The notes under the pieces: model-generated
The model's input: the letters and a program-made list of their open reading frames with translations, nothing else
Database searches by the model: none
Told to the model about the DNA's origin: nothing
Program-made: the position numbers and the translations under genes
Shown here: in pieces, positions 1-51,863 of the stretch
Numbering within the stretch: position 1 is the first letter of the stretch
How the letters are laid out: each line of letters begins with the position of its first letter
Source: a virus
Length of the DNA: 51,863 nt
Reading direction: 5' to 3' (one strand)
IMG/VR virus record: IMGVR_UViG_3300043409_000904
Coordinates: 1 to 51,863 of that record

Positions 1-900
1 ACAAATGACTCACAAGGAGTTTCAATAACAAATATAAATACATTTAGTGGTTCACAATTAACTCAAAATAGTACATTAGCAACTTATACGGGTTCGGTTG
101 ATACCCGTTTGACTGAAATTGGTGTAGTAAGTGGTTCATTGATATTATCAGCATCGGCAGCTAAAACTACAAATGATACACAAGCTGGTAGATTAAATAA
201 CATCGAATCATTTAGTGCAAGTGTAAACACTTCTGTTACGGCGTTAAATAGTTCATCTGCATCTCAACAAACGAGTATAGATGCATTGAATAGCTACACA
301 GGCTCAAATACATCAACAACTGCTCTAAACGCATTTACTCAATCGGCTCAAACTAGATTTACTGAAATTGGAGTTGTTAGTGGTTCATTGATTTCTTCGG
401 CATCAAACGCTGCAAGTAGATTGACTACATTAGAAGGTGCTGGTACAATACAAGGGGTAGGTACTTCAAACAACGTAACATTTGCAAAAGTAACAACAAC
501 GGGCGATGTAGTAGTTGGTGGTGATTTAGTAGTACAAGGTAATACTGTAACATTAAATACCGCAACATTAATAGTTGAAGATAAACTAATCACATTAGCA
601 AGTGGTTCAACTTCATCGGCAACCGCAGATGGTGGAGGTATTGAAATTGCTGGAGCAGGTGCAAACTTTATATACCAACACTCTACAACTGCATTTACTT
701 CATCGGTAGCATTAATCGCACCGGCAGTAACATCTTCAATTAATTTGGGTACAGGGGCAGGTAGTTCTAAAAGAATAGCATTCCGAAATACAAACGGTAA
801 TTTGGATTTAGTTGCAACCGGTAGTATAAATGGAGATTTACTACAATGGGATGGTACTGATTTTATAATGAGTAACATAATAGATGGAGGTTCATTCTAA
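1..900 (+). CDS. Phage tail fibre-like protein, 5' partial
   Basis: The frame is open from the first base, so the gene begins before the window; the first 299 codons seen here are its C-terminal part. The protein is rich in Ser, Thr, Asn and Gly. It carries the same short repeats (VVSGSLI, LNSYTGSN, TASLN-like heptads) found in the fibre genes at 1705, 4603 and 6769, which suggests a trimeric coiled-coil or beta-helical shaft. After about residue 155 the repeats give way to a more regular domain with VVGGDLVVQGNTV and a GDLLQWDGTDF ending. No S74 chaperone is present. A strong terminator follows directly. A TTG at 109 could be read as a start, but the open frame upstream and the matching repeats argue against it. 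I infer a virion adhesin or fibre; receptor specificity cannot be read. Confidence 0.7.
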   Translation, partial: TNDSQGVSITNINTFSGSQLTQNSTLATYTGSVDTRLTEIGVVSGSLILSASAAKTTNDTQAGRLNNIESFSASVNTSVTALNSSSASQQTSIDALNSYTGSNTSTTALNAFTQSAQTRFTEIGVVSGSLISSASNAASRLTTLEGAGTIQGVGTSNNVTFAKVTTTGDVVVGGDLVVQGNTVTLNTATLIVEDKLITLASGSTSSATADGGGIEIAGAGANFIYQHSTTAFTSSVALIAPAVTSSINLGTGAGSSKRIAFRNTNGNLDLVATGSINGDLLQWDGTDFIMSNIIDGGSF

Positions 901-907
901 ATATTAA

Positions 908-938
908 CCCCCCTCATTAAAAGGGGGGATTTTTTTTA
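908..938 (+). terminator. Rho-independent terminator after first fibre gene
   Basis: Six C residues (908-913) and six G residues (923-928) form a G:C stem around a 9-nt loop. An A and a run of eight or more T residues follow. It lies 8 nt after the stop codon of the upstream fibre gene and separates it from the next gene. Confidence 0.9.
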
Positions 939-968
939 AATTATTAATGAACAAACATATCAATCATA

Positions 969-1613
969 ATGGCTACTAATAACAACAAAACGATAATATT
1001 ACATAGGAGGTCACAAACATCTGGCTCCAGACCAACCGAAGCTACATTACGTGTAGGTGAAATTGGTGTGAATATTTATGATGGTAAGGCATTTTTACAT
1101 AAATCCGGCTCTGTTGATACAATTGTAGATATTGTAGTAGCTGGTTCGGATACGGTAGGTTCAATTAACATATTAGGTACGGGTTCATTTGGTGAGTTAA
1201 GCGTTACAAACGACATTAACGTTGGTAGTGATGTATTCGTAACGGGAGATATTGTTGGAAATGGTGATATTGATATTGCAGGGGCAGTATCCGCATCAAT
1301 CGTTTCCGCATCCGTATTTATTGGTAGTGGTGCTCAATTGACAGGAGTTACCGCATCAATGAGACCAGATGATTTTGATTTCAACTCTGACCCATTTGCA
1401 GGAACAATTGGATACATACAAGGTAGTGGTTCTCTTTACAAAGTAGCAACTACTTCAACGGCAGTTGAATTTAGATATAACGATAACCCATTCGCAACTT
1501 TTCAAACAGGAAGTACATCACTTTATGGAATAGGAGATATACTTGCATTTAGTGGTTCGGTGGCAACAAGATTAGCAACTTTGGAATCGGGTTCAGATGC
1601 GGGCGAATTTTAA
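969..1613 (+). CDS. Short tail fibre-like structural protein
   Basis: This 214-aa protein opens with IILHRRSQTSGSRP and then LRVGEIGVNIYDGKAFLHK. The same N-terminal head is found in the gene at 1705 (IILKRSS...LNIGEIAINTYDGK) and is common at the N-terminus of phage fibre proteins, where it probably anchors the fibre. A stretch of beta-rich repeats follows (GSFGELSVTNDINVGSDV), then a short C-terminal part ending VATRLATLESGSDAGEF. It has no chaperone and no lectin-like tip, so it may be a truncated relative of the 852-aa fibre next door or an adaptor. Terminators lie on both sides (908-938 and 1643-1670), so it is probably expressed as a single-gene unit. Confidence 0.65.
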   Translation: MATNNNKTIILHRRSQTSGSRPTEATLRVGEIGVNIYDGKAFLHKSGSVDTIVDIVVAGSDTVGSINILGTGSFGELSVTNDINVGSDVFVTGDIVGNGDIDIAGAVSASIVSASVFIGSGAQLTGVTASMRPDDFDFNSDPFAGTIGYIQGSGSLYKVATTSTAVEFRYNDNPFATFQTGSTSLYGIGDILAFSGSVATRLATLESGSDAGEF

Positions 1614-1634
1614 TTACGATTATTAAAAAAATAC

Positions 1635-1643
1635 ATATTTATA
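1635..1643 (+). promoter_or_regulatory. Candidate late promoter motif ATATTTATA
   Basis: An exact copy of the 9-nt motif that recurs upstream of structural genes in this window. It is unusual in lying 61 nt before the next start codon, with a terminator hairpin in between that it overlaps by one base. It may be a weak or decayed site, or it may drive a short transcript. Confidence 0.4.
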
Positions 1644-1670
1644 AAGGTACTATATAGTACCTTTTTTTTT
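1643..1670 (+). terminator. Terminator hairpin between fibre genes
   Basis: A perfect 20-nt palindrome (AAGGTACTAT/ATAGTACCTT, 1643-1662) runs into a T tract up to 1670. It lies 29 nt after the stop of the 214-aa fibre gene and before the 852-aa fibre gene. Confidence 0.8.
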
Positions 1671-1704
1671 GTTACATAACTCAAACTAAATATAGACCAT
1701 ACAT

Positions 1705-4263
1705 ATGGCTCAAAGCATTATACTAAAGCGTTCATCGCTACCTGGGAAAGTACCCGATACCGGCTCTTTAAACATTGGTGAAATAGCAATAAATACCTAT
1801 GATGGTAAATTATTCATCAAACGATCCGGCAATCTAGATTCGATACAAGGAATACTAGTAACAAACTCAACTACAACAGGTTCAATATCTTTAACCCAAA
1901 CGGGTTCATTTTCGGAATTAGTAGTAACGCAAGATGCCAATATTAGTAGAGATTTATATGTAACAAATGATATTATTGGTGCTGGGGATATTGACATTAG
2001 TGGAAATATTACCGGTAGTTCCGCATTATTAAGTGGAAGTTTAATATTAACTGGTTCTCAAACTATTACAAACGATTTGACTGTTTTAGGAACAGTTAAT
2101 GCAAGACAATTCAATATATCGGTAATTTCTTCATCTGTCCTTTTTGAAAGTGGTAGTTCCAGATTTGGTAATACATCAGACGATACGCATGACTTTACAG
2201 GTTCGGTATCAATTTCTGGTTCATTTTTAGTAAATGGAACAGACCTTGCAGCAGGTGGGGCACAGGGAACATATGTATTTCCAAACGCATTTGACTTTAA
2301 CGTTGATGACCCAACTTTTGGAGACTTTAATAGTGCAAGTTTAGGATACAATCTTAACTTTGGAGATGTAGAAACTGTTGGTAGTCCAATTCACTTTGTT
2401 GGTGGGTTATCTAATTTAGAAGATACAACTGTTATATATCCAACATCACGTTCAATTGATTTTGTAGTAGATGATAGATATGTTGCTAGTATAACATCTC
2501 AAAGTTTTTATACAAACACAACATTTACTGCATCTTTACAACAAGGATATACTTTGGTAGGTAATAGTAGTGGTGTATCATATGCAGTTGCAACATCTTC
2601 ATTTGCAGGAGCATTACCAACGGGAGTAGTATCAGGTTCCTCACAAATAGTTAGTATATTAAGTTCATTAAACACTTATACGGGTTCAAACGATACTACC
2701 AATACTACACAAAATACTTCTATTACTAATTTAAACTCGGCAACTGCAAGTTTAAATACTTCAGTAACAAACTTAAATAGTACAACCGCAAGTTTGAATA
2801 CATCGGTAAGTAATTTAAATACAGCAACTTCATCTTACGAAACAACAGGTAGAGGTATAGTTAGTGGTTCTTCACAAATTACTCCATTACTACCAACGGG
2901 TATAGTTTCATCCTCATTACAAATTTTAGGTGGAACCGGAATTATAAGTTCTTCTGCACAATTAGAAAATGCAACCATTACAAATTTAACTATTACAAAT
3001 TTAACAACCGTTAATGAAACTGCAAGTGTTATATTTAGTAGTGGTTCTAATAGATTTGGTGATTTCGGTGACGATACACAGTCATTTACAGGTTCAGTTA
3101 AAATTAGTGGTTCACTTACAACAATAGGTTCTTCAACTGCAACATCATTTAGTGGTGCAATAGCAGCAACCAATGGTGTAGTTAGTGGTTCTTCACAAGT
3201 AACATTATCCTCAACAACGGGATTTGGAACATATATAAATCAGGCAGTTTTAACAACTTCCTCGCCAACATTTGTGGGTGGAACGTTTACAGGAGCATTG
3301 AATGTACAAATAAGCCCACAGACAAGTCCTGTAGTTATTGGCAATATTTCTAATCTTACTACTTTTGGTATGATTTCATTTAATGGAGTTTATACAAATT
3401 TAGGTTCGTCTGGAATTAAAGGTGGTGGAGGTTCTGATAATTTATATGTAGATGTTCCAACTGGAGGAACTATATTTTCTCGTATTAATAATACAACTGT
3501 AACATCAGTAACATCAACAGGTCTTGCAGTAACAGGAGCATCTACGTTTAGTTCAACAATACAATCAGGTGGCGATATATCATTAATGAACTCTTCAGGT
3601 GATATTAGTCTTAGGATGAAAGATAGTGGAGGCAATGCTGATAGGGTATTACTAAGACAAGCTACAACCAATGATGTTTATGTTGGTGATATTGACGCTA
3701 ATGGTGGTCAATTAATTTTAAGAGCAAATGGTAATAATAATTTAACCATAGCAACCACAGGAGCAGCTACGTTTAGTTCAGGAATATCAGTAGGTGGCGC
3801 AACTGCAACAACAGGAGGTATTCAATTTCCTGCAACACAAGTAGCAATAGCAAGTGCTAATAATTTAGATGATTATGAGGAAGGTACTTGGACTCCTGGG
3901 TTTGCTTTTGCTCTTTCCAGTACTGGTATAACTTATAGTGTACAGGCTGGAACGTATACTAAAATTGGCAGACAAGTTACTGTAAATGGTTATATACAAT
4001 TAACTAGTAAAGGTTCATCACCAGGATGGGCAGGTGTTACAGGATTGCCTTTTACTATTGCAAATACAAATGGAAATTATAGCGTTGCGTCTATTAGAGT
4101 TTCTGCTATTACATATACAGGAAGTATTGCAGGACAAGCAAACATAAACGGCACAGTAATGGAATTAAACCAAACAACTGAAGCAGGAGTGCTTTCAGAT
4201 GTTACCAATACTAATTTCGCAAACAATAGTTCAATATTACTTTCACTAACATATTTCGTATAA
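1705..4263 (+). CDS. Large tail fibre with C-terminal tip domain
   Basis: An 852-aa fibre. Residues 1-50 are the anchor-like head shared with the gene at 969. The middle is made of repeats: SGS(S/N)RFG(N/D)..DDT..FTGSV.ISGS appears twice, and LNT.TASLNTSV.NLN heptads and VSGSSQI blocks occur around residues 310-390. From about residue 700 the composition changes to a C-terminal domain starting near NNLDDYEEGTWTPGF, a signature of receptor-binding tips and fibre knobs in many environmental phages, followed by YTKIGRQVTVNGYIQL. There is no S74 chaperone, so trimerisation probably relies on the tip or on a separate factor. The small gene 2 nt downstream may be that partner. The repeats are nearly the same at DNA level as those in the gene at 6769, which would favour recombination between fibres. 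Confidence 0.75.
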   Translation: MAQSIILKRSSLPGKVPDTGSLNIGEIAINTYDGKLFIKRSGNLDSIQGILVTNSTTTGSISLTQTGSFSELVVTQDANISRDLYVTNDIIGAGDIDISGNITGSSALLSGSLILTGSQTITNDLTVLGTVNARQFNISVISSSVLFESGSSRFGNTSDDTHDFTGSVSISGSFLVNGTDLAAGGAQGTYVFPNAFDFNVDDPTFGDFNSASLGYNLNFGDVETVGSPIHFVGGLSNLEDTTVIYPTSRSIDFVVDDRYVASITSQSFYTNTTFTASLQQGYTLVGNSSGVSYAVATSSFAGALPTGVVSGSSQIVSILSSLNTYTGSNDTTNTTQNTSITNLNSATASLNTSVTNLNSTTASLNTSVSNLNTATSSYETTGRGIVSGSSQITPLLPTGIVSSSLQILGGTGIISSSAQLENATITNLTITNLTTVNETASVIFSSGSNRFGDFGDDTQSFTGSVKISGSLTTIGSSTATSFSGAIAATNGVVSGSSQVTLSSTTGFGTYINQAVLTTSSPTFVGGTFTGALNVQISPQTSPVVIGNISNLTTFGMISFNGVYTNLGSSGIKGGGGSDNLYVDVPTGGTIFSRINNTTVTSVTSTGLAVTGASTFSSTIQSGGDISLMNSSGDISLRMKDSGGNADRVLLRQATTNDVYVGDIDANGGQLILRANGNNNLTIATTGAATFSSGISVGGATATTGGIQFPATQVAIASANNLDDYEEGTWTPGFAFALSSTGITYSVQAGTYTKIGRQVTVNGYIQLTSKGSSPGWAGVTGLPFTIANTNGNYSVASIRVSAITYTGSIAGQANINGTVMELNQTTEAGVLSDVTNTNFANNSSILLSLTYFV

Positions 4264-4265
4264 TT

Positions 4266-4520
4266 ATGGCAATCACAGAAAAAAACATCATAGATGTAAT
4301 TGAAGTTTTAGAAAACAACACTATCCAAATTCGTAATGCAAACATTATAGAAAGAGATGGTATTGAAATAGCTAAAACATATCATCGGCACGTTATAAAT
4401 CCTTTGGATGATATAACTAATGAAGATGCAAAAGTTCAAACAATAGCAAACGCTATTTGGACAGAAGAGGTAATTAATAATTATAAAGGATTAATCAAAC
4501 CCATTGAGCAGATAGTATAA
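4266..4520 (+). CDS. Small fibre-associated hypothetical protein
   Basis: An 84-aa protein starting 2 nt after the stop of the 852-aa fibre, so translation is very likely coupled. It contains IAKTYHRHVINPLDDI and IANAIWTEEVINNYK, a pattern I associate with short proteins encoded just after fibre-tip genes in other phages. It is charged, lacks a signal peptide or membrane segment, and lacks the Ser/Thr repeats of its neighbours. A role in folding or capping the fibre tip is inferred from position only. After it, 4533-4546 holds a small CCGAAT/ATTCGG hairpin without a T tract. Confidence 0.55.
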   Translation: MAITEKNIIDVIEVLENNTIQIRNANIIERDGIEIAKTYHRHVINPLDDITNEDAKVQTIANAIWTEEVINNYKGLIKPIEQIV

Positions 4521-4574
4521 GTTACGCCAGAGCCGAATAGATTCGGACTATAATAAAAGAAAAAAGATATTGTT

Positions 4575-4583
4575 ATATTTATA
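4575..4583 (+). promoter_or_regulatory. Candidate late promoter motif ATATTTATA
   Basis: Exact motif copy ending 19 nt before the ATG of the 702-aa fibre gene. It has no TTTG box at host spacing. Confidence 0.55.
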
Positions 4584-4602
4584 AGAAACATAATAGAATT
4601 AA

Positions 4603-6711
4603 ATGGCAGCTATATTTCAAATTAGAAGAGGTTCGGGTTCAATTAATACATCTATATCTGATGGTGAACTGTATTTACATAAGAGTTCGGGCTCTTTACA
4701 ATTTTCATTAGGAGATGGAAATCCTGTAACATTAGCTAGATTAGATCAACCAAATTCGGGTTCATTACGATTGGGTGGAGATATAACTGCATCAAACGCA
4801 TATTTTAGTGGTGATGTTGCAATATCTGGAAACTTATTTTTAGGTAATAATTCATCGGACAATATTTCTGCATTAGGAGTATTTACATCAAATTTAAGTG
4901 CAGGAACAACAAATACATATGATATCGGATCTACTACATCTGTTTGGAGAAATGTATATGCAACATCTATATCAGGGGCAATAGCAGCAACAAATGGTGT
5001 AATATCGGGTTCATCTCAACTTATATCAATATTAGATCCTTTAAACGCATTTAGTAGTTCTCAATTAACACAAAATACCGCATTAGCAACTATATCTGGT
5101 TCTTTGATTTTAACTGCATCTGCAAATACTATATCAATAACAAATTTAAACGCATTTAGTAGTTCTCAATTAACACAAAATACTGCATTAGCAACTATAA
5201 CCGGTTCATTGATTTTAACTGCTTCGGCAAATACTATATCAATAGCGGAATTAAATGGGTATTCATCATCTTTAAAAGATGCAATAACTGTTAGTGGTTC
5301 TGGTGTTTCATCTACTACTACTATTAAAGGAAATTTAGTAGTGCAAGGAACACAAACCACAATTGATTCAACAACTCTTAATATTGGAGATAATATAATT
5401 GAATTAAATTTCGGTGGTTCACAAACTACGGCTGGAATTTATGCTAAAGATGCAACCGGTGGTTCTACTACTTCTGGTTCTTTATTATGGGATTCAACAT
5501 TAGATTATTGGAAAGGTGGAACATTAGGAAACGAAAGTAAATTATTAAGAGCCGGCGGTGATAATGTTATATCATCATCAACACAATTGGGGGATTTAAA
5601 CGCATTTACTGCTTCTATAAATAGTAGATTAAATAATTTAGAATTAACAACATCAAGTCTAAACATATCAGTTTCTAATATTAATACTACAACTGCGAGT
5701 TTAAATACATCAGTTTCTAATATCAATACATTTACTGCATCTGCATTAGTTAGATTTACAAATTTAGAATCAAAATCGGCATCGGTTGATATTTCTATTA
5801 CAAACATTAATACTACAACTGGGAGTTTAAATACTTCAATAACAAACATAAATAGTTTTACAAGTTCACAATTAATACAAAATACTACATTAGGTAATTA
5901 TACTGCAAGTGTAAATCAAACTACGGCAAGTTTAAATATAGCAACTGCTTCACTTAATACGTGGACTGGTTCTACATTTACCGCATATTCAAACTCTGTT
6001 GAATTTAGATTAGATGATTTGGAATATACGGCATCTATTTCGATAGGAGGAGGTTTAGCAGCTCAACTTACTATAATAAATCAACATACCGCTTCTATAA
6101 ATACATTTTCATCATCTGCAAATAGTAGATTAAATAATTTAGAAGCGGCAACATCTTCATATGAAACAAACGGTAGAGGCATAGTTAGTGGTTCATCTCA
6201 AATAGTTCCATTGCTACCTACTGGAGTAGTTAGTGGTTCATCTCAAATAGTTCCATTGCTACCTACGGGAGTAGTTAGTGGTTCAATTCAAATATTAGGA
6301 GGTTCTACTATTCATAGTGGTTCATCTGGTGATTATCAATTCAATTCAATTGGAGTTGGAACGGCAGCATCAACAGTAGCAGGTGAAATTAGAGCAACCG
6401 CAGATATCACAGCATTTTACTCATCCGATATCCGTTTAAAAGAAAATATACACCCAATCCTACACGCATTAGAAAAAGTTAAATCAATTAGTGGTAACAC
6501 ATATAATTGGAAAGCGGGATTTGATGAAATACATTCTCACAAAGGAAATGATATTGGAGTAATTGCACAAGAAATTGAAGCGGTATTACCACAAATTGTA
6601 ACAAATAGAGATAATGGGTATAAAGCAGTACAATACGAAAAAATTATTCCATTATTAGTAGAAGCAATTAAAGAATTATCAGCAAAAATTGACAGATTGG
6701 AAAATAAGTAG
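4603..6711 (+). CDS. Tail fibre with S74 intramolecular chaperone
   Basis: A 702-aa fibre. The N-terminus (FQIRRGSGSINTSISDGELY) is the anchor-like head. The shaft contains a 35-residue tandem duplication (LNAFSSSQLTQNTALATI block, nt 5043-5252), many TASLNTSVSNIN heptads, and a 15-residue tandem repeat VSGSSQIVPLLPTGV (nt 6184-6273). The last 100 residues form an S74 (endosialidase-type) chaperone: YSSDIRLKENI marks the usual self-cleavage site (before the Ser-Asp), followed by GNTYNWK, DIGVIAQEIEAVLPQIV and YEKIIPLLVEAIKEL. In this family the chaperone trimerises the fibre and then cuts itself off. The gene has its own late-type motif upstream, and another lies directly after its stop codon. 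Confidence 0.85.
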   Translation: MAAIFQIRRGSGSINTSISDGELYLHKSSGSLQFSLGDGNPVTLARLDQPNSGSLRLGGDITASNAYFSGDVAISGNLFLGNNSSDNISALGVFTSNLSAGTTNTYDIGSTTSVWRNVYATSISGAIAATNGVISGSSQLISILDPLNAFSSSQLTQNTALATISGSLILTASANTISITNLNAFSSSQLTQNTALATITGSLILTASANTISIAELNGYSSSLKDAITVSGSGVSSTTTIKGNLVVQGTQTTIDSTTLNIGDNIIELNFGGSQTTAGIYAKDATGGSTTSGSLLWDSTLDYWKGGTLGNESKLLRAGGDNVISSSTQLGDLNAFTASINSRLNNLELTTSSLNISVSNINTTTASLNTSVSNINTFTASALVRFTNLESKSASVDISITNINTTTGSLNTSITNINSFTSSQLIQNTTLGNYTASVNQTTASLNIATASLNTWTGSTFTAYSNSVEFRLDDLEYTASISIGGGLAAQLTIINQHTASINTFSSSANSRLNNLEAATSSYETNGRGIVSGSSQIVPLLPTGVVSGSSQIVPLLPTGVVSGSIQILGGSTIHSGSSGDYQFNSIGVGTAASTVAGEIRATADITAFYSSDIRLKENIHPILHALEKVKSISGNTYNWKAGFDEIHSHKGNDIGVIAQEIEAVLPQIVTNRDNGYKAVQYEKIIPLLVEAIKELSAKIDRLENK
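5043..5252 (+). repeat. 105-bp tandem duplication in fibre gene
   Basis: Two adjacent 105-bp units (5043-5147 and 5148-5252) encode 35 residues each, starting at LNAFSSSQLTQ. They differ mainly at silent positions, which indicates an older duplication kept under selection for the protein. Confidence 0.85.
6184..6273 (+). repeat. 45-bp tandem repeat in fibre gene
   Basis: Two 45-bp units (6184-6228 and 6229-6273), with one base difference that I see, encode VSGSSQIVPLLPTGV. A partial third unit follows from 6274. Their near identity suggests recent expansion. Confidence 0.85.
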
Positions 6712-6720
6712 ATATTTATA
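6712..6720 (+). promoter_or_regulatory. Candidate late promoter motif ATATTTATA
   Basis: Exact motif copy starting at the base after the stop codon of the 702-aa fibre and ending 48 nt before the next fibre ATG. Confidence 0.5.
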
Positions 6721-6768
6721 AACATACAATAATAATTTTATTAACGTACTAAAAAAAAGGTAAACTAG

Positions 6769-8355
6769 ATGGCACTTAAATTTAGACGTGGGACAACCGC
6801 ACAACAATCAGGTTCGTTAGCATTTGGAGAACCATATGTAAATACTACATTAGGAACTCTATTAATTGGTGGAACGAGTGGTGATATCGTATTATCCGCA
6901 GGAGGTACAGGAAGTACCGGAAACTTTGGAGCAATATCTGGTTCAGGATTGGATATTACCGGAAACGCAAACATTGCAGGAAATTTAACATTAGGTGGGG
7001 CTATCACAATTGGTGATGCATCTGCTGATACTGTAAATGTTATAGCATCTTTAAGTTCTTCACTTATTCCACAAACTACAAACGCATTTGATTTAGGGTC
7101 TGCAACTAAAATTTGGAAAGACCTTTATATTTCAACCGGTTCAATTAAATTTGTAGCAGGAACAACTGTTGTAAAAGAACTTAATTTAACAACATTAACT
7201 GCATTGGAAGCAGCAACCGGTTCGGCTAATGTATCCGTAACAAATTTAAATTCATTTACAAGTTCAATTGATACAACGATTAAAACTAAAATGAATACAG
7301 ATGGTGTAGTTTCGGGTTCTTCTCAAATTACATACGCAAATATATCTTCTATACCAGCCGGAATTATTAGTGGTTCATCGCAATTAAGTGGAACTACGAT
7401 TACGGATTTAACTGTTGTTAATTTAACAACAGTTAATCAAACTGCAAGTGTTTTATTTAGTAGTGGTTCAAATAAATTCGGTGACTTTGGCAATGATACG
7501 CATGAATTTACAGGTTCAGTTCAAATAAGTGGTTCAATTACAACAATAGGAACATCAACTGCAACTTCATTTAATGGAGTAATAAATGCAACCAATGGCG
7601 TAATAAGTGGTTCTTCACAACTTACCGCAAACTTACCAGCTGGTACAGTAAGTGGGTCTTCGCAGGTAATTGGTATATTGAGTTCATTAAATACTTACAC
7701 AGGTTCAAATGATACTACGAATACAAGTCAAAATACTTCTATTACGAATTTAAATACTACAACTGCAAGTTTAAACACTTCGGTAAGTAATTTAAATACT
7801 GCAACTTCATCTTACGAAACTAAGGGTAGAAGTATTGTATCTGGTTCATCACAAATAACTTTTAGTGGAATAAGTTCACTACCAACTTTGGTTAGTGGTA
7901 GTTCTCAAATTACATTATCAGCTACAACAGGTGGTACAACTGCTTCAAACGTACAATTTAACTCATTGGGTATTGGTATGGCGGCATCAGCTACCACAGG
8001 CAGAATTGATGCAACTAATGATATTGTAGCATTCTCATCTTCGGATATTCGTTTCAAAGAAAATATCGTTCCAATCCAAAACGCATTAGACAAAATTAGA
8101 AAGATTAGTGGTAATACTTACGATTGGAAAGAAGAGAATAAAATTGAGCACGGATATGAAGGAAATGATGTGGGTGTAATTGCACAAGAAATTGAAGCAG
8201 TTCTTCCACAATTAGTTCAAACTCGTGAAAACGGATACAAAGCAGTTAAATACGATAAGTTAGTTGCATTACTAATTGAAGGTATTAAAGAACAACAATT
8301 ACAAATAGAGCAATTAAGAATAGATCTAAATAATTCTGTAAATAGAGGTTTATAA
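6769..8355 (+). CDS. Tail fibre with S74 intramolecular chaperone
   Basis: A 528-aa fibre. The head is LKFRRGTTAQQSGSLAFGEPY. The shaft shares long stretches with the gene at 1705: TTVNQTASVLFSSGSNKFGD, then LNTYTGSNDTTNTSQNTSIT, then the TASLNTSVSNLN heptads. The C-terminus is a second S74 chaperone (SSSDIRFKENIVPIQNALDK, GNDVGVIAQEIEAVLPQLV, YDKLVALLIEGIKEQ), closely related to that of the 702-aa fibre, and ends in a short coiled coil. The glycosyltransferase gene starts 1 nt after the stop codon, so the two are translated together. Confidence 0.85.
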   Translation: MALKFRRGTTAQQSGSLAFGEPYVNTTLGTLLIGGTSGDIVLSAGGTGSTGNFGAISGSGLDITGNANIAGNLTLGGAITIGDASADTVNVIASLSSSLIPQTTNAFDLGSATKIWKDLYISTGSIKFVAGTTVVKELNLTTLTALEAATGSANVSVTNLNSFTSSIDTTIKTKMNTDGVVSGSSQITYANISSIPAGIISGSSQLSGTTITDLTVVNLTTVNQTASVLFSSGSNKFGDFGNDTHEFTGSVQISGSITTIGTSTATSFNGVINATNGVISGSSQLTANLPAGTVSGSSQVIGILSSLNTYTGSNDTTNTSQNTSITNLNTTTASLNTSVSNLNTATSSYETKGRSIVSGSSQITFSGISSLPTLVSGSSQITLSATTGGTTASNVQFNSLGIGMAASATTGRIDATNDIVAFSSSDIRFKENIVPIQNALDKIRKISGNTYDWKEENKIEHGYEGNDVGVIAQEIEAVLPQLVQTRENGYKAVKYDKLVALLIEGIKEQQLQIEQLRIDLNNSVNRGL

Positions 8356-8356
8356 T

Positions 8357-9355
8357 ATGTATGATGTGTATTATACGACCGCTGGAGGGCCCTGGTTCAA
8401 TAGTGGTGCGGATATGTGGGTATCACATTGGATAGAAGAGGTATCGCCTGAATTGAAGGTAAAACCTCTTCTATTATTTCATAGAAAAAAGCCTGATAAT
8501 TATGAAGAGTTTCCAATTGAAATTGACCACATTTGGGAAACATCGGAAGATGAAATATTAAAAATATTTGAAGGTGCAAGAAGGATACATATTCTTCATG
8601 GTCATTATACTCCAACCAGAGCTATTCATCAATATTTAGAAAAGATTGATTCAATAGTTTTTCATAATTTAACCAAAGTGTCTTTAATGGCGCAGCAAGA
8701 TAAAGATGAATATCTACATTGGTACGGAAATTGGGAATATGAATCAGAAATGATTGATAAAATTAAAAATAAAGTTTGGGTAGGATTGTATCATTTTCCA
8801 TATAAAACTGAAAATTTACATCATATTCCAAATAATTATACATTTACACAAAACAAAGAACTTTCAAACTCAACTGAATTAGGATACGCAGCGAGAGTGG
8901 AAGGTAGAAAGAATGTTGAATATATGGATGGATTAGGTGGATATATTTCTACCAATTCAGAAACATTCAACAAATACTATAAAAAGAAATATGGATACAA
9001 ATTTGAAAAATCAAAAGTTTACAAATTTGATTACAAATATAAAGAAAGGTTCTATGGACTTGATTGGGGAATATCTCACTCTTGTTTTGAATATGAACCA
9101 TTTGGATATGGGATTTTTGAAGCAGTGGATTGGGGAAAACTTCCAATACTACATGAAAAATGGCACGTACCACTTGATTATAAATACAAAGCGAGTGATG
9201 CGGTATCGTTTAGAGAGACCTACGAAACGATTTGTAACGATGATTATGAAACCCGTAAAAAGGAATTTCAAAAACTAAAAGATTGGATGATTAAAAACTT
9301 TTCAAACAAAGATGGATGGAAAGGAAAACTTTTAGATATTTATAACGAAGAATAA
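8357..9355 (+). CDS. GT-B-like glycosyltransferase in fibre operon
   Basis: A 332-aa protein with no repeats or low-complexity sequence, unlike its neighbours. The N-terminal half has the look of a Rossmann domain (IHILHGHYTPTRAIHQYLEK). Near the C-terminus, EPFGYGIFEAVDWGKLPIL carries the E-x7-E pattern (E247, E255) that binds the nucleotide sugar in GT4-type glycosyltransferases. There is no signal peptide or membrane segment, so it should act in the cytoplasm. It starts 1 nt after a fibre gene and is followed 10 nt later by a LamG-type tail protein, so the likely acceptor is one of these virion proteins. Glycosylation of DNA is the main alternative. The substrate cannot be told from the sequence. 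Confidence 0.6.
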   Translation: MYDVYYTTAGGPWFNSGADMWVSHWIEEVSPELKVKPLLLFHRKKPDNYEEFPIEIDHIWETSEDEILKIFEGARRIHILHGHYTPTRAIHQYLEKIDSIVFHNLTKVSLMAQQDKDEYLHWYGNWEYESEMIDKIKNKVWVGLYHFPYKTENLHHIPNNYTFTQNKELSNSTELGYAARVEGRKNVEYMDGLGGYISTNSETFNKYYKKKYGYKFEKSKVYKFDYKYKERFYGLDWGISHSCFEYEPFGYGIFEAVDWGKLPILHEKWHVPLDYKYKASDAVSFRETYETICNDDYETRKKEFQKLKDWMIKNFSNKDGWKGKLLDIYNEE

Positions 9356-9365
9356 CACATAAATA

Positions 9366-11111
9366 ATGGCAAGAACTAATTTATCTTTAGGAAATTTATA
9401 CAGAGCAGTAAGTGGTTCGGCAAGAACAACTCAAGCAGTTTCAATCGGTGGATTGGGTGGTAATGCTGCAAATAGTGCATTTACATCATTCGCAACAGAT
9501 GCCATTACTGTAACAGTTCCAACATTTACATATATAGTTGAAAGTACTGCTGAAAACGCACAATTTTCATTTACAACAACTGGTTCACTTTTTTATTCTA
9601 AAGTCCAACAAGTTACAAACAATTATACTTGTTCATTTGGTAATGCAAACTTTACGGCAGGAACTAGAACATTTGGAACAGGACCAACCATAATTCCATT
9701 AACACCTGCGGCAGTTGCAGCTGCAAACTATTCGGAAGCTAGTTCTATTTTATCTATGCAATATGCAGATGGATATAATTTGAATGCAACAAATTATGGT
9801 ATATTAACTACAAAGACTTTATACGCAGTAGATGTTTATAATACAATAAACCAACCTGATTTTTGTTTATTATTTGGTACAAAAGTAAAATTATCAAATG
9901 GTAGTGATATCAATGTTGAAGATTTAAATGTTGGAGATGTAATTAAAGCATGGGTGCCAGCAGGATTACCCGATGAATCACAACCATTAGATTCTGAAAA
10001 TGTAGATTGGAGATTTTATCAATTAGAAAGTAATTCAGGTTCTTATACCGAAGTAGTAGTTGAAAATTTAGTATTTAACTTTGCAAGTGGATATTACAAT
10101 ATAAATGATGGTTTGATTCAATCAACCGGAACACACCCACTATGGGTATTTGATAATGAAATTCAAAAATATCATTTCAAAAATGTAGAAAACATATTTC
10201 CTGGTGATTTAATTGTTAAATTTACCGAAGAAGGTGGTGTAGAAGAAATTGAAGTATATGATATAGCACAAGTAATTGATGATATTGAAATTGTAACTAT
10301 AAATGTAGAAAATGCCGATGTGTATTTGGCAAATGGTACAATATCACATAATAAAGGAACAGCAACCCAACCTTATATTCCATCTTCTGGATTAAGAATG
10401 TATTTAGAACCTGCCAAAACTGCATCATTTGCATCATTAACACTACCATCAACGGGAACACCATCGGTGGATGTATTGGATATGAGTGGATATGGAACAG
10501 GTGTTAGACCTGGAGCACAGGCACCTCTATCATTAGCAAGTTCAAATCCATCATACAATAATGGTGCAAGTAGAAAAGAAAGATATTATTCTTTTGATGG
10601 TGGTGATTTATTCTATAAAGATACTGCATCTAATATCAATGGTGGTATTTCTCAATTCAATACTAACACCGGAACTATTCATTTATGGATTAGACCTACA
10701 ACAACATTAGGTACAACTACAAGACATATTTTTGACTATGGTGGGTTTTATGGTATAGCAATTGAATCATCTGATAGTTCTACTTTAAATAGAGTAAAAT
10801 TCTATGGTAGTACATTAGGTAATAGTGCACAATTAACAACTTCATTACCATCAAACGTTTGGTATATGATTTCAGCAACTTTCCAACCATCTGGAACTGT
10901 AACGGTTTATGTAGATAAAACATCAGTAGGAACGTTCACTGCATCAGCATTCACTGCACCATCATCTACTAACTATGTAACAATAGGTAGTAATAGTGCA
11001 AGAACAACGTTTTGGAATGGACAGATTGGGGCAGTATTATTCTACAATACATTACAAACAGCCGCATTAGTAGGACAAGTATATGACTATTTCTCACCAA
11101 CATATAAGTAA
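9366..11111 (+). CDS. Tail protein: N-domain, Hint domain, LamG lectin
   Basis: A 581-aa protein in three parts. Residues 1-166 are a beta-rich virion-type domain (MARTNLSLGNLYRAVSGSA). Residues 167-329 are a Hint (hedgehog/intein) domain: it starts with Cys at CLLFGTKVKLSNG, continues with INVEDLNVGDVIKAW, has the block B motif TGTHPLW (His257), and ends with VYLANGTISHNKG (His328-Asn329). The residue after HN is Lys, not the Cys, Ser or Thr that intein splicing needs. From about 340 to the end is a ConA-like/LamG lectin domain (IHLWIRPTTT, FWNGQIGAVLFYNT). No homing endonuclease fits within 163 residues. I infer a carbohydrate-binding virion protein whose chain may be cleaved or rearranged by the Hint domain. 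Confidence 0.75.
   Translation: MARTNLSLGNLYRAVSGSARTTQAVSIGGLGGNAANSAFTSFATDAITVTVPTFTYIVESTAENAQFSFTTTGSLFYSKVQQVTNNYTCSFGNANFTAGTRTFGTGPTIIPLTPAAVAAANYSEASSILSMQYADGYNLNATNYGILTTKTLYAVDVYNTINQPDFCLLFGTKVKLSNGSDINVEDLNVGDVIKAWVPAGLPDESQPLDSENVDWRFYQLESNSGSYTEVVVENLVFNFASGYYNINDGLIQSTGTHPLWVFDNEIQKYHFKNVENIFPGDLIVKFTEEGGVEEIEVYDIAQVIDDIEIVTINVENADVYLANGTISHNKGTATQPYIPSSGLRMYLEPAKTASFASLTLPSTGTPSVDVLDMSGYGTGVRPGAQAPLSLASSNPSYNNGASRKERYYSFDGGDLFYKDTASNINGGISQFNTNTGTIHLWIRPTTTLGTTTRHIFDYGGFYGIAIESSDSSTLNRVKFYGSTLGNSAQLTTSLPSNVWYMISATFQPSGTVTVYVDKTSVGTFTASAFTAPSSTNYVTIGSNSARTTFWNGQIGAVLFYNTLQTAALVGQVYDYFSPTYK
9864..10352 (+). other. Hint / bacterial intein-like domain
   Basis: Encodes residues 167-329 of the 581-aa tail protein. 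Visible blocks: N-terminal Cys167 with GTKVKLSNG; VEDLNVGDVI; THP with His257; C-terminal LANGTISHN. The +1 residue is Lys330. This matches type A bacterial intein-like domains, which keep the terminal His-Asn but do not need a nucleophile after it. Confidence 0.75.
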
Positions 11112-11139
11112 TAAAAATGTTGTTTTGGAATAAAAGTTT

Positions 11140-11148
11140 ATATTTATA
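11140..11148 (+). promoter_or_regulatory. Candidate late promoter motif for sheath gene
   Basis: Exact ATATTTATA copy ending 33 nt before the ATG of the sheath gene and 28 nt after the preceding stop. It is the only sequence of note in the 70-nt gap. Confidence 0.6.
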
Positions 11149-11181
11149 TGGAGATAATAAAAATTAAACAATAATAATACA

Positions 11182-13413
11182 ATGGCAGAAAAAATCGTAT
11201 CACCTGGTGTTTTTACAAAAGAAAATGACCTTTCATTCTTACAACAAGGGGTAGCTGAAATAGGTGCAGCGTTTATAGGTCCTTTTAAAGAAGGGCCAGT
11301 AGTTCCTACAATTGTTAATACTCAAAGTGAATTTGAAAACCTTTTTGGGGCAGTTGATGGAACATATTATACCCCATTAGCGGTACAAAATTATTTAAGA
11401 GAAGCAGGTACTGCAACTATTTGTAGAGTAGCAGGAATTGGTGGATACACCGAAACTGCCCCTATATTATTAACTGCAATATCTGGCGCAGTATCGCAAT
11501 CATTGGGTATCTTATTTAATACATCAGTAGGTGCAAACGCAGGATTTGCCGGAACAACGGTAACATCGGGTTCATCTGGTCAGTTTTTAATTTCTGGTTC
11601 AAATGCGGGATTATTATCTGCATCTTTGGAAGCATCTGATACGGATGATATTGAATCTGTATTTGGAACTTCGGCAGCTGGAGCTAAAAAACCATATGTA
11701 TATGGGTTCTTTAAGAACTCATCTATTGTATTTAATAGTGCAACATCAGCAAGTGTAACTGTATTAGGAAATCAATTATTTACATTTGATGCACAAGAGG
11801 CATTAACTCCAATGATTAAATCTCAAACTATTTCCGGTGAAAGATATGACCTTTTCCAATTTGAAACATTGGGTGTTGGTAATACTGCTAATACTAAAAT
11901 TAAAATTGGTATTACAAATATTAAAGCAGCGGGTAGTGTAAATGGTACTGATTATGGTACATTCACATTAGTTGTTAGAGATTTTGCTGATACAAATAAG
12001 AAAAAGAATGTATTAGAAACTTGGTCAAATGTAAATTTAGACCCTAATTCTCCAAACTATATTAGTAGAGTAATTGGTGATAGAAAATTATCAATTGATT
12101 TAGATGGTAAAATAACTGAAACAGGTGATTGGGTTAATAATTCAAAATATGTTAGAGTTGCCAACTTAAACGAATCGGCTCCTGTACAAGCAGTACCATT
12201 CGGACACACCGCATACTCTTTACCAATATCAGCATCAGCATTAATTGGTTCTGCGATTCCATCTGTATCATTTGTAAGTGCATCAGCAACACAATATGGT
12301 GGTATTGATTTAGATAACAATACTGATAACATAATCTACTTAAAACCAATTCCAACCGGAGCAGGTGTAGGTTCTAATTCAGTATTTGGATTAGATGCAT
12401 CAAATGGTGGTTCATTATCAGTAGGTTCAACTTCCGCACAATTCGTTGTAGCATTCCAAAATGGATTTGATGGTAACTCACCAGCAACTCCAATCAATAA
12501 AGGTGCTGATATTAACGCAGGAAACTCACAAGGTTTTGATTTGACAAATTCAACCTCAAGTGGTTCGGTAGCATATAACAAACTAATTTCCGCATTATCT
12601 AATTCTGACGAGTTTGATATTAATATGATAGTAGCACCCGGTGTTATTAGAAGATTACACACATCAGTTGCAACAGATATATTGGATTTAGTTGAGCAGA
12701 GAGATGATTGTTTCTATATAATGGATACAACATCACAAAATGATTCCGTATCGCAAGTTGTAACCCAAGCAGGGGCAGTTGATTCAAATATGGCTGCAAC
12801 TTACTACCCTTGGATTAAAACAATAGATTTAAACACTAATAAATTAATATCAGTACCACCATCAGTATTACTACCTGGAGTATTTGCGGCAAACGATAGA
12901 GTAGCAGCAGAATGGTTCGCACCAGCGGGTTTGAATAGAGGTGGATTAGTAGGAGCAGTTAGTGTATTGAATAGATTAACTCAATCTGAAAAGGATACCT
13001 TATATGAAGGAAAGGTAAACCCAATCGTTCAGTTTCCTGGACAAGGAATTGTAGTATTTGGACAGAAAACCTTACAAGATAAGCCATCTGCATTAGATAG
13101 AATCAACGTAAGAAGATTATTATTAACTGTAAGAAAGTATATCGCATCTACTTCTAGATATTTAGTATTTGAACAAAATACATCTACAACTAGAAATAGG
13201 TTCTTAAATATCGTAAATCCTTATTTGGAATCAATCCAACAAAGACAAGGTTTGTACGCATTTAGAGTAGTAATGGATGAATCCAATAATACACCGGATG
13301 TAATAGATAGAAATATCCTAAGAGGAGCTATTTTCTTACAACCAACTAAAACGGCAGAATTTATTCAAATTGATTTTAACATCTTACCGACTGGTGCAAG
13401 TTTTGGATCATAA
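11182..13413 (+). CDS. gp18: Contractile tail sheath protein
   Basis: A 743-aa homologue of T4 gp18 (659 aa). The N-terminus, SPGVFTKENDLSFL followed by GAAFIGPFKEGP and FGAVDGTYYTPLAVQNYL, is the classic sheath opening. The C-terminal domain is also typical: APAGLNRGGLVGAVSVLNRL, INVRRLLLTVRKYIASTSRY and FLQPTKTAEFIQIDFNILPT. The middle (about 110-450) is an enlarged, Ser/Ala-rich insertion domain facing outward in this family and accounts for the extra length. Sheath subunits stack around the tube and contract on infection. The gene is followed by the tube gene, as in T4, and each of the two has its own late-type motif, which fits the high copy number of both products. Confidence 0.93.
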   Translation: MAEKIVSPGVFTKENDLSFLQQGVAEIGAAFIGPFKEGPVVPTIVNTQSEFENLFGAVDGTYYTPLAVQNYLREAGTATICRVAGIGGYTETAPILLTAISGAVSQSLGILFNTSVGANAGFAGTTVTSGSSGQFLISGSNAGLLSASLEASDTDDIESVFGTSAAGAKKPYVYGFFKNSSIVFNSATSASVTVLGNQLFTFDAQEALTPMIKSQTISGERYDLFQFETLGVGNTANTKIKIGITNIKAAGSVNGTDYGTFTLVVRDFADTNKKKNVLETWSNVNLDPNSPNYISRVIGDRKLSIDLDGKITETGDWVNNSKYVRVANLNESAPVQAVPFGHTAYSLPISASALIGSAIPSVSFVSASATQYGGIDLDNNTDNIIYLKPIPTGAGVGSNSVFGLDASNGGSLSVGSTSAQFVVAFQNGFDGNSPATPINKGADINAGNSQGFDLTNSTSSGSVAYNKLISALSNSDEFDINMIVAPGVIRRLHTSVATDILDLVEQRDDCFYIMDTTSQNDSVSQVVTQAGAVDSNMAATYYPWIKTIDLNTNKLISVPPSVLLPGVFAANDRVAAEWFAPAGLNRGGLVGAVSVLNRLTQSEKDTLYEGKVNPIVQFPGQGIVVFGQKTLQDKPSALDRINVRRLLLTVRKYIASTSRYLVFEQNTSTTRNRFLNIVNPYLESIQQRQGLYAFRVVMDESNNTPDVIDRNILRGAIFLQPTKTAEFIQIDFNILPTGASFGS

Positions 13414-13426
13414 AAAATAAAATAAT

Positions 13427-13435
13427 ATACTTATA
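13427..13435 (+). promoter_or_regulatory. Candidate late promoter motif ATACTTATA
   Basis: One-base variant of the late motif, ending 28 nt before the tail tube ATG. The same variant occurs at 15069-15077. Confidence 0.55.
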
Positions 13436-13463
13436 GTAAGAAACAATTAAATAAAAAAATAAA

Positions 13464-13952
13464 ATGGCAGAAGTATTAGAGTTTGATAAAATGTTCTATA
13501 CCAATTTTGAACCAAAATTAGGAAACAGGTTCATAATGGAAATTGATGGTATAGAATCATATTTGGTAAAAACTGCTAACAGACCGACTTTCACATCTGA
13601 AATCGTTGAGTTAGACCACATCAACGTAAGAAGGAAGATTAAAGGTAAATCCAATTGGGATGATGTAGAAATTACATTATATGACCCAATCGTTCCATCT
13701 GGAGCACAACAAGTAATGGAGTGGATTAGAACATCACACGAATCATTAACAGGCAGAGATGGATACGCTGCGTTCTATAAGAAAGATATTACATTTTACT
13801 TATTAGGACCGGTGGGTGATAAGGTTGAGCAGTGGACATTAAAAGGAGCGTTTATCTCACAAGCAAACTTTGGTGAATTAGATTGGGCTTCAAACGACCC
13901 GTTATCAATTTCATTAACTTTAACTTATGATTTCGCAATTTTAGAATACTAA
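13464..13952 (+). CDS. gp19: Tail tube protein
   Basis: A 162-aa homologue of T4 gp19 (163 aa), with almost exactly the usual length. Typical features are GNRFIMEIDGIESYLVKTANRP, here split by the usual F-x-M-E-I-D-G core; VELDHINVRRKIKG; WDDVEITLYDPI; a C-terminal ISQANFGELDWASNDPL; and LTLTYDFAILEY. It forms the inner tube inside the gp18 sheath and polymerises on the baseplate tube cap (the gp48-like product at 18026). A late-type motif precedes it and a strong terminator follows it, so it can be made in excess of the genes further down. Confidence 0.93.
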   Translation: MAEVLEFDKMFYTNFEPKLGNRFIMEIDGIESYLVKTANRPTFTSEIVELDHINVRRKIKGKSNWDDVEITLYDPIVPSGAQQVMEWIRTSHESLTGRDGYAAFYKKDITFYLLGPVGDKVEQWTLKGAFISQANFGELDWASNDPLSISLTLTYDFAILEY

Positions 13953-13976
13953 TAGTTAAATTATACATTACAATAG

Positions 13977-14007
13977 AAGGGATGCAGAAATGTTATCCCT
14001 TTTTTTA
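13977..14007 (+). terminator. Rho-independent terminator after tail tube gene
   Basis: AAGGGAT (13977-13983) pairs with ATCCCTT (13995-14001) across an 11-nt loop, followed by a run of T residues. It lies 24 nt after the tube stop codon. Confidence 0.88.
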
Positions 14008-14022
14008 TTTTTTGAAAAGTAT

Positions 14023-14031
14023 ATATTTATA
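14023..14031 (+). promoter_or_regulatory. Candidate late promoter motif ATATTTATA
   Basis: Exact motif copy between the tube terminator and the chaperone gene, ending 23 nt before the ATG at 14055. The terminator-promoter order makes this a clear start of a new transcription unit. Confidence 0.62.
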
Positions 14032-14054
14032 TATAAATTATTAGTTATTATATT

Positions 14055-14870
14055 ATGGAAGAAAACATAGAACAACAAGTTACGAGAGGATTGAATGCAA
14101 ATACCACTCATTCACAAAAAAATTACCCATTCCCAACCGAAGTTATTAGTTTACCATCAAAGGGGTTGTGTTATCCAGAAAACTCACCACTTTCAAAAGG
14201 TGAAATTACAATAAAATTGATGACAGCCAAAGAAGAAGATATACTAACTTCGACTAACTTAATCAGAAAAGGTATTCATTTGGATAAATTATTGGAATCA
14301 GTTGTAGTAGAATCCGGTGTTAATATAAATGATTTGTTAATTGGAGATAAGAACGCAATATTGGTTACATCTAGGATGTTAGCATTTGGTCCAGAGTACC
14401 AAGTAACAGTGAGTGACCCAATTGAGGGTACACCTGTTGAAGTAACGGTAGACCTTTCTAAAATACAAATAAAAGAGATTGACGAATCACAGTTAAATAG
14501 AAAAAATGAATACGATTACATTCTACCTAAATCCAAAGCATCAATTAAATTTAAGTTATTAACGCATGGGGATGAAATTGCTATTAATAAAGATATTGAG
14601 GCAAGTGAAAAGACTTTAAAACAGAGTAATGAGATAACAACCCGATACCGTAGGATTATAGTTGAAGTTGATGGTAATAGAGATTTTGGACATATAAGTA
14701 ATTTTGTATCAAACCGATTGTTAGCTGGAGATTCTAAAGCATTGCGTAAGCATATTTCAACATTAACTCCTGATTTAGATTTAAAATTTGAATATGAATC
14801 ACCATTCACCGGAGAAACGGAGGCTCTTCGTATACCTTTTGGGGTAGACTTTTTTTATCCTACCGAGTAA
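14055..14870 (+). CDS. gp26: gp26/gp51-type baseplate hub / tail chaperone protein
   Basis: A 271-aa member of the T4 baseplate family (PF12322-type, gp26/gp51; T4 gp26 is 208 aa). Recognised from VISLPSKGLCYP, then LSKGEITIKLMTAKEEDILT, LIRKGIHLDKLLESVVV and NDLLIGDKNAIL. The C-terminus has paired strands (FEYESPFTGETEALRIPFGV) and ends DFFYPTE. It lies between the tail tube and the tape measure gene, the position of tail assembly chaperones (lambda gpG type). Its last codons include a run of seven T residues (14850-14856), and the +1 frame stays open past the stop into the ORF at 14905, so a longer frameshift product is likely (see that entry). T4 numbering is by family resemblance; the exact orthologue is less sure. 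Confidence 0.75.
   Translation: MEENIEQQVTRGLNANTTHSQKNYPFPTEVISLPSKGLCYPENSPLSKGEITIKLMTAKEEDILTSTNLIRKGIHLDKLLESVVVESGVNINDLLIGDKNAILVTSRMLAFGPEYQVTVSDPIEGTPVEVTVDLSKIQIKEIDESQLNRKNEYDYILPKSKASIKFKLLTHGDEIAINKDIEASEKTLKQSNEITTRYRRIIVEVDGNRDFGHISNFVSNRLLAGDSKALRKHISTLTPDLDLKFEYESPFTGETEALRIPFGVDFFYPTE
14850..14856 (+). other. Candidate programmed frameshift site (T7 run)
   Basis: Seven T residues in GAC TTT TTT TAT near the end of the chaperone gene. The +1 frame (equivalent to -2) is open from 14848, after a TAG at 14845, through the stop of the zero frame at 14868 and on to 15069. A slip of Phe-tRNA on this run would fuse the two ORFs. Confidence 0.55.
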
Positions 14871-14904
14871 TTACACAGTAGTTTTACATCAAAAAATATT
14901 TCAA

Positions 14905-15069
14905 ATGATATACCACTCAAACGGTGGGTTTACTTGGAATGATGTATATTTTATGCCAACTAAATTAAGAGAGTTTTATTGGAGAGAGTTATTGAAGGCG
15001 AAAACGGAAGAGAACGAAACCATAGAAAAGGTAAAATCAAATAATTCTTCTAAAACTAAAAGAAGATAA
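14905..15069 (+). CDS. Tail chaperone extension / small tail protein
   Basis: The first ATG of this frame gives a 54-aa protein: MIYHSNGGFTWNDVYFMP, then LREFYWRELLKAKTEEN and a basic tail. The frame is open upstream to 14848, giving about 19 further codons (ILPSNYTVVLHQKIFQ) that overlap the end of the preceding gene and look like real protein. No ribosome binding site is visible before the ATG. The pattern NGGFTWNDVY-MP-LR-FY resembles the C-terminal T part of G-T tail chaperones. I infer that it is made mainly as a frameshift fusion with the gene at 14055, although reinitiation at 14905, 34 nt after the stop, is possible. It lies one small gene before the tape measure, where such chaperones bind the tape measure protein. 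Confidence 0.65.
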   Translation: MIYHSNGGFTWNDVYFMPTKLREFYWRELLKAKTEENETIEKVKSNNSSKTKRR

Positions 15070-15077
15070 TACTTATA
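15069..15077 (+). promoter_or_regulatory. Candidate late promoter motif ATACTTATA
   Basis: Variant motif overlapping the last base of the preceding stop codon and ending 22 nt before the ATG at 15100. Confidence 0.5.
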
Positions 15078-15099
15078 ATAGTAATATAATAACAACCTC

Positions 15100-15339
15100 A
15101 TGCCAAAACGAATTATATCAGAAGGAGTATTAGATAAATTACTTTCTCTTTTTTTTAAAGCAAAAGCCGAAAAAAAAGAAGATAGATTTATTGCAAACAT
15201 AAGAAAAAAGGATCCAGAATTAGCCGATGCGTGGGCAAAATGGGATAAAGATATGGACGATAGTCTTATCGCTATGAAACGGGCATTGGAAGCAAACGGT
15301 CTTCCAACTGATCGAATAGATAAAGTTATTGGTACTTAA
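15100..15339 (+). CDS. Small hypothetical protein before tape measure
   Basis: A 79-aa charged, helical protein: KIISEGVLDKLL-like start, a basic stretch (FFKAKAEKKEDRF), then IRKKDPELADAWAKWDKDMD and a C-terminal helix. There is no signal peptide, cysteine or membrane segment. It follows its own late-type motif and ends 15 nt before the tape measure ATG. I do not recognise a function. Similar short helical proteins occur in tail modules of T4-like phages, so a role in tail assembly is a guess from position. Confidence 0.5.
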   Translation: MPKRIISEGVLDKLLSLFFKAKAEKKEDRFIANIRKKDPELADAWAKWDKDMDDSLIAMKRALEANGLPTDRIDKVIGT

Positions 15340-15354
15340 TGATATTAAACTGAT

Positions 15355-17967
15355 ATGGCAAAGACTAAGCCAACTAAAATAGATGCGATTTCTATAAAAG
15401 CTCTTAGAGATTTAGATGAATATGAGAATTCTTTAAGTAGTATTACCAATTCATTGGGAAAACAATCCGATGCGTATAATCTTATAAATAAAAATCTTAA
15501 AAAAACAAACGAATTCGTACGGAGCACCGCAGATTTAATAGAACATTCTACAAAATTAACCGATAGTAATAAAAAGGCAATACTAAAAGCCGCCGAAGCG
15601 TATAAAGATACCAAAAAAACAATAGCAGATTCAGTTGTAGGGTTATCCAAAGGTGAAAAAACTCAAAGTGAATATAATAAAGCTATTATAGATTCTTATA
15701 AGAATTACCAAAAATTAGTAGATTCAATTGATACATCCACCAAAGCTGGTAGAGAAACAGCAAAAGCATTTCAAATAGCCACAACAGAAATGGAATCTTT
15801 TGCAAATGCTGCCAAACGAAGCGAAAAGATTTTAGAAGGAGTAAATACGACATTAGATCAAATAGGTGGTTCGGGTGTGCAAGGTATGCGGGAATTGACC
15901 GATGTAATGAAAACTGCAACCAACGGTGGTAAAGGATTAACAACTGCATTATTCGCATTAGGAGCCGCGTTAGGTGCATTGGCGTACAATTATGGATTAG
16001 TTGGTGATAAAGTTGGACTAGTAGCAGGATTTGATAAAGATTTAATTGAAACTCAAAAAAATATAGATTTAATTGATAATAAAATTAAAGGAGCATTTGC
16101 AGGAGAAACGGCAGCAGGTAATTTTGTATTCCAAGTGCAACAGATGGTAGCCTCTTTTCAAGCTGCATCAAAAACGGCACTATTTGGTAAAGGAGTAGGT
16201 TCAGTTGGATACGGTGCTGGGCAATTAGAATTAGCAGGAATATCTGCTCAAACAATTGCGGATGGTATGAAAGCCGCTGCAAATGAAACCGGTAGAATGC
16301 CAACCGGTAAAATTGGTGCAGATATGGCAATTATGGCAGCCAGAACCGGTCAATCTGCGGAAGGTATAGCGAGTATTAACGATTCCTTTATGAGAATGGA
16401 TGGGGTGAGTGAAAAAACCGCATTAAATCTACAAGAAGGTGTTAGAGCAATGGCGGATAAAGCCGGTGTAAATTTGGGTGGTGTGATGGAAGAAATGGCA
16501 GGGGCATCCAAAGAAATGCTAGGATATCAGATAAAATCGGGTTCAGCATTGGCAAGGCAAGTTGTATTTGCAAAATCAATGGGTGTTTCATTCAACGAAA
16601 TTGCAAAAGCCGGACAAAGTATGGTATTGAACTATAAAGATAGTATCAAAGCAGAAATGAGTTTATCCGCTATGTTAGGTAAGAACGTAGACCTTTCCGA
16701 AGTTAGAGCTAAATTCGCATCAGGTGATACCGAAGGTGCAATGAAGGCATTGAAAGCTCAAGGATTAAACCCTGCCGAAATGGATATGTTTCAACAACAA
16801 CAACTCCAATCTGCATTAGGTGGAATGGATTTAACTTCCGCACAAAAAATAGCAACAAGAACCGGTAGAGGTGGTGGAGAATTAAAGGCAGGTGCAGTAG
16901 GTGCAGGAAATCAACAATTTTTATCTGCAACCGAACAGGCTCAAAGAGAGTTGGCAATTCAAACTGCAAATATATCAGTTACACAGGCATCATTTAATAT
17001 AAAACAGGATGCAAAAGCAGCTGCGGCAGTTCAGCAGGCCATAATAGATAATCTACCAGCTAGTATCGATGGTAAGCCGGTACTTGGTAAAGATGGAAAG
17101 CCGATAGGTAGAGGTGGCTTAGAAGTTGAAAAAGTACAAACAGAGGGGCTAAAAGGTTTGTTTACTGGGTTAGAAACTATGTTGTTTGGTTTAGGTGCCG
17201 CCGCAATTGGATCCCTATTACCTGCCGGCGCTAAAAAATTAATGGGTAAAGGAGCACCAACAGTACCAACATCGACTAGCCCTACTGGTAAACTAAGAGG
17301 GCCGAATGGTCAATATTTACCTAATAAGTTACCACCTGCGAGTGTAGCAGATGATGTGGCAAAAGCCGGAAGTAAAGGCGCGGGTATGATGGGTAAGGTT
17401 GGAAAATTTGCAAAATTTGGTGGTAAACTATTAGGTAAAGTAGCTGCACCATTGGCAATTGGTATGGCAATTTACGATGGATTTCAGGGATTTAACGCAG
17501 ATAAGAGTGCAGCTACCGGTGATAAAATTTTAAACGCAGGTAGTAGTATATTAAGTGGATTGAGTTTTGGATTACTTGGAAAAGATTCGGATACTATAAA
17601 AGCAGAGGCTGACGCAAGAGCAACAACTCCTGGTAATAAATCAGTTGCAACTACCATATCCAACTCTGAAAAGTTTTTGCAAGATAAACTTACTTATATG
17701 AGTGGTAATTTGGAAAGAGTTGTAGATAGAACAAATCGAACAATGATTAACACTGCCGCAACAACCAAAGAACTTACAACTCTTAATACAAATACAAAAG
17801 CGATAATGAATCTAACTAAAACTATTGAGGCTTTAACTGTTGCAACTTATCAGGGTAGTAGAGATGTTTCGGTAAAAATAGATGGCAAAAAGGTAGCATA
17901 TTCATATAACAAATACACAGAAAATACAAAAAGCACAGGCCCAGGTATCTCAACTACTAAAAAATAA
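15355..17967 (+). CDS. Tail tape measure protein
   Basis: An 870-aa protein. The N-terminal third is helical with long amphipathic stretches (LRDLDEYENSLSSITNSL, TKLTDSNKKAILKAAEAYKD). Hydrophobic Gly/Ala-rich segments occur around residues 196-225 (LFALGAALGALAYNYGLVG), about 600-625 (MLFGLGAAAIGSLLPAG) and about 695-715 (KVAAPLAIGMAIYDGF). Many SA-x-Q and KA.. repeats lie between. This composition and the place after tube and chaperone genes are those of tape measure proteins (gp29 in T4, 590 aa). With the usual 0.15 nm per residue, 870 residues suggest a tail near 130 nm; this is an inference. The hydrophobic parts probably insert into the host membrane at DNA entry. Confidence 0.8.
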   Translation: MAKTKPTKIDAISIKALRDLDEYENSLSSITNSLGKQSDAYNLINKNLKKTNEFVRSTADLIEHSTKLTDSNKKAILKAAEAYKDTKKTIADSVVGLSKGEKTQSEYNKAIIDSYKNYQKLVDSIDTSTKAGRETAKAFQIATTEMESFANAAKRSEKILEGVNTTLDQIGGSGVQGMRELTDVMKTATNGGKGLTTALFALGAALGALAYNYGLVGDKVGLVAGFDKDLIETQKNIDLIDNKIKGAFAGETAAGNFVFQVQQMVASFQAASKTALFGKGVGSVGYGAGQLELAGISAQTIADGMKAAANETGRMPTGKIGADMAIMAARTGQSAEGIASINDSFMRMDGVSEKTALNLQEGVRAMADKAGVNLGGVMEEMAGASKEMLGYQIKSGSALARQVVFAKSMGVSFNEIAKAGQSMVLNYKDSIKAEMSLSAMLGKNVDLSEVRAKFASGDTEGAMKALKAQGLNPAEMDMFQQQQLQSALGGMDLTSAQKIATRTGRGGGELKAGAVGAGNQQFLSATEQAQRELAIQTANISVTQASFNIKQDAKAAAAVQQAIIDNLPASIDGKPVLGKDGKPIGRGGLEVEKVQTEGLKGLFTGLETMLFGLGAAAIGSLLPAGAKKLMGKGAPTVPTSTSPTGKLRGPNGQYLPNKLPPASVADDVAKAGSKGAGMMGKVGKFAKFGGKLLGKVAAPLAIGMAIYDGFQGFNADKSAATGDKILNAGSSILSGLSFGLLGKDSDTIKAEADARATTPGNKSVATTISNSEKFLQDKLTYMSGNLERVVDRTNRTMINTAATTKELTTLNTNTKAIMNLTKTIEALTVATYQGSRDVSVKIDGKKVAYSYNKYTENTKSTGPGISTTKK

Positions 17968-17997
17968 TGGGTAGTATTATATAAATTTTAATAAAAG

Positions 17998-18006
17998 ATA
18001 TTTATA
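17998..18006 (+). promoter_or_regulatory. Candidate late promoter motif ATATTTATA
   Basis: Exact motif copy, ending 19 nt before the ATG of the baseplate tube cap gene. Confidence 0.58.
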
Positions 18007-18025
18007 GTAAAGATACTAACTATAA

Positions 18026-19441
18026 ATGGCAACAATTTTAGATTTATTCAAAACCAATCAATCAGATATTTACGGAAAAGTTGATAATATCCGTATAAAT
18101 AGTAGGGGATTGATTAACCCACCTAGAGGTGCAGCATTACTACTATCATCACCAAATACAATAGCAGACCTAATAGGTAATCAGGTAAGTGGAGTTCTTA
18201 AAGGTTCTGCAAATAGACCATCGGATACTATATTTAGTAATAATACTCCATTTTCAAAACCAATTTCATTAGGTAAAACTAGAGCTGGATTACAAAATGT
18301 AATTGAAGCTAATACTAACTATTTTATAAAAGATAACCCATCTCCAGCATCGGTCATCGCGAAAATAACACAGGGAGCATCTACAACCGAAGGTATTGGT
18401 GCAAATTTAGCAATAGGGGCAATAAACAAATTTGGTAGTAAAAAGGGATTCGAAGATTTAAAAAACTATAAAAATAATTTATTAAAAAAGAGAGGAGATG
18501 AAACGTATGGTGCAATGCTTACCAAAAACGGAGAATCTACTGGTGTAAAAACCGAAGATAAAAAGTTTAGTCAATACTATCGTACTTATGAAATTGATCG
18601 AATAACTAAAAAGGTTATTGAGGGAGATAAAGGTTTATTAAAGTTAAGAAAAGGTTCTACACTTCCAACGTGGGATAATGTAAATACCAATATTTTAAAT
18701 AAATCACATTTTAAAGATACAAAAGAATATTCAAATGAAATTTCCGCTAATAAAAACGCTGGAAATGTGTATGTGACTTTTAAAAAATATGGAAAAAATG
18801 AAATTGTACCGTTTGTTGGAACTATATCGGGCATATCCGAAGATATTACACCTGAATGGAGTGCTTTTAAATACATAGGTTCACCGTTTAATATTTATAG
18901 ATATGGTGGGGTAGAAAGGAGTATAAAATTTGATTTAAAATTATACTATACAACAATTAGTGAAAGAGATGTTATGATTAAAAAAATAAATTATTTAAAA
19001 TCATTGGCATTTCCATACGATGAAGTATCTACTATCAAATATAATGATTCTGAAACAACTTTAGCATTTTCACCAAATTTAGTATATATGGGTATTAGTG
19101 GGTTATATAACAATGTGTTAGGATATGTTGAAAGTTTATCATTCAATATAGAAGAAACTGTATCATGGTCAAATGTAAATCCTAATATGGAAGATGTAGG
19201 TTTCGCAACCATTGGAGACGATACTATATATCCTAGTCTAATAAATGTATCATTTGGTATGAAAATTATAGAAAATCATACTACGGAAGTAAAAGATACG
19301 GTAACTAGATATAGATACGATTTCGATGGGTACGGTTATGATGGAATAACGGAAACAAACAAAGCTAAATCAATTAAAATATCACAAACCAATACTCCAT
19401 TTTCCACACCAAAAACGTTAAAAAACGTTAATTTAATATAA
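18026..19441 (+). CDS. gp48: Baseplate tail-tube cap protein (gp48/gp54-like)
   Basis: A 471-aa protein. The N-terminal half is variable and basic. The C-terminal half resembles the T4 gp48/gp54 group: IKFDLKLYYTTISERDVMIK, then KINYLKSLAFPYDE, LVYMGISGLYNNVLGYVESL, FNIEETVSWSNVNPNMED and YPSLINVSFGMKIIENH. In T4 these two proteins (gp48 is 364 aa) start the tail tube on the baseplate. Only one such gene is seen here, so it may do the work of both. The LysM-type gp53 gene follows after 10 nt, then the hub gene, which gives a compact baseplate operon behind one late-type motif. Confidence 0.65.
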   Translation: MATILDLFKTNQSDIYGKVDNIRINSRGLINPPRGAALLLSSPNTIADLIGNQVSGVLKGSANRPSDTIFSNNTPFSKPISLGKTRAGLQNVIEANTNYFIKDNPSPASVIAKITQGASTTEGIGANLAIGAINKFGSKKGFEDLKNYKNNLLKKRGDETYGAMLTKNGESTGVKTEDKKFSQYYRTYEIDRITKKVIEGDKGLLKLRKGSTLPTWDNVNTNILNKSHFKDTKEYSNEISANKNAGNVYVTFKKYGKNEIVPFVGTISGISEDITPEWSAFKYIGSPFNIYRYGGVERSIKFDLKLYYTTISERDVMIKKINYLKSLAFPYDEVSTIKYNDSETTLAFSPNLVYMGISGLYNNVLGYVESLSFNIEETVSWSNVNPNMEDVGFATIGDDTIYPSLINVSFGMKIIENHTTEVKDTVTRYRYDFDGYGYDGITETNKAKSIKISQTNTPFSTPKTLKNVNLI

Positions 19442-19451
19442 TATATAGATA

Positions 19452-19754
19452 ATGGCAAGTAGATACATATATAATGAGATATTAAAAGTTAAGGAAACCA
19501 AACAAAACTATTTGGAATCAACCATATATCCTAAAATAAAACCAAACAACAATGATTTATATATTATTTCAGAGCAGGGTGATAGATTAGACTTATTGGC
19601 AAATAAATACTATGGTGATACAACTCTTTGGTGGGTAATTGCAACTGCAAATAATATAAATGATGCTACATTCTATGTTGAAGCAGGTATTCAATTGAGA
19701 ATACCATCTGATACTAATACAATATTAAACGATTTACAAAAAATAAACAGATAA
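19452..19754 (+). CDS. gp53: Baseplate wedge protein gp53-like (LysM fold)
   Basis: A 100-aa protein with IISEQGDRLDLLANKYYGDT, then LWWVIATANNI and EAGIQLRIPSD. This is a LysM-like fold of the type found in baseplate proteins that link wedge and hub; T4 gp53 (196 aa) has such a domain. The remaining N-terminal part is about 40 residues (YIYNEILKVKETKQNYLEST). It is half the length of T4 gp53 and so close to a minimal version. It is followed after 3 nt by the hub gene, whose ATG has the GTTATG context. Confidence 0.7.
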   Translation: MASRYIYNEILKVKETKQNYLESTIYPKIKPNNNDLYIISEQGDRLDLLANKYYGDTTLWWVIATANNINDATFYVEAGIQLRIPSDTNTILNDLQKINR

Positions 19755-19757
19755 GTT

Positions 19758-22040
19758 ATGGCATTTCCGTATTTAGCACCAATTAAAGGTTGGATGAAAT
19801 CGGTTCTTGAAGAAAGAGAGCAACACCCAACCGATACTGCTCTTAAAATGCCGTGGATAGTACTTACTTCCGGTGCAAAAGTGGTAAAGGCTTCACAAAA
19901 ATCAGAAAATGCAGAAGAAAAAGTAGAAACTTTAAAAAAAATAATAGGAGGTACTTCGGGCACAACTGAATATTATGGATGTATTATAAAAAATAATATA
20001 GATGTCGCATTAAACTACCAACAAAATGAAACAATAGTTGGTATTGATTTTAACGGGAAGCCCATAAAGGTTGAAGGTGAAACTAATAGAAGGGCATCAA
20101 CTCCTATTATAGAATCCGTTGATATTGATACCGATGGTGCTAATAATACTTTAAAAACTGCAACAGTTAGTGTTAGGTGTTTTACACTTAAACAGTTTGA
20201 AATGTTTGAATTGTTTTTTTGTAAACCAGGTATGAATGTATTATTGGAATATGGTAATAATACATTGGATAGAAAAAAATACGAACAATCCGGAAAAAAT
20301 GAATTAAAATCATTTACAAAATCATCGGAAGCATTGATAGATAAGACGGATTATAACACATTTGTTCAAACTTTTTCCGATTATTATAGGGTAAATACTA
20401 AATCTTTAAAAGATTATCTATCAAAAATTGAAAGAGCAAAGGGTACATATGATTTAGTTGCAGGAAAGATTACAGATTATAATTTTGCAATAGATAAAGA
20501 TGGCACATATACCGTATCATTGGAAATTTCTCAAGGAAATCAGATGACACTCGCTATACCTACAAACATATCAAATGATAAATCTAGTATTGCATCAAAA
20601 TCAAAAGAAAAGGCAACTACTTTTGAACAATGGGTTTCACAACTTTCTGCAGATTTAAAATTGGATAAATCGGTTTTAAAACTTGATAAAACTAAATGGG
20701 AGCATGATTTTTTTAATTGGAATAAATTAAATATTACAAAAAAAGATGAAACTGCAAATTCCGATCAATATGTTTCATTAAGGTTCATATTGAAAGAGTT
20801 AATGAATTATTCTATAATAGATGGTAATATTGATAAAAATACATTTGAGTTTACAATGCCAAAATATAAAATAGATGATGTTGATACTGAAATTATTCCA
20901 ATACGAATTCATAAAGATATAATATCATCATCCGAAGATGTTTTATTTCCAAACAAAACACTTCCAAAGTTTGTTGCAAAAATCAAACCATCAACCGCAG
21001 TAGATGCTAAACCACAAGATAATATTGAAATATCAAATATAACCGATGATGGTACTATAAATGGGTATTCAGTAATAGAATCAAAAGTAGTTAAACTTGC
21101 AGTAGAAAACGGTACTTCAATAATAATAAATCCAACCAATGGCGATGAAAGGTGTGGAAATGCTTTAAATATTTTTATAAAGTATAAAGTATTAGTTGAA
21201 ATATGGAGAAAATCATATACGAGAGCAGATTTTTTAAATGGAATACTATCAGTTGTGAATTCAAACTCATATGGACTTTTTAGATTGATATATGCCCCAC
21301 AAGCAGAAAGAAGTACTGCGACTGTAATAGATTTCAAATCAACAAATACAATACAAATTACAGAGGAAAACTTATATAAATTTAAACCTACTACTATAAA
21401 CTCAAATGTTAAAGATTTTACTTTTAATTTTGAAATGAGTAATTTGGTTGCAGGTAGAACGGTATTCAACTCACAGAGGTTTTTATCAAATTATGCTAAA
21501 ACAGGAGCTAAAACCGAAGGAAAGGAAATACAATTATCGGCAGATGTTTATCAAAGTGTTGATTACTCAATGTTTTCAAATGCGGATGGATTTTATTCTA
21601 TAAATATGATTGACTTAGAAGCTATTAAAAAAACATTGCAAGAAGCGGTTGATACTAGCCAGATACAATCTAATACGGATACAAAAGCAGAAGAAAACGA
21701 AGCCGTAGATTTTACTGAAATAATTGAAGATAAATCTATTAAGTTCATACTACCATCCGGTATTAAAACATTAGTATTTACTGATAGAGAATTGATAGTA
21801 AATAAATTGAAAATAAACGAAGAAGCGAGTGGTAATACCTTAACTCCAATAGATGTAACCATCGCAATTGATGGTATAAGTGGATTTAGTTGTGGAGAAT
21901 ATTTTAACATAGTTGGTGTTCCGGAAATATATAATCAAATAGGAGTGTTTCAAATAACAAACACAAAGCATAATATATCAAACGAAGGTTGGACAACCAC
22001 ACTAGAAGCAGGATTTAGAATAAATAAAAAGAACAAATAA
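19758..22040 (+). CDS. Baseplate hub protein (gp27 / gpD-like)
   Basis: A 760-aa protein. Features: an N-terminal region (LAPIKGWMKSVLEEREQ) followed by ALKMPWIVLTSGAKVV; a beta-rich domain near residues 70-190 (ESVDIDTDGANNTLKTATV, then MFELFFCKPGMNVLLEYGN); and a C-terminal domain (FSCGEYFNIVGVPEIYNQIG, then FQITNTKHNISNEGWTTTLE). The last motif, H-x-I-x-x-x-G-W-x-T-x-L, is typical of tail hub proteins of the gp27/gpD type. No lysozyme domain is visible, unlike T4 gp5, so cell wall cutting must be done elsewhere. At 760 aa it is about twice T4 gp27 (391 aa), with insertions between about 350 and 650. The next gene overlaps its stop by one base. Confidence 0.6.
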   Translation: MAFPYLAPIKGWMKSVLEEREQHPTDTALKMPWIVLTSGAKVVKASQKSENAEEKVETLKKIIGGTSGTTEYYGCIIKNNIDVALNYQQNETIVGIDFNGKPIKVEGETNRRASTPIIESVDIDTDGANNTLKTATVSVRCFTLKQFEMFELFFCKPGMNVLLEYGNNTLDRKKYEQSGKNELKSFTKSSEALIDKTDYNTFVQTFSDYYRVNTKSLKDYLSKIERAKGTYDLVAGKITDYNFAIDKDGTYTVSLEISQGNQMTLAIPTNISNDKSSIASKSKEKATTFEQWVSQLSADLKLDKSVLKLDKTKWEHDFFNWNKLNITKKDETANSDQYVSLRFILKELMNYSIIDGNIDKNTFEFTMPKYKIDDVDTEIIPIRIHKDIISSSEDVLFPNKTLPKFVAKIKPSTAVDAKPQDNIEISNITDDGTINGYSVIESKVVKLAVENGTSIIINPTNGDERCGNALNIFIKYKVLVEIWRKSYTRADFLNGILSVVNSNSYGLFRLIYAPQAERSTATVIDFKSTNTIQITEENLYKFKPTTINSNVKDFTFNFEMSNLVAGRTVFNSQRFLSNYAKTGAKTEGKEIQLSADVYQSVDYSMFSNADGFYSINMIDLEAIKKTLQEAVDTSQIQSNTDTKAEENEAVDFTEIIEDKSIKFILPSGIKTLVFTDRELIVNKLKINEEASGNTLTPIDVTIAIDGISGFSCGEYFNIVGVPEIYNQIGVFQITNTKHNISNEGWTTTLEAGFRINKKNK

Positions 22041-22414
22041 TGTATAAGGATATAGCAAACAATTTGGGATTATTCACAATACAAATACCACAAACGATAG
22101 TCCCATCACCAACTCCAAATGATTATGAAATTGGGTTTATACGAAGATATTTTTGTCAAAAAGCAAATGATGTAAATGGATTTGTTTTTGAAATATCAGT
22201 TGAAGTATATGATATATTGGGATCAAATGTATTTTGGAAAGTTGCAGATTTAAAATGGAGAATAATTGGACCAATTGATACAGTATATAAAGATAATGGC
22301 GAGATAGAAGATGTTGGTGTTATAAAATCTAATAAATACGCATTACAAACTGCAGCATCTACTGTAAAAAATATTGGATTATATTTACCAAATATTTTAC
22401 AATTTTATAAATAA
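22040..22414 (+). CDS. Hypothetical protein coupled to hub gene
   Basis: A 124-aa protein whose ATG shares a base with the TAA of the hub gene, so the two are translationally coupled. It is beta-rich with aromatic residues: VNGFVFEISVEVYDILG, FWKVADLKWRIIGPID, and a C-terminal TVKNIGLYLPNILQFYK. No cysteine pair, signal or membrane segment is seen. I do not recognise a family. Coupling to the hub suggests a baseplate component or assembly factor. Confidence 0.55.
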   Translation: MYKDIANNLGLFTIQIPQTIVPSPTPNDYEIGFIRRYFCQKANDVNGFVFEISVEVYDILGSNVFWKVADLKWRIIGPIDTVYKDNGEIEDVGVIKSNKYALQTAASTVKNIGLYLPNILQFYK

Positions 22415-22441
22415 TATATATATATATAAAACAAATTAGTT

Positions 22442-23218
22442 ATGAAAGAATACAAACATTTATCCGTTGAGGAAAGACAACAAATGACCTTTGATTGGAG
22501 ATACAGGGGGTTCACTGTACTAGAATTACTAACAGAAGATGAAGTTGATGAAATCAATGAAGAATTGAATAGATTGAGGTTAGAAAGAAATGTAAACGAA
22601 CCAGAAAAATGGACAGAATTTGAACCATTTATGTACCCGCATAAACTCTCTGCAAAATTAGAAAAACTATTCGTACATCCAAAAATGATTGAAGCGTGTG
22701 AATATCTAATGGATTCGGACATAGTTGGTATGCAAACGTGGGCATATTACAAACCAAAAGGTGAATTAGGAAGAGATCAACATCAAAACGCATTTTATAC
22801 AGGATGTGGACATAATGAAATCATTAACACTGCATTAGCATTAGATAATCACGACCCTGAAAATGGGGCAGTGTGGAATTACGAAGGTTCTCACCGATTG
22901 AATACATTACCTATTGAAGATAATGAAGAACGTAAAGCAACAAATACCGGTAATTGGAGAAGTGAGAGAGGTAAAAGTTGTGTTATGCCGGAAGGACATG
23001 ATTTCAAAAAAATTGAAGGATATTTAAGAAAAGGACAAGTAGCATTATTACATTCACACGTAGTACACGGTTCAGAGCCAAACGGAGATACTACACGAAT
23101 GAGAAGAAACTTTTTGAGTGGGTATTTAAAAAAAGGAGCGTATTTTAATCCAGGTACTCAAATGAAAAGAGAGGTAATTGATATTTATGAATTAAAAACA
23201 AAACATTGGGGAGAATAA
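22442..23218 (+). CDS. PhyH-like dioxygenase with altered metal site
   Basis: A 258-aa protein of the phytanoyl-CoA dioxygenase (PhyH) family of Fe(II)/2-oxoglutarate oxygenases. The family signature is visible: DQHQNAFYTG (first ligand His114), ALALDNHDPENGAVWNYEGSH, and HSHVVHGSEPN (His209) followed by Arg residues around 219-222 for 2-oxoglutarate. The usual H-x-D is H-x-N here (Asn116 in place of Asp), so the iron site is unusual. It lies between baseplate genes and a DNA polymerase gene, with the GTTATG start context, and is followed by a host-type promoter. Substrates in the family are small molecules or modified side chains; a nucleobase or protein side chain is possible, but nothing here shows which. 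Confidence 0.75.
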   Translation: MKEYKHLSVEERQQMTFDWRYRGFTVLELLTEDEVDEINEELNRLRLERNVNEPEKWTEFEPFMYPHKLSAKLEKLFVHPKMIEACEYLMDSDIVGMQTWAYYKPKGELGRDQHQNAFYTGCGHNEIINTALALDNHDPENGAVWNYEGSHRLNTLPIEDNEERKATNTGNWRSERGKSCVMPEGHDFKKIEGYLRKGQVALLHSHVVHGSEPNGDTTRMRRNFLSGYLKKGAYFNPGTQMKREVIDIYELKTKHWGE

Positions 23219-23219
23219 T

Positions 23220-23250
23220 TTTGTAATATCAATTTTTTTTTGTATATTTG
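23220..23250 (+). promoter_or_regulatory. Host-type promoter of polA-like gene
   Basis: TTTG at 23220-23223, 19 nt spacer, TATATTTG at 23243-23250. The ATG at 23257 is 7 nt after the final G, so the expected transcription start falls at or next to the start codon. Confidence 0.8.
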
Positions 23251-23256
23251 AACTAT

Positions 23257-24516
23257 ATGTTCATTATAGAGAAAGAAGAAGATGTTAAATTAATTAACCC
23301 AATTGATACTAAACTGGTAATCCCAATTTGGAGTTCTAACATCGGACACGAATTGGGATTTCCTATTTCTTTTGTATACATACGTACCAAAGATACTGAA
23401 TATATTTTAAATTTCCAACACATCGATGCAAATAGAGTTAAACCCTTTAATATCAGTGAGTTATGTAATGAGAATACATTAGTATTGGGAAATCGTTATA
23501 TAGGTACTAAAGGATACGACTACGAGTATATCTACTTCGAACACTACGGAATTACCTTTTCACCTAAAGAGTTCTTTAGAGAGGTTTATAATGGGTACAG
23601 AACAAACTACGCAGAATTGAATGATTGTATACCTTTAATGAAATGGTACAGTATATTAAAAACTATACCATTGATAGATGATATAAAAAGTTGGTATAGA
23701 AGGTATTCACATTCAATAACACAGTTAGGAAGAATCGAAGGGGCGGGGGTTCGGGTCGAAGAAGCAAAATTTATTGATAGTTTTAATTTCCCGCAGCAGT
23801 ACATCCACAACGGTTTGGTGTATACAAAGTACAATCCATACACCACTACATCTCGTCCATCCAACCACCACTTAAATGTAAACTGGTCTGCGTTAAATAA
23901 ATCCGATGGTATCCGCTCCTCCATCATATCCCGTTTTGAGGAAGGTACATTAATTCAATTTGATTATGAATCATACCACATTCGTTTAATTGCGGGGTTA
24001 ATAGGTTATGAGTTTCCAAAAGGAGAAACTGCCCATCAACACCTCGCAAACCTTTACGGTACGGATTATGAAACTGCCAAAGGGCTAACATTTCGGTATC
24101 TATATGGGGGTTTAGATGATTTGGCGAGGGGGATACCATTTTTTCAAAAGGTAGAAGTGTATATTAGTGAGATATACCAAAAGTTTGTAATTTCGGGTTG
24201 TTTAACGACTCCTCTATATAAGAGAGAAATACACCACTCAAAAATTGAAAACCCGACTGAACAAAAAGTATTTAATTACCTATTACAGGCATTAGAAACT
24301 GAAATTAATTACTTAAAGATTGAAGATATCCTAAACACTTTGGTAGGGAAACGGTCAAAATTGATATTATACACCTATGATGCATTTCTTATAGATACTC
24401 ATCCCGAAGAGAGAGATTGGGTGTTAAGTGAATTACCAATTGGAATGGAAAGGGGTGGGTTTCCAATACGTTCTTATGAGGGAATTAATTATGATAATTT
24501 GAAAGTAATTAAATAA
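23257..24516 (+). CDS. Divergent family A DNA polymerase-like protein
   Basis: A 419-aa protein. I chose ATG 23257 because the longer frame starts with a TTG inside the promoter -7 box. Family A polymerase motifs appear in order: TTTSRPSNHHLN (Pol I T-x-R-x-S-x-x-x-N-L), then GTLIQFDYESYHIRLIAG (motif A, Asp236), AKGLTFRYLYGG (motif B with Lys275, Phe279 and Tyr283 in the O-helix spacing) and ILYTYDAFLID (motif C, Asp375). Both catalytic Asp are kept. Motif A Glu of DYSQIELR is His here, O-helix Arg754 is Tyr, and the HDE of motif C is YDA. The first 170 residues may be a degenerate exonuclease domain (KGYDYEYIYFEHYGI resembles the exo II region). It is much shorter than Pol I Klenow (about 600 aa). 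The role is unknown; repair or translesion synthesis is possible. Confidence 0.7.
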   Translation: MFIIEKEEDVKLINPIDTKLVIPIWSSNIGHELGFPISFVYIRTKDTEYILNFQHIDANRVKPFNISELCNENTLVLGNRYIGTKGYDYEYIYFEHYGITFSPKEFFREVYNGYRTNYAELNDCIPLMKWYSILKTIPLIDDIKSWYRRYSHSITQLGRIEGAGVRVEEAKFIDSFNFPQQYIHNGLVYTKYNPYTTTSRPSNHHLNVNWSALNKSDGIRSSIISRFEEGTLIQFDYESYHIRLIAGLIGYEFPKGETAHQHLANLYGTDYETAKGLTFRYLYGGLDDLARGIPFFQKVEVYISEIYQKFVISGCLTTPLYKREIHHSKIENPTEQKVFNYLLQALETEINYLKIEDILNTLVGKRSKLILYTYDAFLIDTHPEERDWVLSELPIGMERGGFPIRSYEGINYDNLKVIK

Positions 24517-24531
24517 AAATATATATTTATA
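24498..24531 (+). promoter_or_regulatory. Hybrid promoter of internal-protein operon
   Basis: TTTG (24498-24501, inside the upstream gene), 20-nt spacer, TATATTTATA (24522-24531), which contains the late-type motif ATATTTATA at 24523-24531. The ATG at 24557 lies 25 nt downstream. Confidence 0.55.
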
Positions 24532-24556
24532 CAGGATAAACACGCAATTACCAACA

Positions 24557-24958
24557 ATGATAAAGTTAAAAGATATACTAAACGAGAGTGTTATGAGTGT
24601 ATCGGATTTAGATGATACATTGGAACAATATAGAAAGGATACTAATTGGACAGATTGGTATATGAGTGGAGGATGTTATACATTTGCTGATGCACTAAAT
24701 AAGTATTTAGAAAATAGGGGTAAGTATATAGCTATAATAGAGCCGGAAACAAAAGCTATGGTTCATGTTTGTATTTTGTATAACGGAAAATATTGTGATT
24801 ATAACGGATGTAGAAGTAAAAACGATATACTATCCGATATCACTATAAACGGAACTCCTATATGGAAAAATATAAGTAGGTCACAAATAACATCTGAATA
24901 TAATTTTGATAATAGTGAAGTAAACTCAATACTAAAAAATTTAAGTAAAATAAAATAA
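24557..24958 (+). CDS. Putative injected head protein, papain-like
   Basis: A 133-aa protein. Its first ten residues, MIKLKDILNE, match the N-termini of the genes at 24958 and 26387 and resemble T4 capsid-targeting sequences, which the prohead protease gp21 removes after a Glu at about position 10. The rest holds YMSGGCYTFADAL (Cys40), MVHVCILYNGKYCDYNG (His70, Asp81): a Cys, His, Asp order and spacing like papain-fold peptidases or amidases. I infer an enzyme packed in the capsid and injected with the DNA, acting on a host target early in infection. The catalytic assignment is tentative. The next gene starts on the last base of its stop codon. Confidence 0.6.
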   Translation: MIKLKDILNESVMSVSDLDDTLEQYRKDTNWTDWYMSGGCYTFADALNKYLENRGKYIAIIEPETKAMVHVCILYNGKYCDYNGCRSKNDILSDITINGTPIWKNISRSQITSEYNFDNSEVNSILKNLSKIK

Positions 24959-26382
24959 TGATAAAGTTAAAAGATTTATTAAACGAAGTAAAATTCAAAT
25001 CACCGGATTATATTATTAGTACAACCCCCGCATCTAGTTTACCGGCACAAAAATTAGGTCATGCAGATGTATCTGTTGGTTTAAAAATGGCAGAAAAACT
25101 TAAAAACTATACATTACATGTTAGACACTATAAATTAGTACACGCCGATGGAAAAGTAGCATTAAAACTAACACCGGAAGGTAAGACCGCAGTAAGAGTA
25201 CGAACCGAAGATGACCCAAAATACTTACAATTGATACAAAAGACAGTTAATGATGTTGTAGCAGATTTTGTAAGTAAAATAAAAGAATCAGTAAACGAAG
25301 CATTAGACCCTAAAGCAGAAAAATTCTTAGATGCTATTCAGGTTAATGATAGAAGTATAAAGGATTTAAAGAATATCACTGTCGATGCAACCCCACAAGG
25401 TAATTGGTCAGTTTATTACAAAGGTAAACGTATGTTTACTCTTAATGGTAAGATGTTAGATGATAAAACTATTATGAAATATGGTTTAGAACATATGGAT
25501 GAGAGTTTATCAGAAGGCAAATACTATGTAACCTACAATAGAGGTAGGGGACAGGGTAAGGGGTTGGAAAAGGAATTTGACCAAAAATCATTTAGTTCAA
25601 CCGATAAACCAAAAGTATTTAATTCATATAATGATGCTAAGAAATACGCTGAAAAAATGGAAAAGATGTTCCAACATTCAATCGGTGGCGGTGTCGCATA
25701 TTGGGTATCGGATGAGAAGATGAATCCTATAAAAGAATCAGTAAACGAAGATAAAGTTTATATTGATTTTCTAAATAAGAAAAAGGGATTTAAGCAAGAT
25801 AGGATTAAATTTAATTCTTATGAAGATGCCGTTAAATGGGCAAAGAAGAATTTTGACAAGTTTGACCCCGATATGATTAAATACGAATCAGTAAACGAAG
25901 ATGCACCCATCTACAAAGATTGGGATGAATTTGTAAACCCACACTATATTTTAGTAACATTAAAAAATGGTAAAAAACTAAAAATAGAGAAAAAAAATGT
26001 TAAAGGTGGTACAAATATATATCACGCAATTTTAAAAGCTTTTAATGATAATAACCATAAAATAACTAATAAAGTTGTAAGTGGAATGATTGATAGATTA
26101 GGTGAATCGGTAAACGAAGCTCAAGCAAAGTATGATGTATATCACAATTCATATACATCGGCAATTCAATCGGCTAAAGAGTACGCAGAGAAAAACGGAT
26201 ATACTGTTAGCGATGATGATTCATTTAGAAAAATAGGTATGGGACCTCGTAAACCATCGGAAGGAAAGACCAATAGCTTTAGTATTGAATTATCATATGG
26301 TGGTAAAGATTCCAGAAAACAATTACATATTCAAGTATATGGTATGAGAAACAAATACGAATTAAACTGCTATATAGGATAA
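24958..26382 (+). CDS. Putative internal head polyprotein with ESVNE sites
   Basis: A 474-aa protein starting MIKLKDLLNE (capsid-targeting type). The sequence ESVNE occurs four times (residues 110-114, 260-264, 310-314, 383-387) and ESLSE once (182-186), always preceding a new module. Cutting after each final Glu, as T4 gp21 does at hydrophobic-x-Glu, would give six pieces of about 50-104 residues. Modules 3 and 4 share FNSY-x-DA-x-K-x-A. The last module (YAEKNGYTVSDDDSFRKI, GPRKPSEGKTNSFSIEL, QVYGMRNKYELNCYIG) is a domain I recall from virion proteins of marine T4-like phages. No membrane segment is seen. I infer a set of small proteins packed into the head as one chain and released by the prohead protease. 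Confidence 0.65.
   Translation: MIKLKDLLNEVKFKSPDYIISTTPASSLPAQKLGHADVSVGLKMAEKLKNYTLHVRHYKLVHADGKVALKLTPEGKTAVRVRTEDDPKYLQLIQKTVNDVVADFVSKIKESVNEALDPKAEKFLDAIQVNDRSIKDLKNITVDATPQGNWSVYYKGKRMFTLNGKMLDDKTIMKYGLEHMDESLSEGKYYVTYNRGRGQGKGLEKEFDQKSFSSTDKPKVFNSYNDAKKYAEKMEKMFQHSIGGGVAYWVSDEKMNPIKESVNEDKVYIDFLNKKKGFKQDRIKFNSYEDAVKWAKKNFDKFDPDMIKYESVNEDAPIYKDWDEFVNPHYILVTLKNGKKLKIEKKNVKGGTNIYHAILKAFNDNNHKITNKVVSGMIDRLGESVNEAQAKYDVYHNSYTSAIQSAKEYAEKNGYTVSDDDSFRKIGMGPRKPSEGKTNSFSIELSYGGKDSRKQLHIQVYGMRNKYELNCYIG
25285..26119 (+). repeat. Interspersed 16-bp repeat coding for ESVNE
   Basis: GAATCAGTAAACGAAG occurs exactly at 25285-25300, 25735-25750 and 25885-25900, and with one change at 26104-26119. 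The units are spread over 835 bp of the polyprotein gene. Conservation at DNA level suggests module duplication or exchange. Confidence 0.85.
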
Positions 26383-26386
26383 TATT

Positions 26387-26809
26387 ATGATAAAACTGAA
26401 AGATTTAATTAAAGAAATCGAATTTTCTACACAGAAAGCATTTGATACATATAGTAAGGCTCATAAATTAAGACCTGATACGAAAGTGAAAGTTGCAGGT
26501 AAAAACACTACCGCAGGGGCTGCATCGCAAGTAAAAGGTACATCTGTATTTGGTAAAGCAGGTGGAGCATCTGCTAAACCTGATGGTATGGATACAGTTA
26601 ATGCAATCGCAGCTAGGACTGGTATAAGAACAACTGCAGTGGCAGGTTGGGCAGATACAAATGGTGTAAATTTGGCTTCTATTTCAAAAGATTTAAAATC
26701 TAAAAAGTTAAAACCAATGGATTTAATGACCGCAATTAGTGGTAATCCTGGTAACAAATACGCTAAAGATATAATCGCAAAGTATTCCCAAAGTGGTGGA
26801 AGTAAATAA
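26387..26809 (+). CDS. Putative internal head protein
   Basis: A 140-aa protein with the capsid-targeting-like start MIKLKDLIKE, so cleavage after Glu10 would leave about 130 residues. The next part, FSTQKAFDTYSKAHKLRPDT followed by KVKVAGK, is basic and resembles segments of virion proteins from other T4-like marine phages. A Gly/Ala-rich linker then leads to a helical C-terminus (IAARTGIRTTAVAGWA, then SISKDLKSKKLKPMDLMTAI). High Lys content would suit binding to packaged DNA. It is the third gene in a row with this N-terminal tag. The function after injection is unknown. Confidence 0.6.
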   Translation: MIKLKDLIKEIEFSTQKAFDTYSKAHKLRPDTKVKVAGKNTTAGAASQVKGTSVFGKAGGASAKPDGMDTVNAIAARTGIRTTAVAGWADTNGVNLASISKDLKSKKLKPMDLMTAISGNPGNKYAKDIIAKYSQSGGSK

Positions 26810-26818
26810 TAAAAACAA

Positions 26819-28969
26819 ATGATTCCAAATTTTGAAGAAATATTATCAGAATTAAGTTATAGAATTCCGGAGGGTATAATTGATCTTACTAAACCACATC
26901 AGGTAAATGAACTGATTGAGATACTGAAAGAACATAATATATCATCACCAACTGCACTTGCTCAAAAAGCAACTCAATGGTTCACTTTATTAAAAGAGGA
27001 TGATATTGTAAAAAACAAAAAAACAGGAAATATATATACGGTTAAAACTTTTAACCCGGATACGCACCTAAAACCAACACCTGCTGAAATAGATAAGGCA
27101 AAGGGTGATGGGGAAATAAAACCAGAACCTACACCAAATATTTTTGACAAACCAACTGAAAAGGATACCGATGCTGGTGAGACTTTAAGTTTGGATTCAT
27201 TTTTAGATGGAATACCAGATACATCCAATACTATAAAGGGGAAAGATTCGGTAAAAGCAGGGGCAAACGCAATACTTAATCAGTTAGATAAATTTGCAAA
27301 TGCACCAAATAATCCAAACGCGGATTCTCATAAAAAAACAAAATCATTAATTGATAAAATGTTTAATGGTGAATCATTGGGTGATGATGAAAAGGCGTTC
27401 TTATACCAATTTATTAGAATTGCAGAACCAACCGTAAACAATCCAAATTCTGCCAAATTTTATATTGCAAAAGAACCTAATAATTTTAAAGGAAATAAAA
27501 GGGCTAAGATTGAAATCGGTAGTAGAAGTGGTGGCACACCTACGCTTGCTGCATTTAGAAAATTTACCGAAAAGGCTGGGTTATCACAAATGTCCGCATC
27601 TACGTTTGGTACAAAACTAACAACTCCAAACCAAACATTTACTGGTGAAGATGGTAAGGTTAAGTTAATTATGGGTAAAGATGGAAACGAATGGACATCG
27701 GTTGTTAAGAATGAAAACGATATAGTAACTTCAATAAACTTTGGTGATACTAAACTTACACGATTAGATTTAAATGACCCTAATATATCAGAAACAGAAT
27801 TAAAATTAAGAGAGAGAAATAATCGTAATATGGATGATTATTCCAGAGCAATTGAAAAGCGTGATTTGAAATTTATTGATATGGATGAGGGTGTAACACC
27901 TGATACTCCTGAAAATAGAGTTATTGTTATCAGAGGTGCATTAACTGGGATGGCAACTAGATTGAGAGAATTGGCTAACAAAAGTGGTACTAATGAGGAA
28001 CGGGTTACAAATATTATAGATTCAATTGATACCTTTGCAGAAAGAAATCCAAACGAATCCCCACAAGAATGGTTTAAAGATTTAAACGCAGTAATGTCTT
28101 CAATTGCAAATGATGAAGGAGAGCCATCATTAAGAGAATCTTGGGCAAACTATGCAGAAGTATACGCGGCTATTGTAGCTATGCATGGCGGTGGTAATGG
28201 TACTGAAAATGGCGCATGTGCTTTATTACCGGAAAGTACAACATTGCAAACGGTTGATGTACTTACTATTAATACAAATGGTGTAGGTGAGAGGAGGATT
28301 GTAACATTGGATGGGAGGAGTGTTAAAAAAGGAGTAGGAGCACCTAGTGCCTTAACATCTAAAGCCGAAAAATCTACTTATAAAAATGATAAAGACGGTA
28401 CTAAAAAGACATCTATTATAGAATTATCCAAATCGCACGATGATATATACCGTATGAAATTGGATGAACCAATTGAATCGCATACTGAATACCAAACCAA
28501 ATATCGCAGTAATCTAATAGATACTGTTAGAGAATTGGGAGTAAGTGGCGATTATATCACTACCATAGAAGATGCTCTTACAGAACCAAACAGAGGATGG
28601 GTATCTGTTGGTAAAGCACTTGCTCAAATAGAACTTCAAAGAACTAAAAAGAACATAGATGCTTCGGCAGAAACTATGAAAAAAATTCGTATGAGATTGG
28701 AAAGTTATTATTTATACAATAAATTGGCACACGATGTATATAATACAAACGTAGATATTCAGGATTTTAGTAATGATAGTATATTATCACAATCAGATGA
28801 TAGGGGTGGTACTCAATTAGTTAAAAATAAAGATATTAAAATAGATTCATCTGATGGTGTTAATATTTTAGCCTATATTAAATCTGAATTTAATGTTGGG
28901 ACATGGGGAGATGGTGGCAGGAGTGGAAACGCTGGAGCGGGTAGATTCCATAATGCACCTAAAAAATAG
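26819..28969 (+). CDS. Large putative virion (head) protein
   Basis: A 716-aa protein. The N-terminus MIPNFEEILSEL could be a further targeting peptide (cut after Glu10), although it differs from the MIKLKD type. It continues with YRIPEGIIDLTKPHQVNELI and ILKEHNISSPTALAQKA, a segment I associate with structural proteins of T4-like marine phages. A linker rich in Pro, Thr and Asp follows (about 85-140), then a mixed alpha/beta body, with GGGNGTENGACALLPESTT near 460 and a C-terminal Gly-rich tail (GDGGRSGNAGAGRF). I see no enzyme motif that I trust. Its place after three tagged genes, all downstream of one hybrid promoter, supports a capsid-associated role. Confidence 0.5.
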   Translation: MIPNFEEILSELSYRIPEGIIDLTKPHQVNELIEILKEHNISSPTALAQKATQWFTLLKEDDIVKNKKTGNIYTVKTFNPDTHLKPTPAEIDKAKGDGEIKPEPTPNIFDKPTEKDTDAGETLSLDSFLDGIPDTSNTIKGKDSVKAGANAILNQLDKFANAPNNPNADSHKKTKSLIDKMFNGESLGDDEKAFLYQFIRIAEPTVNNPNSAKFYIAKEPNNFKGNKRAKIEIGSRSGGTPTLAAFRKFTEKAGLSQMSASTFGTKLTTPNQTFTGEDGKVKLIMGKDGNEWTSVVKNENDIVTSINFGDTKLTRLDLNDPNISETELKLRERNNRNMDDYSRAIEKRDLKFIDMDEGVTPDTPENRVIVIRGALTGMATRLRELANKSGTNEERVTNIIDSIDTFAERNPNESPQEWFKDLNAVMSSIANDEGEPSLRESWANYAEVYAAIVAMHGGGNGTENGACALLPESTTLQTVDVLTINTNGVGERRIVTLDGRSVKKGVGAPSALTSKAEKSTYKNDKDGTKKTSIIELSKSHDDIYRMKLDEPIESHTEYQTKYRSNLIDTVRELGVSGDYITTIEDALTEPNRGWVSVGKALAQIELQRTKKNIDASAETMKKIRMRLESYYLYNKLAHDVYNTNVDIQDFSNDSILSQSDDRGGTQLVKNKDIKIDSSDGVNILAYIKSEFNVGTWGDGGRSGNAGAGRFHNAPKK

Positions 28970-29001
28970 TATTCAAAAAAACACCTTTGAATTAAAATTT
29001 T

Positions 29002-29029
29002 ATACTTATTTAAGATTACACTAAATAAG
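29002..29029 (+). promoter_or_regulatory. Late-like motif overlapping a hairpin
   Basis: ATACTTATT (29002-29010) is a two-base variant of the late motif, ending 29 nt before the ATG at 29040. CTTATTTA (29005-29012) and TAAATAAG (29022-29029) form a perfect 8-bp inverted repeat with a 9-nt loop, so the site may act as promoter, weak terminator or leader hairpin. Confidence 0.35.
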
Positions 29030-29039
29030 CTACATTAAA

Positions 29040-29441
29040 ATGAATACACAACTATTGTGTCTGTTTACAACAAAAGGTCAAATAGATAATTCTTTAGATT
29101 TTATACTAAAAAACTATATATTGCAGAATAACAATATCTTTGTTTTGCAGAGCAAGATAAATGATGACGAATTGTATATAACTTTTAATGTAGAAAAAGG
29201 TTCTGCACCAATTGATTCTGAATGGAAAACTATACTTGTTCATAGAAAAAAACAATCTAACACTATATACACTATAAACGCCTTAAACGAAGTTATTAAA
29301 TCAAAAACAGGCGGTCAAATTGATACTTCATTTCAAATAGATTGGGATGATTTTACCAATTGTATACTAACTACTTCAAATACTGGATACAGAATGATAT
29401 CTACAAAAGTGTTCAAAACTATTAATACTCAAAATTTGTAA
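29040..29441 (+). CDS. Hypothetical protein
   Basis: A 133-aa protein of mixed composition: LCLFTTKGQIDNSLDFILKN at the start, then IFVLQSKINDDELYITFNVE and WKTILVHRKKQSNTIYTINA, ending with YRMISTKVFKTINTQNL. The pattern suggests an alpha/beta fold of one domain. No cysteine cluster, nucleotide-binding motif, signal or membrane segment is visible. It sits between the head protein genes and the DNA metabolism genes, and the next promoter's TTTG lies in its last codons. I do not recognise a family; similar short proteins occur near gp32 or primase genes in some T4-like phages, but that is not strong evidence. Confidence 0.5.
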   Translation: MNTQLLCLFTTKGQIDNSLDFILKNYILQNNNIFVLQSKINDDELYITFNVEKGSAPIDSEWKTILVHRKKQSNTIYTINALNEVIKSKTGGQIDTSFQIDWDDFTNCILTTSNTGYRMISTKVFKTINTQNL

Positions 29442-29466
29442 TTTCAAAATATTATTCGTATATTTG
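29435..29466 (+). promoter_or_regulatory. Host-type promoter, leaderless gene
   Basis: TTTG at 29435-29438, 20-nt spacer, TATATTTG at 29459-29466. The ATG at 29471 begins 5 nt after the final G, so the transcript should start at or within a base or two of the start codon. Confidence 0.8.
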
Positions 29467-29470
29467 GTTT

Positions 29471-29800
29471 ATGCCAAAATACAAATTTACTCCAATTCAA
29501 TTACATACCGATAAAGACGTTGATATATTCGAAAAAAACGAAATAGAAATATCAAAAGCAATTATCTATGGTATAGATTATGGTATCAAATACAAAAAAC
29601 CGGTTGTTGATTTTGCAGAAATTGTACTAAAAAATGCATTCTACATAACCCTATCTATCGAAAGTTCTCAATTTGAAAATTTAATAGAGCAAAACCTACA
29701 AACTTTACTAAAATATGAAGAATATGAAATGTGTGCCTTATGTGTAAAATTGAAAAATAAATTAAAAAAACAAAGTGAAAAACCAAATAAACAGTTATGA
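29471..29800 (+). CDS. Hypothetical protein, leaderless
   Basis: A 109-aa protein: MPKYKFTPIQLHTDKDVDIF, then IEISKAIIYGIDYGIKYKKP and a helical, Lys-rich C-terminus (LLKYEEYEMCALCVKLKNKL). The CALC pair is the only cysteine motif. It probably folds as a small alpha/beta domain with a helical tail. Its start lies 5 nt after a host-type -7 box. Its stop overlaps the ATG of the Nmad1 gene by 4 bases (ATGA), so the two are co-expressed. The family is unknown; being early-type and coupled to Nmad1 suggests a role in nucleotide or DNA handling, but this is only context. Confidence 0.55.
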   Translation: MPKYKFTPIQLHTDKDVDIFEKNEIEISKAIIYGIDYGIKYKKPVVDFAEIVLKNAFYITLSIESSQFENLIEQNLQTLLKYEEYEMCALCVKLKNKLKKQSEKPNKQL

Positions 29801-30150
29801 AAGAACAGAAAGAACAAACCGCAATTGAATATTGCGAAGAAACCTATCCACAAACGTGCGAAGAATTCAAAAACATTTTAGATGAAATGTATGTCACCTT
29901 TTGTAAGAAACAAAGAAACTACGGACCTGGGAACATTTCAGTAGGAACTTCATTAGAAAGTAAAGATGATGTTAAGTTATCCCTAACTGGATTATGGTTC
30001 AGACTTAATGATAAAGTACAACGATTAAAACAATTGATAGTATTAGGTCAACCTGATGAAGTAGGTGAATCAATACAGGACACATACGAAGATATCTCCG
30101 TATATGGCATAATTGCTCAAATAGTACAAAGAGGCAAGTGGGCAAAATAA
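29797..30150 (+). CDS. Nmad1 / DUF1599 nucleotide-modification protein
   Basis: A 117-aa protein. The motif RNYGPGNISVGTSLES, followed by SLTGLWFRLNDKVQRLKQLI and VGESIQDTYEDISVYGIIAQ, is the hallmark of DUF1599, also called nucleotide modification associated domain 1 (Nmad1). The family is all-alpha and related to MazG-like nucleotide pyrophosphohydrolases; it occurs next to genes for modified bases in phages. The acidic residues of the SIQDTYED helix would bind metal. It may control nucleotide pools or act on a modified nucleotide. It overlaps the upstream gene by 4 bases and is followed at once by the gp32 promoter. Confidence 0.75.
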   Translation: MKEQKEQTAIEYCEETYPQTCEEFKNILDEMYVTFCKKQRNYGPGNISVGTSLESKDDVKLSLTGLWFRLNDKVQRLKQLIVLGQPDEVGESIQDTYEDISVYGIIAQIVQRGKWAK

Positions 30151-30151
30151 A

Positions 30152-30183
30152 TTTGTTAATATCAAATAAATAACGTATATTTG
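30152..30183 (+). promoter_or_regulatory. Host-type promoter of gp32
   Basis: TTTG at 30152-30155, 20-nt spacer, TATATTTG at 30176-30183. It leaves an untranslated leader of roughly 90 nt before the gp32 ATG, the longest in the window among host-type promoters. Confidence 0.8.
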
Positions 30184-30199
30184 ATATAACAAAAGCAAA

Positions 30200-30239
30200 A
30201 AGGTTATATTTATTAGTAGGAATATTGCAATATAACCTT
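30200..30239 (+). promoter_or_regulatory. Leader hairpin upstream of gp32
   Basis: AAGGTTATATT (30200-30210) and AATATAACCTT (30229-30239) form a perfect 11-bp stem with an 18-nt loop in the gp32 leader, followed by an unstructured A/T-rich stretch up to the ATG. In T4, gp32 represses its own translation by binding a structured site and a single-stranded stretch in its leader; a similar operator is inferred here. The stem also contains ATATTTATT, a variant of the late motif. Confidence 0.6.
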
Positions 30240-30281
30240 AAAACTTAAAAACAATTTATTAACATTTAAAACTTAAAATTA

Positions 30282-31148
30282 ATGGACATTTCATTAGCAT
30301 TAAAGAGATTTAGCTCTTTACAAAACAACACAAAAAAGTCTGACTCAATTTGGAAGCCAGCAAACGGTAAATCTCAAATCCGTTTAGTACCCTACAAATT
30401 TAATAAAGATAATCCTTTTATTGAATTGTATTTTCACTACAACATTAACAACAAAACGTACTTGTCACCAATTTCATTTGGAAGACCTGACCCAATCGTA
30501 GAGTTTGCAGACAAACTTAAACGTACAGGCGATACTGATGATTGGAAAGCAGGTAAGAAAATGGAGCCTAAATTAAGAACATTCGCACCAGTCGTTGTTA
30601 GAGGTAAAGAAAATGAGGGTGTTAAATTTTGGGGATTTGGTAAAACAGTTTATCAGGATATTTTGGGTTACATAGCCGATCCTGATTATGGAGATGTTAC
30701 TGATCCAATCAGTGGTAGAGATATTGTATTAGAAGTTACCGCAGCGGAAGAGTCTGGTACATCATATCCAACAACAACAATTAGAGTAAAACCCGCCGTT
30801 TCTAAACTGCACGAAGATGCGACAACCGTTCAACAACTATTGGAGGGACAAAAAGAAATTACTGAATTATATCAGGAATTATCTTACGCAGAATTAAAAG
30901 GTATTTTAGAAAATTGGTTAAATCCATCAGCAGGGGCACCGGATGAGGAATCAGTTGTAGCTGAATTAGCGGCAACTAAAACTCCAACACAACCTGTATC
31001 TACAACATCGGTTACAACCCCACAGTATGCGGCGACAACTCCTACAACGGAATTAAAAGATGATTTACCGTGGGAAGATGACGCACCTAAAACATCTGCA
31101 CCAAAAGATGATGTAGCATCGGCATTCGATGATTTATTTAACAATTAA
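30282..31148 (+). CDS. gp32: Single-stranded DNA-binding protein gp32
   Basis: A 288-aa homologue of T4 gp32 (301 aa). The core shows SIWKPANGKSQIRLVPYKFN, FIELYFHYNINNKTYLSPIS, then FGRPDPIVEFA and VVVRGKENEGVKFWGFGKTV. A Thr/Pro-rich linker leads to an acidic C-terminal tail (DDLPWEDDAP, VASAFDDLFNN), the part that binds other replication proteins in T4. The basic N-terminus (LKRFSSLQNNTKK) matches the cooperativity region. There is no cysteine in the protein, so the zinc-binding site of T4 gp32 (His and three Cys) is missing. uvsX follows after 14 nt, so recombination and replication genes are expressed together. Its own leader hairpin may give autoregulation. Confidence 0.9.
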   Translation: MDISLALKRFSSLQNNTKKSDSIWKPANGKSQIRLVPYKFNKDNPFIELYFHYNINNKTYLSPISFGRPDPIVEFADKLKRTGDTDDWKAGKKMEPKLRTFAPVVVRGKENEGVKFWGFGKTVYQDILGYIADPDYGDVTDPISGRDIVLEVTAAEESGTSYPTTTIRVKPAVSKLHEDATTVQQLLEGQKEITELYQELSYAELKGILENWLNPSAGAPDEESVVAELAATKTPTQPVSTTSVTTPQYAATTPTTELKDDLPWEDDAPKTSAPKDDVASAFDDLFNN

Positions 31149-31162
31149 TTAAAGCAGTTACG

Positions 31163-32269
31163 ATGGCAAAAAGAGAAGATGATTTGGCAAGTGTTCTTGC
31201 TGAATCATTAAATAAACAAAATAAGGATGGTAAGATTGCGTATTTCCTAACAGATGAGGGAGGGGATGCACCAACAAATGTAAAAGATTGGTTATCGACC
31301 GGTAATGCAATGTTGGATGTGGCAATCTCTAATAGACCTTATGGGGGTTTGCCAGTTGGTAGAATTGCAGAGATTACGGGTTTAGAGCAGAGTGGAAAAT
31401 CTCTGCTCTCTGCCCATCTTTTAGCAGAAACCCAAAAGAAGGGTGGTGTTGCAGTACTAATTGATACAGAAACCGCAGTAAGTAGGGAATTTTTAGAAGC
31501 AATCGGAGTAGATATTTCAAAACTCCTATATGTTTCAGTTGATACTGTTGAAGGTATTTTTGAAGCGTGTGAAACAATTATTGAGCAGGTTAGAAAAGGT
31601 GATAAAGACCGATTAGTAACAATTGTAGTAGATTCGGTAGCAGCTGCATCAACTAAATTGGAATTGGAAGCCGATTATGATAAAGATGGATTTGCGACAG
31701 GTAAAGCTATTATCATTTCAAAAGCAATGAGAAAGATTACCAATATGATTGGTAGACAATCTATCGCACTTATATTTACAAACCAATTAAGACAGAAAAT
31801 GAACGCAATGTTTGGTGACCCCTGGACAACATCAGGTGGTAAAGCATTGGCATTCCATAGTTCAGTTAGATTGAGATTGAAGAATATGGGGCAATTGAAA
31901 GTTGGTGATAGAATTGTTGGTATTAAGGTTCGTACGCAAGTTATTAAAAACAGAATGGGACCGCCACTAAGGTGTGCAGATTTTGATATCTTCTTTGATA
32001 GAGGTATTGATAACTACGGAGGTTGGTTAGCAGTTATGAAAGATAATAAAATTGTTAAACAGGCAGGTGCTTGGTATGAATACACTGATATAGAGAGTGG
32101 TGAAGTTATGAAGTTTCAATCTAAGGATTTTCCAAAGATGCTACAAAACGAAGTATTAAAAGACCAAATCTATCGTAGGATATGCGAAGAAACTATATTA
32201 CAATATAAAATCAATTCGAATTCGGAAGAAGTTGAAGTTACAACGGACGAAACAAATGAGTCAGATTAA
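31163..32269 (+). CDS. uvsX: UvsX RecA-like recombinase
   Basis: A 368-aa RecA/UvsX homologue (T4 UvsX is 391 aa). Walker A is GLEQSGKS (residues 73-80), the next segment is VAVLIDTETAVSREFLEAIG, and Walker B is RLVTIVVDSVAAAS. DNA-binding loop regions follow (SIALIFTNQLRQKMNAMFGD, TSGGKALAFHSSVRLRLK). It forms filaments on ssDNA with gp32 and drives strand exchange and recombination-dependent replication. Its C-terminus is acidic. The RNase H gene starts inside it (ATG 32256, a 14-base overlap). Confidence 0.92.
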   Translation: MAKREDDLASVLAESLNKQNKDGKIAYFLTDEGGDAPTNVKDWLSTGNAMLDVAISNRPYGGLPVGRIAEITGLEQSGKSLLSAHLLAETQKKGGVAVLIDTETAVSREFLEAIGVDISKLLYVSVDTVEGIFEACETIIEQVRKGDKDRLVTIVVDSVAAASTKLELEADYDKDGFATGKAIIISKAMRKITNMIGRQSIALIFTNQLRQKMNAMFGDPWTTSGGKALAFHSSVRLRLKNMGQLKVGDRIVGIKVRTQVIKNRMGPPLRCADFDIFFDRGIDNYGGWLAVMKDNKIVKQAGAWYEYTDIESGEVMKFQSKDFPKMLQNEVLKDQIYRRICEETILQYKINSNSEEVEVTTDETNESD

Positions 32270-33314
32270 TAAAAAGTATTTAGATATACTAAAACAAATA
32301 GATAAGGAACACAATGAATTTGGAGATTTACACAAAAACTCTAAAACATTAGTTATTGACGGTCTTAATACTTTCATTCGTTCCTGGTCAACTGCACCAA
32401 ATCTTAATGATAATGGTGACCACATTGGAGGAATAGTCGGTACTTTAAAAAGTATCGGCTACGCCATCCGAACCATCAACCCAACACGCGTTGTAATAGT
32501 TTTCGATGGAAAAGCTGGATCGCAAAGTAGAAAAGAAATCTACTCCGGATACAAATCTGAAAGAGGTAAGAACAAAATCAAAATGAGATTGAATCGAGCC
32601 GCATCCGTTGAAATGAATCCAGAAGAAGAGAGTGAATCTATGAAACGGCAGATGTCCGCATTGGGTGATTTACTTTCAACTCTACCCGTTACAATTATGA
32701 TATATGATGGGATAGAAGCCGATGATGCGATGGCATATATTGCAACTACTTTACGAAAAGATGGCGAGAAAGTAGTAATTATGAGTTCTGATAAAGATTT
32801 CTTACAATTGATAAACAAAGATGTTAGTGTATATTCTCCATCAAAAAAGAAAATGTATACCATAAAAGAAGTAATTGAGGAATACGGATTTCATCCACAT
32901 AATTTCATTAATTTCAGAATGATTGATGGTGATAAATCCGATAATGTAGAAGGTATACCGGGATTGGGTATAAAAACTATTTTAAAAGCATTCCCAATAC
33001 TTGTAGAAGAAACGGTACATACTACTGAATCTATGTTAGAGTACATTTCAACTTTACCAAAAAAATCAAAAGCACACGATTTATTTGAAAATAATTTGGA
33101 AATCTTAAAAAGAAATCGTAAATTGATGCAGTTATCCGAACCATCATTTAGTGGAAATCTACGTATGAAAATTATGGATAGATATGATGAATCTACTCCA
33201 AAATTTGATAAACAAGGTTTTTTAAAAGTAGGATTAAAACATCGTATTTTGGATGGGTTTACAAATGTTACGGACTGGATGCAATCTACATTTGGTTATA
33301 TTGCAAAGTTTTAA
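32256..33314 (+). CDS. rnh: RNase H / 5'-3' exonuclease (T4 Rnh-like)
   Basis: A 352-aa protein; I take the ATG at 32256 rather than an upstream TTG, since it overlaps uvsX by only 14 bases. It belongs to the FEN/5'-3' exonuclease family like T4 RNase H (305 aa). Signs are LVIDGLNTFIRSW near the start, VVIVFDGKAGSQSRKEIYSG, YDGIEADDAMAYIATTL, VVIMSSDKDFLQL, FRMIDGDKSDNVEGIPGLGI and KTILKAF (helix-hairpin-helix). The metal-binding Asp residues are all present. It removes RNA primers and flaps on the lagging strand. It lies between uvsX and the GroES-type chaperonin gene in the replication block. Confidence 0.88.
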   Translation: MSQINKKYLDILKQIDKEHNEFGDLHKNSKTLVIDGLNTFIRSWSTAPNLNDNGDHIGGIVGTLKSIGYAIRTINPTRVVIVFDGKAGSQSRKEIYSGYKSERGKNKIKMRLNRAASVEMNPEEESESMKRQMSALGDLLSTLPVTIMIYDGIEADDAMAYIATTLRKDGEKVVIMSSDKDFLQLINKDVSVYSPSKKKMYTIKEVIEEYGFHPHNFINFRMIDGDKSDNVEGIPGLGIKTILKAFPILVEETVHTTESMLEYISTLPKKSKAHDLFENNLEILKRNRKLMQLSEPSFSGNLRMKIMDRYDESTPKFDKQGFLKVGLKHRILDGFTNVTDWMQSTFGYIAKF

Positions 33315-33338
33315 ATAGTTAAATTAATAAAAACAGTT

Positions 33339-33644
33339 ATGGAAGAAGTATTAGTGAAACCGTTAGGTGATAGGGTATTATTATCTGAAACGGATGCTGG
33401 AGAGCAAAAAACTCCAAGTGGCATTATTATACCAGATAGTGCGAAAACGGAAGATATTAAAACCGCTAAAGTGGTTGCAATCGGCCCTGGAATATACACC
33501 GCAAGTGGTACTTTGATACCAATGAGCGTATCAGTGAATGATATCGTAATGATACCACCATACCATCAAGGTACAGAGGTTAAATTAAATGGTAAAAAAT
33601 ACCTATTAATGCGAGAATCAGAAATATTAATGATTAAACAATAA
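33339..33644 (+). CDS. groES: GroES-type co-chaperonin
   Basis: A 101-aa protein with the full GroES pattern: VKPLGDRVLLSE, a mobile loop (ETDAGEQKTPSGIIIPDSA), VVAIGPGIYTASG, VNDIVMIPPYHQGTEVKL and KKYLLMRESEILMI. T4 uses gp31, a distant functional relative of 111 aa, whereas this one is recognisable as a cellular-type GroES, so it was probably taken from a bacterial host. It should cap the host GroEL during folding of phage proteins, above all the major capsid protein. The start has the GTTATG context. It stands among replication genes, which suggests early expression. Confidence 0.9.
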   Translation: MEEVLVKPLGDRVLLSETDAGEQKTPSGIIIPDSAKTEDIKTAKVVAIGPGIYTASGTLIPMSVSVNDIVMIPPYHQGTEVKLNGKKYLLMRESEILMIKQ

Positions 33645-33657
33645 ATAAAAAAATCAC

Positions 33658-33663
33658 GGAGGA
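33658..33663 (+). promoter_or_regulatory. Shine-Dalgarno-like site GGAGGA
   Basis: GGAGGA lies 8 nt before the ATG at 33672. It is the clearest Shine-Dalgarno-like site I noted; most genes here have only A/T-rich upstream sequence or GTTATG. Confidence 0.5.
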
Positions 33664-33671
33664 AACAAATT

Positions 33672-33890
33672 ATGCCAATGAAGTGTATTAAATCAATAAA
33701 AGAAACCCCAAATACAAAATTGGGTATAATATTACGAGTTAAAGATTCGGAAGCCGATGAAAAAGTAACCAAAGGTAATTGGCAATATATTCCTAAATCC
33801 GAATGGAAGGAATCAACTCGCAAATCAAAAAGCGACCAAGCAGAGATTAAATCAAAAAAACAATCAAAGAAACAAAAAGCTGAAGCATAA
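33672..33890 (+). CDS. Small basic hypothetical protein
   Basis: A 72-aa protein. It starts MPMKCIKSIKETPNTKLGII and has a small domain with GNWQYIPKSEWKES, followed by a very basic C-terminal tail (RKSKSDQAEIKSKKQSKKQ). The first part resembles a short beta domain; the tail would bind nucleic acid. It is preceded by a Shine-Dalgarno-like site and its stop codon shares a base with the helicase ATG, so it is coupled to gp41. I do not recognise it; a helper of the helicase or primosome is a guess. Confidence 0.5.
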   Translation: MPMKCIKSIKETPNTKLGIILRVKDSEADEKVTKGNWQYIPKSEWKESTRKSKSDQAEIKSKKQSKKQKAEA

Positions 33891-35248
33891 TGGAAGCAAC
33901 CGATACACTCGTCAAATATGGGCAATCGTATCAATCGCGAGTTGTTACTTCCTTAATTACAGATGTCAAATTTTTAGAACAGGTATCGGAAATTACCAAA
34001 GAAGAGTTTTTTGAGTCCGATGCAAACAGGTGGATAGTACGTTCTGTCATAGATTACTTTAATGATTATAGAAATGTTCCTACAATGGAAGTTTTTAAAA
34101 TTAAAATAGGTGAAATTGAAGATAAAGTATTAAAGCAAACTGCAATAGAACAACTAAAAACTGTTTATTTGCAAGTAGGTTCGACTGATTTAGAATATGT
34201 AAAAAAAGAATACTTAACGTTTTGTAAAAATCAAAAAGTTAAAGAGGCATTGCTTAAATCGGTTGATTTACTTAAAATAGGTCAATATGATAAAATAGTT
34301 GATTTAATGAACGCTGCATCCAAAGTTGGAGTTGAATCCGATTTGGGATTAGACTATATTGAAAACTTTGAATCGATAATGGAGGATGTTAAAAGAAACT
34401 CCGTATCAACCGGTTGGGATGTAGTGGATGAACTAATGGATGGTGGATTAGGCCCCGGTGAATTGGGGGTAGTTATGGCGCCATCTGGAATTGGTAAGAC
34501 TTGGTTTTTATCAAAGATAGCGTGTGAGGCAATGAGAAGAGGTATGAATGTGCTACATTATAGTTTAGAATTATCAGAAAACTATGTTGGACAACGATAT
34601 ACTACAATCTTAACCGGAATACAAACATCCGAACATAAAGCTAGGAAAGAAGAGATTATTAGAAAAATAAAAGCAGTTCCAGGAAGAGTTCGTATTAAGT
34701 ATTATCCTCCACAATTCGCATCTTCAAAAACATTATCATCTCATATTGAAAAATTAAGAGCAACTGGGTTCAACCCACAGTTAATAATAATAGATTATGC
34801 GGATTTACTTAAATCATCTGATAAAGGTAGAGATGGTGCATACGCTGAATTGGGTGGAATTTATGAAGAATTGCGGGGATTAAGTGGAACTGCGTTGATA
34901 CCAATTTGGACTGCAACTCAAACAAATAGAGCCGCCATAGATCACGAAATTATTCAAGCGGATTCGGTTGGTGATTCATATAAGAAAGTACAAACTGCCG
35001 ATTTCATTATGAGTGTTAGTAGAAAAACTAAGGATAAGTTATCAAATACGGGTCGTATTCACATCGTTAAGAATCGATTTGGACCTGATGGTATGACATT
35101 TCCGGCAAAGATTGATACATTTCACGGTATTATGGATGTTTTTGCGAGTAATTCTACCGATGGGGTAAGTGCGACTAGAGATAGTAAAAATGGAGAAGGT
35201 TTAGAAAAGAAACTACTACATAAAAAATATGTAGACAATATGGGATAA
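33890..35248 (+). CDS. gp41: Replicative DNA helicase gp41
   Basis: A 452-aa DnaB-like helicase (T4 gp41 is 475 aa). The N-terminal helical domain (1-150) is followed by GLGPGELGVVMAPSGIGKTW with Walker A residues 197-204, LHYSLELSENYVGQRYTTIL, Walker B LIIIDYADLLKSS, IPIWTATQTNRAA and the C-terminal IHIVKNRFGPDGMTFPAKID. It unwinds DNA at the fork as a hexamer. It is coupled to the gene before it by a one-base overlap. Its 3' end (LLHKKYVDNMG) is duplicated 784 bp further on, after the methyltransferase gene, which shows a rearrangement here. Confidence 0.92.
   Translation: MEATDTLVKYGQSYQSRVVTSLITDVKFLEQVSEITKEEFFESDANRWIVRSVIDYFNDYRNVPTMEVFKIKIGEIEDKVLKQTAIEQLKTVYLQVGSTDLEYVKKEYLTFCKNQKVKEALLKSVDLLKIGQYDKIVDLMNAASKVGVESDLGLDYIENFESIMEDVKRNSVSTGWDVVDELMDGGLGPGELGVVMAPSGIGKTWFLSKIACEAMRRGMNVLHYSLELSENYVGQRYTTILTGIQTSEHKARKEEIIRKIKAVPGRVRIKYYPPQFASSKTLSSHIEKLRATGFNPQLIIIDYADLLKSSDKGRDGAYAELGGIYEELRGLSGTALIPIWTATQTNRAAIDHEIIQADSVGDSYKKVQTADFIMSVSRKTKDKLSNTGRIHIVKNRFGPDGMTFPAKIDTFHGIMDVFASNSTDGVSATRDSKNGEGLEKKLLHKKYVDNMG
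35202..35244 (+). repeat. Direct repeat copy 1, end of gp41 gene
   Basis: Last codons of gp41. Copy 2 is at 35986-36028. 35210-35244 is identical to 35994-36028 (35 bp); the match extends back to 35202 with two differences. The period is 784 bp. Confidence 0.92.
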
Positions 35249-35251
35249 GTT

Positions 35252-35977
35252 ATGAAATTATTACTAGGAGATTGTTTAGATAAACTTAAAGAATTGGATG
35301 ATAATAGTATTGACCATATTATAAGTGATTGGCCCTTCTATGGTGTTGTTAAAGAAGATTGGGATAACCAATGGAATAATTTAGATGAGTATTTAGATTG
35401 GGCTGAAACGATTATCATTGAATACAAACGAATTGTTAAAGAAGGTGGTAATGTTGTAATCTTCACAGGTAGACAATACAACAGACATATTTGTACTATT
35501 TTGGATAAGTATTTTACTGAAAAACGAATTATAATTTGGAGTAGAAAACGGGCATTCAATTCATCAAGAGGAAACGCATTATCAAGTGGATATGAACCTA
35601 TATGTTATTATACAAATGGTGACAAAGGTACATTTAATACTATAAAGATAAAACCAAATACAACTCGAAAAGAATACACAGAGGGTATATTAAAAGAGGG
35701 TATAACTTTAAGTGATGTTTGGGATGATATATCAGCTTTACCACATAATAGTAAAGAAAAACTAAATCATCCAACACAAAAACCCTACAAACTGATTGAA
35801 AGATTAGTTTTGATGTTATCTAACGAGGGAAATGTGATATTGGATAATTTTGCAGGTAGTGGAACACTTGGTGAGGTTTGTATAAATACGAATAGAGAAT
35901 GTATCCTTATTGAAAAGGATGTTGAGTATTTTGAGTTGATTAAAAATAGATTAGATAAGTATAAGTTTTTTCAGTAA
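35252..35977 (+). CDS. Beta-class DNA methyltransferase, DWPF motif
   Basis: A 241-aa N4C/N6A-type methyltransferase of beta order: motif IV near the N-terminus (SDWPFYG, residues 25-31), then WSRKRAFNSSRGNALSSGYE, HPTQKP (173-178) and the SAM-binding ILDNFAGSGTLGEVC (198-204 for DNFAGSG). It starts MKLLLGDCLDKLKEL, the usual opening of this family. The catalytic motif normally reads DPPY or SPPY; Trp replaces the first Pro here, which is rare. It lies alone between two copies of the end of the gp41 gene and starts with a GTTATG context, so it looks like an inserted cassette. A solitary methyltransferase could protect phage DNA from host restriction. Confidence 0.82.
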   Translation: MKLLLGDCLDKLKELDDNSIDHIISDWPFYGVVKEDWDNQWNNLDEYLDWAETIIIEYKRIVKEGGNVVIFTGRQYNRHICTILDKYFTEKRIIIWSRKRAFNSSRGNALSSGYEPICYYTNGDKGTFNTIKIKPNTTRKEYTEGILKEGITLSDVWDDISALPHNSKEKLNHPTQKPYKLIERLVLMLSNEGNVILDNFAGSGTLGEVCINTNRECILIEKDVEYFELIKNRLDKYKFFQ

Positions 35978-35985
35978 GGATTAAA

Positions 35986-36028
35986 TAGAAATAAAACTAC
36001 TACATAAAAAATATGTAGACAATATGGG
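35986..36028 (+). repeat. Direct repeat copy 2, remnant of gp41 3' end
   Basis: In the gp41 frame this copy reads IEIKLLHKKYVDNMG and then TAA, and the next gene's ATG (36032) overlaps that stop by one base. It is a remnant of the old gp41 end after insertion of the methyltransferase. Confidence 0.9.
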
Positions 36029-36031
36029 TTA

Positions 36032-37087
36032 ATGGTAAATTACGATAGTTTTAGTAAATTCATAGAAAATGATACTTTGGCATTGGAGTATCACAGAATA
36101 AGCAGAGATATAACTACTATCACAGATAGGGTGTATGCTGAAAATGTGATATTCCAATATCATAGGAAAGAAGGATTTCCACACTATAACGTTAATAACC
36201 ATAATAAGTTATCACAATTGAAATCATTAATTAATTTTGATGAAAACACAATATATGGGGATGGTAAATTAAACCAAACTATGCATTGCTTATCGTTAGC
36301 TTGGACTTATTTCCCGCATTGGGTAGAAGTTTTGTGTGGTAGTAGTAAAATGAGACCGATTGATTATTGGAATGATGATAAAAAATTAAAAGAAATTATT
36401 AGAAAAACGTGGGATTGGCAAGTTAAGCATGGGAATGGTACATTTACACTAAATAGATTACGACAAAACTTTAAGATATATGGTGGAAACCAATCGGTTA
36501 GTAATTTTAGACCATCGGTAGCCAAATGGATATACAATACATATGGTGGAGATACGGTATGGGATATGAGTTGTGGATGGGGCGGGAGATTGATAGGATT
36601 TTTGGCAAGTAATTGTAAAACATACATAGGTACTGATCCATCTACAAAGACGTATGAAGGGTTATTACAAATAAAAGATGAACTAAATTTTTTTAATAAA
36701 GAAATTATCTTACATAAATTAGGTTCGGAAGAATTTGTACCTGAAAGTGAAAGTTTGGATTTATGTTTTACATCTCCTCCATATTTTGATACAGAAAAGT
36801 ATTCAGAGGAACTTACACAATCTTACAAAAAGTATCCAAACGAAAGCGATTGGATAGATGGGTTTTTAACAAAGACTATTATAAACTGCCATATTGGTTT
36901 AAAAGTGGGTGGTAAGATGCTAATAAACATAGCAAATACACCAAAGTATAAACAAATTGAAAGTGAAACTATTAGAATTGCCGAAGAAATTGGATTTGAA
37001 AAAACAGATATACTATATATGATACTATCATCCGTAGCCGGTAAGGGTAATAAACTTGAACCAATATTTGTATTTACCAAAAAATAA
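36032..37087 (+). CDS. SPPYF methyltransferase-like protein, paralogue 1
   Basis: A 351-aa protein. A variable N-terminal part (1-150) precedes a SAM-dependent methyltransferase core: VWDMSCGWGGRLIGFLAS (motif I, about 177-193), YIGTDPSTKTYEG, SLDLCFTSPPYFDTEKYSEE (motif IV, SPPYF 248-252), TQSYKKYPNESDWIDGF, and GLKVGGKMLINIANTP. Motif I before motif IV is the alpha or gamma order. Two more members of the family lie at 41718 and 43732; all share FxPxxAK, a GWG motif I, and SPPYF followed by Y-S and a QS pair. SPPY is typical of N4-cytosine methyltransferases; the true reaction is unknown. Its ATG overlaps a remnant gp41 stop. Confidence 0.72.
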   Translation: MVNYDSFSKFIENDTLALEYHRISRDITTITDRVYAENVIFQYHRKEGFPHYNVNNHNKLSQLKSLINFDENTIYGDGKLNQTMHCLSLAWTYFPHWVEVLCGSSKMRPIDYWNDDKKLKEIIRKTWDWQVKHGNGTFTLNRLRQNFKIYGGNQSVSNFRPSVAKWIYNTYGGDTVWDMSCGWGGRLIGFLASNCKTYIGTDPSTKTYEGLLQIKDELNFFNKEIILHKLGSEEFVPESESLDLCFTSPPYFDTEKYSEELTQSYKKYPNESDWIDGFLTKTIINCHIGLKVGGKMLINIANTPKYKQIESETIRIAEEIGFEKTDILYMILSSVAGKGNKLEPIFVFTKK

Positions 37088-37255
37088 AGATAAGTATAAA
37101 AATTAAATAAAAAGTGTTAATAAATATTTTAAAAAAAGTGTATTTTTTCTTTCTAAAATAAGGACGTATACCAAAAGACTTGATATTTATGAGTACATTT
37201 TTAGGTTTTCCTGAAAAAATATCTATACACTTTAAAATAAAAAAAATAAAAAAAA
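37088..37255 (+). promoter_or_regulatory. AT-rich leader of the ribonucleotide reductase gene
   Basis: A 168-nt gap, almost pure A/T. It holds a late-like motif ATATTTATG (37183-37191), 64 nt before the ATG, a small hairpin around 37197-37217, and an outer inverted repeat AAAGTGTA (37135-37142) / TACACTTT (37226-37233). I see no cobalamin riboswitch box although the gene product is probably B12-dependent. Confidence 0.3.
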
Positions 37256-39112
37256 ATGGACATTTCAAACAAAATTTTATCGGACATTACGGTCTATATG
37301 AAATACTCAAAGTATAATCCTGAATTAAATAGGAGAGAAACTTGGGAAGAGTTGGTTACTAGAAATATGAATATGCATATTAAAAAGTACCCACATTTAG
37401 AAGCAGAGATTAGAGAGAATTACAAATTTGTTTATAATAAGCAAATTTTACCATCAATGCGTTCAATGCAGTTTGCAGGAAAGCCAATTGAGATAAGTCC
37501 AAATAGAATTTACAATTGTGCATTTGCACCAATTGATGATTGGAGAGTATTTTCTGAAATTATGTTTCTTCTTTTAGGTGGAACGGGCGTTGGGTATTCC
37601 GTACAAAAACATCACGTGGATGCTCTACCTGAAATAAGAAAACCATCAACCGAAAAGACAAGAAGATTTCTAATAGGTGATTCAATTGAAGGATGGGCGG
37701 ATGCAATATCTGTATTGGTTAAAGCATACTTTTTTGGTGGATCGAAGCCTGTTTTTGATTTTAGAGATATCAGACAAAAAGGAGCTAAATTAGTAACATC
37801 GGGAGGTAAAGCACCTGGGCCACAACCCCTAAAAGAGTGTTTAATCAAATTAGAAGGAATTTTAGATACACACACTGATGGTGATAGATTATCACCAATT
37901 GAAGTGCATGATATGGTTTGTCATATTGCAGATGCAGTATTGGCAGGTGGTATTCGTAGAGCAGCCCTAATTTCATTATTCTCCGCAACAGATGAGGATA
38001 TGATTAGTTGTAAGAGTGGGGATTGGTGGGAAAATAATCCACAAAGAGGTAGAGCAAACAACTCTGCGGTATTGATGAGACATAAAATAGATAAAAATTA
38101 TTTTATGGATTTATGGAAAAGAATTGAGGCAAGTGGTGCAGGTGAACCGGGCATCTACCTATCAAATGATAAAGATTGGGGAACTAACCCTTGTTGTGAA
38201 ATCGCATTAAGACCTTTTCAATTCTGTAATTTATGTGAAGTGAATGTAAGTGATGTTAGCACTCAAGAAGAATTAAATGATAGAGTTAAAGCAGCATCAT
38301 TCGTAGGAACATTGCAGGCGGGTTATACAGATTTTCATTACCTAAGACCTATTTGGCAGAGAACAACTGAAAAGGATGCCCTAATTGGTATATCTATGAC
38401 AGGTATAGGAAGTGGTGCGGTATTGAAATTGGATATGAAAGCGGCATCTAAAGTTGTTAAAGCAGAAAACAAAAGATTAGCAGAGATACTAAATATTAAT
38501 GTATCTGCAAGAACTACAACTGTAAAACCTGCTGGAACTACTTCATTAACATTAGGTACATCATCGGGAATACACGCGTGGCACAATGATTACTATATTC
38601 GTAGAGTTAGGGTTGGTAAAAATGAATCAATTTATACACATTTATTAATAAATCATCCAGAATTAGTTGAAGATGAATATTTTAGACCACATGATACGGC
38701 GGTTATTGGGATACCACAGAAGGCACCTGATACTGCGATATTCAGAACGGAATCACCTATTCAACTTTTAGAAAGAGTTAAGAAAGTTCATTCGGAGTGG
38801 ATTAAACCTGGACACAGATCTGGAAATAATACACACAATGTATCCGCGACAGTTTCTATAAGAGAGCACGAATGGGATGCAGTTGGTGAGTGGATGTGGG
38901 AAAATAAGGAGTTTTATAATGGATTATCGGTATTACCATATAATGGTGGAAGTTATATTCAGGCTCCGTTTGAAGATTGTACTAAGGAAAAATACGAAGA
39001 ACTAATGAAAGCATTGAAAGATGTTGATTTGAGTAAAGTAATTGAATTAGAAGATAATACCGATTTGAGTGGGGAATTAGCCTGCGCTGGTGGAGCGTGT
39101 GAAATAAAATAA
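37256..39112 (+). CDS. nrdJ: Class II (B12-dependent) ribonucleotide reductase
   Basis: A 618-aa protein of the monomeric ribonucleoside-triphosphate reductase type (Lactobacillus enzyme 739 aa). Residues agree well: Cys88 (NRIYNCAFAP) and Cys324 as redox pair, Cys313 as thiyl radical with Glu315 (NPCCEIALRPFQFC; the 11-residue Cys spacing equals Cys408-Cys419 of the Lactobacillus enzyme), the PAGTTS loop, and a C-terminal CAGGAC (610-615) as shuttle pair. It needs adenosylcobalamin and makes dNTPs without oxygen or a NrdB subunit; none is seen here. The thioredoxin gene 175 nt downstream would be its reductant. T4 itself uses class I NrdAB. Confidence 0.88.
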   Translation: MDISNKILSDITVYMKYSKYNPELNRRETWEELVTRNMNMHIKKYPHLEAEIRENYKFVYNKQILPSMRSMQFAGKPIEISPNRIYNCAFAPIDDWRVFSEIMFLLLGGTGVGYSVQKHHVDALPEIRKPSTEKTRRFLIGDSIEGWADAISVLVKAYFFGGSKPVFDFRDIRQKGAKLVTSGGKAPGPQPLKECLIKLEGILDTHTDGDRLSPIEVHDMVCHIADAVLAGGIRRAALISLFSATDEDMISCKSGDWWENNPQRGRANNSAVLMRHKIDKNYFMDLWKRIEASGAGEPGIYLSNDKDWGTNPCCEIALRPFQFCNLCEVNVSDVSTQEELNDRVKAASFVGTLQAGYTDFHYLRPIWQRTTEKDALIGISMTGIGSGAVLKLDMKAASKVVKAENKRLAEILNINVSARTTTVKPAGTTSLTLGTSSGIHAWHNDYYIRRVRVGKNESIYTHLLINHPELVEDEYFRPHDTAVIGIPQKAPDTAIFRTESPIQLLERVKKVHSEWIKPGHRSGNNTHNVSATVSIREHEWDAVGEWMWENKEFYNGLSVLPYNGGSYIQAPFEDCTKEKYEELMKALKDVDLSKVIELEDNTDLSGELACAGGACEIK

Positions 39113-39114
39113 TT

Positions 39115-39312
39115 GTGAATTATAATAATGATTATACTAATGAGTTATATTACATTGAAGATGGTAAGGTGGTATTTACCCCTTACCATCATATTCAACG
39201 AGGTTTCTGTTGTGGGAACGGCTGCCGTCATTGTCCATATTATCCGAAACACATAAAAGAAAATACAAATTTAAAAAATAAAAATTATGACAACAATAGT
39301 GAAAAAATTTAG
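39115..39312 (+). CDS. DUF5522 cysteine-rich small protein
   Basis: A 65-aa protein starting with GTG 2 nt after the nrdJ stop. It shows YYIEDGKVVFTPYHHIQRG, then FCCGNGCRHCPYYPKH: the CC-x3-CRHCPY signature of DUF5522, a family I know from Bacteroidota genomes. Four Cys and a His probably bind a metal or a cluster. Its last 26 bases overlap the thioredoxin gene. The function is unknown; its place between a cobalamin-dependent reductase and thioredoxin suggests a redox or metal-related role. It is one of the best hints of the host group. Confidence 0.75.
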   Translation: MNYNNDYTNELYYIEDGKVVFTPYHHIQRGFCCGNGCRHCPYYPKHIKENTNLKNKNYDNNSEKI

Positions 39313-39550
39313 TGCTACGTGGTGTGGTCCTTGTAGAATGTTATCACCTATGATGGAGAGCATTAAACCATCATATAGTGGTGTAAAATTTGAAGAAATT
39401 GATATTGATGAATATTCGGATATAGCAGAGAAATACGGAGTTAAATCAGTACCAACTGTAATCATCGAAAAAAATGGCGTTGAAGTAAATCGTTTTGTTG
39501 GAGTTCAATCAGCAATGACATATAGAAACGCAATAAACGAAACTTTATAA
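39287..39550 (+). CDS. trxA: Thioredoxin
   Basis: An 87-aa thioredoxin, slightly shorter than the usual 105-109 aa because the first beta strand and helix are missing. It has FSATWCGPCRMLSPMM with the WCGPC active site at residues 12-16, EEIDIDEYSDIAEKYGV and KSVPTVIIEKNG with the cis-Pro. It overlaps the DUF5522 gene by 26 bases. It most likely reduces the C-terminal cysteine pair of the class II ribonucleotide reductase encoded just upstream. It acts in the cytoplasm; no signal peptide is seen. Confidence 0.9.
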   Translation: MTTIVKKFSATWCGPCRMLSPMMESIKPSYSGVKFEEIDIDEYSDIAEKYGVKSVPTVIIEKNGVEVNRFVGVQSAMTYRNAINETL

Positions 39551-39568
39551 AATCAAATAATAAATGTT

Positions 39569-39727
39569 ATGTCAAACGAAGAACTAATTGAAGAAATACT
39601 AATGGAAGCCGATATGTACGGATTACGTGCAGAAGTTTTAGAAACGGCTAGAAAGTATATGGAAACCGAAAAAACAATGGATAGGGTGCATATATATGAA
39701 TTGGCATTTTGTGATTGGGTAAAATAG
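39569..39727 (+). CDS. Small hypothetical acidic protein
   Basis: A 52-aa ORF with GTTATG start context, 18 nt after the thioredoxin stop and 4 nt before the next gene. Sequence features: MSNEELIEEILMEADMYGLR, then VLETARKYMETE and a C-terminal VHIYELAFCDWVK. It is acidic and helical. The EADxYGLRxEVxxxA pattern recurs, as far as I recall, in short phage proteins. It is supported by tight packing and coding-like composition, not by a known function. Confidence 0.6.
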   Translation: MSNEELIEEILMEADMYGLRAEVLETARKYMETEKTMDRVHIYELAFCDWVK

Positions 39728-39731
39728 TTAT

Positions 39732-41186
39732 ATGTGTGGAATAATAGGTGGAAATGGTTTCAATGAAACTACCATAGGGGAAGGTATATCCAAAATAATA
39801 CATAGAGGTAGAGATTGTTCAAAAGTAGAAATGATAGATGATTTTTACTTTGGACATAATCGGTTATCTATTCAGGATATATCTTCGGAAGCAAACCAAC
39901 CAATGTGGAATGCTGATAATACTGTTTGTATTATTTACAATGGTGAGTTATGGGATAGTGGTTATACTCAAAATTTAAAAGATAGTATCACAATTCCATT
40001 TAGAACAAAATCTGATACAGAGGTAATTTTAAACGCGTATTTAGATTATGGGGCTGGTTCATTCGGTGAATTGGATGGTATGTTTTCGTTTTGTATTATA
40101 GATACTAGAATAGATACTTCATTTTTAGTTAGGGATTATATTGGAGAATTGCCATTTTGGTATGCAATTGATAATGCCGGTAAATTGTTTTTTTGTTCTG
40201 AAAAGAAAGGATTGCCAATATCGGAACTATATGAGAAACAGGTTAAAGTAGTTTATCCGGGTACATACCTACAATATAATTACAAAACATTAGAACATTC
40301 AACTCAAACTTACTACAAATTACCAACTGAAATTATTAACGATGATAGAGAAACTATTATCAAAAATATAAGAAGTATGTTGGAAGAATCCGTTAGAGTA
40401 AAAATGGTTTCTGACGTTCCAATTTGCACCATTCTAAGCGGGGGCATCGATAGTGTTATCACAACTTACATTCTTTCTAAAATAAACCCGGACATTGAGG
40501 CATTTGTAGTTTCAATGGGAGATGGTAATACCAAAGATGATGATATAAAATATGCCAGAATTGCAGCAAAAGAGTTTGGTGTAAAACTGCATGAAATAAT
40601 ATTAACAGAGGATGATGTTAAAGATGCGATAAATGAAACCCTATATGTTATAGAGCAAGCTAGGTGGCAAAATGTAGGTTCGGCAATTGCACAGATTGCA
40701 TTAGGAAAACGGATAAATGAGTTAGGATTTAAGGTTGTATTCAGTGGTGATCTTTCTGATGAAATTTGGGGCAGTTATGGGCACATACAGGCATTTCATT
40801 ACAAACCAGATGATTATGATAAAGCACGGAGAAAGTTGGTAAGTGATGTACATAAAACAAATTTCTTAACAACAAATCAATCAATTATGTGGGGTGGTAC
40901 TGTTGAAGTTAGAACACCGTATAGTTGGAGACCATTCGTAGAGTATTCACTAAATATACCACCATTATATCAAAAAGAAAATGGGCATATGAAACCTCTT
41001 TTAAGAGAAGCATTTAGAGGTGAAATCAGTGATGAATTACTTTGGAGAAAAAAGGTATTTTTCGCGCAGGGTTGTAGAACTGCTGATTTAATTGAAAGTG
41101 AAAAAAAGACTTTGAAATCTCAATTAAATTCCTTATATTTGTATAAGGATACTCTTAATCTAAATAAGTTTTTTAAATATGCTTAA
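39732..41186 (+). CDS. asnB: Asparagine synthetase-like amidotransferase
   Basis: A 484-aa protein with both AsnB domains. The glutaminase domain has the nucleophile Cys2 (MCGIIGG), RLSIQD (44-49), YNGEL (69-73) and KSDTEV. The synthetase domain has the pyrophosphate loop LSGGIDSV (SGGIDS 236-241), FSGDLSDEIWGSYGH and the late VEVRTPY. All expected catalytic residues are there, so it should transfer ammonia from glutamine to an AMP-activated carboxylate. Bacterial AsnB is about 550 aa; this one is shorter at the C-terminus. The GNAT gene starts inside its end, and a methyltransferase-like gene follows, so the substrate may be a modified base or protein rather than free aspartate. Confidence 0.85.
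   Translation: MCGIIGGNGFNETTIGEGISKIIHRGRDCSKVEMIDDFYFGHNRLSIQDISSEANQPMWNADNTVCIIYNGELWDSGYTQNLKDSITIPFRTKSDTEVILNAYLDYGAGSFGELDGMFSFCIIDTRIDTSFLVRDYIGELPFWYAIDNAGKLFFCSEKKGLPISELYEKQVKVVYPGTYLQYNYKTLEHSTQTYYKLPTEIINDDRETIIKNIRSMLEESVRVKMVSDVPICTILSGGIDSVITTYILSKINPDIEAFVVSMGDGNTKDDDIKYARIAAKEFGVKLHEIILTEDDVKDAINETLYVIEQARWQNVGSAIAQIALGKRINELGFKVVFSGDLSDEIWGSYGHIQAFHYKPDDYDKARRKLVSDVHKTNFLTTNQSIMWGGTVEVRTPYSWRPFVEYSLNIPPLYQKENGHMKPLLREAFRGEISDELLWRKKVFFAQGCRTADLIESEKKTLKSQLNSLYLYKDTLNLNKFFKYA
41111..41141 (+). promoter_or_regulatory. Host-type promoter inside asnB 3' end
   Basis: TTTG at 41111-41114, 19-nt spacer, TATATTTG at 41134-41141. It would start transcription about 30 nt before the GNAT gene, allowing the GNAT and methyltransferase genes to be expressed without asnB. 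The -7 box sits in a small CCTTAT/ATAAGG palindrome. Confidence 0.65.
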
Positions 41187-41727
41187 TTTTATAAATTTTT
41201 TAAATATGTTAAATTTCGTAAAAGCGGAAAGTGGCTCAAACAAAATATTAGAAGCCACCAATAATGCAATGTCTATAATAGACCTGTATCCAGATATATT
41301 CCCACACCTATATAAGCAGGGTTTTAAATTAGAAAAATATTTTGAAAAGGGAAACATCATACTGCAAGATGGAGTTGTAATTACATTTGGTAGATATAAG
41401 AGTAAAGGTAGATTATCAAAAAACGCAACCACATATAAAAAGAGTGGAGATTTTATACTACATCAAATTGCATCAAACGGTTCAGTTAAAGATGGTGCTA
41501 AAAGTGTATTGAATGAGTTTATAAAGTATTGTAAAAAAGAAAGAGCCGAAAACTTATACCTAACTGTAAGAGAGTTTAACACAAAGGCAGTTGCTTTTTA
41601 TTTAAAAAATGGATTTATAATAGACTCTAAAATACATTGGACAAGTAAAAAAGATGGAGTAATACCTGGATTAGTTTTCAGATTAAGATTAGTTGCAGAT
41701 AAAAATATAGAAACCGTATGTATATAG
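41179..41727 (+). CDS. GNAT-type acyltransferase
   Basis: A 182-aa protein (173 aa if started at the in-frame ATG 41206). The C-terminal part has the GNAT look: GDFILHQIASNGSVKDGAKS (the acetyl-CoA-binding region, although the classic R/Q-x-x-G-x-G/A is not clear), YLTVREFNTKAVAFYLKNGF and a last strand VIPGLVFRLRL. The N-terminus begins MLNFINFLNMLNFVK, made by a 27-bp duplication of the start region. It overlaps asnB by 8 bases and the next gene by 10 bases, so the three are translationally coupled. Mom of phage Mu, which modifies adenine in DNA, also has a GNAT fold; a similar DNA-modifying role is possible but not shown by any residue I can name. Confidence 0.65.
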   Translation: MLNFINFLNMLNFVKAESGSNKILEATNNAMSIIDLYPDIFPHLYKQGFKLEKYFEKGNIILQDGVVITFGRYKSKGRLSKNATTYKKSGDFILHQIASNGSVKDGAKSVLNEFIKYCKKERAENLYLTVREFNTKAVAFYLKNGFIIDSKIHWTSKKDGVIPGLVFRLRLVADKNIETVCI

Positions 41728-42959
41728 AATATTTTAATAAGTTTAAAGGAATGACACCGTATCTTTATATTGATAAGGAAGAGTGGAGTTATATAAAAAA
41801 TACATTCGAAATAAGTGATGTAAAAGAAAGTTTGGCAACTATCTGTATGGAGTATCCATTACCAACTGCAGATTTAACTGAAAGTGATGCCAGAAGTGAA
41901 TACCTTTCATTAAAGGGAACGAGGTGGCGTGAATTATTAAAAGAAGGTGAATGGTTTCCGAGAAAAGCAACTGATAGTAAGTATTCATTAGACTTTAAAG
42001 GAAAGAAACAGTATATACGAAGAATAAATACTGGCAACGCTGCATCTAATTATTTTCAACAAAGAAATAGATGGAGTGTAGATGGTACGGTTTCACCCGG
42101 ACCGCAAAGAACTTGGGAAAGTTTTGATTTTATGAAAACTTTAATGGGTGGTTTATACACTCTAAAATTTGAATCAGTAAGTAGAAACGAATTAAGAGTA
42201 TGTTTGAGCTTACGAAAGTACATATGTTCTCAATTTAAACCAAATGTTGCAAAAGCATTGTATGATTATTTAGAATGTGAAAATGTTTTAGATATATCGG
42301 CAGGTTGGGGTGATAGGTTATGTGGATTCTTCGCCAGTGAAAAGGGAAAACATTATGTAGGAATAGACCCTAGAAAAGAAAACCACCCAATATATAGGGA
42401 GCAGGCTGATTTTTACACAAAACACAACGGTTTTTTTGAAACAGAAAAGATAGCAGACTTTATTGAAGCACCTGCGGAGGATGCGGACTTAACAATGTAT
42501 AAAGACCATTTTGATATTGTATTCAGTTCACCACCGTATTTTAATGTTGAAAGATACTCATATGATGATACACAGAGTTGGGTTAGATATAAAAATATAG
42601 ATGCTTGGAATAAACTATTCTTACATAAAACCATAGAAAATGTGTGGCCAACCATTAAAGATGGTGGATATCTTGCAATAAACATTGCGGATGTATATGC
42701 TGCTTCCAAAGGTGATGGTAAAGGGTATCAGGAAATAACAAACCCAATGAATGATTACATTTCAACATTAGAAGGAGCAGTTTATGAGGGATGTTTAGGT
42801 ATGGAAATGGCTAAACGACCTGGAAGTGCTGGAGCAGGCGCAATAATAGAAGGAGATGAGGGTAGATATACCGAAGAGGCATTATTAAAAGCTGAAGAAG
42901 GTAAGAATAAAATATTTTGTGAACCTGTTTGGGTTTGGAGAAAGCAAATAAATTTGTAA
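41718..42959 (+). CDS. SPPYF methyltransferase-like protein, paralogue 2
   Basis: A 413-aa member of the same family as the genes at 36032 and 43732. The N-terminal part (1-150) is its own (KGTRWRELLKEGEWFPRKAT). The core shows FKPNVAKALYDYLECENVLD, then ISAGWGDRLCGFFAS (motif I, about 191-207), YVGIDPRKENHP, FDIVFSSPPYFNVERYSYDD (SPPYF 271-275), TQSWVRY and IKDGGYLAINIADVYAAS. A C-terminal extension (AKRPGSAGAGAIIEGDEGRY) is absent from paralogue 1. It overlaps the GNAT gene by 10 bases, and its end carries the TTTG of the gp45 promoter. The pairing with AsnB-like and GNAT enzymes suggests more than simple methylation. Confidence 0.72.
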   Translation: MYIEYFNKFKGMTPYLYIDKEEWSYIKNTFEISDVKESLATICMEYPLPTADLTESDARSEYLSLKGTRWRELLKEGEWFPRKATDSKYSLDFKGKKQYIRRINTGNAASNYFQQRNRWSVDGTVSPGPQRTWESFDFMKTLMGGLYTLKFESVSRNELRVCLSLRKYICSQFKPNVAKALYDYLECENVLDISAGWGDRLCGFFASEKGKHYVGIDPRKENHPIYREQADFYTKHNGFFETEKIADFIEAPAEDADLTMYKDHFDIVFSSPPYFNVERYSYDDTQSWVRYKNIDAWNKLFLHKTIENVWPTIKDGGYLAINIADVYAASKGDGKGYQEITNPMNDYISTLEGAVYEGCLGMEMAKRPGSAGAGAIIEGDEGRYTEEALLKAEEGKNKIFCEPVWVWRKQINL

Positions 42960-42986
42960 AAGTAAAATAAAAGTAGTATATTTATA
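42953..42986 (+). promoter_or_regulatory. Hybrid promoter of sliding clamp gene
   Basis: TTTG (42953-42956), 20-nt spacer, TATATTTATA (42977-42986), which combines the host -7 form TATATTT with the late motif ATATTTATA (42978-42986). The ATG at 43013 is 26 nt downstream. Confidence 0.7.
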
Positions 42987-43012
42987 GAAATCAAAAAAAA
43001 AAAGTAAAAATT

Positions 43013-43732
43013 ATGAACAAAAATCGTGTTACAAGGTTTATCCAAAAGTATAACTTAGCTGGATTAGTAGAATCAGTTTCTTGGAAAGCTGAAAATGGTA
43101 AATTAACTACTCGTTTTATCTCTGATGATAAGACAGTATTGGGTGAAATTCAATTGGATAATTTCAATTTTACTTCACCGGAGTTGGGTATATATACCAC
43201 ATCAACTTTAACAAAATTGTTATCAGTGTTAGGTGATGATATAGAATTAGAACCACAACTAGTAGATGGTAAAGCAGTGAATATTTTCATTAACAGTGAT
43301 GATACCAAAGCACAATTTCAATTAGCAGATTTGGCAGTAATCCCATCGGTTCCGGATTTGAAACAATTGCCTGATTTTGATGTAAGTATTGGGTTCGATG
43401 GTAAGTTTATTGAAAAGTTTATAAAAGCAAAAAACGCATTGAGTGATGTTGATACATTTACAGTCTATACTGATAAAGGTGAATTGAAATTAGTATTAGG
43501 ATATTCCAACATTAACTCAAACAGAATTGTGTTTTCAGTAGATAAGGAGTATAAAACCGAAGTTAAACCCATTTCATTCTCTGCAAAGTATTTAAAAGAG
43601 ATTTTCTCTGCAAATAAGGAAGCAAATTCGGTTGTATTAAACGTATCAACTTCTGGATTAGCGCATGCTGAATTTAAGATTGATGATTTTACAGCAAAGT
43701 ATTACCTTGTAGAAGTGCAATTAACTGCATAA
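43013..43732 (+). CDS. gp45: Sliding clamp gp45
   Basis: A 239-aa homologue of T4 gp45 (228 aa). Signs are the basic N-terminus (NKNRVTRFIQKYNLAGLVES), LGEIQLDNFNFTSPELGIYT, LTKLLSVLGDDIELEPQLVD, then FQLADLAVIPSVPDLKQLPD and FSAKYLKEIFSANKEANSVV with the final AEFKIDDFTAKYYLVEVQL. It forms a trimeric ring that tethers the polymerase; in T4 it also activates late transcription. Its promoter here has both host-like and late-like features. The next gene starts on the last base of its stop codon. Confidence 0.92.
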   Translation: MNKNRVTRFIQKYNLAGLVESVSWKAENGKLTTRFISDDKTVLGEIQLDNFNFTSPELGIYTTSTLTKLLSVLGDDIELEPQLVDGKAVNIFINSDDTKAQFQLADLAVIPSVPDLKQLPDFDVSIGFDGKFIEKFIKAKNALSDVDTFTVYTDKGELKLVLGYSNINSNRIVFSVDKEYKTEVKPISFSAKYLKEIFSANKEANSVVLNVSTSGLAHAEFKIDDFTAKYYLVEVQLTA

Positions 43733-45303
43733 TGGCGTTTAACTATCCAAAAAAATACTTTTACGAAAGAAACGAATGGTTTTACGATCCGGAAGTAAAT
43801 CTTAAATACGAAGATGTATTGAAGATGTCATTTCCTGATTTTGAAAAATGGGTTGCTTTTTTTAGAGAATTAGTGGTTAGAAAATGGAATGAAACCGGCG
43901 CACCACCCCGAATAGGGGTGGATGAGGCCGAGATGATTGAGCAGTTCTCCAAACTACAAACTTATAAAGTGGATAGGTTTGAAGAAAAAGATGATGAGGG
44001 TAATGAAGTTATTTTTAACTTTAATAAATTCGCAACACCTGTAAATCAATTCTTTCCGGCTATGTATAAAACGGCTATTGGTGGTTCGGCATACGATAAA
44101 CCAAAGCCATCTATATATGATGTGTTTTCAGATGATGCATACTTTCCAGAGTTTGTTAAACAAATGAGAAGATTGACAAGGCAAGATGGTATGTATCGTT
44201 TTTCTAAAACTTTACATTTGGATAATCCAGAGTTTCACAATTCTCACATACAAAGCGGTAAAGAATGGATTGAAAAATGGACAAGTGGTGGTAGTAAAGA
44301 AGGGTATGGGTTTTGTTTATCTCAAGCAGATAGTAAAGTACCATCTCCACCAATTACCGCGCAGGAAGTAAAAGACCTTTACAAAGCTGGTATATTGAAG
44401 TATGACAACATATCTTCGCTTAAAACCGCAGACTGGGGTGAGAATATTGATAATTTAACAGATATACCAAAACAACCAATACAAATAAAAGTATATCCAT
44501 TAGGTCAAACTATATTTCCAGAAGCAACTGCAGCATTCCGTATTGGTATGGGCACACAAGCAGTGGTAAATTTTCCACCATTAACTGCAAAGTATCTTTA
44601 CAAACGATTTACAGACCATATTAAAGAGCAGGATGTAATCAACATATACGACCCATCGGCTGGTTGGGGTGGTAGGATTTTGGGAGCAATGAGTGTGGAT
44701 GATAGAAATATACATTACATTGGAAATGATCCAAATACAGAAAACTATATAGAGGAAATTGGTAAAACTAGATATGAATATTTAGCAGAATTTTTTAATA
44801 ACAAAATACCAGGAGCTTCTAATCCTTTTTGGGGACACGCCAATACCTATGATATATTCACAACCGGTTCTGAAATTATCAGTGAAGAAGCTAGATTTCA
44901 AAAGTATAAAGGTAAATTAGATTTCGCATTCACATCACCACCATACTTTGATAGAGAAAGGTATTCATCAGATGAAAGTCAATCTTTCAAAAAGTTTAGT
45001 AATTATAGCAGTTGGAGAGACGGGTTTTTAAGACCAACCCTAACAACCGTATATGAGTACTTACGGAATGATAGATTTGCATGTTGGAACATAGCAGACA
45101 TTAAAATGGGTCCTGATAAGTTTTTTACATTAGAACAGGATAGTATAGATATACTTACTGAATTAGGAATGGAATATAAAGGAAAACTACGGATGACAAT
45201 GAGCCCTATGACGGGGATGGATTTATCCAAAGCAAAAAACTGTATGCAGATAGAAGGAACCTGGTACAAATACGAACCAATATTCATATTTTACAAACCA
45301 TAA
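43732..45303 (+). CDS. SPPYF methyltransferase-like protein, paralogue 3
   Basis: A 523-aa protein, the longest of the three paralogues. The N-terminal 280 residues are distinct (YPKKYFYERNEWFYDPEVNL, then GAPPRIGVDEAEMIEQFSKL). The core has FPPLTAKYLYKRFTDHIKEQ, IYDPSAGWGGRILGAMS (motif I from about 307), YIGNDPNTENY, LDFAFTSPPYFDRERYSSDE (SPPYF 402-406), SQSFKKFSNYSSW and RNDRFACWNIADIKMG. It sits between the clamp and DNA polymerase genes with a one-base overlap at its start and no gap before the polymerase ATG, so it is made in step with the replisome. That would let DNA be modified as it is made. Confidence 0.72.
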   Translation: MAFNYPKKYFYERNEWFYDPEVNLKYEDVLKMSFPDFEKWVAFFRELVVRKWNETGAPPRIGVDEAEMIEQFSKLQTYKVDRFEEKDDEGNEVIFNFNKFATPVNQFFPAMYKTAIGGSAYDKPKPSIYDVFSDDAYFPEFVKQMRRLTRQDGMYRFSKTLHLDNPEFHNSHIQSGKEWIEKWTSGGSKEGYGFCLSQADSKVPSPPITAQEVKDLYKAGILKYDNISSLKTADWGENIDNLTDIPKQPIQIKVYPLGQTIFPEATAAFRIGMGTQAVVNFPPLTAKYLYKRFTDHIKEQDVINIYDPSAGWGGRILGAMSVDDRNIHYIGNDPNTENYIEEIGKTRYEYLAEFFNNKIPGASNPFWGHANTYDIFTTGSEIISEEARFQKYKGKLDFAFTSPPYFDRERYSSDESQSFKKFSNYSSWRDGFLRPTLTTVYEYLRNDRFACWNIADIKMGPDKFFTLEQDSIDILTELGMEYKGKLRMTMSPMTGMDLSKAKNCMQIEGTWYKYEPIFIFYKP

Positions 45304-47862
45304 ATGTATAAAAATATATTCTTTGAAAGAACAAAAAATTTAATCCACCTTTGGGATGATAAGAATGGGCATAGTACCTTTCCATATAGAAAGTACGCGT
45401 ACAAAAAAGACCCAAATGGACAGCATCGTTCAATGTATGGTGATAAACTTACAAAGGTAGCAAAGTGGGAAAAAGATGAATCAGATGAATTATTTGAATC
45501 CGATATTCCAGAAACAACACGTGTATTAGTTGATATATACGATTCTGATATTCCATCGGTAGGACATACTGTTATGACCTTTGATATTGAGGTTGAAATG
45601 ATAAGTGGATTACCAAATACATTAGAAGCAAAAAATGAAATAACTGCAATTGCATCGCATGCCAGTTCAACCAAACTATATGATGTATTCGTATTAGATA
45701 AGGAAAAGAAAATAAATAAAAATGAAGAATCATTTGATAAGGCAGGTAGAAAAGTAAATGTGCATGTTTTTGATAATGAGAAAAGTTTGCTAATGGCATT
45801 CTTAACATATTACCAATCAGTGGATGCAACTATTTTAACAGGTTGGAATATTGACTTTTTTGATATACCGTATTTATATAATCGTATTAAGAGGGTATGT
45901 GGAGAAGGTCACGCAAAGAGATTGTCACCAATTGGGCAAACATTTTATTCACCATACAGACAAAGATGGAGTTTTGGTGGGGTATCTATATTAGATTATA
46001 TAAACCTATACAAAAACTACAACTATGGTTTGGAGAGTTCTTATACATTAAATCACATCGCTACCAAAGAATTGGGTAGAGGTAAGATTGAGTATGAAGG
46101 AAGTTTGGATGATTTATTCGAAAACGATTTACAAAAATTTATTGAGTATAACATAGTCGATGTTGATTTGGTAGTATCTATGGATGAGAAACTTCAATTC
46201 ATAGATTTATGTAGAGCAATCTGTCACGCTGGATATGTACCGTATGAAGATTATATGTTTTCATCTAAATATTTAGAAGGAGCATGCCTTGCATATCTTA
46301 AAAAGAAAGGATTAGTTGCACCCAATAAACCGAGAGATAGAAAGGAAAGAATGCAGGCTCTTAAAGATAACAACCAAGAGAAGTTTATCGGAGCATATGT
46401 AAAAGAACCTATTGTTGGTAAGTATGATTGGATTTATGATTTGGATTTAACATCCCTATATCCATCGATTATTATGACACTTAATATCTCACCTGAAACA
46501 AAGATTGGTAAAATCACAGGATGGGATCCAGCGGACTGGATTAAGGGAGAAGATAAGGAATACACCATAGTAGGTAAAGATGATACCTATACATACAGTA
46601 GAAGTGAATTACAGGATGTTATTAAAGATGGTAATTTGGGTGTAGCAGCAAATGGCGTACTTTATTCGCAAGATACACCTGGACTAATTGCTGATATTTT
46701 GGATACGTGGTTTTCACAAAGGGTTGAGTTTCGTAAATTAGAAAAACAATACGGTGAAGCGGGTGATACTGAAAAATATGAGTTCTACGCCAAAAGGCAG
46801 TTAGTTCAAAAGATTCTTCTTAACTCTATGTACGGTGTGTTAGGATTGCCCGCATTTAGGTTTTACGATATTGATAACGCGGAGGCGGTTACTATTACCG
46901 GTCAAACTGTTATTAAGAAAACCGCAGAAATGGCTAACATCAAATATTGGAAAGAGTTGGGTACAAAGGAAGATTACAATGTGTATATCGATACAGATTC
47001 AATCTATATGATGGCAGAGCCATTAGTAAAACATAGATATCCTGAATACAAAGAGTTTGATGAAAAAAGAATGGCGGTTGAAGTGGATAATATAGCAACT
47101 GAAACTCAAACATTCTTAAATTCATTCTATGATATATTAGCTGAACGATTCTTCTTTATAGCAAAAGATAAACATCGTTTTGAAATTAAGAAGGAATACA
47201 TCAGTAAAGCTGGATTTTGGGTAGCAAAGAAGCGATACGCCCAATGGATGATTTTAAAAAATGGAATCCCATGCGATAAGTTAGATGTAAAGGGATTAGA
47301 TGTTGTTAGAAGTTCATTCCCCAAAGCGTTTCAGGAACAAATGAGTGGTATGTTGAAAGATATTCTAATGGGTAAGGATAATGATTATGTAGATAAGAAG
47401 TTATTAGAATTCAAAAACAATATGGTTAATCTACCTGTTAATAAGATAGCAAAAGGTGGAGCAATTAAAGAGTTAAGTAAGTATGATAATGGTAGTTGGA
47501 GAAAGGATAGTGGATTAGCAATTGCTAATTTTGAAAAGGGAACACCGGCTCACGTTAAAGCTGGAATTTCATACAATCGATTACTAAAATTCTTCAACGC
47601 ACCATTTAAGCACGAACCAATTAGAGATGGTGATAAAGTAAAATGGGTATATCTTAAAAATAACCCATTAGGATTGGATACAGTTGCATTTAAAGATTAT
47701 AATGACCCAAAGCAGATTATGGATTATATAGAGCAATATGTTGATAGAGATATGCTTTATAAGGCAGAATTGGAAAATAAAGTAGATGATTTTTACACTG
47801 CATTAAAATGGCAAAAGGCATCGGTGGAAGCACAAACTGCTAAAAAGTTTTTTTCGTTTTAA
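45304..47862 (+). CDS. gp43: Family B DNA polymerase gp43
   Basis: An 852-aa homologue of T4 gp43 (898 aa). The proofreading exonuclease has MTFDIEVE (Asp94, Glu96) and ILTGWNIDFFDIPYLYNRI. Polymerase motif A is DLDLTSLYPSI (379-389), motif B KILLNSMYGVLG (503-514), motif C YIDTDSIYM (Asp563, Asp565). The C-terminus is truncated relative to T4 but keeps the clamp-binding type end (TAKKFFSF). It is the replicative polymerase of the phage. Its ATG follows the stop of the methyltransferase-like gene with no gap. A second polymerase of family A is encoded at 23257. Confidence 0.95.
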   Translation: MYKNIFFERTKNLIHLWDDKNGHSTFPYRKYAYKKDPNGQHRSMYGDKLTKVAKWEKDESDELFESDIPETTRVLVDIYDSDIPSVGHTVMTFDIEVEMISGLPNTLEAKNEITAIASHASSTKLYDVFVLDKEKKINKNEESFDKAGRKVNVHVFDNEKSLLMAFLTYYQSVDATILTGWNIDFFDIPYLYNRIKRVCGEGHAKRLSPIGQTFYSPYRQRWSFGGVSILDYINLYKNYNYGLESSYTLNHIATKELGRGKIEYEGSLDDLFENDLQKFIEYNIVDVDLVVSMDEKLQFIDLCRAICHAGYVPYEDYMFSSKYLEGACLAYLKKKGLVAPNKPRDRKERMQALKDNNQEKFIGAYVKEPIVGKYDWIYDLDLTSLYPSIIMTLNISPETKIGKITGWDPADWIKGEDKEYTIVGKDDTYTYSRSELQDVIKDGNLGVAANGVLYSQDTPGLIADILDTWFSQRVEFRKLEKQYGEAGDTEKYEFYAKRQLVQKILLNSMYGVLGLPAFRFYDIDNAEAVTITGQTVIKKTAEMANIKYWKELGTKEDYNVYIDTDSIYMMAEPLVKHRYPEYKEFDEKRMAVEVDNIATETQTFLNSFYDILAERFFFIAKDKHRFEIKKEYISKAGFWVAKKRYAQWMILKNGIPCDKLDVKGLDVVRSSFPKAFQEQMSGMLKDILMGKDNDYVDKKLLEFKNNMVNLPVNKIAKGGAIKELSKYDNGSWRKDSGLAIANFEKGTPAHVKAGISYNRLLKFFNAPFKHEPIRDGDKVKWVYLKNNPLGLDTVAFKDYNDPKQIMDYIEQYVDRDMLYKAELENKVDDFYTALKWQKASVEAQTAKKFFSF

Positions 47863-47875
47863 TCGCATTCCTAGC

Positions 47876-47906
47876 TTGATTATTTAAAAAAAAATACGTA
47901 TATTAG
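47876..47906 (+). promoter_or_regulatory. Host-type promoter after gp43
   Basis: TTG at 47876-47878, 20-nt spacer, TATATTAG at 47899-47906 (one base off TATATTTG and followed by TAAA). It would drive the dUTPase and clamp loader genes. The ATG at 47928 leaves a leader of about 15 nt. Confidence 0.6.
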
Positions 47907-47927
47907 TAAAAATAAAAATAAATTATT

Positions 47928-48203
47928 ATGAAAAAACAATTAGAAAACAATACTACATTAGAAGAAACTCCATCAAAAGAATTTGAGCAAGCTGAATGGT
48001 GTTTTCAATTTTTTGAAAATGAACCGGTAGTATTCGCGTTCTCACAAGCTGATGATAATCCTGGCTCATTAGTATTAGAAATAAAACCCACTGAAGATCA
48101 GGGATTAACATTTGTTAAAGATGGGATGCAATTTAAAATATTTGCAAGAGAAATCACAGAAGTTGGATTAAAAATGAGAGAGGAACAACAAAGTGCAAGT
48201 TAA
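47928..48203 (+). CDS. Hypothetical protein
   Basis: A 91-aa acidic protein: MKKQLENNTTLEETPSKEF, then WCFQFFENEPVVFAFSQADD, LVLEIKPTEDQGLTFVKDGM and a helical C-terminus. It looks like a small beta domain with a disordered N-terminal tail. It is the first gene behind a host-type promoter, and the dUTPase start codon (GTG) lies within its last 11 bases. I do not recognise the family. Confidence 0.55.
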   Translation: MKKQLENNTTLEETPSKEFEQAEWCFQFFENEPVVFAFSQADDNPGSLVLEIKPTEDQGLTFVKDGMQFKIFAREITEVGLKMREEQQSAS

Positions 48204-48618
48204 AATAAAAAAATTACATCCAAACGCAGTAATACCATCGTACGCAAAAGAAAGTGATGCGGGTATGGATTTGGTGGCAACTACAATTATATCAAATGAA
48301 TCAGAACATATTACATATGGTTTAGGGGTTGCATTAGAAATACCAGATGGGTTTGTGGGATTAGTTTTCCCTCGCTCATCTATACGAAATATGGAATTGG
48401 TTTTAAGTAATTCAGTTGGAGTAATCGATGCGGGATATAGGGGTGAGCTTCAAGCTACATTTAATAAACGGTCTGGATTCAATTCCAAAGCATATAACGT
48501 AGGTGATAAAGTTTGTCAAATTATTATACTCCCACATCCAATCATACAATTGGTAGAGGCAGATGAATTATCTGATTCAGAAAGAAGTAGTGGTGGGTTT
48601 GGTTCAACTGGTAAATAA
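48193..48618 (+). CDS. dut: dUTPase
   Basis: A 141-aa trimeric-type dUTP pyrophosphatase of standard length, starting with GTG and overlapping the upstream gene by 11 bases. The five family motifs are visible: KESDAGMDL (motif 1), PRSSIRNM (motif 2), GVIDAGYRGE (motif 3), GDKVCQIIILP (motif 4) and the C-terminal RSSGGFGSTG (motif 5). It removes dUTP to keep uracil out of DNA and supplies dUMP for thymidylate synthesis. It argues that this phage uses thymine rather than uracil in its DNA. Confidence 0.95.
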   Translation: MQVKIKKLHPNAVIPSYAKESDAGMDLVATTIISNESEHITYGLGVALEIPDGFVGLVFPRSSIRNMELVLSNSVGVIDAGYRGELQATFNKRSGFNSKAYNVGDKVCQIIILPHPIIQLVEADELSDSERSSGGFGSTGK

Positions 48619-48626
48619 GAAAATAT

Positions 48627-49574
48627 ATGAGTTTTTTTGAAAATGAAATAGCAAAAAGAGAACATACTTTGTGGGTAGAGCGTTACAGACCATCCAAATT
48701 ATCAGAGTATGTTGGTAATGAAACTGTTAAGGAAACTATTCAACAATATTTGGATAATAACGATATTCCACATCTATTGCTATATGGTAAAGCTGGTACT
48801 GGTAAAACTACATTGGCAAAACTAATTGTAAATACAATTAAATGTGATAGTATGATTATCAATGCATCGGATGAAAATAATGTGGATACGGTAAGAACAA
48901 AAGTAAAAAACTTTGCATCATCAATGGGTTTCGCCGGTTTTAAAATTATTATATTGGATGAGTTTGATTATATGACTCCAAACGCACAAGCGATTCTTCG
49001 TAATTTAATGGAAACATTCTCTAAACATTGTAGATTTATCTTAACGTGTAATTATCACGAAAAGATTATTGACCCAATCAAAAGTAGATGCCAAACATTT
49101 GCAATCACACCACCAACAAAAAAAGATGTTGCAGTTCAGATTATAAAAATATTGGATAATGAGAAGATTAAATACGATGTTAAAAATGTAGCCGATATTA
49201 TCAGTTCATATTATCCAGATATTCGTAGAATTCTAAATACCTGTCAATTGCAATCCAGTTCAGGTGAATTAAAAGTGGATCATAAAATTATGGTTGAATC
49301 AAATTTTCAAACCAAATTGATTGATTTACTAAAATCACAGGATGAGAAACGAAATGTATTTATGGCAATTAGACAGGCAGTAGCCGATAATAGAATAAAT
49401 GATTATTCTGAAATGTATTCTATGTTATACGATAAGGTAGATGAATACGCGAGTGGGAATACTGCTAATGTAATTTTAACAATTGCAGATGGGTTATCAA
49501 AGGATGCATTAGTAGTGGATAAAGAAATAGTATTTACTAGCACAGTTATACAAATATTAAACATTATAAAATAA
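48627..49574 (+). CDS. gp44: Clamp loader large subunit gp44
   Basis: A 315-aa AAA+ ATPase, almost the length of T4 gp44 (319 aa). It shows WVERYRPSKLSEYVGN, Walker A YGKAGTGKT (residues 53-61), Walker B ILDEFD (109-114), FILTCNYHEKIIDPIKSRC with the SRC motif (153-155) and sensor 2 near YYPDIRRILNTCQ. Four copies with one gp62 load the gp45 ring onto primed DNA. The gp62-like gene lies two genes downstream, after a small zinc-ribbon gene. Confidence 0.93.
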   Translation: MSFFENEIAKREHTLWVERYRPSKLSEYVGNETVKETIQQYLDNNDIPHLLLYGKAGTGKTTLAKLIVNTIKCDSMIINASDENNVDTVRTKVKNFASSMGFAGFKIIILDEFDYMTPNAQAILRNLMETFSKHCRFILTCNYHEKIIDPIKSRCQTFAITPPTKKDVAVQIIKILDNEKIKYDVKNVADIISSYYPDIRRILNTCQLQSSSGELKVDHKIMVESNFQTKLIDLLKSQDEKRNVFMAIRQAVADNRINDYSEMYSMLYDKVDEYASGNTANVILTIADGLSKDALVVDKEIVFTSTVIQILNIIK

Positions 49575-49579
49575 AAATT

Positions 49580-49822
49580 ATGGAAAATCAACAACAACCT
49601 CTACCTGTAAATTTCTCATTAAATGATGCGAGAGATATAGAATGTGAGTGTGGAGCAAAAGTATTCATCACAGGTTATAGATTTAAAAAGATTTCACGCT
49701 TAATTACAGGTGGTGATAAAGAATCGGTAATGCCGATTGAGATATATCTATGTGCAACGTGTGGCAAACCTTTACAAGAATTATTACCAGAAGAATTAAG
49801 GGATAAGAAAGTAGTTGTGTAG
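49580..49822 (+). CDS. Small zinc-ribbon-like protein
   Basis: An 80-aa protein with two cysteine pairs: ECECGAKVF (Cys22, Cys24) and YLCATCGKPLQELLP (Cys58, Cys61), which suggests a zinc ribbon. Between them is a basic stretch (YRFKKISRLITGGDK). It starts 5 nt after gp44 and ends 2 nt before the gp62-like gene, so it is made with the clamp loader. I do not know its function; a role with the loader or in late transcription would fit the place. Confidence 0.6.
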   Translation: MENQQQPLPVNFSLNDARDIECECGAKVFITGYRFKKISRLITGGDKESVMPIEIYLCATCGKPLQELLPEELRDKKVVV

Positions 49823-49824
49823 TT

Positions 49825-50274
49825 ATGAGTAAGAAGTTATTCGATCACATTAACGCAATTACAACGGAGCAAGATCCAAAGTACTTTGATAAGTTGGAAG
49901 AAGATGATATTAAGACATGGAGTAATTTTATGATAAATCGTTTTCTTTCAATGAAACCAGAGTGGGTTGAATTAATTGCAACTATATTACCACTATCACA
50001 GACGTTGCAACCTAAAGAAATGTATAAATTATACATTAATATTATTCCAAAAGGAAAGTATTATTTGAAATATATAAAAGGAAAGGGTGAAGCTAAGTAC
50101 GAACAGTTTTTAGTAGAATTGGTACAAAAGGAATTTGAATGTAGAGAATTACACGCTAATGAATATATTGATATATTATACTCTACGAGAGAAGGTAGAG
50201 AAAATATAAAATACATATGTGAAAAATACGCGATTGCAAAAAAAGAAATTACTAAATTAAAACTTAAAATATAA
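49825..50274 (+). CDS. gp62: Clamp loader small subunit gp62
   Basis: A 149-aa protein (T4 gp62 is 187 aa). Recognised by LFDHINAITTEQDPKYFDKL, then FMINRFLSMKPEWVELIATI and YKLYINIIPKGKYYLKYIKG, the pattern of gp62 in T4-like phages (an N-terminal D-x-I-N-x-I and INRxLS segment). Its C-terminal helices (YIDILYSTREGRENIKYICE) are shared with the family. It starts with GTTATG, 2 nt after the zinc-ribbon gene. A host-type promoter follows its stop codon at once. Confidence 0.75.
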   Translation: MSKKLFDHINAITTEQDPKYFDKLEEDDIKTWSNFMINRFLSMKPEWVELIATILPLSQTLQPKEMYKLYINIIPKGKYYLKYIKGKGEAKYEQFLVELVQKEFECRELHANEYIDILYSTREGRENIKYICEKYAIAKKEITKLKLKI

Positions 50275-50306
50275 TTTGGTAGTCTCACTTATTTTTCGTA
50301 TATTTA
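50275..50306 (+). promoter_or_regulatory. Host-type promoter, leaderless nuclease gene
   Basis: TTTG at 50275-50278, 20-nt spacer, TATATTTA at 50299-50306. The ATG at 50311 is 5 nt after the box, so the message should be leaderless or nearly so. Confidence 0.72.
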
Positions 50307-50310
50307 ATAT

Positions 50311-51171
50311 ATGGCTAGAGTATCTTTTTCCCAATATAGTATGTGGAGCAGTTGCCCACAACACTATAAATTACAATATATAGATAAATTATCTGAAAGC
50401 ACTTCCAACATACATTTGGTATTTGGGACAGCGATGCATGAAACTTTGCAGGAATATTTAGAAAAATGTCTTCGTATCTCAAAATCACAAGCTGATAAGA
50501 TGATGAATCTAAATGAGATGTTGAAGCAAAAAATGAGGACTCTTTACTTAAAAGAATCCAATAACGGAGAGCTACCAATTTGTTCAAAAGATGAATTGGT
50601 AGAATTTCTAAACGATGGTAATATCATATTAGATTATTTCCAAAAACGGGCTAACTTTAATAAATTCTTTTCTCTAAAAGATGATGAGTTGGTTTCAATA
50701 GAACAACCGATAAATGCTAAAATCAAAGAGAATATAAACTTTTTAGGATTTTTAGATTTAGTAATACGGAACAATTCCAATGGTAGATATAAAATTATAG
50801 ATTTTAAAACTGCAACAAAGGGGTGGAGTAAATATCAAAAATCCGATCCTGTTAAGAACGCACAATTACTTTTGTATAAAAAACTTTATTCCGAAATGAT
50901 AGGAGTTTCTGTTGATATGATTGATGTTGAGTTTATCATCCTAAAAAGAAAGATTTCAGAAAGTTTAGATTTTACAGTACCACGTATTAGTAGGCACGTA
51001 CCAGCGAGTGGGAAGCCATCTATAAATAAAGCATGGAATTCATTTATAGAATTCGTAGATAATGTTTTTGATGAAAATGGTGCATATAGAATTGATATTG
51101 AGTTTCAAAAACAACCATCAAAGTTATGTGGATGGTGTGAATTTTATGGAACACATTGTGATGGAAAATAA
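50311..51171 (+). CDS. PD-(D/E)XK nuclease, Cas4/RecB-like
   Basis: A 286-aa nuclease. It begins SFSQYSMWSSCPQHYKLQYI, typical of Cas4/AddB-type domains, with FGTAMHETLQEYL (His43), FLGFLDLVIR (Asp150), KIIDFKTATK (Asp165, Lys167) and NAQLLLYKKLY (Gln186): the full RecB-type active site. Cys15 near the N-terminus and Cys273, Cys276, Cys283 at the C-terminus (LCGWCEFYGTHC) form the four-cysteine set that holds a 4Fe-4S cluster in Cas4 and AddB. It probably works as a 5' or 3' exonuclease in recombination or in breaking host DNA. It has its own promoter. Confidence 0.82.
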   Translation: MARVSFSQYSMWSSCPQHYKLQYIDKLSESTSNIHLVFGTAMHETLQEYLEKCLRISKSQADKMMNLNEMLKQKMRTLYLKESNNGELPICSKDELVEFLNDGNIILDYFQKRANFNKFFSLKDDELVSIEQPINAKIKENINFLGFLDLVIRNNSNGRYKIIDFKTATKGWSKYQKSDPVKNAQLLLYKKLYSEMIGVSVDMIDVEFIILKRKISESLDFTVPRISRHVPASGKPSINKAWNSFIEFVDNVFDENGAYRIDIEFQKQPSKLCGWCEFYGTHCDGK

Positions 51172-51211
51172 TTTTTTGTATATATATATGTATATACACA
51201 AATTATTAACT

Positions 51212-51409
51212 ATGACAGACTTAAAACTAACTACTGTAAAGGTTATTAAAAAGTTATATGATGAGGATTTTAAAATAGCTACCATCAAAGGTGGTATTAA
51301 CTTTCAAAAACTCGTAAATAGAACTTTAGACCTATACACTACAAATGAACAATTTAGAACACAATTAAACGAATACACCAATTTACAGATTAGTGGTTCG
51401 CAATTTTAA
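51212..51409 (+). CDS. Small hypothetical protein
   Basis: A 65-aa protein; I take ATG 51212 because a longer frame reaching back to 51062 would run inside the nuclease gene. It has TTVKVIKKLYDEDFKIATIK, then INFQKLVNRTLDLYTTNEQF and ends LQISGSQF. The pattern K-x-LYxxFK and QxLVNRxLxLY is known to me from small proteins of other T4-like phages, without a function. It resembles a short DNA-binding or regulator-like helical domain. The 40-nt gap before it holds an A/T-rich TATATATATG stretch but no promoter at the usual spacing. Confidence 0.55.
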   Translation: MTDLKLTTVKVIKKLYDEDFKIATIKGGINFQKLVNRTLDLYTTNEQFRTQLNEYTNLQISGSQF

Positions 51410-51426
51410 AAATTAATTAAACAGTT

Positions 51427-51863
51427 ATGGCAAAAAAGAAGATTCTCTTATTATCTGATGATTTGAGAATGGCAAGTGGTATAGCCAATGTTTCCAAACA
51501 ATTGGTATTGGGTACAGTTGATAAGTACGATTGGGTTCAATTAGGAGCAGCAATTAAACATCCCGAAGCGGGTAAAGTATTAGACCTAAATGATAGTGTT
51601 AGAGAACAAACCGGTGTAAAGGATGCATTGGTTAAAATTTATCCATTTGATGGGTATGGTAATCCTCAAATGATTCGGCAATTGTTGATGGTTGAAAAGC
51701 CAGATGCAATTCTTCACTTTACTGATCCGAGATATTGGATTTGGTTATATGATATGGAGCACGAACTTCGTCAATCACTCCCAATTTTCTTTTATCATAT
51801 ATGGGATGATTTACCGGATCCAAAATACAATAGAAATTATTACGAAAGTTGTGATTGGATTGG
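51427..51863 (+). CDS. Glycosyltransferase, 3' partial
   Basis: The first 145 codons of a gene cut by the window end. It starts KKKILLLSDDLRMASGIANV, the N-terminal strand and Gly-rich loop of GT-B (GT4-like) glycosyltransferases, and goes on with SKQLVLGTVDKYDWVQLGAA, VEKPDAILHFTDPRYWIWLY and LPIFFYHIWDDLPDPKYN. The nucleotide-sugar binding half is missing. Related genes in T4-like phages may glycosylate DNA bases or host surface sugars. Its place among DNA metabolism genes and its GTTATG start fit a DNA-modifying role, which cannot be shown from this part. Confidence 0.65.
   Translation, partial: MAKKKILLLSDDLRMASGIANVSKQLVLGTVDKYDWVQLGAAIKHPEAGKVLDLNDSVREQTGVKDALVKIYPFDGYGNPQMIRQLLMVEKPDAILHFTDPRYWIWLYDMEHELRQSLPIFFYHIWDDLPDPKYNRNYYESCDWI

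Follow-up and report, generated by a model that had tools for sequence, protein, structure and literature searches.

Internal proteins of phage T4 are few, and their roles are mostly obscure. T4 IPI-IPIII and Alt carry a capsid targeting sequence (CTS) that is cut by gp21 (PMC9026906, PMC3012670), and in the mapped CTS residues 4 and 7 act in targeting and residues 8 and 10 in processing at L/I-X-E (PMC9026906). In phiKZ and SPN3US, head proteins are processed at S/A-x-E (PMC5694885). The window analyzed here, a stretch of 51,863 nucleotides of DNA from a T4-like water phage, contains four ORFs, P1 to P4, which are encoded on the same (+) strand and almost abut one another:

24557..24958, + strand: P1, 133 aa; tag MIKLKDILNE, then SVMSVSDLDD
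24557..24586, + strand: capsid-targeting-like tag of P1, MIKLKDILNE; L-x-E retained by homologues
24958..26382, + strand: P2, 474 aa, mosaic candidate cargo polyprotein; tag and six cassettes
24958..24987, + strand: capsid-targeting-like tag of P2, MIKLKDLLNE; codons differ among tags
26387..26809, + strand: P3, 140 aa; tagged, MIKLKDLIKE
26819..28969, + strand: P4, 716 aa; tag MIPNFEEILSE, then LSYRIPEG

Judging from sequence, these genes probably (about 0.68) form a late T4-like cargo operon, encoding CTS-tagged cargo together with a shuffleable polyprotein cut by the prohead protease, all injected at infection. The T4-type late promoter TATAAATA had 22 matches, compared to 15 by chance, and was uninformative.

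N-terminal tags, their putative cargo and the prohead genes

The initial annotation had quoted the N-termini of all four genes correctly: P1 to P3 open with MIKLKD(I/L)(L/I)(N/K)E, and the fourth gene with MIPNFEEILSE, in which Glu is residue 11. When compared with T4 controls (IPII/IPIII, MKTYQEFIAE; gp24, MAKINELLRE), the tags of P1 to P3, hydrophobic at residues 4, 7 and 8 and with Glu10, fitted the T4 CTS exactly, while that of P4 was offset by one residue. Of the T4 model proposed in that annotation, the part concerning internal proteins stands, as the Glu10 tag fits them, but Alt does not follow it, since its propeptide has 7 residues (PMC9026906).

The motif M[IKR][KR][LI]..[LIV][LIV].E was found in 18 of 610 N-termini of the window and its relatives, and in only one of 3142 10-mers starting at internal Met, which rules out chance likeness of the N-termini. 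A simpler criterion, L/I at residue 8 and E at residue 10, gave 24 occurrences against a mean of 9 and a maximum of 16, and is weak alone. Codons vary between the tags, so that amino acids are common to them and not merely DNA, and duplicated DNA as the only source of the tags is thus ruled out. Duplication of a gene start could yield three similar neighboring starts; however, it is extremely improbable that the N-termini owe their likeness to tandem duplication or to chance and play no targeting role, given the differing codons, the near absence of the tag at internal positions, an L-x-E in P1 that outlasts position-shifting insertions and deletions, and the 54 mostly unrelated protein families in IMG/VR that are headed by the tag. 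The bodies behind the tags in the window are likewise unrelated, as the annotation had stated.

Families behind the tag include NUDIX, zincins, a zeta-toxin-like kinase and an ADP-ribosyltransferase, the last of which resembles T4 Alt in kind. One ART-PolyVal match and one weak MPTase-PolyVal match were obtained among tagged proteins, tagged genes occur in runs of up to 7, and two isolates, Mel-JY01 and immuto, bear the tag. The Mel-JY01 genes lie at 60276-62718 of its record and start with MIKLKSLLQE, MIKLKSLLKE and MIKLMSLVTE; the immuto gene, at 24569, starts with MIKLIDLLTE.

No gp21, gp23 or capsid genes were found in the 52-kb window. Of the first 10 relatives, 6 have gp21 (Peptidase_S77); gp23 is carried by relatives as well. 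Among 25 tag-bearing contigs, all those spanning the prohead region encode both gp21 and gp23, and two contigs with gp23 only terminate near the expected place of gp21. The catalytic His and Ser motifs of the relatives' gp21 are kept (ELxHP and SSRGxGS), and the capsid cleavage site of relatives, [LVI][DS]E, corresponds in the alignment to T4 LTE65, being VSE in the capsid proteins of G012 and immuto. The capsid-targeting and prohead-protease reading of the initial annotation is thus supported by comparison: the T4 CTS fit, gp21 and gp23 in relatives, and homologues within the prohead cluster. The shared label very probably sends these proteins into the virus head for trimming, and their packaging and cleavage can be strongly inferred from the sequences.

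P1 matched the profile PF24591 (Phage_YunG-like) with an E value of 2.8e-5, under the curated cut-off. Its conserved Cys40, His70 and Asp81, which are invariant among homologues, suggest that P1 may be a small cysteine-type enzyme. P1 homologues (85%) sit in phage contigs of 131-271 kb, and one of them (L222) lies inside the prohead cluster with gp21 on one side and gp22/gp23 on the other. In P1 homologues, L-x-E precedes the body at shifting registers (ILNE, VLNE, LVE, LME). P3 gave no significant match in Pfam, PHROGs, NCBIfam or PDB sequence searches. In a 99% identical strain (G006) its counterpart is a 312-aa form with an extra C-terminal domain; G003 has a protein 67% identical to this domain, and the gene for it lies between gp21 and gp22. 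P4 had no relatives in INPHARED at 1e-5; a homologue in G004 (60%) starts with MSLINDIIAE, followed by WAYRVDNG, and its first 40 aa resemble those of Flavobacterium phage immuto, MSVVDKIVIE followed by WAFRCKKG (35%, E 9e-7).

Cassettes and linkers of P2

In P2 the site does not serve as an N-terminal tag alone, as initially annotated; it also recurs between modules, in five further copies that had been overlooked, four ESVNE and one ESLSE, which separate six cassettes, m0 to m5:

24988..25284, + strand: m0; 86-95% identity behind tag or SVNE linker (L216, L004, L093)
25285..25299, + strand: linker 1, GAATCAGTAAACGAA, ESVNE
25300..25500, + strand: m1; present at 100% identity in G003 and G011, within prohead-core genes
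25501..25515, + strand: linker 2, GAGAGTTTATCAGAA, ESLSE
25516..25734, + strand: m2; 77-95% identity in many phages
25735..25749, + strand: linker 3, GAATCAGTAAACGAA, ESVNE
25750..25884, + strand: m3; copies of 73-98% identity in other phages, several of them within prohead-core genes
25885..25899, + strand: linker 4, GAATCAGTAAACGAA, ESVNE
25900..26103, + strand: m4; 71-96% identity elsewhere
26104..26118, + strand: linker 5, GAATCGGTAAACGAA, ESVNE
26119..26379, + strand: m5; 56-87% identity elsewhere

These cassettes reappear elsewhere at 39-100% identity, reordered or solitary behind a tag. Copies located immediately behind a tag were found for m0 (L136, 48% identity), m1 (L153, 81%), m2 (L189, diverged) and m5 (L155 and L223); m5 also occurs at 39% in Methylophilales phage Melnitz, and m4 is the only cassette of a tagged 102-aa gene in G008. 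P2 alignments that included fragments were misaligned and were left out. The cassettes had no significant match in Pfam, PHROGs, NCBIfam or PDB sequence searches, and no published polyvalent domain was detected in P2 with Pfam, PHROGs and NCBIfam.

The 15-bp linker is conserved at the DNA level too, as GAATCNGTAAACGAA. Its codons depart from general usage, with GTA in 42 of 42 cases compared to 49%, and AAC in 37 of 42 compared to 29%, and 34 of 36 copies of the linker DNA in approximately 600 kb are in frame within mosaic or prohead genes. This conservation could reflect merely recent copying. It would also suit an uncut chain, packed and injected as a whole, in which ESVNE serves as inter-domain linker or recombination junction, and multidomain injected proteins have a precedent (PMC5512222). 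Such an uncut polyvalent protein is nevertheless decidedly unlikely: [LIVMF]xE stands just ahead of the conserved core in all 46 resolved cassette contexts, as 12 different tripeptides, and is kept at boundaries without the DNA linker, and cassettes with their own tag exist alone. Ahead of m2, for example, the site reads LSE, LNE, LTE, VKE, VNE, INE, VSE or VVE. Varied sites without the DNA linker, together with solitary tagged cassettes, point to selection on the protein site. A point against cutting at the linkers is the Val at the P3 position of their site (VNE), compared to the Leu/Ile preference of T4, although the VSE capsid sites of G012 and immuto have Val there too.

Cassette exchange and its breakpoints were shown directly by comparison; a cassette is swapped between two strains whose flanking sequences on either side match at about 99% identity, and the breakpoints fall inside linkers. 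Overall, only 25 of 50 homology breakpoints lay within 5 aa (<=5 aa) of a canonical linker, against an expected 14%. Related phages seem to reshuffle their putatively injected proteins as interchangeable modules. We propose tentatively, as a possibility below even odds, that the in-frame 15-bp element is at once a recombination site and a prohead-protease site, by which a strain-specific set of anti-host proteins, small and injected, would be built combinatorially inside a single polyprotein.

In the window, P2 lies in a region between baseplate-type and replication genes, and P2 itself is not in the gp67/gp68 slot between portal and gp21. The gene in that slot contains P2 cassettes in several relatives (G002, G003, G009, G011) and none in immuto, Mel-JY01, G001 and G012. 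This position, and the many L/I-x-E cleavages that occur in T4 core proteins, would suit cassettes that fill the scaffold core, are cut and are mostly expelled like T4 gp22/gp67/gp68, serving head assembly. We regard this as unlikely, because the cassettes vary from strain to strain and are exchanged at high identity, unlike an essential scaffold, because each has its own conserved sequence, and because the same cassettes and tag are found far from the head cluster, adjoining tagged NUDIX, ADP-ribosyltransferase and kinase genes.

Proposed cargo pathway and known systems

In the injected-cargo reading that we prefer, the first 10-11 residues of P1 to P4 would be capsid-targeting propeptides docking in the prohead core, as sequence, context and T4 genetics indicate. 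A gp21-type protease, encoded outside this fragment, would cut behind hydrophobic-x-Glu and free the proteins within the head; in T4 IPIII, replacing Glu by Asp is reported to block cutting. Since a site of the same type lies between its six small domains, P2 would be a polyprotein from which up to six separate cassettes are liberated, all from one targeted precursor. Cassettes may move between genes and phages via recombination at the in-frame linker, which would preserve the reading frame as well as the cleavage site. By analogy with T4 IPI*/Alt and the tagged enzymes of relatives, matured cargo would exit the head with the DNA and act early in the host, most likely on host defence or host enzymes.

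The tag and internal sites would permit a sequence-only listing of the injected repertoire of uncultured T4-like phages, and the same listing would flag dozens of small proteins as anti-defence candidates. P2 shows how a phage could vary its cargo fast while keeping frame, targeting and processing. Because Mel-JY01 and immuto are tag-bearing isolates, the idea is directly testable.

No paper describing a tagged, shuffled cargo polyprotein was found in a search of openly accessible journal papers. Like T4 IPI-IPIII and Alt, the present set has a 10-residue N-terminal tag with diverse bodies behind it, in phages whose relatives have gp21 and gp23; unlike them, its cargo range is far wider (54 families), its tagged genes run up to 7, and it includes a multi-cassette polyprotein with internal sites, known from sequence alone. 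Relatives share with T4 gp67/gp68/gp22 the equivalent gene slot and several hydrophobic-x-Glu sites per chain, whereas in the present case conserved, portable domains that phages exchange with one another lie between the sites. The phiKZ and SPN3US systems are like the proposed one in cutting behind Glu by a gp21 homologue and in having head ejection proteins with propeptides, but differ in the P3 residue and in longer propeptides, and cassette shuffling is not described for them. In T4-type phages, short conserved border DNA promotes the shuffling of T-even mobile regulatory (PeSL) cassettes; these lie between genes, whereas the P2 repeat is coding and lies within a single reading frame. Finally, P2 resembles polyvalent proteins (PMC5512222) in that a single chain, probably injected, combines several domains unrelated to each other, and differs from them in that its domains are split by prohead-protease-type sites and a conserved in-frame 15-bp repeat.

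Tagged genes and their N-termini

The initial annotation described four consecutive genes sharing a T4-like capsid-targeting tag, and the quoted N-termini were present on four plus-strand ORFs:

24557-24958, + strand: P1, ORF with tagged N-terminus
24958-26382, + strand: P2, ORF with tagged N-terminus
26387-26809, + strand: P3, ORF with tagged N-terminus
26819-28969, + strand: P4, ORF with tagged N-terminus

As we read the neighboring sequence, they were flanked by tail/baseplate-type genes and by an SSB-like ORF (30282) and a UvsX/RecA-like gene (31163). A PhyH-type dioxygenase gene (22442-23218, Pfam 9.8e-16) adjoins the baseplate-type genes. The ORF at 23248-24516 is short (422 aa) and weakly resembles DNA polymerases of family A; Flavobacterium phage immuto has a similar short ORF annotated, and the window also has a family B-like polymerase ORF (45304-47862). 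A putative tail-fibre-like 581-aa protein (9366-11111) contains an apparent intein/Hint-like block (CLLFGTKVKLSNGSDINVEDLNVGDVIKAW ... VYLANGTISHNKG), and ORFs 36032-37087, 41718-42959 and 43732-45303, with an SPPYF methyltransferase-like motif and similar downstream sequence in common, look like diverged paralogues.

For T4 IPIII, the first 10 residues are enough for packaging, with targeting governed by residues 4 and 7 and processing by residues 8 and 10, and gp21 cleaves after L/I-X-E (PMC9026906). T4 IPII, IPIII and gp24 sequences served as controls, the first two beginning with MKTYQEFIAE and gp24 with MAKINELLRE. MIKLKDLLNE carries L4, L7, L8 and E10, and has M1, K3, L7, L8 and E10 in common with gp24; the P4 tag agrees with the T4 pattern after a one-residue shift. 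The proposed likeness to T4 tags was borne out at both targeting and processing residues. In the window and its relatives, the strict tag M[IKR][KR][LI]..[LIV][LIV].E was found at 18 of 610 N-termini versus 1 of 3142 internal Met 10-mers, and a simpler pattern (L/I at 8, E at 10) at 24 N-termini versus 9.4 on average, and never more than 16, at other positions. The isolated phage Mel-JY01 (L101 10276-12718, record 60276-62718) has three neighboring genes tagged MIKLKSLLQE, MIKLKSLLKE and MIKLMSLVTE, each followed by ISDRVWH, which offer a ready test case.

Cassette exchange in P2

P2 was split into six pieces at four ESVNE linkers and one ESLSE, and relatives of every piece, 39-100% identical, were found in other phages, where the pieces are ordered and combined differently. 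Five of them (m0, m1, m2, m4 and m5) were also found immediately behind an N-terminal tag, m4 being the sole content of a 102-aa tagged gene. Of 50 homology breakpoints, 25 lay no more than 5 aa from a linker, versus 14% expected. The clearest exchange case is the near-identical strain G006, which matches the window closely on both sides (left, 6.1 kb at 98.9% identity; right, 8.0 kb at 99.4%); in its P2, the order of m3 and m4 is swapped and m2 is replaced by another piece, and the swapped blocks start and stop in linkers.

At the DNA level, 47 distinct junctions shared a sharply bounded block of about 16 nt, GAATCNGTAAACGAA-G. In ESVNE copies, which are not independent, Val was encoded by GTA in 42/42 (genome 49%) and Asn by AAC in 37/42 (29%), while the Ser codons TCT and AGT (together 48%) were never used. 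The linker 15-mer occurred four times in the window, all within P2 (0.5 expected at up to two mismatches). About 600 kb of relatives contained 36 copies with one mismatch at most, of which 34 lay in frame within mosaic or prohead genes. This conservation may reflect active selection for recombination, or merely recent copying. Additionally, an [LIVMF]xE tripeptide, in 12 different versions, ended 1-6 residues before the conserved core in all 46 resolved cassette contexts (two further rows lacked resolution and were left out), and the tag site of P1 homologues read ILNE, VLNE, LVE or LME at differing registers. What is conserved at cassette borders and in the P1 tag is a protein site, not DNA alone. 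Such a site would suit cleavage of P2 as a proposed polyprotein; on a rival reading, P2 would be a multidomain protein that is left uncut.

Head genes of related phages

No capsid gene was recognised in the window, a 51,863-base fragment that is the whole IMG/VR record. The gp21-like protease that the initial annotation suggested looking for was found in relatives only: Peptidase_S77 in 6 of 10 related contigs, with Gp23 in 9 of 17. The relatives' gp21 keeps the ELxHP and SSRGxGS motifs, and where T4 has the capsid cleavage site LTE65, their capsid proteins read [LVI][DS]E. Among 25 further tag-bearing contigs, S77 was found in 7 and an over-cut-off Gp23 match in 8; the two with Gp23 and without S77 (G018 and G019) end within about 3-4 kb past gp23, before the expected gp21 position judged by the spacing in contig G003, and those that have neither are read as fragments.

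In four related contigs (G002, G003, G009 and G011), P2 cassettes lay inside a gene between portal-side genes and gp21, which corresponds to the 67/68 slot of T4. In immuto, Mel-JY01, G001 and G012, this gene's N-terminal domain (NVTGNVDGYxTPxAF) occurred with no cassettes. Additional tagged genes lay between gp21 and gp23 in G002, G003 and G012, and locus L222 has a P1 homologue between gp21 and gp22/gp23; the tagged-gene run of G001 (125951-130133) is outside the head cluster. The window P3 is shortened relative to its G006 counterpart, which continues at the C terminus with a further domain. In G003, a protein whose gene lies between gp21 and gp22 matches that domain at 67% identity, a link that the shared 140 aa do not have themselves. 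Sequence comparison shows the tag and how widely it occurs, the exchange of cassettes, the site at their borders and, in relatives, the setting within the head cluster. We infer that tagged proteins would be packaged, cleaved, injected and directed against the host, while a rival reading of the same prohead position takes the cassettes as core filler that is expelled.

Breadth of the tag and comparison with T4

An IMG/VR DNA scan seeded with MIKLKD[LF][LF]NE matched 114 stretches, and 34 of the 80 loci read held two or more tagged ORFs, with as many as 7 consecutive. The 162 tagged proteins from scan loci and genomes fell into 54 single-linkage clusters, in agreement with the earlier claim that the bodies differ and the tag is shared; because the tag itself served as the seed, the evidence is this variety of bodies and the unseeded neighbors, not the seed residues. 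One G003 protein of 1999 aa (50761-56760, L082) has several linker-type sites and seems to join a nucleotidyltransferase/ligase-like KTDGQ motif to an HExxH metallopeptidase-like part; in G001, a tagged gene of its own (127963-128532) encodes a comparable HExxH protein. We found no published description of this tag-and-cassette system in the open-access literature, to which our search was limited and within which novelty is therefore judged. Pfam matches on tagged proteins included NUDIX (4e-19), ART-PolyVal (4.5e-12) and AAA_33/zeta toxin (down to 2e-10), with weaker ones to DUF2608 (3.8e-5, in a HAD-like protein) and MPTase-PolyVal (0.033). The ART-PolyVal match has its likeness in T4 Alt, an ADP-ribosyltransferase that is packaged and injected (PMC9026906, PMC5512222).

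Follow-up and report, generated by a model that had tools for sequence, protein, structure and literature searches.

A putative capsid-targeted cargo polyprotein with exchangeable modules in uncultured T4-like phages

Why would a phage keep, within a single gene, a protein in which almost the same five residues return five times? The question is raised by an open reading frame (ORF) encoding 474 aa (24958..26382, stop codon included) on the plus strand of the window, i.e., the whole stretch of DNA analyzed here, a T4-like phage fragment of 51.9 kb (virus record G000). The initial annotation had interpreted this ORF as a head polyprotein that is cut into six virion peptides by a T4-type prohead protease. 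The sites lie where it placed them, with ESVNE at residues 110, 260, 310, and 383 and ESLSE at residue 182, and the N-terminal LLNE tag is also present, since the protein starts with the 10-aa sequence MIKLKDLLNE. Cutting mature proteins out of a polyprotein is typical of RNA viruses and retroviruses; for tailed phages, the usual view is that internal proteins are packaged with one tag per gene.

Tag, modules, and linkers of the 474-aa protein

All the features described in this section are encoded on the plus strand. The tag (24958..24987) is like a T4 capsid targeting sequence (CTS), and its predicted cut falls after Glu10. The CTSs of T4 have 10–19 aa, and that of IPIII has 10 aa and is processed at residues 8 and 10 (PMC9026906). 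The tag of the window protein, with 10 aa and a hydrophobic-x-Glu (hxE) end formed by L8 and E10, has the same form as these T4-type sequences.

Module 1 (aa 11–114; 24988..25299) ends in linker 1 (GAATCAGTAAACGAAG; 25285..25300), which encodes ESVNE with Glu114 at P1 and overlaps a second site, IKE110|S. The homologues of this module in L002, L003, and L004 begin after LLNE or ESVNE. Module 2 (aa 115–186; 25300..25515), whose homologues in L159, L160, and L186 start after GVNE or KFE, ends in linker 2 (GAGAGTTTATCAGAAG; 25501..25516), which encodes ESLSE with Glu186 at P1 and overlaps MDE182|S. Module 3 (aa 187–264; 25516..25749) is missing in a near-identical phage, G001, and its homologues in other proteins are preceded by VKE, VNE, VSE, INE, LNE, or LTE; linker 3 (25735..25750; P1 = Glu264) is again the exact 16-mer and overlaps IKE260|S. 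Module 4 (aa 265–314; 25750..25899), of 50 aa, is related to module 3 and is found in about ten other proteins, after ESINE, ESVNE, or TTLNE. Module 5 (aa 315–387; 25900..26118) lies between linker 4 (25885..25900; P1 = Glu314), also an exact 16-mer, and linker 5 (GAATCGGTAAACGAAG; 26104..26119; P1 = Glu387), which overlaps LGE383|S. The C-terminal module 6 (aa 388–474; 26119..26379) is shared with the Methylophilales phage Melnitz. The six modules span 50–104 aa.

Of the 11 [VILMF]-x-E triplets in the chain, 10 mark the end of the tag or one of the five internal seams, and four of these seams carry double sites of the type hxE|S-h-x-E|, e.g., IKE|SVNE|A. At P1', the position right after the site, two of the five linkers have Asp, which is less usual there than Ala, Gly, or Ser and counts against the cleavage reading. 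When the 474-aa protein was shuffled 20,000 times, a mean of 0.025 motifs and a maximum of two were obtained, and no shuffle contained five; in addition, ES[VIL][NSTKED]E is carried by none of the remaining ORFs of the window. This test, together with the recurrence of the motif across many metagenomes, in 94 non-redundant proteins, rules out chance or an assembly artefact, to which we assign a negligible probability. The polyprotein observation is real and forms part of a widespread system.

No Pfam domain was found in the window polyprotein, and the families to which 77 family members had matches included no peptidase. Structure prediction, which had been suggested for each module, was informative for module 6, whose AlphaFold model (pLDDT 86) consists of helices followed by strands. 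The model of the full 474-aa chain (pLDDT 37.6) is unusable, and thus, independent folding is seen for module 6 only. A structural search with the module 6 model retrieved nothing significant (best E 0.025), and modules 3/4 and 6, searched as profiles against PDB, gave no significant match. Module 6 also weakly resembled (E 0.033) a protein of 1134 aa carrying the name anti-CBASS Acb1, a match that was set aside.

The ORF is flanked by other tagged genes on the same strand. The 24557..24958 gene encodes a weakly YunG-like protein with the tag MIKLKDILNE|S, the 26387..26809 gene carries the tag MIKLKDLIKE|I, and the 26819..28969 gene encodes a 716-aa protein with the divergent tag MIPNFEEILSE|L for which no family match was found. 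The product of the 26387-26809 gene has 140 aa in the window vs. 312 aa in the near-identical G001 (29136-30074), and the extra C-terminal part of the G001 protein resembles a 423-aa tagged protein of L066 (9863-11134). In the latter, NEGRISLTKMVNE and NEGRISLTKMVKE are internal repeats and ESIKLAKLVK is C-terminal, so that entire tag-like helices serve in it as internal separators.

Concerning the rest of the window, a gp19-like tail tube protein and a baseplate protein were identified with Pfam and PHROGs, and UvsX- and gp32-like proteins were identified from the translations by inspection only. The structural protein encoded at 9366-11111 contains a Laminin_G_3 domain (Pfam) and, as judged by eye, a Hint/intein-like self-processing stretch (CLLFGTKVKLSNG ... 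YLANGTISHN). An SPPYF(D/N)xExYSxD/ExxQS-like motif, also detected by eye, is common to the ORFs 36032-37087, 41718-42959, and 43732-45303, suggesting that they encode related methyltransferase-like proteins in one phage.

Linker DNA and module exchange

The exact 16-mer GAATCAGTAAACGAAG occurs three times, with one more copy carrying a single mismatch, and matches with up to three mismatches amount to six vs. 0.55 expected. In 79 flank-distinct contexts the island GAATCNRTAAACGAAG appears amid otherwise unrelated flanks, and the conservation ends at the borders of these 16 nt. The coding GAATCAGTAAACGAA represents 61% of ESVNE codings vs. the 3.8% expected by background codon usage. Across 72 ESVNE contexts, the codons GTA and AAC reach 97% and 88%, vs. 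49% and 27% elsewhere, and an AGY serine codon never appears. The codon bias of highly expressed genes was discarded as a cause, since the codon usage of the major capsid gene fails to explain GTA.

All of the at least 246 copies of the linker DNA, which are distributed over at least 80 further contigs, are in the ESVNE frame, ruling out a purely DNA-level element. The residue after the site was Ala in 109 of 279 contexts (18 expected), Gly in 66 (21 expected), Ser in 29, and Lys in 2 (42 expected), and the excess of Ala persists within the GNN-coded residues (chi2 161). The conservation of the DNA, the single frame, and the Ala excess together indicate that both levels are under selection or homogenization; recombination alone could drive the conservation at the DNA level.

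The relatives of the window protein have conserved ends, with the N-terminal types A and B and the C-terminal types F and G, and their central modules appear in many orders; the letters are approximate, because the types derive from cutting at the linkers and single-linkage clustering. With the linkers masked and HSPs of at least 90% identity, 54 of 78 homology breakpoints (69%) were found within 5 aa of a linker end vs. 10.8% at random, and several of the others fell on further hxE seams, i.e., GVNE|A, TLNE|D, VVKE|G, and ALNE|R. A regex-free count placed 107 of 149 at seams vs. a null of 31%, but it is contaminated, as the Glu of 'ES' was picked, and does not serve as our main evidence. Module 1 follows the LLNE of the tag in the window protein and ESVNE elsewhere, and therefore the tag end and an internal linker are interchangeable borders. 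Judging from these sequences, the common feature of the borders is hydrophobic-x-Glu, and not the letters ES.

Modules and anchors are also found on their own. Module 5 alone constitutes in L039 a complete 102-aa tagged protein (MIKLTEILTE|ETPIYKDW, with a 10-aa tag). By inspection, anchors without cargo were recognized in isolates: gp072 of Flavobacterium phage immuto consists of an A-type anchor alone, and in a 178-aa gene of Microcystis phage Mel-JY01 an A anchor is joined directly to an F-type C-terminus with a single VNE between them.

Window positions 19429-25520 and 26803-34796 match the DNA of G001 with identities of 98.9% and 99.4%, respectively. The G001 polyprotein has the order 1-2-F'-5-4-6, i.e., modules 4 and 5 have traded places and module 3 has given way to another. 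The homologous blocks overlap at 25885-25900 (16 bp, linker 4) and at 26104-26121 (18 bp, linker 5), and the homology breaks at 25520, about 5 nt past linker 2. We consider this rearrangement the most direct evidence that the linkers act as exchange seams. Contrary to our prediction, hxE sites are not depleted inside the modules, where h.E[AGS] shows a 1.89-fold enrichment, apparently because there are further seams without the ES prefix, and no such excess was observed in the other ORFs of two relative genomes.

These observations bear on a reading in which ESVNE is just the translation of a seam, be it a short homology or the target of a site-specific recombinase, and the protein stays as an intact string of domains that is never cleaved. 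The strong conservation at the codon level, which the major capsid usage does not explain, and the block overlaps of exactly 16–18 bp would agree with it. Nevertheless, a seam of this kind would not have to keep one reading frame in every copy, nor would it explain that P1' favours Ala and Gly beyond the G at base 16, that 162 of 286 are double hxE|S sites, that other hxE sequences also act as seams, that a linker and the N-terminal tag are equivalent, or that the capsid protein obeys the same rule (see below). We thus find recombination without cleavage quite unlikely and favour linkers that are cleaved as well as exchanged. In any case, module-sized homologues and breakpoints bear out the initial claim that the sites fall at module borders, the kinship of modules 3 and 4 holds, and the conservation of the 16-bp repeat at the DNA level turned out to be stronger than the initial annotation could know.

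The apparently fibre-like ORFs located upstream of the tail genes (window 1-8355) align with G001 as a patchwork of displaced blocks, and therefore they too seem to recombine.

Relatives, head genes, and the protease rule

A protein search of IMG/VR with the window polyprotein yielded 40 loci with module-sized matches, and a DNA-pattern search for two linkers 195–225 nt apart yielded at least 80 stretches. After all the searches, the set comprised 123 polyproteins, or 94 once the near-duplicates were removed, revealing a large uncultured family. The 94 non-redundant polyproteins contain 299 ES[VILM]xE sites, with up to nine in one 819-aa protein, and the median size of their internal modules is 75 aa, with quartiles at 64 and 82.5. 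The search in bacterial genomes gave no relatives, and among phage isolates only module 6 of the window protein was matched, in Methylophilales phages.

In the 51.9-kb window, no match to the prohead protease family (PF03420) was found and no capsid gene was seen. Because the window is a fragment that lacks these genes, the link to the head rests on the relatives. At least one of five T4-type head genes is present in the fetched stretch for 86 of the 94 polyproteins, always on the same strand, and the polyprotein lies within 3 kb of the prohead protease in 58 of the 63 measurable cases; this setting is partly due to the way in which the loci were fetched, but those of the DNA-pattern search were picked regardless of their genes. 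Among 14 relative contigs, 8 scored over the Pfam cut-off for PF03420. The polyprotein of G013 comes after terminase, portal, and a 290-aa gene and is followed by two small genes, protease, further small genes, scaffold, and major capsid protein, and in G002 the protease is flanked by two polyproteins; the terminase, portal, scaffold, and capsid genes of both were assigned by their sequence and the T4 order. In L066, the protease spans 11605-12204 and the polyprotein 12841-14340.

In the window and in G001 the polyprotein gene is found outside the head cluster, between the tail genes and the replication genes. This location would be expected if the polyprotein were made early and cut by a host protease or by another phage protease, with no relation to the head. 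Given that nearly all the relatives are encoded beside portal, protease, and scaffold, and that the tag resembles CTSs, we regard such an early polyprotein as very improbable and retain the link to the head.

Other proteins of these loci deserve mention. The gp079 protein of the cultured phage immuto (L314:18007-20532; 841 aa), whose full name is vB_FspM_immuto and whose host is Flavobacterium sp. LMO8, contains ESVNE and ESLNE sites in the contexts MNESVNE|G and LKESLNE|D and is encoded about 2.5 kb upstream of the terminase. L070 (G004 50761-56760) encodes, close to the head cluster, a 1999-aa tagged protein that has three ES[VI][NS]E sites and a GRFQPFHKGH-like nucleotidyltransferase motif, and a NadR-annotated gene is similarly placed in immuto. 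The C-terminal half of a hypothetical protein from the head cluster of Mel-JY01 (L233:7591-8757) looks, by eye only, ADP-ribosyltransferase-like and is reminiscent of T4 Alt.

The gp21 protease of T4 cleaves after L/I-X-E (PMC9026906), and the SPN3US protease uses A-X-E (PMC5694885). The LLNE of the tag and the LSE of the linker fit L/I-X-E, and the VNE linkers have Val at P3. The sequence QL[LVI][DS]E|A was found at the T4-type maturation position in 15 major capsid proteins from these phages and Mel-JY01, a position that we take to be that of the T4 maturation cut from a manual comparison with gp23 rather than a computed alignment. VSE|A occurs in the major capsid protein of L067, whose polyprotein has nine linkers, and also in that of immuto; since this is the capsid maturation position, it is plausible that the protease of this clade accepts Val at P3. 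The T4 protease rule invoked at the outset stands therefore as hydrophobic-x-Glu at the borders, and not as a strict L/I-X-E, since P3 is mostly Val.

Proposed route and known systems

Taken together, linker shuffling, the equivalence of linker and tag, the in-frame conservation of the DNA, the preference for Ala, Gly, and Ser, the link to head genes, and the rule at the capsid site lead us to propose, from comparison of sequences, that the ORF probably encodes a CTS-tagged head cargo polyprotein, cut by a gp21-type protease, whose linkers double as recombination seams. The 10-aa tag would bring the chain into the core of the prohead in the manner of T4 CTSs, a step suggested by its likeness to them. 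A gp21-type prohead protease (Peptidase_S77) would then very likely cut after Glu at the hxE sites, many of them double (hxE|SVNE|), and cutting would free the tag and the six modules inside the head. The modules may stay with the DNA and be ejected along with it, and they might conceivably counter host defences or take over the host. This effector role is a guess because the cargo modules match no known effector family. Thus, from the head polyprotein initially envisaged, the modular chain, the kinship with the prohead-protease system, and the small tagged cargo modules are backed by the comparative data, and the effectors are not. The initial annotation did not foresee the shuffling of modules among phages, the role of the linker DNA in recombination, or the modules that stand alone behind a tag. 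The 16-bp linker DNA would provide a homology seam at which modules are duplicated, swapped, and exchanged among polyproteins and phages, with annealing, template switching, or a dedicated enzyme as candidate routes, and the result would be a fast-changing set of small proteins.

The polyprotein could instead belong to the structural core, being packed and cut like gp22 and gp67 of T4, with modules that are core or scaffold pieces, degraded or retained, and without any role in the host cell. In fact, the conserved head proteins that form the N- and C-terminal anchor modules stand alone in isolates (immuto gp072 and the 178-aa Mel-JY01 gene), the scaffold also has several such sites, and gp22, gp67, and gp68 of T4 are cleaved repeatedly (PMC9026906). 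However, the central modules are quickly replaced or swapped between phages that are about 99% identical, and single modules exist as separate tagged genes, which fits dispensable cargo better than an assembly part. We consider a purely structural core polyprotein unlikely and continue with the cargo polyprotein.

The closest known counterparts are the T4 proteins IPI, IPII, IPIII, and Alt, which are CTS-tagged, processed by gp21, and injected, and which likewise have a 10-aa tag ending in hydrophobic-x-Glu. They are also similar in the small size of their units, as mature IPI* has 76 residues (PMC3012670), and in combining a hypervariable set with a conserved tag, the CTS being all that diverse T4 IPs have in common (PMC9026906, PMC3012670). 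Nevertheless, T4 uses one tag per protein and gene, whereas here several modules follow each tag, separated by internal sites and conserved linker DNA. The T4 core proteins gp22, gp67, and gp68 are alike in being head proteins cut several times by gp21, which the polyproteins, with predicted cuts, adjoin in the relatives; the pieces of the T4 proteins are scaffold remnants, whereas here the borders delimit exchangeable modules. In the head ejection proteins of phiKZ and SPN3US, a gp21 homologue also cuts after Glu and there are paralogues with identical N-terminal tags, but their sites are S/A-X-E or A-X-E, cutting removes propeptides with multiple sites, and the accessible part of the source describes no shuffled modular cargo (PMC5694885).

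Polyvalent proteins such as DdrB of phage P1 (Iyer et al., 2017; PMC5512222) are multidomain too and are thought to be delivered with the DNA and released by proteolysis, but they contain large enzyme domains and embedded peptidases, unlike the small domains found here, with no embedded peptidase found and with sites of the prohead-protease type. In marine T4-like phages (Melnitz QZI94753.1; L195; L040), module 6 or 4 is preceded by separators of the MDE or IDE type, although these are EVEIDE/EVELDE-type sequences instead of ESVNE. The L040 protein (5206-6432) has EVEIDE before module 4 and, after it, ESVKE followed by an HNH_3-like segment (E 8.8e-4, under the curated cut-off), and it appears to bridge the marine-type and ESVNE-type separators.

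Of what defines a viral-type polyprotein, these chains show several units separated by putative sites of a phage-encoded protease, and the units also occur as single proteins. The literature search, with most subscription journals outside it, found no mention of the ESVNE motif and no phage polyprotein with prohead-protease cleavage sites; because of that coverage, this is weak evidence of novelty.

Extending the proposal to the whole family, we see an even chance that uncultured T4-like phages possess a cassette system in which a 16-bp coding linker serves recombination as a seam and is also a prohead-protease site; small injected proteins could then be gained, lost, or reordered behind a single capsid-targeting tag. 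If true, a shuffled cargo chain separated by a protease would offer a simple design to load several proteins into a phage head, the ESVNE/hxE seams would provide a computable signature listing dozens of candidate anti-defence proteins, and the chain would account for the diversification of the proteins injected by uncultured T4-like phages.

Follow-up and report, generated by a model that had tools for sequence, protein, structure and literature searches.

Acquisition of a DNA methyltransferase gene behind the replicative helicase gene of an uncultured T4-like phage, with duplication of the helicase 3' end

Introduction

In the genome of an uncultured T4-like phage, the 3' end of the replicative helicase gene is present twice: once in the helicase gene itself and once behind a methyltransferase gene, here called M1, which separates the helicase gene from its original neighbour, M2. 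How did M1 enter this locus, which lineage supplied it, and could it leave again through the repeats that flank it? Our material, referred to as the window, is a stretch of 51,863 nucleotides of a metagenomic assembly, judged from its contig sequence alone. We compared it with other phage contigs (numbered with the prefix L) and propose, with a probability of roughly 0.8 for the explanation as a whole, that M1 was acquired from a phage lineage with the gene order helicase - M1 - (second methylase) - mom-like, by two joins that were out of register. The features of the locus are collected in Table 1.

Table 1. Features of the helicase-reductase interval, in window coordinates
Feature	Position	Strand	Basis or remark
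T4 gp41-like DnaB-family replicative helicase gene	33890..35248	+	phrog_19 E=2.8e-77; PF03796 E=2.8e-18
Repeat copy 1, helicase gene 3' end	35210..35244	+	left side runs into ancestral helicase sequence
Left junction	35237..35251	+	recipient helicase 3' end to donor helicase-M1 junction, AATATGGG / ATAAGTTATG
M1, predicted DNA adenine/cytosine-N4 methyltransferase, 241 aa	35252..35977	+	PF01555 (N6_N4_Mtase) E=1.6e-44
Right donor flank	35964..35997	+	like second methylase gene end and Mom-like gene start in L085-L087 (TAAGGGTTAAATGGAAATAAAAC)
Repeat copy 2, duplicated helicase 3' end	35994..36028	+	right side runs into ancestral M2 start
M2, putative SAM-dependent DNA methyltransferase; native neighbour of the helicase gene in this lineage	36032..37087	+	SPPY motif
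Ribonucleotide reductase, closing the variable slot on its far side	37256..39112	+	phrog_367 E=1.6e-128

Results

A 35-bp repeat frames the methyltransferase gene

When recomputed, the two repeat copies matched at 35/35 positions with a period of 784 bp, as the preliminary description of this DNA had claimed, and a longer alignment (35202-35248 with 35986-36032) extends over 47 bp with three differences (94% identity). Exact repeats reached at most 19 bp when the window was shuffled 20 times with a second-order Markov model, and the 35-bp repeat is therefore not a product of chance. Copy 2 is still read in register as the helicase end (LLHKKYVDNMG, then a stop), and its TAA at 36030-36032 overlaps the M2 start codon at 36032, as had also been described. 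Repeats of other kinds occur elsewhere in the window. Two adjacent genes, starting at 24557 and 24958, have a 33-bp stretch in common at their starts (24553-24585 and 24954-24986, 91%) and both begin by encoding MIKLKD, and positions 2600-8310 hold several direct repeats of 130-230 bp (74-83%) and a VSGSSQ-coding motif that recurs in large genes, which are probably repeated tail-fibre domains.

The differences between the two copies had been reported as two mismatches at one edge and read as the mark of a recent event. Two do lie at the 5' edge (35208-35209), and a third lies at the 3' edge (35245). The left flank of copy 1 and the right flank of copy 2 (GGGTTAATGGTAAATTA) carry the same letters as L001 and L106, two phages with an empty site; comparison with this site and with the donors indicates that the mismatches belong to the junctions and fall beyond the duplicated segment, and are not mutations that followed the duplication. 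They consequently give no date for the event, and the argument built on them fails. The 35 identical base pairs say little on age as well, since these phages diverge from one another by about 1%, at which about 0.3 differences would be expected in 35 bp.

Close relatives carry the empty site

The comparison with related phages lacking the gene, which the preliminary description had pointed to, could be made with two IMG/VR contigs that are about 99% identical to the window at the nucleotide level: L001 (left side, 99.2% over 6.2 kb; right side, 99.0% over 595 bp) and L106 (left side, 98.6% over 579 bp; right side, 98.9% over 7.1 kb). In both, the helicase gene passes straight into M2 with one repeat copy and without M1, as expected if the two genes had formerly been direct neighbours. 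Joining the window in silico through its repeat gave a product that differs from L001 at 2/516 and from L106 at 5/516 positions, with no difference within the repeat or at its edges; recombination between the copies would thus restore the old junction, as had been predicted. A degenerate pattern for the helicase/M2 junction retrieved 22 stretches from viral_contigs (23 junctions with the window). The helicase is uninterrupted in the upstream 560-600 bp at 21 of the 22, the remaining one (L218) being cut by the contig end after 15 helicase codons, and M1 is found in the window alone. The outgroups L107 and L109, which have the same gene pair and a helicase with 77-82% amino acid identity, lack M1 across their 209-kb and 221-kb contigs. 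By parsimony, these relatives and outgroups make the M1-less state ancestral, and the sequence comparison confirms M1 as an insertion between the helicase gene and M2. We rejected the idea that copy 2 is a conserved M2 leader in its own right: in L001, L106 and another 19 junctions, one copy is both helicase end and M2 leader.

The clean in-silico product also bears on the possibility that M1 is a switchable cassette, regularly lost through the 35-bp repeats and regained, so that the population would be phase-variable for methylation. Excision would give exactly the allele of L001 and L106. It is likely to be feasible, because deletions in T4-family phages under selection have used direct repeats of only 5-10 nt (PMC5449768); these resemble the present case in that a block which the large T4-like phage can spare lies between direct repeats and a loss leaves one copy, and differ in that our repeat is 35 bp long and our data show a gain with duplication, the loss being a prediction. 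The empty and the filled state were each seen in different metagenome contigs. Judged by the repeats, switching is possible, yet we consider it improbable as an account of the locus: the M1-less state is the ancestral one in the outgroups, regain has no evident mechanism, the unit contains no recombinase, and no second phage with the repeats was found. Among 140 helicase loci, including those that bear cargo, the window alone shows a duplicated helicase end, and the scar therefore marks one event and not the usual way in which this interval changes. All evidence fits a one-off acquisition scar, with no sign of a dedicated switch.

M1 is predicted to be an intact orphan methyltransferase

M1 scores 153 bits against PF01555 (gathering cut-off 26.7), and its nearest solved structure is M.RsrI (E=4.4e-26). 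Domain, motif order and the SAM-binding motif I, NFAGSG, are those of orphan beta-class N6-adenine/N4-cytosine phage methyltransferases (PF01555, phrog_67), of which the closest cultured-phage relatives are about 30-33% identical. Motif IV departs from the common DPPY and from the class pattern (D/N/S)PP(Y/F/W); it reads DWPF and is invariant in ten close homologues. A dN/dS of about 0.05-0.09 against six homologues argues for maintenance of M1 by selection. M1 alone fills the 784-bp unit, in which we found no restriction enzyme, recombinase, homing endonuclease or other endonuclease. By these features, M1 is predicted to be an intact beta-type N6/N4 DNA methyltransferase, an orphan under purifying selection. 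Its probable role, suggested by family membership, is to methylate the phage's DNA and thereby protect it against host restriction; activity with DWPF is likewise a prediction.

The left junction matches a distant helicase-M1 lineage

The closest homologues of M1 are found in L081-L088 and L098 (95.4-98.6% nucleotide identity) and none in the phages nearest to the window. In L085-L088 and L098 the homologue lies directly behind a helicase gene whose product is 55-57% identical to that of the window, and in L081-L084 it occupies another locus, upstream of a groEL-like gene. A broader scan based on the M1 alignment returned essentially the same contigs as the first, and the genome contigs yielded a single relative of 31%. 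Judged by these matches, M1 is a horizontal acquisition from a distant, related phage lineage. A recent acquisition is suggested by the 98.6% identity that M1 shows to copies from other phages, together with the lack of M1 in L001 and L106, and the recency claimed earlier is in keeping with these data, if not with the mismatches.

The left junction of the window reads AATATGGG followed by ATAAGTTATGAAATTA: the left part is recipient sequence, and ATAAGTTATGAAATTA, which L085-L088 and L098 also carry, is replaced by TTAATGG in empty sites. In L085-L088 the helicase-M1 junction is GGGATAAGTTATGAAATTA, compared with GGGTTAATGG in empty sites. M1 had been thought to enter between the two genes with its own start context; the insertion stands, and the context is that of the donor helicase-M1 junction, since the left edge GGGATAAGTTATG is as in L085-L088. 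Between the two lineages, the final 30 nt of the helicase gene have a mean identity of 86%, compared with 52-76% in the preceding 390 nt, which makes the helicase end a natural homology anchor for crossing between them. A gp41 end of an unrelated lineage (L186, reverse strand 3888-3920) matches the helicase 3' end of the window exactly over 33 bp; the L186 helicase is 56% identical in protein sequence and is followed by a different small gene.

The right junction matches the start of a Mom-like gene

At the right junction, the donor flank ends in AAAC (35994-35997). No verbatim match to the bases after M1 (CAGTAAGGATTAAATAGAAATA) was found in viral_contigs with 28 or 23 bases, and no phage with the exact right-flank sequence, which would mark it as the immediate donor, was found there. 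The best counterpart in a mismatch-tolerant search was the boundary of the second methylase and Mom-like genes in L085-L087, CGGATAAGGGTTAAATGGAAATAAAACCAATACATAAAAA, to which the non-repeat part (35975-35993) aligns without gaps at 17/19 positions. This score was reached by 1/5000 query shuffles and 13/5000 random region sets, and would fall short of significance if all loci were searched; the match counts because of its place in the donor operon, where order and orientation are as required (helicase - M1 - second methylase - mom-like). This donor stretch agrees with the recipient helicase end at 19/23 positions, the last ten being identical (TACATAAAAA), and it is inside this patch, at AAAC, that the window changes from donor to recipient. 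A flank derived from an L096-like region downstream of M1 was also considered and dismissed (similarity p=0.2, not significant). A search for a Mom-like gene in the window, run without a positive control, found none.

The direct donor type would carry helicase - M1 - TAAGGATTAAATGGAAATAAAACC. The motif AGTTTTT occurs at the end of both M1 and the second methylase gene of the donor, and the latter, which lies between M1 and the mom-like gene, may have been lost through it. In L092-L094, M1 stands directly before mom. A short remnant between M1 and M2 in L088 (6721-6750, ATGAAATTATTATTAGGTTGAGTAA) resembles the opening codons of a second methylase gene that has been deleted.

Repeats placed exactly at the joins might also arise from a chimeric assembly, in which reads of two co-occurring phages were connected through a common helicase 3' end, and the 33 exact bp in L186 make a short-k crossover conceivable. 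Such a chimera would still need a real molecule leading from M1 to copy 2 with the mom-like remnant, an adjacency that is itself composite, and the helicase, M1 and M2 reading frames are all intact; we judge this origin to be decidedly unlikely.

The interval collects DNA-modification genes

M2 matches PF01555 weakly and below the cut-off (E=4.5e-5), and its relatives are annotated as N-4 cytosine-specific DNA methylases. In several close relatives, the reductase gene follows the helicase gene after about 163 nt. Across the surveyed loci, the interval behind the helicase contains only these ~163 nt, M2, M1-type or longer methylases, Mom-like proteins (PF25680, E=2.3e-51), or a Methyltransf_24 protein. 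Gene content thus identifies the helicase-reductase interval (window 33890-39112, L002-L141) as a hotspot for DNA-modification genes. That it is a dedicated exchange slot, held open by the conserved helicase 3' end, with repeat-flanked variants gained and lost fast in step with host restriction, seems doubtful to us. Beyond the reductase, a product encoded at 39732-41186 starts with MCGIIGG and resembles by eye a glutamine-hydrolysing asparagine synthetase (phrog_16728, which has no given function), and a third putative methyltransferase gene at 41718-42959 (phrog_12517 E=1.1e-15, weak PF01555) is distantly like M2.

Discussion

We propose that the left join took place in the helicase 3' end, which is conserved between the lineages, so that the recipient helicase would have remained intact. 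The right join would have paired the first codons of the donor mom-like gene with the partly similar 3' end of the recipient helicase gene (AAACyAmTACATAAAAA). In recipient coordinates it would lie 35 bp upstream of the left join, and those 35 bp would therefore appear twice, with copy 1 completing the helicase and copy 2 keeping the native sequence before M2. The likeliest agent is the phage's own T4-type recombination-dependent replication, with which the nearby genes for a UvsX-like recombinase (31163-32269, phrog_97) and a gp32-like single-strand binding protein (30282-31148) agree.

Two joins that are out of register by 35 bp account for the duplication, without recourse to a dedicated mobile element. 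Restriction-modification genes in bacteria are described as inserting with long, variable target duplications (Nobusato et al., 2000, as cited in PMC3031569 and PMC2749054), and one could imagine a homing or transposing element that makes such duplications with an enzyme of its own. As far as the citing accounts describe them, those insertions share with ours a methyltransferase-bearing insert, an empty site in a close relative, and a direct duplication of tens of base pairs without a transposase. In contrast, our case concerns a phage and an orphan methylase without a restriction enzyme, and both of its joins were traced to the donor, which points to out-of-register recombination and not to a transposition-like act. 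Moreover, the unit is one gene, for an intact methyltransferase; donor sequence accounts for the flanks of the unit, the slot is used by homologous position and not by target site, and no duplication occurs at any other of the 140 loci; an element of this kind has, in our estimation, a very slim chance of being responsible. The gene exchange beside essential replication genes is reminiscent of regions bounded by homing endonuclease genes (PMC10448857); our unit, however, is without a homing endonuclease, and the cargo consists of DNA-modification enzymes.

With the state before the event, the donor type and both joins readable, the locus offers a well-resolved snapshot of a lytic phage gaining a single DNA-modification gene. 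The conserved end of an essential gene can serve as a landing site and remain undamaged, and the slot between replicative helicase and ribonucleotide reductase, in which numerous related phages differ in their sets of methylase and Mom-like genes, is a tractable place to study the restriction arms race.
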